64,000 nucleotides of DNA from Archivesica marissinica (Eukaryota > Mollusca > Bivalvia > Venerida > Vesicomyidae), in contig CM026400.1 in assembly GCA_014843695.1 (NCBI GenBank), positions 18,808,007 to 18,872,006 on the forward strand. Reading direction: 5' to 3'. Of the stretch, positions 1-64,000 are shown in pieces. The notes under the pieces are model-generated. The model saw nothing but the letters and a program-made list of their open reading frames with translations, had not been told where the DNA came from and searched no databases. Made by a program: the position numbers and the translations under genes. Numbering within the stretch: position 1 is the stretch's first letter; every line of letters starts with the position of its first letter.

Positions 1-912
1 ATAATCTCTACACTCAGATCTCCAGCTTTCCGATTACTTGTACAGAATATAATCTCTACACCCAGATCTCCAGCTTTCCGATTACTTGTACAGAATATAA
101 TCTCTACACTCAGATCTCCAGCTTTCCGATTACTTGTACAGAATATAATCTCTACACTCAGATCTCCAGCTTTCCGATTACTTGTACAGAATATAATCTC
201 TACACTCAGAACTCCAGCTTTCTGATTACTTGTACAGAATATAATCTCTACACCCAGAACTCCAGCTTTCCGATTACTTGTACAGAATATAATCTCTACA
301 CCCAGAACTCCAGCTTTCCGATTACTTGTACAGAATATAATCTCTACACCCAGATCTCCAGCTTTCCGATTACTTGTACGGAATATAATCTCTACACTCA
401 GATCTCCAGCTTTCTGATTACTTGTACCGAATATAATCTCTACACCCAGAACTCAAGCTTTCTGATTACTTGTACAGAATATAATCTCTACACTCAGATC
501 TCCAGCTTTCCGATTACTTGTACGGAATATAATCTCTACACCCAGACCTCCAGCTTTCCGATTACTTGTACAGAATATAATCTCTACACTCAGAACTCCA
601 GCTTTCCGATTACTTGTACGGAATATAATCTCTACACCCAGACCTCCAGCTTTCCGATTACTTGTACAGAATATAATCTCTACACTCAGATCTCCAGCTT
701 TCCGATTACTTGTACAGAATATAATCTCTACACCCAGATCTCCAGCTTTCCGATTACTTGTACAGAATATAATCTCTACACTCAGATCTCCAGCTTTCCG
801 ATTACTTGTACGGAATATAATCTCTACACCCAGACCTCCAGCTTTCCGATTACTTGTACAGAATATAATCTCTACACCCAGATCTCCAGCTTTCCGATTA
901 CTTGTACAGAAT
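1..912. repeat. 48-bp satellite, 19 copies, extends beyond window
   Basis: The unit is ATAATCTCTACACTCAGATC + TCCAGCTTTCCGATTACTTG + TACAGAAT, with C/T at CAC-Y-CAG and other point variants. The first base of the window is the first base of a unit, so it continues to the left. It lies in intron 27 or 3' of the gene; no relation to a known exon could be shown. Confidence 0.97.
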
Positions 913-1038
913 ACAAATTTCCAACTGGGAATCATCATCCACAAATTATAACCTAGTAGGTCTGATTTCCATAGTGCAGTTTACTGACTCCCTAGAACTC
1001 TCTTATTAACCCTTGCTTATCAACATTACTTTGAAGAG

Positions 1039-1245
1039 TTATGTTATATTTCGGGTTTTACGCCTGCATCAGCACCATTTTGGGCTATATCGCCGACGGG
1101 CAGTTTACCTAACAACACCTTTCCTGGGCAGGCTCCAACGGTTAACCAGTACTTGGGTGCACCAACCTCCGTAAGAAACTGCCAACTTTTTCATATAAAT
1201 GAGACACGGTCTGAGCGGGGCACAAACCCTGTGACCATCAGTGTC
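1039..1245 (-). mobile_element. tRNA-derived SINE, family B, with 10-bp target duplication
   Basis: CTTTGAAGAG occurs at 1029-1038 and 1246-1255. Internal GGTGCACCAACCTCCGTAAG and TTACGCCTGCATCAGCACC are family B; the tRNA head is truncated and the B-box damaged. Confidence 0.88.
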
Positions 1246-1341
1246 CTTTGAAGAGATTTGTCGTGCTAGGTTTAGGGGCACCCATGCAAGATCATGAGAG
1301 CCTGATTCAAGAAGATCCCTCTTTTTATTTATATTTAAGTT

Positions 1342-1512
1342 TATTTAATGTCGCTACCGGTTTCCCATTTGGGGCAGTTCCCTGGGCAGGCTCCAGGGGT
1401 TGGGGGCAACCAGTACTTAGTGCACCAACCACCGTAAGAAACTGCCAACTTTTTCATAGTAAGAGACACGGTCTGAGCGGGGCTCGACCACGGAGGTGGA
1501 CCATTCAATAAG
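1342..1512 (-). mobile_element. SINE B-related fragment
   Basis: CCTGGGCAGGCTCCAGGGGT, GTGCACCAACCACCGTAAGA and GAAACTGCCAACTTTTTCAT match family B; the 5' side reads like the SINE A end (GTCGCTACCGGTTTCCCAT). Confidence 0.8.
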
Positions 1513-1607
1513 ATTCCTTGGTTCTGTTATGTACCAAGTGTATGCTTCGGCATGGTCACCAATATGTTCCTTTGCGATTTATCTTACCTTGAATTTTCAG
1601 GCCAGAA

Positions 1608-1718
1608 TGACATTCTTATTTATCACATAAATTATCTTGTATTCAGTTTAATACAGCCATCACATATTTTCTTGTATGTACACATGTGTAACATAACCTG
1701 GAAGGATTCTGATTGGTC
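1608..1718. repeat. Dispersed repeat, first copy
   Basis: Shares TATTTATCACATAA, TTAATACAGCCATC and CTGGAAGGATTCTGATTGG with 25013-25113. Confidence 0.7.
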
Positions 1719-2039
1719 GCGACTTGACAGTTTGCTTGACAAATTCGACATATTTAGTTTGTGTTCATGCTTTATTTGTTGAAAGTCAAACGGTTAAATC
1801 AAATAAAATGCTTAATATGCACTAGTAGGATATATTAGTTTAAACATATTTATTTTCTGTCAATACATGATTATTTACAACAACTGATATAAGGAATTGG
1901 ACAGAAAGCTGTATAGCTTATGATTGTCCTCTCCTTAGTAGGATATATTGATTAAAAGTATTGTGTCACTTGAGTGCAGTTATCAGGGATTATTTACTAC
2001 GGCGTACAGATTCACCGTACCGATTTCCTTGAGATGTAA

Positions 2040-2187
2040 TAAGGCTCAAAAATATACCGGCAAAAAAGCCACATGTCCGATTATCCACTATCCAACCACA
2101 TACCCACATACTTCCCGGTGCAAGTATCTAACCAGGGTACTAACCAGTGCACTAACTGGACAGCTAGATGTTACAGTTTCCATTGTT
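2040..2187 (-). mobile_element. SINE C head, degraded
   Basis: ACATACTTCCCGGTGCAAGT and AACCAGTGCACTAACTGGAC on the plus strand correspond to the SINE C 5' region in inverse orientation. Its head was captured in the adjoining exon 27 array. Confidence 0.75.
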
Positions 2188-2823
2188 ACCTTCTAATAAA
2201 TCAGCCTTCTCCTTGGTTTTAAGGTCCGAGTTTAAGGTCCCAGGGTACTAACCACTGCACTAACCGGACAGCTAGAGATGTTACAGTTTCCATTGTTACC
2301 TTCTAATAAATCAGCTGTCTCCTTGGTTTTAAGGTCCGAGTGACTAACCAGGGTACTAACCAGACAGCTAGATGTTACAGTTTTTATTGTTACCTTCTAA
2401 TAAATCAGCCTTCTCCTTGGTTTTAAGGTCCGAGTGACTAACCAGGGTACTAACCACTGCACTAACCAGACAGCTAGATGTTACAGTTTTTATTGTTACC
2501 TTCTAATAAATCAGCCTTCTCCTTGGTTTTAAGGTCCGAGTGACTAACCAGGGTACTAACCACTGCACTAACCAGACAGCTAGAGATGTTACAGTTTTTA
2601 TTGTTACCTTCTAATAAATCAGCCTTCTCCTTAGTTTTAAGGTCTGAGTGACTAACCAGGGTACTAACCACTGCACTAACCAGACAGCTAGAGATGTTAC
2701 AGTTTTTATTGTTACCTTCTAATAAATCAGCCTTCTCCTTAGTTTTAAGGTCCGAGTGACTAACCAGGGTACTAACCACTGCACTAACCAGACAGCTAGA
2801 GATGTTACAGTTTTTATTGTTAC
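2188..2823. repeat. About 105-bp array duplicating the exon 27 donor
   Basis: Six decoy copies end near 2190, 2300, 2394, 2500, 2608 and 2716. On the minus strand each has CTTAAAACTAAGGAGAAGGC, TGATTTATTAGAAG/GTAACA (exon 27 end and donor), about 30 bases of intron, then GTCTGGTTAGTGCAGTGGTT, which is a SINE C head. Confidence 0.95.
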
Positions 2824-2983
2824 CTTCTAATAAATCAGCCTTCTCCTTAGTTTTAAGGTCCGAGTGACTATGCACTTTCTCGTCGACCTTCGTCATGTTG
2901 GCTTTGATGACAAAATCTGGCATACCGAGTTCTGCGGCAACGGTAGACTGTGTCTTGTTATTCACCAGTGAACTCCTCAATAA
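2824..2983 (-). CDS. drosha: drosha exon 27 (RNase IIIb, last exon in window)
   Basis: Acceptor GTATGTACAG/TTATTG and donor TTAGAAG/GTAACA bound 160 bp: LLRSSLVNNKTQSTVAAELG, MPDFVIKANMTKVDEKVHSH, SDLKTKEKADLLE. It aligns with human LLRSSLVNNRTQAKVAEELG and RTKTLADLLE. The next exon (SFIAALYID equivalent and dsRBD) was searched for between 1 and 2200 without success. Confidence 0.97.
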
Positions 2984-5900
2984 CTGTACATACCAACAAG
3001 ATCAGGTTACCAAGAATACAAGACATAGAGGATACAGTCAAACCTGTGTTACTGGTCACCTCTATTAAGCAGCCAACCTGTATTAAACAGCCAATTTCCA
3101 GATTCCCAATATGTTGTTTTATTATACATTTGACCTCTATTAAGCAGCCACCTGTGCTAAGCAGCCACTTTCTGAGATTCCCTTGGCTGGCTGCTTAAGA
3201 CAGGTTTGACTGTTTGTCTGATCAAGATATTTTAATCCATCGGTCAGATTGTCACGAAACATCACATGAATGAGGAGTACCAAACTGGTTGTGCATGTCA
3301 TCTTTGTGTTACGCTTGACTGTATTTGTTTAGTTTAAACATATTTTATTTTATCAATATTTACGTCATGTTGTAACATTAGTATATACAAGAACAGATGG
3401 ATTAAATCGGAAGCTAGTAGCTTGTATTTGTTTATTTTAATGAATGATAAAATTAGATTTCATTGAATGAATTTTGAAAGCAGTATTATCACGAGTGACA
3501 CTATCCGCGGGGTATTTGTTTATTTATTAGAATGAACAATATTTACATCGCTATTGCATTTCCTTCGACGAACGTATGTGCCCTGATTGAATAGTACAAC
3601 GGTATTACACACGGTAAGTCACAAATTGGACTAAATACCTTCTAATTGGAAAGTGTGATTTTTTTTCTTTGTCACATTGAAAAGAATAATTAATGTAAAT
3701 ATTAGTAATGAATCTCGGGTTAATAGTTTCCATCGGGGTATGAACTACATTGGGCGTGCTTAAAGTGTGTAGAGGTCGAAGAATTGAAAGCACTAATATC
3801 ACAAATAGCGCCATCACCATGTGATACTGTGATAGCTATCGATGTTCAAGAGTGAAATATAAGTTGATTATCAATTAATGGAATAAATTTTCTTTTTGTT
3901 TTATACCGATATGATTAAGTCCGATGGTATTGACATGGACGATATTTCTAACTGCAGTGGCTGGTAATAAACTGCTTCCAACCTATTTAGTTTAATCATA
4001 TTTTATTGCTCGATTCATTTTACATATATGCAATACAAGACATTTCAATTTGAAGAAAAGCAAACAAGTTCTGTCCAACCGATGAACTAACACAGTCGAT
4101 TTCACTGATAGATTTCTATATTTCATTGGAAAACATAAAATAAGGTCAATTATTCCGTCTTGTTACCTTTTACAATATCGGACATTCTGAAGTTACTTTG
4201 TACTTTTAATACAATATTACAATACCAGACAGCAAGAACTTACTGTTAAATGTCCTTCATGGTGGTCAGGGAAATGCTTGAATAGATATTCCGAGCAGAT
4301 CAACTGCATAATAGTGTCACCGAGAAACTCCATACGCTGATTGTGACCGCTGAAATAACAGTAATTTCACACATAAACGACTACAGTCTGCATCCGTTAT
4401 GTCAAAGTCGATTATGTCAAATTCTCTGGTTATCTCGAAGTCGGATCAAAGTCCCGTTTCAGACACTATCATTTTATATATAACTTGGCTCTGTTTATAT
4501 CAAATTTCGTTAAGTCAAACTTTGGTTATATAGTAAGTATTTTGTTCGGTCCGACGGAATTCGACATAACGGATGTAGACTAGTTTATATCCAAATGTTG
4601 GCAAGAACCGACAGTCACTGACAGTAACCGACCACTGAATCATCAAGTATATTAATCAGAATACAGATAGTAGCTATACAATAGGGGGGTGGTCCTCCAG
4701 CGGTCTGCGAATCCAGGGGTTAGGAGTTTGATTCCCTGTCCCACACTAATAATATTAACAGTCTTTCAGATGGGACTATAAACCGAGGTCTCATGTATGG
4801 GTGCTATACACCGGGCAGATGGGACTATATACCAAGGTCTCATGTATCGGTGCTATACACCGGGCAGATGGAACTATAAACTGAGGTCTCATGTACCGGT
4901 GCTATACACCGGGCAGATACAACTATAAACCAATATTTTATTTTCTATTTATTTGGTTTAACGGCGCATCAGCACAGTTCAGGCAATATCGCGCCGGGGA
5001 ACTATAAACCAAGGTCTCGTGTTTCGGTGCTATACACCAGACAGATTGGACTATAAACCGAGGTCTCATGTATCGGTGCTATACACCGTGTAGATGGGAC
5101 TATATACCAAGACATGTATCGGTGCTATACACCGTGTAGATGGGACTATATACCAAGACATGTATCGGTGCTATACACCGGGCAGATGGGACTATAAACC
5201 GAGGTCTCATGTATGGGTGCTATACACCGGGCAGATGGGACTATAAACCGGGGTCTCATGTATCGGTGCTATACACCGGGCAGATGCGACTATAAACGGA
5301 GGTCTCATGTATGGGTGCTATACACCGGGCAGATGGGACTATAAACAAAGGTATCATGTATCGGTGCTATACACCGGGCAGATGGGACTATAAACCGAGG
5401 TCTCATGTATAGGTGCTATACACCGGGCAGATGGGACTATAAACCGAGGTCTCACGTAGCTGTGCTATACACCGAGCAGATGGAACTATAAACAAAGGTC
5501 TCATGTATCGGTGCTGTACACCGGGCAGATGGGACAATAAACCGAGGTCTCATGTATGGGTGCTATACACCGGGCAGATGGAACTATAAACAAAGGTCTC
5601 ATGTATGGGTGCTATACACCGGGCAGATGGGACTATAAACCAAGGTCTCATGTATGGGTGCTATACACCGGGCAGATGGGACTATAAACCAAGGTCTCAT
5701 GTATGGGTGCTGTACACCGGGCAGATGGGACTATAAACAAAGGTATCATGTATGGGTGCTATACACCGGGCAGATGGAACTATAAACAAAGGTCTCATGT
5801 ATCGGTGCTATACATCGGGCAGATGGGACTATAAACAAAGGTCTCATGTATGGGTGCTGTACACCGGGCAGATGGGACTATAAACAAAGGTATCATGTAT

Positions 5901-8900
5901 GGGTGCTATACACCGGGCAGATGGAACTATAAACAAAGGTCTCATGTATCGGTGCTATACATCGGGCAGATGGGACTATAAACAAAGGTCTCATGTATGG
6001 GTGCTGTACACCGGGCAGATGGGACTATAAACCGAGGTCTCATGTAGCTGTGCTATACACCGGGCAGATGGGACTATAAACCGAGGTCTCATGTATGGGT
6101 GCTATACACTGGGCAGATGGGACTATAAACCGAGGTCTCATGTATCGGTGCTGTACACCAGGAATGTAAAAGAACCAGGGATGATTCTGGAATTGGAGAA
6201 TCTTCTGGGTCTTGTACTATCCTCCAACAATTCTGCCTCCGAGGTTATAAAACTTTCCGGAGTTCGAGCTCAAACTCAACTCGAGTTCTGTTCTCAACTC
6301 CAGTCTCAAACTCAATTTCCGTTCTCAACTCTAGTCTCAAACTCAACTCAAGTTCCGTTCTCAACTCTAGTCTCAAACTCAACTCAAGTTCTGTTCTCAA
6401 CTCTAGTCTCAAACTCAACTCAAGTTCTGTTCTCAACTCTAGTCTCAAACTCAACTCAAGTTCTGTTCTCAACTCACATCTCAAACTCAAGTTCTGTTCT
6501 CAACTCGCGTCTCAAACTCAACTCAAGTTCTGTTCTCAACTCTAGTCTCAAACTCAACTCAAGTTCTGTTCTCAACTCTAGTCTCAAACTCAACTCAAGT
6601 TCTGCTCTCAACTCGAATCTCAACTCAAGTTCTGTTCTCAACTAAAATCTCAAACTCAACTCAAGTTCTGTTCTCAACTCTAGTCCCAAACTCAAGTTCT
6701 GTTCTCAACTCGAATCTCAAACTCAACTCAAATTCTGTTCTCAACTCCAGTCTCAAACTCAAGTTCTGTGCTCAACTCCACTCTCAAACTCAGAAACGAA
6801 GGTCATAAAACTTCAGTTTGAACTCAGGTCGAGTTTGAAATTCAACAACCAATCTTAAGTCTAAAAATGGACGCTGTCGCCTCCATACGAGTTAAAGTCA
6901 ATTGAGCATAATCTTATACTCGACTGAGTACAATCTCAAAAAGTTATACAGAGTGAAGTCGAAACATGTTCAACTGGTAAATTGTAAGCAGGCATATACA
7001 GATACGTTTCAAGCAATTACTGTTGGTAAAAAAACATTATATAAACAGTTTTCACATCGGGCAGAGGAAATAATTATATATATAACCTACTTTTCTGTTT
7101 CAAATCTCCAGTGCGTTTTCAGTCGAGATCAGAAAAGTTTTATATACAGTCAAAACTGTGTTAGTGGTCACCTCTATTAAGCAGCCAACCTATATTAAGC
7201 AGTCAGTTTCCAGATTCCCAATATGTTGTTTTATTATACATTTGACCTCTATTAAGCAGTCACCTGTGCTAAGCAGCCACTTTCTGTAATTCCTTGGCTG
7301 GCTGCTTAAGACAGGTTTGACTGTACTCTCATATTCTGTAATTCATCAGAATTGTAATAATTCCCTAGAATTCTATAATTCAATACAATTCTAAAATTCT
7401 GTAATTCACTGGAATTCTATAATTCACAATACTTTTGTATTAGTTTGTTTATTATAGTGTCACCCCCATTTAAAGTGCCTGCCATTTCTGACTTATGAGA
7501 CACTTTATTTTATACTTCCAGAATGCTATGCTTGTATGCAAGGCGCTAGGCAATCGGTAACAATTATTTAACTAGTTGGCGGCTCACCAACCGTCCATAT
7601 CAGAATGAACCCCCGACGAATTTCGAACCTTGGACCTCCCGCTCTGTAGGCGGATGCCTTAACCACTAGGCCACGGAGACAGTATAATTTTACCAGAAAG
7701 GATAGATTAACCCTTTCCCCCATAGAGATGTAGTTTTATTTCATACATTTGGCTGTAATTTACCAATCGTACGCAATGGATAAGCTGTGAACTTGCCTAC
7801 TCCACCTTCGTGGAGGTTACTGGGAATTATTAAGTGTTGTATACACTACGTTGTCCGATCTTTATTATAGCTTGTTTGACTACTAATGTGTCATTCTATG
7901 TCAATAGGCATTCGGCGTCGAGAGGCGTTTCTAAGGGGAAAAGGGTTAACGGTAAGAACTTACTATGTGAGATTGTTGTAGCTGACATTACGCTGGGTGA
8001 AGCAGCGAGCAAGAAGACGGATGTTTCTGAAGTCATACCCAATATCATCTTCAAACTTCACAAGTTTCTGAAAGTACGGGAAAATTGTACAGCCCTTCAA
8101 CTAGTGATAAACCGATTATCGCTAAGTCGCCGACAATCGTTCGCCGGCATTGACATCGGCGATAATCGATTGTGAAATCGATTATAATCGACAAGTCTTT
8201 ATTTTTGTCTCTTACTTTTATGTTTGTTTATACCTCAAATAAAACCATGATTTACTATTGGCTGTTAGCATTGCACGTTTGCAACAACAATTCTAACTGT
8301 ATCTAGTACTAGACTTTTCACTAGTATGTCACTAAGCGTTTTGTCCTCTATTAACTTAAAAACTAATTTTATATCAGGTGGCAGTCTACTAACTTAAAGT
8401 CTAGTACTCAGATGTAACTGAGTAACTAATTTGTCGAAACTAGTAACTTGTAAGTAATTTATTAGTACTAAATAGATTGTTAAACTCACAAATTAGATGG
8501 AATGATTTTGATTTATAACTATATCAATTGTCCGATTAATAATCAATTATTTAATCGGTTTACCCGTCCGATTATTCCGATTAATCGATTATGGATTTTG
8601 AAACCGATGCACATCACTACCTTTAACACCATTATTACCCCAGAAACATGACTGTTGATGTATTTCACAGATAATCAGTACGGTCTACAGGATTTGCCTC
8701 AGAAACATGCCTGTTGATGTATTTCATAGATAATCAGTGTGGTCTACAGGATTTGCCTCAGAAACATGCCTGTTGATGTATTTCATAGATAATCAGTGTG
8801 GTCTACAGGATTTGCCTCAGAGACATGCCTGTTGATGTATTTCACAGATAATCAGTGTGGTCTACAGGATTTGCCTCAGAGACATGCCTGTTGATGTATT

Positions 8901-11900
8901 TCACAGATAATCAGTATGGTCTACAGGATTTGCCTCAGAGACATGCCTGTTGATGTTTTTCATAGATAATCAGTACGGTCTACAGGATTTTCCTCAGAGA
9001 CATGCCTAAATTCCACATTGCCTCTTCTCTCTCCTTCATTGCTATGGAGTCCATCAGGAATGACGTCTCAAGAGTGATTAATAAAAGTTGTAAGTACTTG
9101 TTTCGCAATCGAGCTAAAATAAATTTGTATAAACTAAACCAAAGTCTAAAGCCAACAAAACGGGGTTCAATTTCTGATCATTTTTATTACTTCTATAAAA
9201 AAAAAATGCCCTTCCGAGACGTACTTCAAGACACGGACGGGCACCTGGGTAGAACCACTGACCTACCACAAAGCAGCTGGATAGCTTCCTCACATGAAAC
9301 AATTTGACACTCCTGGTGGTATTAAAACCTAGTGGTGAAGGCAAGTGATTTGAGGTCAACGACAGTAACCACTACACCACGGAGGACCTAAAAATGAGAT
9401 GCATACGAACCTGTAAGACATGGCTCTGTTCTATCCAATGTCGATCTCCATTAGGCTCATCGGCAATCAATGGATGCTTTGGTGTGTTCACCCATGTATC
9501 TAGCAACTCTTCCTCATGGAACAACGTCTCCGAGAATACGCGATCTGCAACCTCGATACCAGCGTCTATAAACAACGCTCCTGTAAAACACAACATGAAA
9601 TAACGTCTCTGAGAATAAACGATCTGCAACCTCGATACCAGCGTCTATAAACAACGCTCCTGTAAAACACAGCATGAAATAACGTCTCCGAGAATACGCG
9701 ATCTGCAACCTCGATACCAGCGTCTATAAACAACGCTCCTGTAAAACACAGCATGAAATAACGTCTCCGAGAATACGCGACCTGCAACCTCGATACCAGC
9801 GTCTATAAACAACAGAGCATGGAATAACCTCTCCGAGAATATCCGTTCTGCAACCTCGATACCAGCATCTATAAACAACACAGCATGGAATAACCTCTCC
9901 GAGAATATCCGTTCTGCAACCTCGATACCAGCATCTATAAACAACACAGCATGGAATAACTTCTCCGAGAATATTCGTTCTGCAACCTCGATACCAGCAT
10001 CTATAAACAACACAGCATGGAATAACCTCTCCGAGAATATCCGTTCTGCAACCTCGATACCAGCATCTATAAACAACGCTCCTGTAAAACACAGCATGAA
10101 ATAACGTCTCCGAGAATACGCGATCTGCAACCTCGATACCAGCGTCTATAAACAACGCTCCTGTAAAACACAGCATGAAATAACGTCTCCGAGAATACGC
10201 GATCTGCAACCTCGATACCAGCGTCTATAAACAACAGAGCATGGAATAACCTCTCCGAGAATATCCGTTCTGCAACCTCGATACCAGCATCTATAAACAA
10301 CACAGCATGGAATAACCTCTCCGAGAATATCCGTTCTGCAACCTCGATACCAGCATCTATAAACAACACAGCATGGAATAACTTCTCCGAGAATATTCGT
10401 TCTGCAACCTCGATACCAGCATCTATAAACAACACAGCATGGAATAACCTCTCCGAGAATATCCGTTCTGCAACCTCGATACCAGCATCTATAAACAACA
10501 CAGCATGGAATAACCTCTCCGAGAATATCCGTTCTGCAACCTCGATACCAGCATCTATAAACAACACAGCATGGAATAACCTCTCCGAGAATATCTGTTC
10601 TGCAACCTCGATACCAGCATCTATAAACAACACAGCATGGAATAACCTCTCCGAGAATATCCGTTCTGCAACCTCGATACAAGCGTCTATAAACAACGTC
10701 TCCGTTCTGCAACCTCTATAAATAATCGAGCCAATGAAAACGTGCTTGAGCACGGAAATGACGATTGCTAAAGCACGTTTTCATTGGATAGATTATTAAT
10801 GCTTGAGCACGCGAATCGTCATTTCCGTTTCATGAAACGCGGACAGATGTAAACATTGGTATTGCCTAGCACTGTAATTAACATTATACAGAATTATGTG
10901 TGTTATAAGGTAGTTCAAATTGTTTAGGTAATAAATAACTTTGTGCCCATATTTGGCTGTTTTAGAACTTTGTTGGGCAATAACACAACAACTTTATTGC
11001 CATTCGGGGAACAGTTGCAACTAATACCCCATCGATGATGTGGATGACCCGACAGGAGCTTTGGGCAATAGTTCATCATTGTAAAATATCTTACCCATAA
11101 GGGCCTCGAAGCAGTTGGCCATGGCATGCTTGAGGTTACTGTGGTGACACAAGTCAGGTCCATGCGCATACAGGAGAAAGTCTTGCAACCGCAGTTTCTG
11201 AAAGAGATACAGACACAAGAGTGGTCTCTGTGAATACAGGAGAAAGTCTTGCAACCGCAGTTTCTGTAAGAGATACAGACACAAGAGTGGTCTCTGTGAA
11301 TACAGGAGAAAGTCTTGCAACCGCAGTTTCTGAAAGAGATACAGACACAAGAGTGGTCTCTGTGAATACAGGAGAAAGTCTTGCAACTGCAGTTTCTGAA
11401 AGAGATACAGACACAAGAGTGGTCTCTGTGAATACAGGAGAAAGTCTTGCTCCCGCTGTTTCTAAAAGAGATACAGACACAAGAGTGGTCTCTGTGAATA
11501 CAGGAGAAAGTCTTGCAACCGCAGTTTCTGAAAGAGATACAGACACAAGAGTGGTCTCTGTGAATACAGGAGAAAGTCTTGCAACCGCAGTTTCTGAAAG
11601 AGATACAGACACAAGAGTGGTCTCTGTGAATACAGGAGAAAGTCTTGCACCCACTGTTTCTAAAAGAGATACAGACACAAGAGTGGTCTCTGAGAATACA
11701 GGAGAAAGTCTTGCCACCGCAGTTTCTGAAAGAGATAAAAATAACAATGGCCCCAACACCTCAGTACCACAGGTCTATGAACATAAAAATGACAATGGCC
11801 CCAACACCTCAGTACAACAGGTCTATGAACATAAAAATGACAATGGCCCCAACACCGCAGTACCACAGGTCTATGAACATAAAAATGACAATGGTGTCCC

Positions 11901-14900
11901 AACACCGCAGTACCACAGGTCTATGAACATAAAAATGACAATAGCCCCAACACCGCAGTACCACAGGTCTATGAACATAAAAATGACAATGATGTCCCAA
12001 CACCGCAGTACCACAGGTCTATGAACATAAAAATGACAATGGTGCCCAACACCGCAGTACCACAGGACTATGTAGGTGACAACGATGAACGTTTTTATGA
12101 ACTGGGCACTATCCTGGGGATGTTTTATACTTACATCGCCTAGTATAGACAGGTGAGCATTCTGGACTAGACTTCCCCTGTACAGGGTTAGTTCACCTTC
12201 AGATGCTTGTGGAAACATGCTGAATAGATGGGTACTGAAATAATCAATGTACAATGTTAATACTGTAAGAACATGCAAATACAGTGAATCCATAACCTCC
12301 GTTGAGGAGAGTAAATTATTTGAACAAAAGGTCAAGAAGACCTGATACTACCAAGTCAAGGTCAAACAGACAGGATACTACCAAGTCAAGGTCAAGCAGA
12401 CAGGATACTACCAAGTCAAGGTCAAGCAGACAGGATACTACCAAGTCAAGGTCAAGCAGACAGGATACTACCAAGTTAAGGTCAAGCAGACAGGATACTA
12501 CCAAGTCAAGGTCAAGCAGACAGGATACTACCAAGTCAAGCAGACAGGATACTACCAAGTCAAGGTCAAGCAGACTGGATACTACCAAGCCAAGGTCAAA
12601 CAGACTGGATACTACCAAGCCAAGGTCAAACAGACAGGATACTACCAAGTCAAGGTCAAGCAGACTGGATACTACCAAGTCAAGGTCAAGCAGACTGGAT
12701 ACTACCAAGCCAAGGTCAAACAGACTGGATACTAACAAGTCACGGTCAAGCAGACTGGATACTACCAAGTCAAGGTCAAGCAGACAGGATACTACCAAGT
12801 CAAGGTCAAGCAGACAGGATACTACCAAGTCAAGGTCAAGCAGACCAGATACTACCAAGTCAAGGTCAAGCAGACCAGATACTACCAAGTCAAGGTCAAA
12901 CAGACTAGATACTACCAAGTCAAGGTTAAGCAGACCAGATACTACCAAGTCAATGTCAAGCAGACTGGATACTACCAAGTCAAGTCAAACAAACCGGATA
13001 CTACCAAGTCAAGGTCAAGCAGATGGGATACTACCAAGTCAAAGTCAAGCAGACCGGATACTACCAAGTCAAGGTCAAGCAGACAGGATACTACCAAGTC
13101 AAGGTCAAGCAGACAGGATACTACCAAGTCAAGGTCAAGCAGACAGGATACTACCAAGTCAAGGTCAAGCAGACAGGATACTACCAAGTCAATGTCAAGC
13201 AAACCGGATACTACCAAGTCAAGGTCAAGCAGACTGGATACTACCAAGTCAAGGTCAAGCAGACAGGATACTACCAAGTCAAGGTCAAGCAGACAGGATA
13301 CTACCAAGTCAAGGTCAAGCAGACTGGATACTACCAAGTCAAGGTCAAGCAGCCCAGATACTACCAAGTCAAAGTCAAGCAGACCTGATACTACCAAGTC
13401 AAGCAGACCTGATACTACCAAGTCAAGGTCAAGCAGATGGGATACTACCAAGTCAAGGTCAAGCAGACCTGATACTACCAAGTCAAGGTCAAGCAGACTG
13501 GATACTACCAAGTCAAGGTCAAGCAGACCTGATACTACCAAGTCAATGTCAAGCAGACTGGATACTTCCAAGTCAAGGTCAAGCAGACAGGATACTACCA
13601 AGTCAAGGTCAAGCAAACCGGATACTACAAGTCACGGTCAAGCAGACCTGATTCTACCAAGTCAAGGTCAAACAGACTAGATACTACCAAGTCAAGGTCA
13701 AGTAGATCGGTTACTACTAAGTCAAGCAGACCAGATACTACTAAGTCACGGTCAAGCAGACCGGATACTACCAAGTCAATGTCAAACAGACTGGATACTA
13801 CCAAGTCAAGGTCAAGCAGACTGGATACTACCAAGTCAAGGTCAAGCAGACCGGATACTACCAAGTCAAGCAGACTGGATACTACCAAGTCAAGGTCAAG
13901 CAAACCGGATACTACAAGTCAAGCAGACCTGATACTACCAAGTCAAGGTCAAGCAGACTGGATACTACCAAGTCAAGGTCAAACAAACCGGATACTACCA
14001 AGTCAAGGTCAAGCAAACTGGATACTACCAAGTCAAGGTCAAGCAGACCGGATACTACCAAGTCAAGGTCAAGCAGACCTGATTCTACCAAGTCAAGGTC
14101 AAACAGACTAGATACTACCAAGTCAAGGTCAAGTAGATCGGTTACTACCAAGTCAAGCAGACCAGATACTACCAAGTCATGGTCAAGCAGACCAGATACT
14201 ACCAAGTCAAGGTCAAGCAGACCAGATACTACCAAGTCACAGTCAAGCAGACCGGATACTACCAAGTCACGGTCAAGCAAACTGGATACTACCAAGTCAA
14301 GGTCAAGCAGACCGGATACTACCAAGTCAAGGTCAAGCAGACCTGATTCTACCAAGTCAAGGTCAAACAGACTAGATACTACCAAGTCAAGGTCAAGTAG
14401 ATCGGTTACTACCAAGTCAAGCAGACCAGATACTACCAAGTCATGGTCAAGCAGACCAGATACTACCAAGTCAAGGTCAAGCAGACCAGATACTACCAAG
14501 TCACAGTCAAGCAGACCGGATACTACCAAGTCACGGTCAAGCAAACTGGATACTACCAAGTCAAGGTCAAGCAGACCGGATACTACCAAGTCAAGGTCAA
14601 GCAGACCTGATTCTACCAAGTCAAGGTCAAACAGACTAGATACTACCAAGTCAAGGTCAAGTAGATCGGTTACTACCAAGTCAAGTAGACCAGATACTAC
14701 CAAGTCACGGTCAAGCAGACCAGATACTACCAAGTCACGGTCAAGCAGACCGGATACTACCAAGTCACGGTCAAGCAGACCTGATTCTACCAAGTCATGG
14801 TCAAACAGACCAGATACTACCAAGTCAAGGTCAAGTAGATCGGTTACTACCTCACTACCATAATTGTACAGCAGATACACTCACCTGGTAATAAATTCTA

Positions 14901-17900
14901 CAACAGCGTCCCCGAGGAATTCCAGCCTCTCATTGTGAGGGATTTCTGACCTCTTTTCTTCTTTATGTCCCATCTTAGCCATGATCTTCAGCAACACATG
15001 CAGTCCTATAATACATCATTTATATACCTAAATGCAACAGAAACCCTACATATGTGTGAAATTTTTAATGTTTTGCTGTATCAGCAAATTTCTGAAAATG
15101 TGTTAAAATTGGCGGATTCTGGAAAAAAGAGTTTTATACATCTACCCTGGGCAGGTGTACAACCCTATATGCAAGCTAACTGGGGTGGATCAATCATCAT
15201 CGATCATCATCAATCATCATCATCATGTAAAGTTTCAGCATATTCCAACAAAGGACAAAGCCCAGACCAAGTGTATTCTTCAAAGGGCCATAACTCTGTA
15301 GTATATGACATGTATAACTAGGTTTGATAGTTATCTCTCCTGTTAAATTTCATCAAAATCCGGCAATGGGTTATAGAGATGAAACTTCAACAATATCTGT
15401 TTCTTAAATTTTTTCGACAAGACATAATTCTGTAAACAATCAGCCAAACGGAACGCGAAGCTAGACTTGATAGTGATCTCTCCTGCAAAGTTTCATCTAA
15501 ATCCGGCAAGGGTATAGATGATAATAAAGATGAAACCTGCAAAAGCCAAAGATGTTGGACAGATGGACGACATTGCCAAAAACAATACTGTTTGTCTCCC
15601 CAGAAGTGAGGATATATAATTATATTATATCAATAATAATGAAACAATTTATTATTTAAAACTGTTGTAAAATCAAACATGAACATGTTTTATTGCAAAA
15701 TCGCAATAACCTTGCATTTGGCAATCTCAACCATGGGAATACTGAGAAACAGATATGTACCTCTCTTCCTCGTGTGCTGGTAAACACGATTGTGGTCGCC
15801 AAATTCTAGCTGCCTGAATCCACAGTTAGACAGGGAATTACGTCCATGATCAGGATTTGTCCCGTAGTTAATCTTGTACGAACTGTGCGTCATTGCCAAC
15901 TGTATGAAAATACAGTTCGTTTAACCCTTTCCTTCATAGAGTATTACTGGGGGAATACATAGAGATTTAGGTTAATATACTATTATATCTCCATACAAAC
16001 GACAGCCATTTAGCTATCATGCTGTGGATAAGTAGTCGCCATATCTATCCCACCTCCATAGATATTACTGGGACTACATGAGATTTAGGTTAATATACTA
16101 TTATATCTCCATACAAACGACTGCCATTTAGCTATCATGCTGTGGATAAGTAGTCGCCATATCTATCCCACCTCCATAGATATTACTGGGACTACATGAG
16201 ATTTAGGTTAATATACTATTATATCTCCATACAAACGACTGCCATTTAGCTATCATGCAGTGGATAAGTAGTCGCCATATCTATCCCACCTCCATAGATA
16301 TTACTGGGACTACATGAGATTTAGGTTAATATACTATTATATCTCCATACAAACGACAGTCATTTAGCTATCATGCAGTGGATAAGTAGTGGCCATATCT
16401 ATCCCACCTCCATATATATTACTGGGACTTCATAGAGATTTAGGTTAATATACTATTATATCTCCATACAAACGACTGCCATTTAGCTATCATGCAGTGG
16501 ATAAGTAGTCGCCATATCTATTCCACCTTCATAGATATTACTGGGACTACATGAGATTTAGGTTAATATATTATTATATCTCCATACAAACGACAGTCAT
16601 TTAGCTATCATGCAGTGGATAAGTAGTCGCCATATCTATCCCACCTCCATAGATATTACTGGGACTACATAGAGATTTAGGTTAATATACTATTATATCT
16701 CCATACAAACGACAGCCATTTAGCTATCATGCAGTGGATAAGTAGTCGCCATATCTATCCCACCTCCATAGATATTACTGGGATTACATGAGATTTAGGT
16801 TAATATACTATTATATCTCCATACAAACGACAGCCATTTAGCTATCATGCAGTGGATAAGTAGTCGCCATATCTATCCCACCTCCATATATATTACTGGG
16901 ACTACATGAGATTTAGGTTAATATACTATTATATCTCCATACAAACGACAGCCATTTAGCTATCATGCAGTGGATAAGTAGTCGCCATATCTATCCCACC
17001 TCCATATATATTACTGGGACTACATAGAGAATTAGGTTAATATACTATTATATCTCCATACAAACGACGGCCATTTAGCTATCATGCAGTGGATAAGTAG
17101 TCGCCATATCTATTCCACCTCCATAGATATTACTAGGACTACATAGAGATTTAGGTTAATATACTATTATATCTCCATACAAACGACGGCCATTTAGCTA
17201 TCATGCAGTGGATAAGTAGTCGCCATATCTATTCCACCTCCATAGATATTACTGGGACTACATAGAGATTTAGGTTAATATACTATTATATCTCCATACA
17301 AACGACGGCCATTTAGCTATCATGCAGTGGATAAGTAGTCACCATATCTATCCCACCTCCATAGATATTACTGGGACTACATGAGATTTAGGTTAATATA
17401 CTATTATATCTCCATACAAATGACAGCCATTTAGCTATCAGGCAGTGGATAAGTAGTCACCATATCTATCCCACCTCCATAGATATTACTGGGACTACAT
17501 GAGATTTAGGTTAATATACTATTATATCTCCATACAAACGACAGCCATTTAGCTATCATGCAGTGGATAAGTAGTCGCCATATCTATTCCACCTCCATAG
17601 ATATTACTGGGACTACATGAGATTTAGGTTAATATACTATTATATCTCCATACAAACGACAGTCATTTAGCTATCATGCAGTGGATAAGTAGTGGCCATA
17701 TCTATCCCACCTCCATAGATATTACTGGGACTACATGAGATTTAGGTTAATATACTGTTATATCTCCATACAAACGACAGTCATTTAGCTATCATGCAGT
17801 GGATACGTAGTCGCCATATCCGTCCCACCTCCATAGATATTACTGGGACTACATGAGATTCTGGCCTTAATTATGAACATTTGTTTGGCTACTACATTGT

Positions 17901-19417
17901 CAATGTATGTGGTATTGGTAATGGCGTCAAGAGGTGATTCTATGAGGAAAAGGGTTAAACATATTTGTTCATTCATAATGTACAGTACATATCTATTTTA
18001 TACAGAATGAAAATGGATTTAATCGAAAGCGTAAAGCTTATTGAGATTATCTCCATAAAATATGGTTAGATATTGCTATGGCAACCGTTAGATGTTGCTA
18101 TGGTAATGCCACACTTATTCTAACCATAAGAGTTGGAAGTTTATTCAGTTTAATAAAATCAACTTTATTAAAAATAAGAAAGGAATGATTTAATGTACGG
18201 TTTATACAAATATAAACCGCATCTCACCTGTTTAATAAACCGCACCTCACCTGAATAATAAACCGCATCTCACCTGTATAATAAACCATATCGCACCTGA
18301 ATAATAAACCGCATCTCACCTGCATAATAAACCGCATCTCACCTGAATAATAAACCATATCTCACCTGAATAATAAACTGCATCTCACCTGAATAATAAA
18401 CTGCATCTCACCTGAAGCAGAGATCTGTCTTTGAACTTGTACTTTATGGAGTCCTCGAGCACAGACAAACATTCATGAAATCGTAGATGTTCAAACAATA
18501 CAGGTAACAACATAGCATGCTGAAACGTAACGCAAAGTTGTTAATTACAACATGCGTAAAGTTGAAACTTTATTTACTTTACAGCAATTGCGAAGCAAGC
18601 TTTAACAACTTATATTAATCACTCTCGTTGGCGCAGATGAACGAGTAAATGTGGTCATTCGTGTGGAAGGAAACCGGAGTATCCGGAGAAAACCCACCTG
18701 TCCGATCTGGCGACCACCGTACAATCTCACATACTTCCCGATCCGAGGATCGAACCTGGGTTGCATTGGTGAGAAGTGAGCGTGCTAACCACTGCGCTAA
18801 TTGGACAGCCACAGGTGTACACTGTAGATTCACAGCCATTCATTGGATGACAATTTTGCCAAACAAAAAGAAAGAGTAGGTCGCATCCAGGCCTGGAGGT
18901 TATAAAGCTTTATTCCAGTCTCTGCCGTCTGATTAGTTCAGCTGTTCAGCTGAGTGTGAATCTCAAGAATTGTGTGTTTATTTATCATCGCTACCGGTTG
19001 CCCATATGAGCGACGCCTCCTGAAGAGATTAGTCATTTTAGATTTTTGGCCGATAGTGCAATGATACAGACAGTCTCCTCTGGTTCTTTTACGTGTACAG
19101 TGTAAAGCACCGACACGTGACCTCGGTTTAACGTCCCATCTGAAAGACTGTTAATTTTATTAGGGTCAGACGGGGGATCGAACCTGCGATCCCTGGATTA
19201 CCAGTCCAGCGTGTTACCACTGGACTACAGATCCGTCTGTGAATCTCAAGAATTGAGATCTGAGAAGTTTTATAACCTTGGGCCCAGGTCTGAAAACCTT
19301 AGACTCCCAGTTAATCACACAATTGCTCTACTAATTGAACTACAATGTTGTTTGTGTTATTGAACATTTCTCCACTATAGATTTGATAATATTTTACTGC
19401 TCTATATACATGTATAT

Positions 19418-19457
<40 letters not shown>

Positions 19458-22400
19458 GCAACAACAACAACAACAATCCTATAACCAATTTTTACGATTT
19501 AATCGATTTTTACATGTTTTAAATAGTACACTTAAACTGATGAGGAACCTACTTAAAATATGGATTGTACATTAGATACACAAAATAAGAAATTATAGAT
19601 TAAAACTACAACATATCAACCATATGATACAAACTTTAAGAAATGGAAGGATAAATGAAATTAAAGACACCACCCTGGGGCATAACAAATCGTTTACAAT
19701 ATAATATAATTTTAAAGTAAAATGTTTGTGATAACGAGAAAGGATTAAGGTTTAGGGAGTTGCTAAATCTATCATCTTAAGCGTGAAAGTGACATAAAGT
19801 TCTCCACTATATGTACAAGATTGGATAATTCCAATTCATCAGATGTGTTTTTTGAGTTACTATCGGTCTTCACAGTCGAAAGCGCTGAAATTGAGTTATC
19901 AACGGTCACTGACTATGTGGTTTCTATGAGGAGGTGGGGTACTCAGTAATGGTTTGACTGTACAATGACAAGACATCAGAGATATATACCTGACAGATAT
20001 CCGCCCGTATACAGGTGGGGTACTCAGCAATGGTTTGTACATGACAAGACATCAGAGATATATACCTGACAGATATCCACCCGTATACAGGTGGGGTACT
20101 CAGCAATGGTTTGTACATGACAAGACATCAGAGATATATACCTGACAGATATCCGCCCGTATACAGGTGGGGTACTCAGCAATGGTTTGTACATGACAAG
20201 ACATCAGAGATATATACCTGACAGATATCCGCCCGTATACAGGTGGGGTACTCAGCAATGGTTTGATTGTACATGAGACATCAGAGATATATACCTGACA
20301 GATATCCACCCGTATACAGGTGGGGGTACTCAGCAATGGTTTGATTGTACATGAGACATCAGAGATATATACCTGACAGATATCCGCCCATATACAGGTG
20401 GGGTACTGAGCAATGGTTTGATTGTACATGAGACATCAGAGATATATACCTGACAGATATCCGCCCGTATACAGGTGGGGTACTCAGCAATGGTTTGTAC
20501 ATGAGACATCAGAGATATATACCTGACAGATATCCGCCCGTATACAGGTGGGGTACTCAGCAATGGTTTGTACATGAGACATCAGAGATATATACCTGAC
20601 AGATATCCGCCCGTATACAGGTGGGGGTACTCAGCAATGGTTTGATTGTACATGAGACATCAGAGATATATACCTGACAGATATCCGCCCGTATACAGGT
20701 GGGGTACTCAGCAATGGTTTGACTGTACATGAGACATCAGAGATATATACCTGACAGATATCCGCCCGTATACCGGTCTTGAGGAAACCGTCGCTGCTCA
20801 CTGCCACTGTCACTTCACGCTTCATTCGCCTGAAACATTCGTACAACTGTCGTTATTTAGCGATAATGTAGTAACATCTCTATATGATACAATCTAATGC
20901 TTTCTTTCTTGCGATTAGCATATACAGTCTACATCCGTTATGTCGAATTCCGACAGACCGAACAAAATACTTCGACATAACCGTTTGACTTAACGAAATT
21001 CGATATAAGCAGAGCCAGTCTCGATATAAACAGAGCCAGTTATATGTAAAATGATAGTGTCTGAAACGGGACGTTGATCCGATTTCGAGATAACCGGAAA
21101 ATTCTACATAACTTTGACATAGCTGATGTACCATAATAATGTAGGATGCTATGTTTACAGCCTGGTTTGCTTGTCTATCAACAGGATTACACATAAAGGA
21201 AGTTCGATTGCACAGTGGTAGCGCATTTGCTTCAGGTGCGAAAAGCCCAGAGTTAGATCCCCGCTGGAGCTTTTACGATTGTGCCCTTAGGCAAGGCATT
21301 AAAATTCCACATTGCCTCTTCTCTCTTCCTCATGGCGATGGATTCCATCAGGAATGAGGTATCGAGAGTGATTAATATAAGTTGTAAGAAATTGTTTCGT
21401 AAATAAATTTTTTATAAACTATGCACCAAAAACATACGTATGGATGTTCATAAATTTTTCCAGGAAAGGTCAGCCATGGGGCTAAGACCAATCCAGTACC
21501 TATTGGTGATGTCAAAGGACTCTTTGTCATTGTGAGATAGGACAAGCATGACATTTAGCAAGACTACTACTGCTACTGTTTATGAATACAAAGATCAGTG
21601 TCCATATTGTCGCTACCATTTCATGCGTATTTTCTCGAGATCGGCTTCCAGCTCGTACAGTTTTTCCCTCTCCTTCACCGGGATCCTGGATCGACTCCAC
21701 AGCAAGTGTCGAAACTTCATGTACTCTCTCCATTTCTTCTTATACCTACAAATAGTGAACCTCACAGTATATACAGTCAAACCTGTCTTAAACAGCCAGC
21801 CAAGGGAGTCAGAGAAAGGTTTGGGGTTAGCCCTTAGACAATTTGCTAAATTATGGTAATTGATCAAGAGGCAGCAAGGCAGTTACATATTGACGAAAAG
21901 AGCAGACAAGTTCTAAGTTGTATAGGTGTGCCTGCCCTAATCATATTTAAAAAGGTAAAAGGGCAGGGCTAAAAAGCTGTATCCATTACAGTTGTGCACT
22001 TAGGCAAGTTATTTAAATTCCACGGAATTTCCATCAGGAATGAGAGAGTGATTATTAAAAGATGTAAGAACTTGTTTCGCAATCAAGCTAAAATAAATTT
22101 GTATAAACTAGCTTGAGCAAAGACTGTTGAGAAGCAACTGACTCGCCAGTCAATGACAATTGACCATATATACACATTCTACACGCAGAAAGCTCCACCA
22201 ATCAAAGATGACCATTCAGAATAACTAGGCTAATAAATGAATGAAATACCTCACCTAATGAATCGCTGCAGCAAACCACTTTATTTCCACGAGAAGTGTG
22301 TGTTTCCCATGCTCCAATCTACCTTTTAATATTAAAGGTATATCCCCAATATTCTGTACCTTGTGTTTATATTTGTTTGCCATGCTCCAATCTACCTTTT

Positions 22401-25400
22401 AATATTAAAGGTATATCCCCAATATTCTGTACCTTGTGTTTATATTTGTTTGCCATGCTCCAATCTACCTTTTAATATTAAAGGTATATCCCCAATATTC
22501 TGTACCTTGTGTTTATATTTGTTTGCCATGCTCCAATCTACCTTTTAATATTAAAGGTATATCCCCAATATTCTGTACCTTGTGTTTATATTTGTTTGCC
22601 ATGCTCCAATCTACCTTTTAATATTAAAGGTATATCCCCAATATTCTGTACCTTGTGTTTATATTTGTTTGCCATGCTCCAATCTACCTTTTAATATTAA
22701 AGGTATATCCCCAATATTCTATACCTGATTGCGGCTTTGTTTATTTTCAAGTTTTTGCGCGAAAGTTGCAAAATTCAAATCAATAGTACATGCCATATTT
22801 TACACAAACACTTGTTACCTATATCTTATATTGTATGTCTATAGACCTATGTAAATCACTGTAAACAATTACTGTTCCCAGATAAGAAATATCAAATATG
22901 TATATTTAAAACCAACAATATTATAACGCTTAATTAGTCATGTTGTTAAATATGTAACCTGACATTAATAAAAGTACTTGTTGTTGTTGACATTACACAT
23001 TCAGTCACGGAGGCGGGTGCCTCTCCATCACATACTTCCAGCATTAATCTTGATCGCATAATTTTAACACAGAACTTCGATACTTACACAGGGTCACCAG
23101 CATAGCTGAGCTGCGTAGGACGTACACCATGATGTATAATATAAGGCAGCTTTAACCCTCCATCTTCAGTAATACAATCAGTTCTATCCAGCTGATCCAC
23201 TCTGATGGAACATGGTTTCTGAAATGGACAGTATATACTGCAGTAAAACAATCAGCTCTATCCAGCTGATCCACTCTGATGGAACAGGGTTTCTGAAATG
23301 GACAGTATATACTGCAGTAATACAATCAGCTCATTCCAGCTGATCCACGGTTTCTGAAATGGACAGTATATACTGCAGTAATACAATCAGTTCTATCCAG
23401 CTGATCCACTCTGATGGAACATGGTTTCTGAAATGGACAGTATATACTGTAGTAATACAATCAGTTCTATCTAACTGATCCACTCTGATGGAACATGGTT
23501 TCTGAAATGGACAGTATATACTCTACTAATACAATCAGCTCATTTTAGCTGATCCACTCTGATGGAACATGGTTTCTGAAATGGACAGTATATACTGCAG
23601 TAGTACAATCAGCTCATTCCAACTGATCCACTCTGATGGAACATGGTTTCTGAAATGGACAGTATATACTGTAGTAATACAATCAGTTCATTCCAGCTGA
23701 TCCACTCTGATGGAACATGGTTTCTGAAATGGACAGTATATACTGTAGTAATACAATCAAGCTCATTCCAGCTGATCCACTCTGATGAAACATGGTTTCT
23801 GAAATGGACAGTATATACTACAGTAATACAATCAGTTCTATCCAACTAATCAACTCTGATGGAACATGGTTTCTGAAATGGACAGTATATACTGTAGTAA
23901 TACAATCAGTTCATTCCAGCTGATCCACGCTGATGGAACATGGTTTCTGAAATGGACAGTATATACTGTAGTAATACAATCAGTTCATTCCAGCTGATCA
24001 ACTCTGATGGAACATGGTTTCTGAAATGGACAGTATATACTGTAGTAATACAATCAGTTCATTCCAGCTGATCCACGCTGATGGAACAGGGTTTCTGAAA
24101 TGGACAGTATATACTGCAGTAATACAATCAGTTCTATCCAGCTGATCCACTCTGATGGAACATGGTTTCTGAAATGGACAGTATATACTCTACTAATACA
24201 ATCAGCTCATTTTAGCTGATCCACTCTGATGGAACATGGTTTCTGAAATGGACAGTATATACTGTAGTAATACAATCAACTCATTCCAACTGATCCACAC
24301 TGATGGAACAGGGTTTCTGAACTAGAACAAAATGGATTTCTCACTAGCAGTGTTGCATAAGTGAAAAAATGGGCCATAACTCTGTGAAAAAATGAATCTA
24401 GCGAAATGTGAAGATGAAATGCAGAACTAGATTTAGTGGTGATCATTATGTGCAAGTTTCACACTCTCAATTAGAAGCATACCTTTCCGGGACAAGTGAC
24501 AACCATATGTTGAAAACTGTCCACATATTTCGTCCAGTTCTCCTTATCTAACTCATACATGAATGGTAGATCGGCCGGTTCCAGTAAATGCTTGGAGGAC
24601 TTCAGTAGATACAGCAGCACGTCATTCATGGACAGTAACTCTTTGCCATTTTCTGAGAATATAATTATACAGAACTGGATAGAAGCAAGTTTTGTTGTTT
24701 ACAGTCAAACCTGTGTTAGTGATCACCTCCATTAAGCAGCCAGTTTCAAGATTCTAAATATGTTGTTTTACTATACACTTGATATCTATTAAGAAGCCAC
24801 CTGTGCTAAGCAGCCACTTTCTCTGACTCCCTTGGCTGGATGCTTAAGACAGGTTTGACTGTATATACAACATAATAATTACAACTTCTTGCAATATCGC
24901 GATTCTGATTGGCTGATTCAGCCCATGTGATCGCCGTTCATAACCCAATGAATTGCAAATTTATTTAGATCTCATTAATATTCATAGCGGATATGTGGCA
25001 GTCAATATTTATATTTATCACATAACTTTGCTTGTACTGAGTGTAATACAGTCATCTCATAATGTCTTATATCCACACACGTGTAATAGTATCTGGAAGG
25101 ATTCCGATTGGTTGAGAGAATAATCCTTATAATTTGTAAATTATGCAAATATAACGTTAATGATAAGACAAAGGACGATTTAAAAGAAGTCTTGACGCAT
25201 TTATAAACGCTGTTTAAAACATAAATACAACGCTGCTGTGCATAGTGATGTCATGACAATTTAGTGACGTCATGCGAATTTGAGCTGATATTTAGCGCCA
25301 AAATGAAAGTAGCAGCGTTATTTTGTGCAAAAGTATGATTAAACCCCAACATGGTAATGTGATAAAAAGAATGTGAGTACATTTTTAATTGGCGTAAAGG

Positions 25401-28400
25401 CCGTTGTTCATGTGATAAAGAAATTTTGTGACTTAGTCTATACAAATTTATTTTAGCTTGATTGCGAAACAAGTTCCTTCAACTTATATTAATCACTCTC
25501 GAGACCTCATTCCTGACCTCATTCCTGACCTCATCGCCACGAGGGAGAGAAGAGGCAACGTGGAATTTAAATGCCTTGCCTAAGGGCACAATCGTAACGG
25601 CTCCAGCGGGGCTCGAACTCCGGACCTTTCGCACCTGAAGCGAACGCACATCCACTGCGCCACCACGATTTTGTGACTTGTTTTCATTTAATATAACATT
25701 CATTAATCTCGTCCAAATAAAAGATTATTAAGCTTGACAGAAGCTCGATTAAAACATTTCTTTATACATGTCAACATTAGTTTGCATGCAGTGTACCTGG
25801 GAATGGCCGAGCAAATCTGGGCAGGATATGGTATCGTCTACAGTGCCCATCCTCTCCCGGTCCTCGCCAGTCTATGTCCACAAGTTCCAGAATCTCATCA
25901 AATATGTACTCCGTGAATGTATCCAGGCTTTGTACCGAGAAATTCTGAAAATGATAAATTCTGAAAATAATTATGTCAACATGTTTAGAACCGAGGAATT
26001 TTGAAAAATGATGAAATCTGAAAACAAATCCAGATTTGTTTACCTACAGTAGTGCAAAGAACAACGGGTGCTGCAAAGAACAACTGGTGCTGCAAAGAAC
26101 AACTGGCGGTGCAAAGAACAACTAGTGCTGCAAAGAACAACTGGTGCCACAAAGAACAACTGGTGCTGCAAAGAACAACTAGTGCTGCAAAGAACAACTG
26201 GTGCTACAAAGAACAACTGGTGCTGCAAAGAACAACTAGTGCTGCAAAGAACAATGGGTGCTGTAAAGAACAACTGGTGCTGCAAAGAACAACTGGTGCT
26301 GCAAAGAACAACTGGTGCTGCAAAGAACAACTGATGCTGCAAAGAACAACTGGTACTACAAAGAACAACTAGTGCTGCAAAGAACAACTAGTGCTACAAT
26401 GAACAACTAGTGCTGCAAAGAACAACTGATGCTGCAAAGAACAACTGGTGCTACAAAGAACAACTGGTGCTGCAAAGAACAACTGGTGCTGCAAAGAACA
26501 ACTGGTGCTACAAAGAACAACTGGTGCTGCAAAGAACAACTGGTGCTGCAAAGAAACAACTGGTGCTACAAAGAACAACTTGTGCTGCAAAGAACAACTG
26601 GTGCTGCAAAGAACAACTGGTGCTGCAAAGAACAACTAGTGCTGCAAAGAACAACTAGTGCTGCAAAGAACAACTGGTGCTGCAAAGAACAACTGGTGCT
26701 GCAAAGAACAACTGGTGCTACAAAGAACAACTGGTGCTGCAAAGAACAACTGGTGCTGCAAAGAACAACTAGTGCTGCAAAGAACAATGGGTGCTGTAAA
26801 GAACAACTGGTGCTGCAAAGAACAACTGGTGCTACAAAGAACAACTGGTGCTGCAAAGAACAACTAGTGCTGCAAAGAACAACTGGTGCTGCAAAGAAAC
26901 AACTGGTGCTACAAAGAACAACTAGTGCTACAAAGAACAACTAGTGCTACAAAGAACAACTGGTGCTGCAAAGAACAACTAGTGCTGCAAAGAACAATGG
27001 GTGCTGTAAAGAACAACTGGTGCTGCAAAGAACAACTGGTGCTACAAAGAACAACTGGTGCTGCAAAGAACAACTAGTGCTGCAAAGAACAACTGGTGCT
27101 GCAAAGAAACAACTGGTGCTACAAAGAACAACTAGTGCTGCAAAGAACAACTGGTGCTGCAAAGAACAACTAGTGCTGCAATGAACAACTGGTGCTGCAA
27201 AGAACAACTGGTGCTGCAAAGAACAACTGGTGCTGCAAAGAACAACTAGTGCTACAAAGAACAACTGGTGCTGCAAAGAACAACTAGTGCTGCAAAGAAC
27301 AATGGGTGCTGCACAGAACAACTGGTGCTGCAAAGAACAACTGGTGCTGCAAAGAACAACTGGTGCTGCAAAGAACAACTAGTGCTGCAAAGAACAACTG
27401 GTGCATTTGACGGTTTTCAAAACAATATTGGATCTTTCAAAATTGTCTTAGAAACATTGTAAGTCAGCCATACTATAATTTCTATACAATACAAATAAAG
27501 TCTCTGGCAAACGTCATTCAGCAATCTACTAGACATGCACAGCCTCGTGAAATACTTGCCTAGGCAGTAGATTTGACAAAGTTTCATAATAAAAGCGAAG
27601 TAAATGATGATGACAACAATACCTTGTAACTTTAACAGCAGATTAAAACTTAGACCGTACCTCAGGTACCTGTTCCTCTACTAGATGGATAGTGTAGATT
27701 ATATTGAACCGCATCACTTGGCATTCCGGTAACTGCAATGAAACACGCACATCAATTTACAATTTCCCAATGAAGGAAATTTGCATTACGGATCGATTTC
27801 TATAAACAGCTCATTTTGGCAAATTTAATTTCCAGGATGCACATAGAATTTCATTAGCACCATTTTGGGATATATAGTCGACAGTTAACCAATACTTGGT
27901 GCGTATTGGTGCACCAACCTCCGTAAGAAACTGCCATCTGACAGTTGCATATATCGTCGCTCATATGGGCAACCGGTAGCGACGATAAATAAACATAAAA
28001 CACACACATAATGGAACAAATAGATACTGTTTAAACTAACCTGTCGTCTAACAACAGGTAACCATTAGAATGGTTTTCTTATTTGACATTGGAAAATTTG
28101 CTCTAATGTACCTGATATGACCAATCAGAACATTGCATATTTTTCACCCTCATATTTGTAAACATGCACCAAATATTTACTGAAAATGCATCCTGGCCCC
28201 AAGGTTATAAAACTTTTCTCCAATCTCAAAACTCAGTCTCAAGCGTCCGATTGGTTCAGCTGACAGTAACACTCTGAATCAACCAATCAGACCATTTGAG
28301 CTTGAGATCTGAGAAAAGTTTTATAACCCCGGGGCCTGGGCCTCAATCATACAAGGTGAGGACTAATGAAATTTAATGGTTTTCTTTCTAAAAAATATTG

Positions 28401-31400
28401 TCGGCCATCTTGGAGACAGCATTATGGGATAGGCTTGCCCAGTCTAACTGTCTAATCAGAACAGATGGATCTGTAGTCCAGTGGTAACACGCTGGACTGG
28501 TAATCCAGGGATCGCAGGTTCGATCCCCCATCTGACCATAATAAAATTAACAATCTTTCAGATGGGACATTAAATCGAGGTCTCATGTCGGTGTTTTACA
28601 CCATGCACGTAAACGAACCAGAGGAGACTCTGGAATGGGTCTCTGTCTGTATCATTGCACTATCTTCCAAAAATCTAAAATGACTAATCTCTACAGGAGG
28701 CGTCGCTCATATGGGCAACCGGTAGCGACGATAAATAAACATAAAAACGCACGTCTAATCAGTACAAACCTTGGGTATGGGTTTATGAGAGAAGATAGAG
28801 AAGCCTTCAAACAAATATTCATGCCCGTCAAACATGACCACTGTCGGTCGACTTATCTGAAACAAAAAGAAATTTATTAACAAGCTATACAAAATCAAAC
28901 TAAAGCTATCACTGAAGGTGAAACTAAAGCTATCACTGAAGGTGAAACTAAAGCTATCACTGAAGGTGAAACTAAAGCTATCACTGAAGGTAAAACTAAA
29001 GCTATCACTGAAAGTGGAACTAAAGCTATCACTGAAGGTGAAACTAAAGCTATCACTGAAGGTGAAACTAAAGCTATCACTGAAGGTGAAACTAAAGCTA
29101 TCACTGAAGGTGAAACTAAAGCTATCACTGAAAGTGGAACTAAAGCTATCACTGAAGGTGAAACTAAAGCTATCACTGAAAGTGAAACTAAAGCTATCAC
29201 TGAAGGTGAAACTAAAGCTATCACTGAAGGTGGAACTAAAGCTATCACTGAAGGTGAAACTAAAGCTATCACTGAAGGTGAAACTAAAGCTATCACTGAA
29301 GGTGAAACTAAAGCTATCACTGAAGGTGAAACTAAAGCTATCACTGAAGGTGAAACTAAAGCTATCACTGAAGGTGAAACTAAAGCTATCACTGAAAGTG
29401 GAACTAAAGCTATCACTGAAGGTGAAACTAAAGCTATCACTGAAAGTGGAACTAAAGCTATCACTGAAGGTGAAACTAAAGCTATCACTGAAGGTGAAAC
29501 TAAAGCTATCACTGAAGGTGGAACTAAAGCTATCACTGAAGGTGAAACTAAAGCTATCACTGAAGGTGAAACTAAAGCTATCACTGAAGGTGAAACTAAA
29601 GCTATCACTGAAGGTGAAACTAAAGCTATCACTGAAAGTGGAACTAAAGCTATCACTGAAGGTGAAACTAAAGCTATCACTGAAAGTGGAACTAAAGCTA
29701 TCACTGAAAGTGAAACTAAAGCTATCACTGAAGGTGAAACTAAAGCTATCACTGAAGGTGAAACTAAAGCTATCACTGAAGGTGAAACTAAAGCTATCAC
29801 TGAAGGTGAAACTAAAGCTATCACTGAAAGTGGAACTAAAGCTATCACTGAAGGTGAAACTAAAGCTATCACTGAAAGTGAAACTAAAGCTATCACTGAA
29901 GGTGAAACTAAAGCTATCACTGAAGGTGAAACTAAAGCTATCACTGAAGGTGAAACTAAAGCTATCACTGAAGGTGAAACTAAAGCTATCACTGAAAGTG
30001 GAACTAAAGCTATCACTGAAAGTGAAACTAAAGCTATCACTGAAGGTGAAACTAAAGCTATCACTGAAGGTGAAACTAAAGCTATCACTGAAGGTGAAAC
30101 TAAAGCTATCACTGAAGGTGAAACTAAAGCTATCACTGAAAGTGGAACTAAAGCTATCACTGAAACTGAAACTAAAGCTATCACTGAGGGTGGAACCAAA
30201 GCTATCACTGAAAGTGAAACTAAAGCTATCATTGAAGGTGAAACTAAAGCTATCACTGAATGTGAAACTAAAGCTATCACTGAAGGTGAAACCAAAGCTA
30301 TCACTGAGGGTGGAACCAAAGCTATTACTGAAAGTGAAACTAAAGCTATCATTGAAGGTGAAACTAAAGCAATCACTGAATGTGAAACTAAAGCTATCAC
30401 TTAAGGTGAAACCAAAGCTATCACTGAAGGTGGAACTAAAGCTATCACTGAAGGTGGAACTAAAGATATCACTGAAGGTGAAACTAAAGCTATCACTGAA
30501 GGTAAAACCAAAGCTATCACTGAAGGTGAAACCAAAGCTATCACTGAAGGTGGAACTAAAGATATCACTGAAGATGGAACTAAAGCTATCACTGAAGGTG
30601 AAACCATAACTATCAATGAATGTGAAGCTAAAGCTATAACTAAAGGTGAAACTAAAGCTATCACTTAAGGTGATGCTGTATGGGTACAGTAAAGATAAAA
30701 TGTCAGACATTATCATGATTTGATAATCATAAACTATATGAAGAATTGACATGTGCTGCTGTTGTGCAATCTATTAAGAATAGCCAGATCAGAGCCCAGT
30801 AAACTTTTTGTTGATTTAGTCAAAATATTAGATTTTTTAAGTACCGTTAATCTGAAGTATTTTTGAGCAAAAGAGTTGAACATTTTCTACTTAAATAATT
30901 TGCAGAAACCAAGTGATAAACAACTTACGAGGAAGTTCTTTGCCGGGGACACGGTTATTCTATAATGGTACAGTTTGTCGAGGTTGTTGCTATTTACATC
31001 ACACTGGGGAATGGGCTGAAAAATAACAAGAGGGCAACATGCAGTAATACACGGAGGTGGCATAGAGCATCATAGAGCAAGTTTTAAGTTTAAACTTTAT
31101 TTATTTTACAACAATTGCGAACTTATATTAATCACTCTTGTTGGCGCGGATGAAAGCGTAAATGTGGTCATTCGTGTAGAAGGAAACTGGAGTACCCGGA
31201 GAAAACCCACCTGTCCGATCTGGCGACCACCTCACATTCTTCCCGGTCCGAGGATTGAACCTGGATTGCATTGGTGAGAAGCGAGCATGCTAACCACTGC
31301 GCTAATCGGACAACTGATCAGTTTATAAACTTTATTTAATTTTTTATTTTTGAATTGCCACGGAGCAACCCGTTTATTTGTTTTTTCATATTTACATACA

Positions 31401-34400
31401 CAGAAACATAAATACAATTTCATTACAGTTTAACATTTGATATACTCTTGAAGCACAGCTACAGAGTTTAACATTGTAGAGTTATATCTGTTTATGTAAA
31501 CATAGGAGGATGAGAAACAGAGTACGGTAGAATATAGGAGATAGCACATAAGTAAAAGATAGGTCAATTTAGATCACAGTCTATATACAGCAGAATAGAG
31601 GAGGATAAGTAGAGAGAAGTGAAAATAGAGGACAATTCCAGCCACTGTCATAATTTTACACATATTTACTGCAGTCAACGTATCAAGATATAAACTGATC
31701 ACATTTTTTGTTATGAATACATATATATATATATACAGACGGATATGTAGTCCAGTGGTAACACGCTGGACTGGTAATCCAGGGATCACAGGTTCGATCC
31801 CCCGTCTGACCCTAATACAATTAACAGTCTTTCAGATGGGACGTTAAACCGAGGTCTCGTGTCGGTGCTTTACACCGTGCACGTAAAAGAACCAGAGGAG
31901 ACTCTGGAATGGGTCTCTGTCTGTATCATTGCACTATCCTCCAAAAATCTAAAATGACTAATCTCTTCAGGAGGCGTCGCTCATATGGGCAACCGGTAGC
32001 GACGATAAATAAACGTAAACACACACATTATGAATATATAATTTGAATTTTATCATTGCTATATGTTTCTCTATTTCTTTTCTCTCTTTCAGATAATTTA
32101 TAAAATGAGTAGAGAGAGGAACTTTATTTATTTTACGAAACAAGCAATAAACAACTTGGATTAATCAAAAAAATTCTATTCTTGTTTTTGAAATCGAGTA
32201 TTACACCGAGTATACTAGCCTGGGAACAGGATGAGCGGTCGCTTCAGGTCCGGAGTTTGAGCCCTGCTGGAGCCGTTACAATTGTGCCCTTAGGCAAGGC
32301 ATTTAAATTCCAGGTTGCCTCTTCTCTCTCCCTCAGGAATGAGGTCACAAGAGTGATTAATATAAGTTGTAAGAACTTGTTTTGCAATCGAGCTAAAAAT
32401 ATACACTAAATATATTTTAATACCGAGATCATTATTTGGGCCGTATTGAGTTTCTGATAATATCAAAGCCTGGGGAAACTTGGGGTGTATTCCCGTGTAA
32501 GTATTGATTATCATTAATCCTATTAATAGACCTATTAGCACGCGACTTAATTAATGACGTACTGAATCGAAAGCGAGGCACTGCAATATTGATAAAACTT
32601 TATAATTGGCCGCCATTGTTTACGGGTCAACGGAACGATAAATAGTTTTAAAAAGTACAATGTGCGTCTGATTTGACATATTTACTCAAGATTTAAGTCG
32701 TCCTTACTTCAATTACACCTAATCGACCCGTTACCACTTAAACGTAATAGTTAAAATCCGCCATCTCGTCGATATAACACAGAAAAGGGAAAGTATATGA
32801 TTGCAATGTAAATGAGGCTACGGGAGCATTCGTGTATATTCAGAAATGATCGTGTATAATCGTGCTTGTTCGGAGATTTCCGAAAAGATTCCGTTTCTAT
32901 TTTTAGCGATCGTATCTTGCAGATAAGAGTTGTCGTTCTTCAATCAACACCCTAGAAAATAAGGGTGTAATGTAGGTGGCGCTATGCTCGAAAATTCGAG
33001 TTTCCACAGGCTGTCATTTTGCCAGAAATAAATTGGTGAAAAATCGACAGCAACGACTGTACATGTATTAATATAACCCGTGAGTTGTACAATACCTCTT
33101 CTCCTGGATAGATACTGTGACGGATCCCGAACTTCTTTGCCTTGTTACTACATCTACAAAGCGGACCAAAATTCAACTGAAAATATGGGGAAAAAACAGT
33201 ACATACGAGGGTTGTTCGGGAAGTTTGTAGAATGGCATTCTTTGTAACAATAATGGAGACAATGTGACAAAATTTAGATCAATATCATCTTTAATGTCCA
33301 CACTCGCCTATAAGACGAGTTTTTTACGACAAGAGTATGGCCTCAAAGTGGCGTCCCGTCTTATAAGTGATTGCTAAAAAAAATATTTTTTAAAAAATTG
33401 AAAGATTTTTTTTTTGAAATGTGTTAAATGATATATCCATAATTATGTTTTAGAAAAGAAAACTAAACATTTCTTCAACTTAAAGACAAACATACAATTT
33501 ATACATGGTCTAATGTCCAATTCATCAACCAATCTTATATATTATTATGTTATATTTCGGGATTTACGCCTGCATCAGCACCATTTTGGGCTATATCGCC
33601 GGCGGGCAGTTTACCTAACAACTCCTTTCCTGGGCAGGCTCCAGCGGTTAACCAGTACTTAGGTGCACCAACCTCCGTAAGAAACTGCCAACTTTTTCAT
33701 ATAAATGAGACACGGCCTGAGCGGGGCTCGAACCTGTGACCATCAGTGATGATAGGTTACAGTGGTATACAAGTCAGCGACCGTAACCACTCGACCACCA
33801 ATCTTATATATACGAGAGCATATCAAAACCCACATATTTCAAGTCCAAAGTAGGGGGTCGTCTTATATGCGAGATCGTCTTATAGATGAGTATGGAAGAT
33901 ATTGCATTCTCTCCAAAATGTGCTACATTGGAATATCTAGGAACGTGTAATTTAGTGGTTGCTTACCTCGTTCGGATCGTTGTACCAGATCTCTCCGTGT
34001 AGACGGTACGGATTCTCTTGCTTAAACTTCATTTCTTCCATCCACCATTCCTCAGAGTCGGATTCCTCGGATTCCTCGGACTCCGATGACGATGATGAAT
34101 TGTCATCGTGATTGGCTCCCGCTGAAAATATGACATGCGGATAAAGGCAGGGTTGAGCTTAACCATTGACCTGCGAATCACAACGAACGTAGCCTGTGCA
34201 AAAACAGCAAAGAGCCAGATTAAACGACAAAGAACGTACCGTCTGATCAGGTTCTATGCTGTTTGGATAGTGAAACTAAAACATTTGTCTGAATAACAAA
34301 TAACATAGATCCTGATCAGACGCAGCGGCTGATCAGGATATAATTTGTTTTCCGTCCAATTTATTTGGCAGGTTAAGAAACGTATTGGGAGATATTTTCT

Positions 34401-37400
34401 CCCCCCCGAGCTCTCACTTCTCCCTGCACCCTGCTGGGAGCTAGAGGGAGATATGGGAGAAATAATCTTCCTGAACTGGGTAGAGCTAGAGAAAGGGACA
34501 TAACTAATGTTGCTAGAACTTGTGGCCCGACCAGTTTGCTTTCCTTTAAATTGTATATAATTACGTAAAAATGAATCGAGCAATAAAATATGATTAAACT
34601 AAGAACCAGAGAAACGCATTGGGAGAAATAGTTTCGCTGAGCTGCCTGACTTCTCCCTGCATGGCAGAAGCTAGAGAGTGAATTGGGAACTCCGAGCAGT
34701 ATTGCAGGCACAGACTGATGCCCGGGTAGAACCACTGACCTACCGCAAGTCAGCTAGATAGCTTCCTCACATGAAATAATTCGACACAACTAGTGGGATT
34801 CGAACCTACAGGCGAGTGGTAAGTGAGTTGACGTCAACGACCATAGCCACTCGACTACTCCAAAAACAATTTTATAACAATGTTTTGATTGGTGGGTTAG
34901 GCTGGCATGGTACCCAGTGACCCTATATTTTAGGCCATGCTGAAGATCATGATCAACGTAATGTTTCTCACCGTCACAATGAAGATGTGAGTGTCCCGGA
35001 CCGGCGCCACACTTGTGTTTCCAGTTTGGTTTCTGAACCTTCCGCTCATAGGGTTCTTGCAGTGCCGTCACCATGGCAGCTCGCTGGACAAGTTCACGAT
35101 CAAATCGTTCCTCAAGGTCACGCATACGCTTCGTTGTCACCATGTTACCGGTCTGAAAAAACAAAGAGCTGCCAATAACTTTTCTTTTGTTTTTGGGGTT
35201 TAAAGTCGTACCGAAATCTTAGGTGATATGTCGACTCTCCAGCTATTATTGGTGGAGGAAGAAGAACCCTGGGGTGTCCCTCCAAACATGTACGGACGGA
35301 CAGGCGGTTTGAACCTACAGCGGTGATGGACAAGTGATTTCAAGTCAACGACCATAACCACTCAGCAACCCTGCTGCCCATAATAACACTACATTCAAAC
35401 CTGTGTTAAGCAGCCAGCCAAGGGAATCTTAGAAAGTGGCTGCTTAGCTCAGGTGGCTGCTTAATAGAGGTCAAATGTATAGTAAAACAACATATTGGGA
35501 ATCTGGAAACTGGCTGCTTAATACAGGTTGGCTGCTTAATAGAGGTGACCACTAACACAGGCTTGACTGTATACACTAAATAGTGCTAAGATGGTACATA
35601 TTTATCTCTACAAATGTTAGCCTGGCAAATGTCTATGATTTGACTTTGTGTTAATGTACAGCACCATGCAAGATGTTGAACTTATGGCTGATAGTAAATA
35701 CTTTGGAGGTGGAGGAAGGTGGATAGATGGAGGAAGGGTGAACATACAGAGGAAGGGTGGACAGATGGAGGAAGATGGAGGAAGGGGGATACATGGAGGT
35801 AAGATGGAGGAAGGGGGATAGATGAAGGAAGGTGGATAGATGGAGGAAGGGGGGATAGATGGAGGAAGGGTGAACATACAGAGGAAGGGTGGACAGATGG
35901 AGGAAGACGGAGGAAGGGGGGATACATGGAGGTAAGATGGAGGAAGGGGGATAGATGAAGGAAGGGTAAACATACAGAGGAAGGGGGGATAGATGAAGGA
36001 AGGGTAAACATACAGAGGAAGGGGGGGGTAGATGGAGGAAGGGTAAACATACAGAGGAAGGGGGGGGTAGATGGCGGTAGGGTAAACATACAGAGGAAGG
36101 GGGGGGTAGATGGAGGAAGGGTAAACATACAGAGGAAGGGGGGATAGATGAAGGAAGGGTAAACATACAGAGGAAGGGGGATAGATGGAGGTAGGGTAAA
36201 CATACAGAGGAAGGGGGGGGTAGATGGCGGTAGGGTAAACATAGAGGAAGGGGGGATAGATGGAGAAAAGATGCTTTTGAAGGACAGAACGAATAACTCA
36301 AAGGATACCATACCTTAGGGTCCTTTCTGAAGTATAGATCTGCTGCAGAGCATCTCACCCAGGCTGCAATGGTGGCCTCCGAGTCCGAGTCATCGCCCGT
36401 CACAGCCGGACTGCCACTTCTAATACATTTAGTGGCACTGAAAACAATAGAATCAAATGCTTGGTTATTGATACCAGAGTGCAAACATAATGCTTGGTTA
36501 CAGTTATCAAAATTCACACGTGCAAACATTATGCTTGGTTATTGTTATCAGAAGTCTAACGTGCAATCAATGGCTTGGTTATTGTTATCAGAAGTCTGAC
36601 GTGCAATTAATGGCTTGGTTATTGTTATCAGAAGTCTAACGTGCAATCAATGGCTTGGTTATTGTTATCAGAAGTCTGACGTGCAATTAATGGCTTGGTT
36701 ATTGTTATCAGAAGTCTGACGTGCAATTAATGGCTTGGTTATTGTTATCAGAAGTCTAACGTGCAATCAATGGCTTGGTTATTGTTATCAGAAGTCTGAC
36801 GTGCAATTAATGGCTTGGTTATTGTTATCAGAAGTCTAACGTGCAATCAATGGCTTGGTTATTGTTATCAGAAGTCTGACGTGCAATTAATGGCTTGGTT
36901 ATTGTTATCAGAAGTCTAACGTGCAATCAATGGCTTGGTTATTGTTATCAGAAGTCTGACATGCAATCAAATGCTTGACTATTGTTATCAGAAGTCTGAC
37001 ATGCAATCAGATGCTTGGTTATTGTTATCTGAAGTCTGACATGCAATTAATGGCTTGGTTATTGTTATCAGAAGTCTGACATGCAATCAAATGCTTGGTT
37101 ATTGTTATCAGAAGTCTGACATGCAATAAAATGCTTGGTTATTGTTATCAGAAGTCTGACGTGCAAACAATTGCTCACTATATATTCTACTATATTATTA
37201 TAAAAACGTCTCTGTCATTTGGAAATAGGGAGACAGTTAATGGAGACTACAGATAATGAAAAATGGGCCAGTGATTTATATGTAAACGATACACGTTGTA
37301 CCGCACTCCTATGTACCCTTTCCCCAATAGTGATATGAACCAAGAAACAAAGAGTTCATTCAAGCGACCTACTTTACTGTATGGTGTGGTGGTGTGGTGT

Positions 37401-40400
37401 GGTGGTATGGTGTTGTTTGGTGTGGTATGGTGTGGTATGGTGGTGTGGTGTTGTGGTGGTGTGGTGTGGTGTTGTGTGGTGTTGTTTGGTGTTGTTTGGT
37501 GTGGTGTGGTGTTGTTTGGTGTGGTGTGGTGTATGTATGTCCCATTAATGTCAAACCCCATGTGGAGACCGAGACTACTGGATGGGCACCCGGGCAAAAT
37601 CCCTGACATTCATCATGCCAGTTGGATAGCATCCTTACTTGGAAAGAATTCGACACCGACAGTAGAATACGGATCTACAGCGGTGAGGGGCAAGTGATTT
37701 AAACCAGGATTAGCGCAGTGGTTAGCGCGCTAGCTTCTCACCAATGCGTCCCGGGTTCGATCTTCGAACGATATGTGAGATGATACGGTGGTCGCCAGAT
37801 CGAACAGGTGGGTTTTCTCCGGGTACCTCCCACACGAATGACCACATTTACGCTTTCATCCGCGCCAACGAGAGTGATTAATATAAGTGGTTAAAACTTG
37901 CTTCGCAATAAAGTTTAAACTAACCAGGAGGGATGTAAGTATATATATATTCTCATCGAAATCCAACTAGAACCGTCCCTCTGTATTATAAATATAGTTT
38001 ATCTTGTTATAAATGAAGTTAATACAATATTAATTTTATATGCCAAATATTCATTTTATATGCCAAATATTCATTTTAAAATATTCATTTTATATGCCAA
38101 ATATTCATTTTATATGCCAGATATTCATTTTATATGCCACATATTCATTTTATATGCCAAATATTAAGTTTGTCAAATATTCATTTTATATGCCAAATAT
38201 TCATTTTATATGGCAGATATTCATTTTGTCAAATATTCATTTTATATGCCAAATATTCATTTTATATGCCAAATATTCATTCTGTCAAATATTCATTTTG
38301 TCAAATATTCATTTTATATGCCAAATATTCATTTTATATGCCAAATATTCATTTTGTCAAATATTCATTTTATATGCCAAATATTCATTTTATATGCCAA
38401 ATATTCATTTTATATGCCAGATATTCATTTTATATGCCAAATATTCATTTGGTCAAATATTCATTTTATATGCCAAATATTCATTTTGTCAAATATTCAT
38501 TTTATATGCCAAATATTCATTTTGCCAATTATTTATTTTATATGCCAGATATTCATTTTATATGCCAAATATTCATTTTATATGCCAAATATTCATTGTC
38601 AAATATTCATTTTATATGCTAAATATTCATTTTATATGCCAAATATTCATTTTGTCAAATATTCATTTTATATGCCAAATATTCATTTTGCCAATTATTT
38701 ATTTTATATGCCAGATATTCATTTTATATGCCAAATATTCATTTTATATGCCAAATATTCATTGTCAAATATTCATTTTATATGCCAAATATTCATTTTA
38801 TATGCCAAATATTCATTTTATTGCCAAATATTCATTTTATATGCCAAATATTCATCAAATATTCATTTTATATGCCAGATATTCATTTTATATGCCAAAT
38901 ATTCATTTTATATGCCAAATATTCATTTTATATGCCAAATATTCATTTTGTCAAATATTCATTTTATATGCCAGATATTCATTTTATATGCCAAATATTC
39001 ATTTGGTCAAATATTCATTTTATATGCCAAATATTCATTTTGTCAAATATTCATTTTATATGCCAAATATTCATTTTGCCAATTATTTATTTTATATGCC
39101 AGATATTCATTTTATATGCCAAATATTCATTTTATATGCCAAATATTCATTTTATATGCCAAATATTCATTGTCAAATATTCATTTTATATGCCAAATAT
39201 TCATTTTATATGCCAAATATTCATTTTTTCAAATATTCATTTTATATGCCAAATATTCATCAAATATTCATTTTATATGCCAGATATTCATTTTATATGC
39301 CAAATATTCATTTGGTCAAATATTCATTTTATATGCCAAATATTCATTTTGTCAAATATTCATTTTATATGCCAAATATTCATTTTATATGCCAAATATT
39401 CATTTTATATGCCAGATATTCATTTTATATGCCAAATATTCATTTTATATGCCAAATATTCATTTTGTCAAATATTCATTTTATATGCCAAATATTCATT
39501 TTATATGCCAGATATTCATTTTAAAATATTCATTTTATATGCCAGATATTCATTTTAAAATATTCATTTTATATGCCAATTATTCATTTTATATGCCAAT
39601 TATTCATTTTATATGCCAAATATTCATTTTATATGCCAAATATTCATTTTGCCAAATATTCATTTTATATGCCAAATATTCATTTTATATGCCAAATCAT
39701 TACTACGAGATGATATATATGAAACATATAAAATACTGTTTGTGGTCTGCCATTACTAACAGACTTATCTGTAGTCCAGCACGTTGGACCGGTAATCGAG
39801 TGATCACAGGTTCGATCCCCCATCTGACAATAAGAAAATTAGCTGTCTTTCAGATGGGACGTTAAACCGAGGTCTTGTGTCGGTGCTGTACGTCGTGCAT
39901 GTAAAAGAACCAGAAGAGACTCTGGAATCGGTCTCTTGTCTGTATCATTGCACTATCCTCCATAATCTAAAATGACTAATCTGTTCAGGAGGCGTCGCTC
40001 ATATGGGCAAACGGTAGCGACGATAAATAAACTAAAAACACAACACGCCATTGCTCTAGAAAATACTACAGTTTATGTGCATGAACTGGAATACCTGACA
40101 TCATTTGGTCCTGGTTCCCAAATCCTTCTTCGCTTGTTTTCCGGTTCCTCTCTTTCTGGTTCCTGTCTTCCTGGTTTTGTTCCGGCTTCATGTCTATTCA
40201 TTGACCTTGCTCTTTTGAAATTCTGCGCACCAGATGACCTTTCGTGTGCTTGCCTGGTTACATTAAATCTATTGTTTGAAATAAACACAATTGAAATAAA
40301 CATCATTGAAATAAACACAATTGAAATAAACACCATTGAAATAAACATCATTGAAATAAACACAATTGAAATAAACACAATTGAAATAAACATCATTGAA

Positions 40401-43400
40401 ATAAACACAATTGAAATAAACACTATTGAAATAAACATCATTGAAATAAACACAATTGAAATAAACATCATTGAAATAAACACTATTGAAATAAACATCA
40501 TTGAAATAAACATCATTGAAATAAACACAATTGAAACAAACATCATTGAAATAAACACAATTGAAATAAACATCATTGAAATAAACACAATTGAAATAAA
40601 CATCATTGAAATAAACACAATTGAAATAAACATCATTGAAATAAACACAATTGAAATAAACACAATTGAAATAAACACAATTGAAATAAACACAATTGAA
40701 ATAAACATCATTGAAATAAACACAATTGAAATAAACATCATTGAAATAAACACAATTGAAATAAACATCATTGAAATAAACATCATTGAAATAAACAATA
40801 GTGAATAAACACAATTGAAATAAACACCATTGAAATAAACACAATTGAAATAAACACAATTGAAATAAACACAATTGAAATAAACACAATTGAAATAAAC
40901 ATCATTGAAATAAACACAATTGAAATAAACACCATTGAAAAGTCCCTATAACTATTTCAGATTAATAAAGGACACACGTTTGTGTGATTTACCTTCTAAC
41001 TAACTTATTAAACTCTAGCGATGAATACAAGTCAAATATGTCGTGTGATTTCATTAGATCTGTGCCGTTATGCCACTATTCAAATGAAATTCAATAACAT
41101 ATTTCCAGAGGTTTCAGCTTCAAATATATAAATAAAACATTAATAAATTGTCGTCTGCTACAAATATTTAAACTATTTATACCCTTTTCTTTACCCAGCA
41201 TGCAGAGTTAACCTGGTTCTGCTTCTTCAAAGCTAGCTACTATAGACAGTACAAGTCTTACCCACATTCTATTGTACGTACCTATCGGTCGTGGACATTC
41301 CCCTGCGAACCTGATCTCTGTTTGACATATTTTGACCACTGTGACCTTTGTCAAATGACCGTTCACCACCAGTGAATGCCATTTCATGATAACCTTGACC
41401 ATTGTTAAATAACTGTTCATCACCTCTGAATGCCACTCTGTCACAACCTTGCCCGTTGTTAAATGACCTTTCTTCTCTGAATGGCACGTCATATGACCTT
41501 GCTTCACTTCGGTATGACCTTTCACGCCCTCTGTGACCGTTACCATGCAACTTTTCTTCCATCAACACCGCACCAGTTCGTTCACCATCACTGAAACATG
41601 GTTACAAAACAACAATCTCAAATTTTATTTACAATGAAATAATTAGATTTTTTTTTTTTTTTTTAAATTATTTTAAATATGTTTAGTTGTTTAATCACTC
41701 TGTTACCTAGTTATGGCCCCAGACAAACAATTTAACTCTTTTAGTTGTTATCAGTTCACAGGCATTAAGTCTGGAGATGATGGAACAAACTAGACACAAT
41801 TTGCAGAAAAGTCATGCAGGGCTCATTTTTAGGTCCGAATTTTTGGGAGAAGTGAGAACGCACGCGATCGCATCCTTAAATGGTGTTAATTTATAAATTT
41901 CAAACAAAATATGGTTAAAATGCACAGTATGACCAGTAAATACAACACATGAATAGAAGGAGTGCTTTATAATGAACCAGTGTATCTTACCTGACAAAAT
42001 CTTGTATGAAATTTAGAAGAAAAAATCGGTTTGACAAATTTTTTATATTATGGCCCAAATATCATAATGTTGTGTATCACAAAGCCCCTACCTGTGCTGA
42101 TCCGGTTGAACCCTATCTTCTAACAGTAGGGCACCAGTACGTCCTGTACTGGCATCAAAGGCTCCATCTTGAACCTGGCCCCTTCCAGTAAGACCTTTCT
42201 GAGCTTTAACGTTATTCGAACCTCCATCTCTTTCCAATCTTCTAGCTCTATTGAAATCATCTTCATCCCTCCTACTATTCCGTCTATCCCCTTCATCAAA
42301 GACCCTATCTGTATTTCTGTCCCTTTCAAAGTGTCCTCTATCGGAACATTGATCGCTATCATCGACTATATCATTAGAATTCTTTGATGGATGACCTCTA
42401 TCAGAATATTCCAATTGATCATCAATAACCCTATTTTCCCTCTTGGTATTTGTATGACCCTTCCTTACGCCTATAGGCTTTGAATGATAGCCCCTATTTT
42501 CTCTACTGTCATCTGTATATCTTAATTGATCTCTTTCATCATCTAACTCTTCACCATCTTGCAGCAATACAGTATCCGAACGACTGCGGTAGTCCCTATC
42601 ACCTTCCCTTAATACAGTTCGTTCTTCACGATTGTTCCTTAAAAATGGCTGGTTTTCCCGATCGTCCTTTAAAACAGGTCGTTTTTCATGATCGTCCCTA
42701 AAACGATCTTCTCTTAGAACAGGTCCATGCTTGTCCCTTAATACAGCCTGTTCTTTACAATCATCCCAAACATGCCTACGATCTTCCTGGTCTTCTCTTA
42801 ACACAGGTCGTTCTACACGATTGTCCCTCGTATGCCTACGTTCTTCCCTTAGAATAGGCTGTTCTTCACGGTCATCTCTTAACACAGGTCGTTCTACACG
42901 ATTGTCCCTAGTATGTCTACGATCTTCCCTTAGTATAGGCTGTTCTTCACGGTCATCTCTTAACACAGGCCGTTCTACACGATTGTCCCTCGTATGCCTA
43001 CGATCTTCCCGGTCATCTCTTAACACAGGTCGTTCTACACGATTGTCCCTCGTATGCCTACGTTCTTCCCTTAGAATAGGCTGTTCTTCACGGTCATCTC
43101 TTAACACAGGTCGTTCTACACGATTGTCCCTCGTATGCCTACGTTCTTCCCTTAGAATAGGCTGTTCTTCACGGTCATCTCTTAACACAGGTCGTTCTAT
43201 ACGATTATCCCTCGTATGCCTACGATCTTCCCGGTCATCTCTTAACACAGGTCGTTCTACACGATTGTCCCTCGTATGCCTACGATCTTCCCGGTCATCT
43301 CTTAACACAGGTCGTTCTTCATGATCGTCCCTAGCATGTCTACGATCTTCCCTTAGAAAAGCTTGTTCATCACGATCATCCCTTACAAAAGGTCCACGAT

Positions 43401-46400
43401 CTTCTCTAAACAAAGGTCCACGATCGTCTCTTAAAATAGATCCTCGATCTTCCATTAAACCTGGCCTTTCTTCACGACCGTCCCTTCGAATGGGCCCTAA
43501 CTCGCGATCCTCCCTTAAAATAGCACCACTACGACCCATAATACGATCATGGCTTCTTTCTTTAGAACCTATACTTTCAGTACATCTGTCATCTTCAATA
43601 TATCTATGATCATCACGTCCTGAATCACTATCCTGTCTTGTGGCACTACCACGTCTAGACTGGCTACCATGTCTCGAGAAACTACCATCTCTATGTTCCT
43701 TATCATGCCGCACATGATCACCGTGTTTCGATCGACCATCACGTTTCAAATTGCTCTCACCTCCTATTTTTACATCCTGTTTTGTATGATTACTACGTCT
43801 GGTATCTATTGAGATATCTTCCTCTTGAGAATAATCATTACATCTCAAATGATTCCTATGTCTTGAATGTTCACCATGTCTTGAATGCTCGACATGTCTT
43901 GAAAGATCTTTATGCCTTGCATGTTTCCGATCCTGTTTCATATTACTATGATCTTCATCTGCACCATATTCGTTGTCTCTGACTCCATCTCGTCTTCCAT
44001 CTCCACTCCTATCTCTTCCTTCTGTAACAGAGTTAGGAATGCATGTATGACAACATATTTGTATATTGATTGATTGATTGATTTTGGCTTAAAGTTCAGT
44101 TTCTAAGCCTGTTAGTTTTGAGATGTTTTGTGGGAATTGTCAGCCAACTGAGTTAATCAACACTGCACATCACCGAGAGTTAGTGTGAGGCGAGATAGTG
44201 AGAGATGAGATAGTGAGAGACGAGATAGTGAGAGACGAGATAGTGAGAGACGAGATAGTGAGAGACGAGATAGTGAGAGATGAGAAAGAGAGAGACACGA
44301 TAGTGAGAGATGAGATAGTGAGAGACGAGATAGTGAGAGACAAGATAGTGAGAGACGAGATAGTGAGAGATGAGATAGTGAGAGATGAGATAGTGAGAGA
44401 TGAGATAGTGAGAGATGAGATGAGAAAGTGAGAGACGAGATTGTGAGAGACGAGATAGTGAGAGATGAGATAGTGAGAGATGAGATAGTGAGAGATGAGA
44501 TAGTGAGAGATGAGATAGTGAGAGACAAGATAGTGAGAGATGAGATAATGAGAGATGAGAAAGTGAGAGATGAGATAGTGAGAGATGAGATAGTGAGAGA
44601 TGAGATAGTGAGAGATGAGATAATGAGAGATGAGATAGTGAGAGATGAGATAGTGAGAGATGAGATAGTGAGAGATGAGATAGTGAGAGGCGAGATAGTG
44701 AGAGATGAGATAGTGAGAGATGAGATAGTGAGAGATGAGATAGATGAGATAGTGAGAGATGAGATAGTGAGAGATGAGATAGTGAGAGACAAGATAGTGA
44801 GAGAATGAAATGATTGGAGCTTGGCCCATAGTTGAGCTTGCAAATCAGATTGCAATTCGGAGTACAGATTAATGAATATAGACTGCTTGTCTTAATCCAC
44901 AGTAAATGAAGAACCCAACATCTGTGTTAGTGTTGACTTACACAGTACCTACAGATAGTAAATGCCTTCAAGTCTGATCAAACTAAGCTTGCACCGACTG
45001 GAACATGCGAGTTTCTTATGATGGAAATCGTACGATCTGCATATATTACAGTACTTACAGATTATTGTAGTACAGTGTGCCTATTGCTTATCAGCACTGA
45101 GCAGTATGGTTTGACTGTATGCAGTATGGTTTGACTGTATGCAGTATGGTTTGACTGTATGCAGTATGGTTTGACTGTATGCAGTATGGTTTGACTGTAT
45201 GTAGTACAGTGTGCCTATTGCTTATAAGCACTGAGCAGTATGGTTTGACTGTATGTAGTACAGTGTGCCTATTGCTTATCAGCACTGAGCAGTATGGTGT
45301 GACTGTATGTAGTACAGTGTGCCTATTGCTTATAAGCACTGAGCAGTATGGTTTGACTATATGTAGTACAGTGTGCCTATTGCTTATCAGCACTGAGCAG
45401 TATGGTTTGACTGTATGTAGTACAGTGTGCCTATTGCTTACCAGCACTGAGCAGTATGGTTTGACTATATGCAGTATGGTTTGACTGTATGTAGTACAGT
45501 GTGCCTATTGCTTATCAGCACTGAGCAGTATGGTTTGACTGTATTTAGTATGGTTTGACTGTATGCAGTATGGTTTGACTGTATTTAGTATGGTTTGACT
45601 GTATGCAGTATGGTTTGACTGTATGCAGTATGGTTTGACTGTATGCAGTATGGTTTGACTGTATGTAATATGGTTTGACTGTATGCAGTATGGTTTGACT
45701 GTATGCAGTATGGTTTGACTGTATGCAGTATGGTTTGACTGTATGTAATATGGTTTGACTGTATGCAGTATGGTTTGACTGTATGCAGTATGGTTTGACT
45801 GTATGCAGTATGGTTTGACTGTATGTAATATGGTTTGACTGTATGCAGTATGGTTTGACTGTATGCAGTATGGTTTGACTGTATGCAGTATGGTTTGACT
45901 GTATGTAATATGGTTTGACTGTATGCAGTATGGTTTGACTGTATGCAGTATGGTTTGACTGTATGCAGTATGGTTTGACTGTATGTAATATGGTTTGACT
46001 GTATGCAGTATGGTTTGACTGTATGCAGTATGGTTTGACTGTATGCAGTATGGTTTGACTGTATGTAATATGGTTTGACTGTATGCAGTATGGTTTGACT
46101 GTATGCAGTATGGTTTGACTGTATACATGCAGTATAGTTTGACTGTTATGTAGTACAGTGTGCCTATTGCTTAACTAAACTCAGATTGCATAACATCTTT
46201 TAAAATAAACCCACAAGTTCACTAACGTATGAATTCAAAATGGCGAAAAAAATAGGACCTGATGTTCCAGTATTGTCACATAATTGACATGTGACCTGGT
46301 AAAGCCAAGCATTTGACTTTCCCCATTGCAAAAAATAAACAAATATTTCTTCGCATATATCTCTGTGTAAGGGATTTTTAGGGTACATGTGAATAAGACT

Positions 46401-49400
46401 TATGAAAATCATCAACATTAACATATTTTCGAAATAAAATGTGAATATTGATCTGATTTTGGTCATTTCTGTGCTGGCATTCTTAGCTTCTACAATATAA
46501 TCCAAGTACCTGCTACTGACAGCGATGACATCATTTACAAACAAATTCTAAAACAGGTGGGGTACGGAAATAGGGTGGTTAGTTTAAACTTTAGTTATCT
46601 TACAACGACTGCGAAACAAGTTTTAACAACTTATATTAATCACTCTCATTGGCGTGGATGAAAGCGTAAATGTGGTCATTCGTGTGGGAGAAAACCGAAG
46701 TACCCGGAGAAAACCCACCTGTCCGATCTGGCGACCACCATACCATCTCACATACTTCCAGGTCCGAGGATCGAACTCGGGTTGCATTGGTGAGAAGCGA
46801 GCGCGCTAACCACTGCGCTAATCGGACAGCCTAGAGTGATGGACGACATGATGAATAAACTAAGTTAAACTAAAATAATACTAAGTTAAACGCGGGGGGA
46901 AAAAATAAAATATTGCTATCGTCTTCTGTCTTGGAGTGACGAGTAAATAAATAGAACTTGAACACTAACGAGATCGACGCAATACAAAACCACATGACTG
47001 TATGCACATTACACATCACCTTCTCTGTACTGATTGTCCGAATATGTTGCTTCACCTTCTTCATCATCGTAAATCTCACCATCTTCTATTAGATCATCAC
47101 AAGCTCTTTCTGGATCATCTACTTCCACTCCGAAATCATTGGCTATGTCCTCGTTAAGAACCGCACCATGTCCCCTTTCATCGTCCAGTCTTCTGTGTTC
47201 TTGTTCCTTTTCATCGTCAAGTCTTCTGTCTTCATGTTCCCTTTCATCGTCAAGTCTTCTGTCGTCATGTCCCCTTTCATCGTCAAGTCTTCTGTCTTCA
47301 TGTCCCCTTTCATCGTCCAGTCTTCTGTGTTCTTGTTCCCTTTCATCCTCAGGTCTCTTGTGATCATGCCTGGATTCTGAATCATTATTTCTATCACTTC
47401 CATGTCTGAAAAGGAATTTAAACAAATATTGGATAGCACTTTAATCCTTTCCTGTATAGATTATGTTATGTTATATTTCGGGTTTTACGCCTGCATCAGC
47501 ACCATTTCGGGCTATATCGCCGGCGGGCAGTTTACTTAACAACACCTTTCCTGGGCAGGCTCCAGCGGTTAACCAGTACTTGGGTGCACCAACCTCCGTA
47601 AGAAACTGCCAACTTTTTCATATAAATGAGACACGGCCTGAGCGGGGCTCGAACCCGTGACCTTTCCTGTATAGAGACATATGCTTATGCAGCTGTATAA
47701 TCATACAACTGGCAGCCATTCACATATCATAATCAATGGATAAACAGTCATACAGACGGATCTTTAGCCCAGTGGTAAAACACTGGACCGGTAATCATGG
47801 GATCGCAGGTTCGATCCCCCGTCTGACCCTAATAAAATTAACAGTCTTTCAGATGGGACTTTAAACCGAGGTCTCGTGTCGGTGCTTTACATCGTGCACG
47901 TAAAAGAACCGGAGGAGACTTTGGAATGGGTCTCTGTCTGTATCATTGCACTATCCTCCAAAATCTAAAATGACCAATCTCTTCAGGAGGCGTCGCTCAT
48001 ATGGGCAACCGGTAGCGACGATAAATAAACGTAAAACACACACACATCATCATGTCTACGCAACCTCAATAGAAATTACTGGAAATGTAGTTTTTCGGTT
48101 GTATCCACTGCCTGTGTGTCGGGTTTAAAGTCGCACCCAACAGCTTAGGTCATATGGCGACTCTCCAGCTAGTATCTGTGGAGAAAGATACTGGGTAGAA
48201 CCACGGACCTTCCACAAGCCAACTGGATAGCATCCTCACTTGAAACAATTCCGACACCCCCAGTTGGATTCGCATCTACAGCGGTCAGGGGCAAGTGATT
48301 TGAAGTCAATTACCTCAACATGTCCACTCGGCCAAGGAGACCTCCTTATCAACTACAAAATTGACATTACTACATGTATATGACAGTGGCTGCTGGTGTT
48401 CTAAGTCCCAAAGATAAACAAACCTTGTCCCATGTGCTCTCCTCTTTCCACCATGATGATTGCTCCTGGGCGATCGTTTCTTATCCTTTTTGTCATTCTG
48501 CCTATCTTCAGATTCATGTCTATGATCGTGTCTATGCCGGTGTCTGTGTTTGTGCTCATGCCTTCTTCTATCGCTTTCACATCTTCCTGTCTCACACGGT
48601 TCGTTATCTAGTGCTTCTGATTGGTTGGTGTGAAGATCAACTGGATTCTGATTGGCTAATGGAATTGGTTGCTGAAAACATATAATTAGGGAAAACACTA
48701 TATATCACTATTGCATTGAGGGTAATACTTGGTTAGAATCGCTCGGCATGTTTCACTCATTTTGCACTAATTATTGACAAGTTTAAGTTTGTCTAAATAT
48801 GTTAGTTGAACGTAATTATTATGATGAGCCATTTATCCAATGATTGGTTGATTGCCGACAAGTGTGTACCTGTAGTGAACATACGGTCACGGTGTGTACT
48901 GATAGTGAACATACTGTCACGGTGTGTACTTATAGTGAACATACTGTCACGGTGTGTACCTATAGTGAACATACTGTCACGGTGTGTACTTATAGTGAAC
49001 ATACTGTCACGGTGTGTACCTATAGTGAACATACTGTCACGGTGTGTACCTATAGTGAACATACTGTCACGGTGTGTACTTATAGTGAACATACTGTCAC
49101 GGTGTGTACTTATAGTGAACATACTGTCACGGTGTGTACCTATAGTGAACATACTGTCATGGTGTGTACTTATAGTGAACATACTGTCACGGTGTGTACC
49201 TATAGTGAACATACTGTCATGGTGTGTACTTATAGTGAACATACTGTCACGGTGTGTACCTATAGTGAACATACTGTCACGGTGTGTACTTATAGTGAAC
49301 ATACTGTCATGGTGTGTACCTATAGTGAACATACTGTCACGGTGTGTACTTATAGTGAACATACTGTCACGGTGTGTACCTATAGTGAACATACTGTCAC

Positions 49401-50787: not shown

Positions 50788-50900
50788 TGTAGGGGGGGTT
50801 CCAGATGGGTACTGCAGTACTACCACAGGGTTGAACAGCTATGTGAGGCTCTGTGAGCCATGGCAATGGAATGGTTCGTATTGGTCCAACATTTGGTGGT
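50698..50900 (-). CDS. drosha: drosha exon 1 (putative first coding exon; CDS 50787-50698)
   Basis: The acceptor-like TATTTTTAG precedes 50900 and the donor CTACCT/GTAAGA ends the exon. In the only frame compatible with exon 2 there is a TAG at 50839-50841, followed by ATG at 50785-50787 in a good Kozak context (ACAATGG). The 30 codons read MAALPWGAGVLSVPG and onward, Pro/Val-rich like Drosha N-termini. The stretch 50788-50900 would then be 5' UTR, so a further upstream noncoding exon is expected. An alternative is a later acceptor (CTCACATAG) and a start further upstream. Confidence 0.5.
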
Positions 50901-51107
50901 CTAAAAATAGAAATATCTTGTTACATCTTGGTGTCTTTGTACAAATCAATAAATTATAACTACAACACGAAATTTAAATAAAGAACCGTTTGGGAGTGAA
51001 GATTGGGAAAAGTTGGCAAAATATTCTACATAATATACACATAACATACAAAATGTATCTAAATTTATCGAAATATCTCGGTATTTTGAACATGTAGCTT
51101 TAACCCC
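50901..51107. other. Upstream of exon 1, no features recognised
   Basis: AT-rich sequence next to the putative exon 1 acceptor. No promoter element is evident. Confidence 0.5.
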
Positions 51108-51230
51108 ATTGGAGCCATTACGACCGTGCCCTTAAGCAAGGCATTTAAATTCCACATTGCCTCTTCTCTCTCCTTCCCTCCATCTGAGGTCTCAAGAGTG
51201 ATTAATATAAGTTGTAAGAACTTGCTCTAG
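51108..51230 (+). mobile_element. SINE D fragment
   Basis: GGAGCCATTACGACCGTGCC, CTTAAGCAAGGCATTTAAAT and GAGTGATTAATATAAGTTG. Confidence 0.88.
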
Positions 51231-51424
51231 TCCTATATATAAGACCTAAATACATATAAACAATCTTCTTCTTCTCTGTTAATGGTTAACAGTCAACAAT
51301 TGAGGTATTATGGCCATGCGTGGGGGTTAGAAAAGTGAGCTACCAGGCCTCCTCACCTGCTATAATTCCACCAAAGAGGACACTGGTAGTGATAAAAAAA
51401 AAAGGTGCAAAAACATAACACCTT

Positions 51425-51740
51425 CTATCTATCTTCCTCTAATGTCGAACCCCTCGCGGGGATGTAGACATGTAAAACCGTAAAAGCCATTAAGCCTACA
51501 ATATGTACATGTACTAGAAACGTGTGCGCAAAGAGAGGTTAGTAGTTGTTAAGAACAAGATAATTTTAAACAAGTGTGTTCTGTTATGGCTTCATCATCG
51601 ATGCAGCCAGCGCTGACTTAAATCCTGCGATAGAGTCAGCACTGACTACATGAGATGGCAGTATGTTCCATTCAACAACTGTTCTCGGAAAGTATGAGCA
51701 CTTGACATAAAAACGATCAGTCCCTAGAAATACCTAAAAA
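51425..51740 (-). mobile_element. 3' fragment of a CR1/Jockey-like LINE
   Basis: The minus strand encodes a C-terminus like YFPRTVVEWNILPSHVVSAD and ends in GTCTACATCCCCGCGAGGGG then TTCGACATTAGAGGAAGATAG. It is homologous to, but diverged from, the end of the plus-strand LINE ([18 protein letters not shown]). Confidence 0.8.
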
Positions 51741-51764
51741 CGATCCTGCTTTGACAAACCAATG

Positions 51765-51852
51765 CACCTCACACACCTTGTTCACTACTGGTTTAAGCCT
51801 GCAATGAAAACATTTCTAAGTCTCCACAAAGGGCTTGACATTAATGGAACAT
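51765..51852 (+). mobile_element. SINE F 3' fragment fused to LINE
   Basis: TGCACCTCACACACCTTGTT, CACTACTGGTTTAAGCCTGC and GACATTAATGGAACATAC match the SINE F 3' half. LINE coding sequence follows without a gap. Confidence 0.75.
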
Positions 51853-53868
51853 ACAGAGGTCAAAGAGGCTTATCATAAATACCTAGAAAACATCCTAAAT
51901 CTAAACAGTGCTGATGCCTCCCATCCTTACAGGCCAAACACCAAGAAACTGTATTCCATCCTTAAGCATTCTAAGCAAGATTCCAAATCAATGCCACCCC
52001 TAAAGCATGAAAACAAATTCCATCATGAAGAAGCTGCTAAAGCCACAGCACTGAACAAACAGTTTCAGTCTGTCTTCAACTCCAAATCCCCACTAAGACT
52101 TACCTCCATTTGTAAAATGAAAATTTAGGACACATATGGAAACCTGAATGGTCAATCCACGCCAAACATGAATGAGATCACAGTAAGCTCAAATGGCATA
52201 GAGAAACTTCTCAATAACCTGAACCCCCACAAGGCTAGTGGTCCTGACCTAATTAAGCCAATCATACTTAAAACATTGTCTAAAGAACTCTCACCTATCC
52301 TTGAAGTCTTATTCCAAAAATCCCTCAACGAAGGATCACTGCCTGCCCAGTGGAAGTCAGCAAATGTTGCTCCCATTTACAAAAAAGGGGACAAGTCAAA
52401 CCCCGCCAACTATAGGCCTATCTCACTGACATGTGTTCTATGCAAGGTACTTGAACATATAGTTTCCTCCTCGATAGCAAAACACTTCACTAACCACAGT
52501 ATTCTGTACCATTTGCAGCATGGTTTTAGAGAAATACGGTCATGCGTGACCCAATTAGTAATGCTAGTCAATGACTTGGTTACCTCTGTCTACAATAAGC
52601 ATCAGGTAGATCTCATCCTATTAGACTTCAGTAAGGCTTTCGATAAGGTCAATCACGAGAAAGTACTACTAAAAATGCATGAATATGGAGTCAGAGGTCA
52701 AACATTAAGGTGGATTAAGAGTTTTCTAGATAATAGACTCCAGTCAGTTGTCCTTAATGGTACTAGTTCAGAGCCTCAGAGGCCATTCCGGTGTCCTCTG
52801 GAGTCCCACAGGGATCCGTACTTGGACCCCTGCTTTTCCTAGCCTACATAAACGACCTCCCACAAAACATCAGTTCCAAAGTCCGCATCTTTGCAGATGA
52901 TACTGCAGTCTATCTATCACTGACATCTGCAAATGAATCGGTCACACTTCAACATGATCTTAAGAGATTAGAACAGTGGGAGTTGGAGTGGGACATGGAA
53001 TTTAACCCCTCCAAATGTCAAGTTATCCACGTCACCAGAAGGAAACATCCTATTCCCAGCAATTATAAACTCCATGGAGTCCTACTTGAGTCGGTCACCT
53101 CAGCCAAATACATTGGCGTGGATATCTCAAATAACCTGTCGTGGGACACCCACATAAAAAGGTCAACAAAGAAAGCAAATCAAACATTAGGATTTCTACG
53201 TAGAAACCTACAGGTCAAATCTGAACCCCTTAAGACCATGGCTTACCAGATATTAGTGAGACCCCAGCTTGAATATGGCTCCGAGATCTGGTCGCCCCAT
53301 ACCCAAACATTGATAGACCAAATTGAAGGTGTCCAGCGAAGAGCAGCCCGTTGGATAAAGGCTGACTTCTATCGTACCTCTAGTGTTACAGACATGCTAC
53401 ATTCCCTAAATCTACGCAGACTAGATCAACGGCGTATTGACAATAGGTTATCCCTTATGTATAAAATTCATAATGATCTTGTTGCTATTCCCATTGAAAA
53501 TTACCTAGTTCCCCTCTCCCGTCCTACTCGCCATTGCCATTCCTTAAGCTATAGGTTAATTACAGCAACTACAGACTACTACAAGTTCTCCTTCTTTCCA
53601 AGAACAATCTATCATTGGAACCACCTCCCTCCTGACATTGTCCATCTCCCTACCATAGAGCAATTCAATATGGCAGTTTGCAATATTGAACATGCCAGTC
53701 CCTAGTTGTTCTGCGTAGCTGCTTTTAATCTTTTACCACAACTTATTTTCATACCTTTTTAAATTATACTTTTAACTACTCATACTTTTAACTTCTTAGC
53801 GGTTTTTGACGCGCAACATGTCTACGTCCCCACGAGGGGTTCGACATTAAAGGAAGATAGATAGAGCT
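51853..53868 (+). mobile_element. CR1/Jockey-like LINE, 5'-truncated and inactive
   Basis: The reading frame covers a region before the reverse transcriptase, the RT itself ([36 protein letters not shown], catalytic FADDTAVYL) and a C-terminal region ending HASP at 53704. The endonuclease is missing. Two lesions are visible: an in-frame TAG at 52126-52128 and a frameshift between about 52765 and 52795, just before GVPQG. The 3' UTR ends with a CCCCACGAGGGG hairpin and (GATA) repeats. The clade call rests on motif style only. Confidence 0.93.
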
Positions 53869-53989
53869 TTAATGTTCAATAGAAAATAAATTTTAAAAAT
53901 ATTGATTACCCGGGTATACAGCAGCTTCTGTAACAAAGAGTAGCTATAATGGAAATAGCAGTCCTGAGTAACGTATCTATATTATGTCT

Positions 53990-54040
53990 ATCTATCTATC
54001 TTCCTTTAATGTCGAACCCCTCGCGGGGACGTAGACATGT
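53990..54040 (-). mobile_element. LINE 3'-tail fragment
   Basis: TATCTATCTTCCTTTAATGT, CGAACCCCTCGCGGGGACGT is the inverse of the LINE terminus at 53815-53868. Confidence 0.88.
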
Positions 54041-54269
54041 AGCATGAAACATCATATTTAACACTTGCAATGCGTCGTTGTGCTCAGCAACGTCAGTTTA
54101 TAAGGTTAATTTGTTCTGTGAAAAATGCTGATGGAGGCTGCCATATTGGAAATTCATATAATGCGGCTAAATTTAAGCTTTATGCGGTCCAAAGGCGTAA
54201 AAACACTATATTTGTTTATTGCTATAACCGGTTGTGAACTTTGCATGATAGATACTTCATTATTGTGTG

Positions 54270-54465
54270 GCGTCCGTGGTCCAGTGGTAGAGCGTCGGAT
54301 TTGGAATCGAACGGTCCCGGGTTCGATACTCGGTCAGGCCACGTATGTAGTGTCATTGAGCAAGGCACCTCTCACACATTGTTTAGTACTGGTTAATCGC
54401 TTAGGTCGGCTAAGCCTGCCCAGGAAAACATGTCTATGGAACATAATGGAACATACACATATACG
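54270..54465 (+). mobile_element. tRNA-derived SINE, family F
   Basis: Head GGCGTCCGTGGTCCAGTGGT, AGAGCGTCGGATTTGGAATC (anticodon TGG, Pro-like), B-box GGGTTCGATACTCGG; body GAGCAAGGCACCTCTCACAC and AAGCCTGCCCAGGAAAACAT. The 3' hairpin part is deleted here, going from ATGTCTA to TGGAACATAATGG. Confidence 0.9.
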
Positions 54466-54554
54466 TACATACATTACACTATCCCATAGATTGCCCCAAG
54501 TATAACCAAGCTCGGGAAGTAATGTTCCCTAACCGTATGATTTATGCAGGCATA

Positions 54555-54735
54555 ACTATGCCCATTCCAGAGTCACCTCTGATTCTCTTACATGCACCAT
54601 GTAAAGCACCGACACAATATCTAAAGTTCCATCTGACAGACTGTTAATATTATTAGGGTCAGACGGGGGATCAAACCATTGATCCCTGGATTCACAGTCA
54701 AACGTGTTAACCACTTGACTACTGACCCGTCTGTG
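54555..54735 (-). mobile_element. SINE A, degraded 5' part
   Basis: Inverse of the family A head: AGGGTCAGACGGGGGATC, CTTGACTACTGACCCGTCTG, with CCAGAGTCACCTCTGATTCT in place of the usual body. Confidence 0.82.
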
Positions 54736-54737
54736 CC

Positions 54738-54955
54738 ATCGATGATGATGATGGTGATGATGGTGATGATGGGGGGAGGAGGAGGAGGATGATGATGATG
54801 GTGATGATGGTGATGATGATGGTGATGATGGTGGTGATGATGGTGATGATGATGATGATGGGGGGAGGAGGAGGAGGATTATGATGATGATGGTGATGAT
54901 GATGATGATGATGATGATGGTGGTGGTGATGATGGTGGTGATTGTGGATAGATAG
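54738..54955. repeat. (GAT)n / (GGA)n compound microsatellite
   Basis: GATGATGATGGTGATGATGG words with two GGGGGGAGGAGGAGGA blocks. Poly-His and poly-Ile frames through it are artefacts. Confidence 0.96.
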
Positions 54956-55093
54956 TCTGGTGGTACGACTGAAAACCCAACAGTATTCATTCATGACACA
55001 ACAAATGGCTTTTAATAGTTGTTGAACCCTCATTGTATACTGAATCAGGAATCAGGATAGGACGGATGCTGGCGCTGCACTATGGGGAAAATA

Positions 55094-55122
55094 TTCAAAA
55101 TGGCGTCCAAGATGGCCGCCGT
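55094..55122 (+). promoter_or_regulatory. Pair of YY1-like motifs
   Basis: CAAAATGGCGTCC and CAAGATGGCCGCC are close to the metazoan YY1 motif (AAGATGGCGGC), which marks many housekeeping-gene starts. Located about 4.2 kb upstream of the putative first coding exon. No transcript evidence. Confidence 0.35.
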
Positions 55123-55234
55123 TCTCATAAATCGTTATATATCTGTGAATCAAAATCGAAATTCAATCCAGTTTAGCAGCGCCATTAATGCATTTTTAAT
55201 AATTGCTATTTAATGGCGCCATACAAGAATGATT

Positions 55235-55870
55235 ACACGAACACAGTTGCAATACAAAGAGTCATACAGTGATAACACACATGTTTTGAGTGACAATGTT
55301 GTTAAAGTCCCTAAATATGTTTTGGTTTGTTTGTGTTTCGGGATTAAAGTCGCACTTAACTACTTATATCGTATGTTGAATTTGCTATTATTACGAAAAC
55401 AGTTACAATGCAAAGAGTCATACAGTGATAACACACATGTTTTGAGTGACAATGTTGTTAAAGTCCCTAAATATGTTTTGGTTTGTTTGTGTTTCGGGAT
55501 TAAAGTCGCATATAGCTACTTATATCGTATGTTGAATTTGCTATTATTACGAAAACAGTTACAATGCAAAGAGTCATACAGTGATAACACACATGTTTTG
55601 AGTGACAATGTTGTTAAAGTCCCTAAATATGTTTTGGTTTGTTTGTGTTTCGGGATTAAAGTCGCATATAGCTACTTATATCGTATGTTGAATTTGCTAT
55701 TATTACGAAAACAGTTACAATGCAAAGAGTCATACAGTGATAACACACATGTTTTGAGTGACAATGTTGTTAAAGTCCCTAAATATGTTTTGGTTTGTTT
55801 GTGTTTCGGGATTAAAGTCGCATATAGCTACTTATATCGTATGTTGATTTTGCTATTATTGGTGGAGATT
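55235..55870. repeat. 156-bp tandem repeat, 4 copies
   Basis: Units carry CAATGCAAAGAGTCATACAG, TGATAACACACATGTTTTGA and TTTCGGGATTAAAGTCGCAT; the last word is from SINE E, whose remainder (CGGGTATAATCACAGACCTT) follows at 55905. The 229-codon ORF reflects a period of 52 codons. Confidence 0.96.
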
Positions 55871-55879
55871 ACGTTCCTG

Positions 55880-56035
55880 CACGTGGTATTTCAGGCATTG
55901 ATGAACACCCGGGTATAATCACAGACCTTCCGTAAGTGAGCTGGATAGCTTCCTTATGATAATTGACATACTCGAGGGGATTCGACCATACAGCGTTGAG
56001 GGCATGTCATTTTGGGTCTCATGGTAGATTGACTT
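55880..56035 (-). mobile_element. SINE E remainder
   Basis: AACACCCGGGTATAATCACA, TAAGTGAGCTGGATAGCTTC and GAGGGGATTCGACCATACAG match family E. Confidence 0.72.
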
Positions 56036-56062
56036 AATTGTTGAAATGAGTTATCTCGTTAA

Positions 56063-56585
56063 AGCGACATTACATCGCAAAAAGCAAATACGTATAAATA
56101 ATGCATTGCTACTACAAATTCTGCTCAATACATTCGATCACTAACATTGAATCAATAAACAGTGTTTTTGTGGTCTATAAACTTCAAAAGTGAAAGTAGG
56201 ATTTCATATAACGGTCATCCACGCTCCTGAATTGACATTTCTTTGTTATTGGAGTCAATACTAAACGCGCGATACTTTCGTTTAGAGATACTTTAACTAA
56301 GATTAGTCTGCAAATAAATATGCATAGGCACAAATGTGAGATATAACGGTAAATTTGTAACATAAATCATGTTATTCCGGATACACGCATTGTATTACGC
56401 ATGAAAGTCGATTTATTGTGATTTATAGTGATACATTATTTTATTATGTCAACAATCCGTGTATACGATGTTTGTTTATTTGTTGAAATACTCAGTTTTT
56501 GAGGCAAATATTTGTAAAACATTCTATCATATAATAGGAAATTACATTCTGCAGACATTTTCGTTTTCAGCGATGTAGTGTCGCT
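56063..56585. mobile_element. TTAA-target MITE (second piggyBac-like family)
   Basis: Flanked by TTAA at 56059-56062 and 56586-56589. Ends AGCGACATTACATCG and CGATGTAGTGTCGCT are near-perfect inverted repeats. The same family is at 59107-59527. Confidence 0.9.
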
Positions 56586-56602
56586 TTAAATAAAGTTATT
56601 GA

Positions 56603-56605
<3 letters not shown>

Positions 56606-56640
<35 letters not shown>

Positions 56641-56641
56641 T
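56606..56641. repeat. (TTA)n microsatellite
   Basis: About 12 ATT triplets. Confidence 0.97.
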
Positions 56642-56872
56642 GAAGGCTATAACACTAACCGCTCTGCAACGGAGGCCCTCATGTAAATAGGTGTTCACAT
56701 TCTTCTTCGGCATATTAAAACAACAACACTGTAACTTTCCACTAACGTTAGCTTCAGCAAATGACTATTTACTAAGCTATTTGTGATTTTGTAAATAATT
56801 ATACATCAATGGAGCGTCGTGCGTAAATTAGTAATTTTCAAATTATGAAAATGGCAATAACGGGTTTAGTTG

Positions 56873-57358
56873 TGGTGTGTGTGTTTTACGTTTATTTATG
56901 GTCGCTACCGGTTGCCCATATGTATGTATGTTGTATGTTCCATTAATGTCAAACCCCTCTCGGGGACCTAGACATTTTTCCTGGGCAGGCTTAGCCGACC
57001 TAAGCGATAAACCAGTACTAAGCAATGTGTGTGATGTGCCTTGCTTAATGATACTACATACGTGGCCTTTCCGAGTATCGAACCCGGGGCCGTTCGATTC
57101 CAAATCCGACGCTCTACCACTGGACCACGGACGCCACATATATGAGCGACGCCTCCTGAAGAGATTAGTCATTTTAGATTTTTGGATGATAGTGTAATGA
57201 TACAGACAGCGACCCATTCCAGACTCTCCTCTGGTTGTTTTACGTACACGGTGTAAAGCACGCCCTTTACGTGCACGATGTAAAGCACCGATACGAGACC
57301 TCAGTTTAAAGTCCCAACTGAAAGACTTAAATTTTATTAGGGTCAGACGGGCGATCGA
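56873..57358 (-). mobile_element. SINE A interrupted by SINE F
   Basis: The SINE A 3' end (TTTATGGTCGCTACCGGTTG) at the left and the rest (GAGCGACGCCTCCTGAAGAG onward) at the right of a nested SINE F. A small internal duplication TTTACGTGCACGATGTAAAG lies near 57260. It ends without an intact tRNA head. Confidence 0.88.
56925..57137 (-). mobile_element. tRNA-derived SINE, family F, full length
   Basis: Minus strand: GGCGTCCGTGGTCCAGTGGT, B-box CGGGTTCGATACTCGG, CTTAGGTCGGCTAAGCCTGC, and 3' end GGTCCCCGAGAGGGGTTTGA, CATTAATGGAACATACAACA. It landed in SINE A at GCCCATATG. Confidence 0.93.
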
Positions 57359-57459
57359 ACCTGCAGCGAAATTGTACTGTGTGCGGCTGTCTCGTATTTA
57401 AGCCAGCAAGTTTTATAAAACGTGCTAAAAGTGATGTACATGTACACATAACCGTAGGT

Positions 57460-57560
57460 GACCTCCGTGGCGGAGTGGTTACGGTATTTGACTTCAAATT
57501 GTAGTCGGTGGTTCTATCCGGGTGCTTCTTACCACCAGTGCCAGAAATACTGCTCGGAGG
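57460..57560 (+). mobile_element. SINE E head
   Basis: CCTCCGTGGCGGAGTGGTTA, CGGTATTTGACTTCAAATTG and GTGGTTCTATCCGGGTGCTT form the tRNA-like head of family E. Confidence 0.75.
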
Positions 57561-57564
57561 GGTA

Positions 57565-57690
57565 CCCGGAGTCTCCTCTGGTTCTTTTATGTACACCGGT
57601 GTAAAGCACCGACACGATACCTCGGTTTAAAGTCCCAATTGAAAGACTGTTAATTTTTTAAGTAGGTAATAGTCAGACGGGGGATCGAGC
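57565..57690 (-). mobile_element. SINE A fragment
   Basis: GTCTCCTCTGGTTCTTTTAT, GTGTAAAGCACCGACACGAT and GTCAGACGGGGGATCGAGCC. Confidence 0.87.
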
Positions 57691-57704
57691 CTGCGAACTA
57701 TTCT

Positions 57705-57987
57705 ATGTGTGTGTGTGTTTTACGTTTATTTATCTTCGCTACCGGTTGCCCATATCAGCGACGCCTCCTGACGAGATTAGTCATTTTAGATTTTGATAGG
57801 ACAGTGCATGATACAGAAAGAGGCCCATTTCAGAATCTCATCTGGTTCTTTTACGTGCACTGTGTAAAGCACCGACACAAGACCTCGGTTTAACGTCCCA
57901 TCTGAAAGACTGTTAATTTTATTAGGGTCAGACGGGGGATCGAACCTGCGATCTCTGGATTACCAGTCCAGCGTGTTACCACTGGCG
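57705..57987 (-). mobile_element. tRNA-derived SINE, family A
   Basis: Inverse of the family from TTTATCTTCGCTACCGGTTG to TGGATTACCAGTCCAGCGTG. GAACTATTCTAT occurs on both sides (57688-57699 and 57985-57996), a candidate 12-bp target duplication. Confidence 0.92.
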
Positions 57988-58434
57988 AACTATTCTATTC
58001 TACACTTGTATACGTATAGTTATCACAATCGTTGTTTACTCTGCTGATTTACATCACTGCACCAGTGACATTAACGGTAATCAAGCGACTATCATCGCAG
58101 TTAGCTCCCACCATGCATTGTAAACATGCCTCCGACCACGTGCAAACATCGGATTATCTTGGCAAACATCCTTACAAACGAGTAACCCCGAATGATGTAA
58201 GAAATAGATCATTTTGGAATGTGTAGCCCACTTCAAAAGGACGAAATATTGCGTAGAGCTCACATACTTGTTTAAAATGGGCTTTCTGAAACATAGTTAA
58301 CATCAAAACCCTAGATAAGACATGCTCGGTCACAATTGTACACTGTTTGTATTTCGTGGCGGTCCGTTGAATGCTCACGTATGGTTGGGTACGCTGGTAA
58401 GATGTGGAATTTTTTTATTTACCGATGCCACTTC

Positions 58435-58605
58435 CGATTATTAAACGTGTGTTCAGAAGGATTATACCAGGTGTGAACATTAGTATATGCAAATTTAGTT
58501 GAGCTCGATTGCGAAACAAGTTCTTACAGCTTATATTAATCACTCTCGAGACCTCATTCCCGATAGAATCCATCGTCACGAGGGAGAGAGAAGACAATGT
58601 GGAAT
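58435..58605 (-). mobile_element. SINE D fragment
   Basis: Inverse of AACTTGTTTCGCAATCGAGC, GAGTGATTAATATAAGCTG and the fifth-half words CTCCCTCGTGACGATGG. Confidence 0.86.
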
Positions 58606-59041
58606 CAATGTGTAAATACATGTACACACTCGTGGAAATACACATTTCGAAGATCACGAGGTTATATAAAATCATATCTTGCATTAATAAACACAAATAT
58701 CCTCTATATATTGTTAGTCAAAATAAGATTACAATTAAATATATCTGCTTCAACAATGTGTAAGTATATTAATTTTGCTAAAAAGCGTGGATTTCGTTTC
58801 TGCAAAATTTGGCTAATACTTGTTTTGTAATGAACACAATTGTATCATAGCAACTGTTTATAGAAATTGTGACGTCAGTTTGAAAAGTAATATAAATTTA
58901 AATTTAAGAAATAATATTTGTCTTTCAGTTGGTTTATAGTTCTGACGCGTAGGAATTAACAACGCAGGACGTAGGCCTAAGTGGTTAGTTCCGGCGCCCA
59001 GAACGACACACCATGTTTTATTTGACGATCAATAACGCAAC
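58606..59041. other. No features recognised
   Basis: AT-rich sequence; short open frames without recognisable content. Confidence 0.5.
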
Positions 59042-59585
59042 TAATTTAAGCTTTATTTATTTTAGCCTACACCGATTGCGAAGCAAGTTCTAACAACTTA
59101 TATTAAAGCAGCATTACATCGTATGAAATAAAATATATTTGAAAAATTAAATTTTTACGTATGGGTAGCAATGCTGCTACACATTCTAACATTATACTTT
59201 GAATGCTTATGTTCATTTGGTAAACAGTGTTTTTTGGCGATAAAACAAACTCGAAACCGAAAGTAGGACTATCCGAGTCGATCGGTCACGCACTTGTTTA
59301 CAACCGGAACGCATCGTCCGCACTTGTTTTCTACATCCTCTGCTGTTTCACGCATGCGCGCTGTGTGTGTTTAAATTTCGTGTGATGATAAACAAATTCG
59401 CGTATACGACGGTTTAAATTTATTGGAATTTCATCGTTTCTGAGCGACTATTTCGATGTTTGTAAACACACACACATTAGTATTTATATTTTACCCAAAA
59501 CATCCTTTATTACGACGCAATGCTGCTTTAATCACTCTCGTTGGCGCGGATGAAAGCGTACATTTGGTAATTCATGTGGGAGTAA
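59042..59585 (-). mobile_element. SINE C interrupted by a TTAA MITE
   Basis: The SINE tail (TTTATTTTAGCCTACACCGA, GCGAAGCAAGTTCTAACAAC) and body (ATCACTCTCGTTGGCGCGGA) are separated exactly at the TTAA of TATTAATCAC by the MITE 59107-59527. Confidence 0.92.
59107..59527. mobile_element. TTAA-target MITE, target site resolved
   Basis: Ends AGCAGCATTACATCG and CGACGCAATGCTGCT; TTAA at 59103-59106 and 59528-59531. The empty site is given by uninterrupted SINE C copies in this window, which have one TTAA. Confidence 0.95.
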
Positions 59586-60402
59586 ATAACGCAAATACAA
59601 ATATTATTTCAATTCTAACATTACCAAAATATCTGAAAAGTGCAGAAATAGTTGGCGTTATTTTCAATGACGTCACAAAGCTATAAAATGACGTCATATT
59701 TGTCACTCGCTAAACATTGTTTTTATTGCAAATTTAAGCACGATCATTTCCTTAATTGCGTATACAGACAAAATGCCGAGCCATGTTAGAATACTACTGT
59801 AGGTCCAACAGAGCAAATCTACATTGATGGAACTGAAATTAAAACTTTTCGTTTCCTGATACGTGTCCTCCATCCGAACAGTCGCTGTCGTTTGACTGAA
59901 GACGTCTCCCGCAATTATAGAAAATACAATAATTTATGTCGTTTTTATCAATTTTGAGGACGTTCTTAGAGCCGAGAATTAACCAATAGTATCGTATGCT
60001 TGGCTGTCGTGTTGATTGACAAGAGCGCGAGATTAGAGCTTGTCCTCTCAGCGCGTGACACCAATGCAATATTCGCAGACGACTGTTAAATGTTGCTAAA
60101 TTTTGCAAAATACTTTAAATTAAATATTAAATTGTGCGTGTATTTTGGTGGAATATAGTTTATTTGATTAAATAAATAACTTATTGTTGTGGTAAGTAAC
60201 ACCTGATCTGGATATATACAATATATGCAAACATGTGCACACATTTCCGCGAAGTATAAAATTGTGAATATACTTTATTTCAGAAAATTAATTAACTTTT
60301 GTTAATAATATCACTCTGGTGTCAATAGTTCAGGTTTGTGGAAACGCGGATAATGGTGATTGTGTTGGAGGTTACGGATGAATTCAATTTCAATTTAGTG
60401 CA
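59586..60402. other. No gene recognised
   Basis: AT-rich with GTGACGTCATA-type palindromic CRE-like words (TGACGTCA near 59668 and 59690). An open frame of 89 codons on the minus strand has no recognisable domain. Confidence 0.5.
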
Positions 60403-60640
60403 GGTCGTGATAGCGCAGTGGTAGTCCGTTCGATTCAGTTGCGAAAGGACAAGAGTGCGCGCCCCACTGGAGCCGTTACGATTGTGCCCTTAGGCATGGC
60501 ATTTAAATTCCACGTTGCATCTTCTCCCTCCCTCGTGGCGATGGATTCCACACGGAATGAGGTCTCGAGAGTGATTAATATAAGTTGTAAGAACTTGTTT
60601 CGCAATCGAGATAAACTAATTTTGTATAAACTAATCCAAT
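60403..60640 (+). mobile_element. tRNA-derived SINE, family D
   Basis: GGTCGTGATAGCGCAGTGGT head, then GGAGCCGTTACGATTGTGCC, CTTAGGCATGGCATTTAAAT, GGATTCCACACGGAATGAGG and tail GAGTGATTAATATAAGTTG. Confidence 0.92.
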
Positions 60641-61089
60641 TTAGTGAATCTATCTTTCAAATACCAGGAGCCAGGGTTCCAGGCTGTTGAATATGCACGT
60701 GTTAACACGAGTTACGCAATTCAGATCATGACAGTAAGAACCTGCCATTCGTATGCCTAACAATGGAATGTTGTGCTTTTTATGTGGATAAATGTGTATT
60801 TAATTTTACAGTGTGTTTAATTAGTAAAATTTTGAAAAAATTTAAAAGTACATTTAACGAGAATTGTCATTGGTATACAGCAATTGTATTCCTGCATGTG
60901 TTCTGTTGTTATTTTGGTGTGACATTTGACAGTACCTGGAAGTAAACACACAACTATTTATTATAAGAATAGTTTTTAAAATTGCTTTTGGCGGTTGAAT
61001 GTCTTATCTAAGAGATATGATAAGTATTATTTTTTGTACTAGTACAGGGTGTGTGCCAAGTTTGTTCACCTTGTTTTTAGTTTACAATT
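60641..61089. other. No features recognised
   Basis: AT-rich; no arrays or transposon ends seen. Confidence 0.5.
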
Positions 61090-61270
61090 ATGTATACAAA
61101 TTTATTTTAGCTCAATTTTGCGAACGTTTGATTAATCGCTCTCGAGACCTCATTTCTGGTGCAACCCATCGCCTTGGGGGAGAGGGAAGAGGAACTATGG
61201 AATTTAAGTGCCTCTTTGCCTCTTCTCTCCTCTTGGCGATGGTTTCCATCAGGAATGCGGTCTCGAGATT
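61090..61270. mobile_element. Inverted pair of SINE D pieces
   Basis: A minus-oriented SINE D 3' end (ACAAATTTATTTTAGCTC, CTCTCGAGACCTCATTTCTG) is followed by a plus-oriented segment (GCCTCTTCTCTCCTCTTGGC, CATCAGGAATGCGGTCTCGA). Confidence 0.78.
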
Positions 61271-61331
61271 TGTTTTGTGTAAGTGAGCGACCGATTTGCT
61301 CACCCGTGGAGGGGTGGCCATACCGTGTACC

Positions 61332-61332
61332 C

Positions 61333-61373
<41 letters not shown>

Positions 61374-61392
61374 CCATCAACAACAACAATAA
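61332..61392. repeat. (CAT)n/(CAA)n microsatellite
   Basis: About 14 CAT triplets then CAACAACAACAA. Confidence 0.97.
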
Positions 61393-61805
61393 ACATCATC
61401 ATCGAAAAACAAACACATTCGTCACCTCATTTGCATTCAAATAGTATTAATACAATGTGAAGAATTCCATAAACTCTAAGCTACTTAATATTTACGATGT
61501 TCTATCTAACTATAATAAAATAAAATAAATACAGTAATTGTATAAATGGGCTGTTCATACTATTAAATCATACTATATCTGTTTGATACACGGCAGATTT
61601 ACAACATCTTCGTCAACACTACGCTCTTCAAATACATGCTAGATTTATTATTTTGCTTTTATACAAGTATAATCTCATATTTTGGGTCAATATTTGTTCT
61701 TTGTTTCTATTATTTACATGCGATAAAAAAAAATTCTCGTCTCATCTTTCCAGTGTCACGTGATTTTCGTTTATATTTATTATTAAATGTATGTTCGATT
61801 AGCGT
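61393..61805. other. No features recognised
   Basis: AT-rich, no arrays or recognised ends. Confidence 0.5.
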
Positions 61806-61807
61806 AA

Positions 61808-62102
61808 CAGACGGATCTGTAGTCCAGTGGTAAAACGCTGGACTGGTAATCCAGGGATCGCAAGTTCGATCCCCCGTCTGACCATAATAAAATTAACACT
61901 CTTTCAGATGGGACGTTAAATCGAGGTCTCGCGTCGGTGCTTTACACCGTGCACGTAAAAGAACCAGAGGAGACTCTGGAATGAGTCTCTGTCTGTATCA
62001 TTACACCATCTTCCAAAAATCTAAAATGACTAATCTTTACAGGAGGCGTCGCTCATATGGGCAACCGGTAGCGACGATAAATAAACGTAAAACACACACA
62101 CA
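61808..62102 (+). mobile_element. tRNA-derived SINE, family A, full length
   Basis: CAGACGG/CCGTCTG acceptor stem, GTAGTCCAGTGGTAAAACGC, CTGGACTGGTAATCCAG, then the full body ending AAACGTAAAACACACAC. Confidence 0.95.
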
Positions 62103-62464
62103 GGTCAACTAATTATTGACTTCTAGAATGTAGCATGTTATATCAATCAGCACCACATCACTCATTTTTCTTATTGATACATGTCCGTAACACCATAGCT
62201 TGCATGTTCTGCACGAGTATTTCACAGAAGAACACTCACCTTTGAACTAGCACTATACGCTTTAATATATATACTAGATTACATAGAAAACGCACACACT
62301 TCGAATAAGTGTGTTTTTACATGAAAAACAATAACTATATAAATAGTTTTAAACATTTTGGAATATTTTTAGTTGTTCAGTTTGGGTTTTATAATAAATA
62401 TGTGCTATATCTTTGATGGAATCTTTCGTATTTCGTTTTCATGTAATAATAATCATATAATGTA
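62103..62464. other. No features recognised
   Basis: AT-rich flank of the 36-bp array. Confidence 0.5.
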
Positions 62465-63350
62465 GGTGTGCGTTTTCTATGTCCTCTAGTATAGCATGTA
62501 GGTGTGCGTTTACTATGTCCTCTAGTATATAATGTAGGTGTGCGTTTTCTATGTCCTCTAGTTTATAATGTAGGTGTGCGTTTTCTATGTCCTCTAGTAT
62601 ATAATGTATGTGTGCGTTTTCTATACCCTCTAGTATATAATGTTTGTGTTCGTTTTCTATGTCCTCTAGTATATAATGTAGGTGTTCGTTTTCTATGTTC
62701 TCAATGTACGTGTACGTTTTCTATGTCCTCTAGTATATAATGTAGGTGTGCGTTTTCTATGTCCTCTAGTATATAATGTATGTGTTCGTTCTCTATGTCC
62801 TCTAGTATATAATGTATTTGTTTGTTTTCTATGTCCTCTAGTATATAATGTAGGTGTTCGTTTTCTATGTCCTCTAGTATATAATGTAGGTGTGCGTTTT
62901 CTATGTTCTCTAATATATATGTATGTGTGCGTTTTCTATGTTCTCTAGTATATAATGTACGTGTACGTTTTCTATGTCCTCTAGTATATAATGTATGTGT
63001 TCGTTTTCTATGTCCTCTAGTATATAATGTATGTGTTCGTTTTCTATGTCCTCTAGTATATAATGTAGGTGTTCGTTTTCTATGTCCTCTAGTATATAAT
63101 GTAGGTGTGCGTTTTCTATGTCCTCTAGTATATAATGTAGGTGTGCGTTTTCTATGTTCTCTAGTATATAATGTAGGTGTGCGTTTTCTATGTTCTCTAG
63201 TATATAATGTACGTGTACGTTTTCTATGTCCTCTAGTATATAATGTATGTGTTCGTTTTCTATGTCCTCTAGTATATAGTGTAGGTGTGCGTTTTCTATG
63301 TCCTCTAGTATACAATGTAGGTGCGCGTTTTCTATGTCCTCTAGTATATA
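62465..63350. repeat. 36-bp satellite, about 24 copies
   Basis: The unit is GTGCGTTTTCTATGTCCTCT + AGTATATAATGTAGGT, with G/T and C/T variants. Stop-free frames on both strands follow from the 36-bp period. Confidence 0.97.
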
Positions 63351-64000
63351 TTGGTTTATGTTGCAGATTTCATGAAAGTGGTTAAATAATTCAAGTGGAA
63401 CGAGCATACAGAGACAGCAAACAAGAATTTGGATATACCAAACTAGAAGAACAATTGAGCGTCTCTTGTTCCAGAGGATTCAGCAGACGACCATGTTCTG
63501 GGAAATATAAAACGATGTATACACTGGATTCTGTTTACATATCGACGAATAGATCGAACAGACTAGTCATCTCACCAATATCAAGCGAGATGATCGTAAC
63601 TAACATATGAACATCAACATACCAACGAACTATATATACACATCTAAAGCCGGACCCCTCAGCCGGATCCGATCCGACTGGATCAGATAGTTCTCACACT
63701 CATACTTCAAGCTGTATCTTCCGGCGAACCAGGAACCCGGGCCCAAGTGGCCAGGTGGTTTATGCATGGAACCCGGTTTTGTTCATAGCAACGGAGGTAA
63801 CCATAGCAACGGTTACCAAGATTGTAGCTCATCTTTCCCCGCAGGTGAGTGCTATTTCTCCAAGTTTACTTCCTTAGTGCTATATCCCAAAACAACAACA
63901 GCATTGCCCTTGCTTGTGAGGTTTCATGGTATAACCTTTACAAAAATTAAGGTCGTGTTGAGCTTTAAAAAATAAGCCGTAATGAGATTTCATAACTAAA
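63351..64000. other. Right edge, no gene recognised
   Basis: Less AT-rich than neighbours. A 71-codon open frame at 63395-63610 has no recognisable domain. The segment contains an X-box-like site (separate entry). Confidence 0.5.
63797..63810. promoter_or_regulatory. RFX X-box-like motif
   Basis: GTAACCATAGCAAC fits GTNRCCNNRGYAAC at every constrained position. AGCAACGG copies flank it. RFX factors bind such sites upstream of ciliary and other genes; no target gene is visible in this window. Confidence 0.4.

Follow-up and report, generated by a model that had tools for sequence, protein, structure and literature searches.

The minus strand of the 64,000-nt stretch of DNA that was analysed (the window) carries a bivalve drosha gene. 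Drosha is the RNase III that initiates the processing of microRNAs in the nucleus. With the RNase III exons as query, matches to human DROSHA structures were obtained. Among the matches listed, the closest protein was that of Ruditapes philippinarum (86% identity), with Mactra antiquata at 79% and Dreissena at 67%, and no identical protein was present among them. A central domain followed by two RNase III domains is found collinear with DROSHA, as in a drosha ortholog. The end of the second RNase III domain, the dsRNA-binding domain and exon 28 were not found within the window.

Exons were placed by comparison with human DROSHA and with relatives; the human sequence was checked against a PDB chain and the junctions were read base by base. 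Exons 9-27 (2824..34121, minus strand) hold the conserved part of the gene, i.e., the central domain, the first RNase III domain and most of the second. Spliced at the junctions adjacent to the exon bodies, they give 2,250 nt with 749 codons and no stops. Exons 1-8, farther up the gene, were read by eye, and the exon numbering is that of the original prediction. Joining of exons 1-27 yields one stop; the frame read for exon 1 contains one, and the assignment of this exon is tentative. Between exons 1 and 27 there are 26 introns of 501-3,657 nt.

Tandem Repeats Finder (TRF) shows arrays that cover the donor sites at exons 27, 19 and 18 and the acceptor sites at exons 24, 23 and 16, all given here on the minus strand. 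Exon 27 (2824..2983, real donor 2824/2823) is overlapped by an array at 2128..2865 with units of about 108 nt, which contain approximately the last 45 nt of the exon and the donor GTAACA. Six extra donors are present beside the real one, at 2715, 2607, 2499, 2393, 2299 and 2189. At exon 18 (20751..20829, real donor 20751/20750) the array spans 19932..20777, with units of 73-78 nt that include 23-27 exonic nt, and has the real donor and 10 extra ones (20673 to 19989). The 9-nt donor is identical in all 10 extra copies; two weak matches with 6 mismatches each (20573 and 20500) were dropped from the search. Exon 19 (18412..18519, real donor 18412/18411) has an array at 18212..18416 with 23-nt units, the real donor and 8 extra donors (18388 to 18227). 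It is a marginal case of boundary spanning, as the match between exon and repeat is limited to about 5 terminal bases of the exon (TTCAG), and the intron may be where the duplication began.

The acceptor array of exon 24 (9411..9580, real acceptor 9581/9580) is found at 9515..10697 and consists of 79- and 66-nt units with about 66 exonic nt. Five copies bear an acceptor, the real one and those at 9659, 9738, 10081 and 10160; the other 12 of the 17 copies have none, as the 66-nt units fall 13 nt short at that point. In the segment 9745-10697 the 66-nt units are almost wholly exon-derived, and runs of them keep a common frame (LFIDAGIEVAERIFSERLFHAV repeated), which makes this segment a stretch of repeated RNase III code within an intron. 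Exon 23 (11095..11197, real acceptor 11198/11197) has an array at 11168..11737 with 66-nt units, 30 nt of which are exonic, and with 8 extra acceptors (11263 to 11725) in addition to the real one. The largest number is at exon 16 (23088..23218, real acceptor 23219/23218), where 74-nt units with 52 exonic nt extend over 23167..24321 and provide 15 extra acceptors (23292 to 24316). Fourteen of these are identical over positions -20 to +3, and the outermost one (24316) has diverged.

Counting the real sites, exons 27, 19, 18, 24, 23 and 16 have 7, 9, 11, 5, 9 and 16 junction copies, respectively. There are thus 51 extra junctions besides the six real ones, and GT or AG is intact in all 51. Locally, 40 of the 51 are the same as the real site (donor -3 to +6; acceptor -20 to +3). 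The extra sites are mostly 23 to 110 nt apart and lie beside real exons. The original prediction of a drosha gene in which three donors and three acceptors are repeated, at the exons numbered above, is borne out by the exon placement and the array search, and its "about 50" near-identical decoy junctions agree with the count. Its statement that the units contain an exon edge and the splice site holds for all six arrays, but with the provisos given above for exon 19 and for the copies of exon 24 that are devoid of an acceptor. It also pointed out that the copy adjoining the exon body is the one that continues into coding sequence and that the array always extends into the intron. Both are correct as description. 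They carry no evidence on mechanism, because any duplication that spans a junction yields them by geometry: the outer copy stays joined to the exon body and the remaining copies fall on the intron side.

Other tandem repeats are present in the gene and around it. They are found inside the N-terminal coding exons 4 (42605-43459), 5 (41342-41472) and 3 (47167-47356), and those of exon 4 code for recurring 'RRHTRDNRVERPVLRDDREEQPILREE'-like peptides. Repeats are present in the Mactra protein too (SNRGAILLEDRSPDV); as these differ from the exon 4 repeats, the N-terminal domain of drosha may evolve by repeat turnover. A 15-nt minisatellite (40269-40940) ends 7 nt before exon 6, and the pyrimidine-rich tract of the exon 6 acceptor comes from its last copy, with the AG itself not repeated. 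Long arrays of near-identical units are found on the far side of exon 27 (1-913, 48 nt x 19) and in intron 1 (48862-50003, 30 nt x 38). Introns 22 (11198-12134) and 21 (12235-14884) consist of 93% and 95% tandem repeat, respectively, and shrink to approximately 177 and 156 nt when the arrays are collapsed.

A repeat that crosses an exon boundary is found in human coagulation factor VII (F7), with Borensztajn 2006 reportedly the source for the intron 7 repeats. According to PMC6627357, the donor of F7 intron 7 lies in the first of several highly homologous 37-bp repeats, and the most upstream donor alone is normally used. In drosha likewise the exon edge and its own splice site are inside the tandem unit, with exon 19 as the marginal case. 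However F7, as described there, has one donor array in one intron, whereas drosha has three donor and three acceptor arrays, with units of 23-108 nt and 51 extra sites. Internal tandem repeats at human exon-intron boundaries have also been catalogued (De Grassi and Ciccarelli 2009, PMC2812944). These are minisatellites at the boundaries of coding genes, with splicing changed, and the likeness to drosha is in the boundary position. The 27 intron changes reported there are spread across recent duplicated paralogs and often represent new introns, whereas drosha is a single conserved gene in which the reading frame calls for no new intron. According to the original prediction, no described gene with this architecture is known. 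With F7 already described for donors and the human boundary repeats already catalogued, the claim is wrong in kind. What is new, as far as searches show, is that a single conserved gene has so many of these arrays and that acceptors are repeated in it along with donors; in the literature on repeated splice sites that was covered, with most subscription papers outside coverage, no gene with several such arrays was found.

Tandem arrays can also give rise to introns, and Zhuo 2007 is said to describe this for human introns. PMC4974935 describes a potato RdRp gene in which an intron was gained by tandem duplication across an intron-exon boundary. The drosha duplications cross such a boundary as well, but the potato gene gained a new intron, and the drosha reading frame requires none. 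The exon-adjacent junctions alone give the open frame, and an alignment of the protein with 8 molluscan proteins and the human one shows no inserts at five of the six repeated junctions; the sixth, the exon 27 donor, is outside the alignment, and its partner exon is missing from the window. A further comparison is with polyubiquitin UBC. Its tandem dual-specific sites read AG|GT, and 792 human introns inside 262 tandem repeats are listed in PMC10809524. AG|GT is repeated in the three drosha donor arrays too, where it is present at every extra site with weak pyrimidine tracts (7-10 of 20). In UBC the repeated unit is the coding ubiquitin monomer, whereas the drosha acceptor arrays read AG|AA or AG|GA and not AG|GT. 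An extra donor could conceivably act as acceptor for the real donor, and stepwise removal of the array would then leave a normal mRNA. The acceptor arrays are without AG|GT, hence without this dual-specific escape.

To place the six crossings against chance, each array was collapsed to one unit and the founder units were placed at random, with positions in introns and single junction crossings allowed. Repeats are abundant here. TRF masks 26,093 of the 64,000 nt of the window. Introns 1-26 total 42,272 nt, of which 20,893 nt are array sequence; as the exon 27 array is in intron 27, this figure comes from the other 23 of the 24 larger arrays. The set of 24 excludes the arrays inside exons 3, 4 and 5 and small TRF rows, e.g., 3058-3094, 7333-7425, 15189-15226, 19418-19476, 21000-21040 and 25503-25534. 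For the whole gene, 2.5 crossings are expected from the 24 intronic arrays versus 6 seen (P = 0.031), and 3.6 after removal of dispersed repeats (P = 0.14). With each array kept in its own intron, the expectation is 3.7-4.2 (P = 0.13-0.22). This conditional null matters, because collapsed introns 15, 21 and 22 shrink to 150-250 nt, and in such short introns a duplication of 50-80 nt will often reach into an exon. All these P values belong to a pattern that had been noticed before it was tested, and the dispersed repeats are those from a comparison of the window with itself only; more may remain, and these would push the null upward. The excess of crossings over chance is weak and null-dependent, and the six crossing arrays can be explained by repeats that are abundant and randomly placed.

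A process aimed at exon-intron junctions, e.g., one tied to transcription or splicing or one that uses short AG/GT-rich homologies, should also be considered as the source of the duplications. In exons 9-27, 6 of 16 arrays cross where 1.96 are expected (P(>=6) = 0.008), or 2.74 with the dispersed repeats removed (P = 0.039), and 10 of the 16 either cross or end within about 65 nt of a junction, with 5.8 expected after the same removal (P = 0.03). However none of the 8 arrays in introns 1-8 crosses, the whole-gene and intron-conditional nulls give P values of 0.03-0.22, the unit lengths vary from 23 to 108 nt and the exonic share from about 5 to 66 nt, and repeats are present inside coding exons too. 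Such a process is highly unlikely in our estimate. With minisatellites forming 49% of the intronic DNA, the original prediction's single local process, duplicating again and again over the edges of exons in this gene, is not needed, and a boundary-targeting process of this kind is not supported. Assemblies are error-prone in the copy number of long near-identical arrays, and the arrays might be misassembled from a true genome with fewer copies. The copies display both private and shared substitutions and indels, the unit types are mixed and the window contains no N, and this explanation is very improbable.

It may also be that the extra sites are used enough to matter, with unproductive splicing tuning Drosha output, or in-frame peptides produced at exons 23 and 27, and with selection keeping the repeated sites intact. 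The intact GT or AG letters speak for it: in the 45 extra copies of five arrays no letter is broken, versus 3.45 expected (P = 0.03). Across five arrays, substitutions in the cores around the extra splice sites number 4, versus 20.8 expected by rotation (P = 0.02), in a count that excludes exon 24 and the outermost copies at exons 16 and 23. Per array, the rotation fractions are 0.15-0.68, not significant singly, and the copies are not independent; a first version of the test that included edge copies, also with exon 24 omitted, gave per-array fractions of 0.066-0.35 and was replaced. The frame, moreover, stays open at seven extra sites of exons 23 and 27. On the other side, the acceptor is absent from most exon 24 copies, and inserts would land in RNase III domains. 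At the exon 23 junction no insert is present in any of the 9 aligned relatives, and past the edge of exon 27 the proteins of Ruditapes and Mactra continue uninterrupted. The deficit of core substitutions is not predicted by pure neutrality and is a hint. It would be explained by selection on the real copy that is spread via exchange, or by real use of extra sites, and unequal exchange with a constrained real copy would yield the same pattern. Functional use is on balance unlikely. An extension of the exchange model, in which copy exchange spreads purifying selection array-wide and maintains a stock of spare splice sites that renews itself, can replace mutated sites and modulates the amount of functional Drosha, is quite unlikely.

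The exon-derived parts of the extra copies were also compared with the real exons. Third codon positions hold 12 of 15 differences in exon 24 and 7 of 10 in exon 27; in both, several differences are one change common to many copies and some may be changes of the real copy. No coding constraint is apparent in exons 16, 18 and 23; the exon 16 counts are inflated, as copy 23798 is out of register, and copy 23353 was left out for being too divergent. In the extra copies of exons 16 and 23, the parts that stem from the exon have amino-acid changes and stops, and by this evidence do not look translated. When the extra sites are used singly, 44 of the 51 lead to a premature stop. The seven that keep the frame open add 36, 72 and 108 codons at exon 27, in a check that reaches only as far as the exons of the window, and 22, 44, 66 and 88 codons at exon 23. 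A special in-frame design was considered for exons 23 and 27, whose units are partly open and have lengths divisible by 3, but to find this in two arrays out of six is by estimate unremarkable.

The explanation that we consider likely is that drosha is situated in a minisatellite-rich stretch, where six chance duplications that spanned exon boundaries grew, and that the extra sites are mostly silent passengers. The units suggest a history in which six tandem duplications happened across an exon edge and were followed by growth in copy number. The arrays would have been tolerated because the added copies are on the intron side of a conserved exon and can be spliced out, whereas arrays inside conserved exons would have been purged. 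Speaking against the passenger explanation are the excess of crossings in exons 9-27 taken alone (P = 0.008-0.039), the deficit of core substitutions and the predominance of third-position differences in exons 24 and 27.

With the sites mostly silent, the exon-adjacent copy would be the one chosen at all six sites, and its use appears to fit the reading frame and the protein alignment. For the 40 locally identical sites, local strength cannot decide, as they have the same sequence as the real site. Hiding of the extra sites by RNA structure was rejected: in predicted single-strandedness the real site did not stand out consistently from the extra ones, with ranks of 3/7, 7/9, 7/11, 9/16, 2/9 and 1/5. 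Position can distinguish real from extra sites. Introns above approximately 250 nt count as large, and those between exons 1 and 27 are all at least 501 nt long. With large flanking introns, the pair of sites nearest across the exon is preferred, according to a study of an alternative-site database (PMC9225289). Against a choice by position, the nearest extra sites would give exons of just 131-268 nt, which is within normal exon size. Donors would in addition be helped by transcription order, and for them F7 intron 7 is a direct precedent. For acceptors PMC9225289 reports an overall upstream preference that is merely reduced under exon definition, and because of this preference the acceptor arrays should leak. 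Leakage would thus be expected at the acceptor arrays first, and they would be leakier than the donor arrays. Most slips would run into a premature stop and be degraded, and nonsense-mediated decay would hide most of them.

Tens of locally identical donors and acceptors beside real exons make the effect of position separable from that of sequence, and six loci in one gene, acceptors included, are a good natural test of splice-site choice. The arrays are also a warning that gene prediction in minisatellite-rich genomes can choose the wrong junction copy. Within a single transcript, RNA from drosha would put the rules of exon definition, transcription order and nearest-site choice to the test at six places, and would show whether repeats that expand at the edges of exons do no harm, are a burden or supply material for new isoforms.
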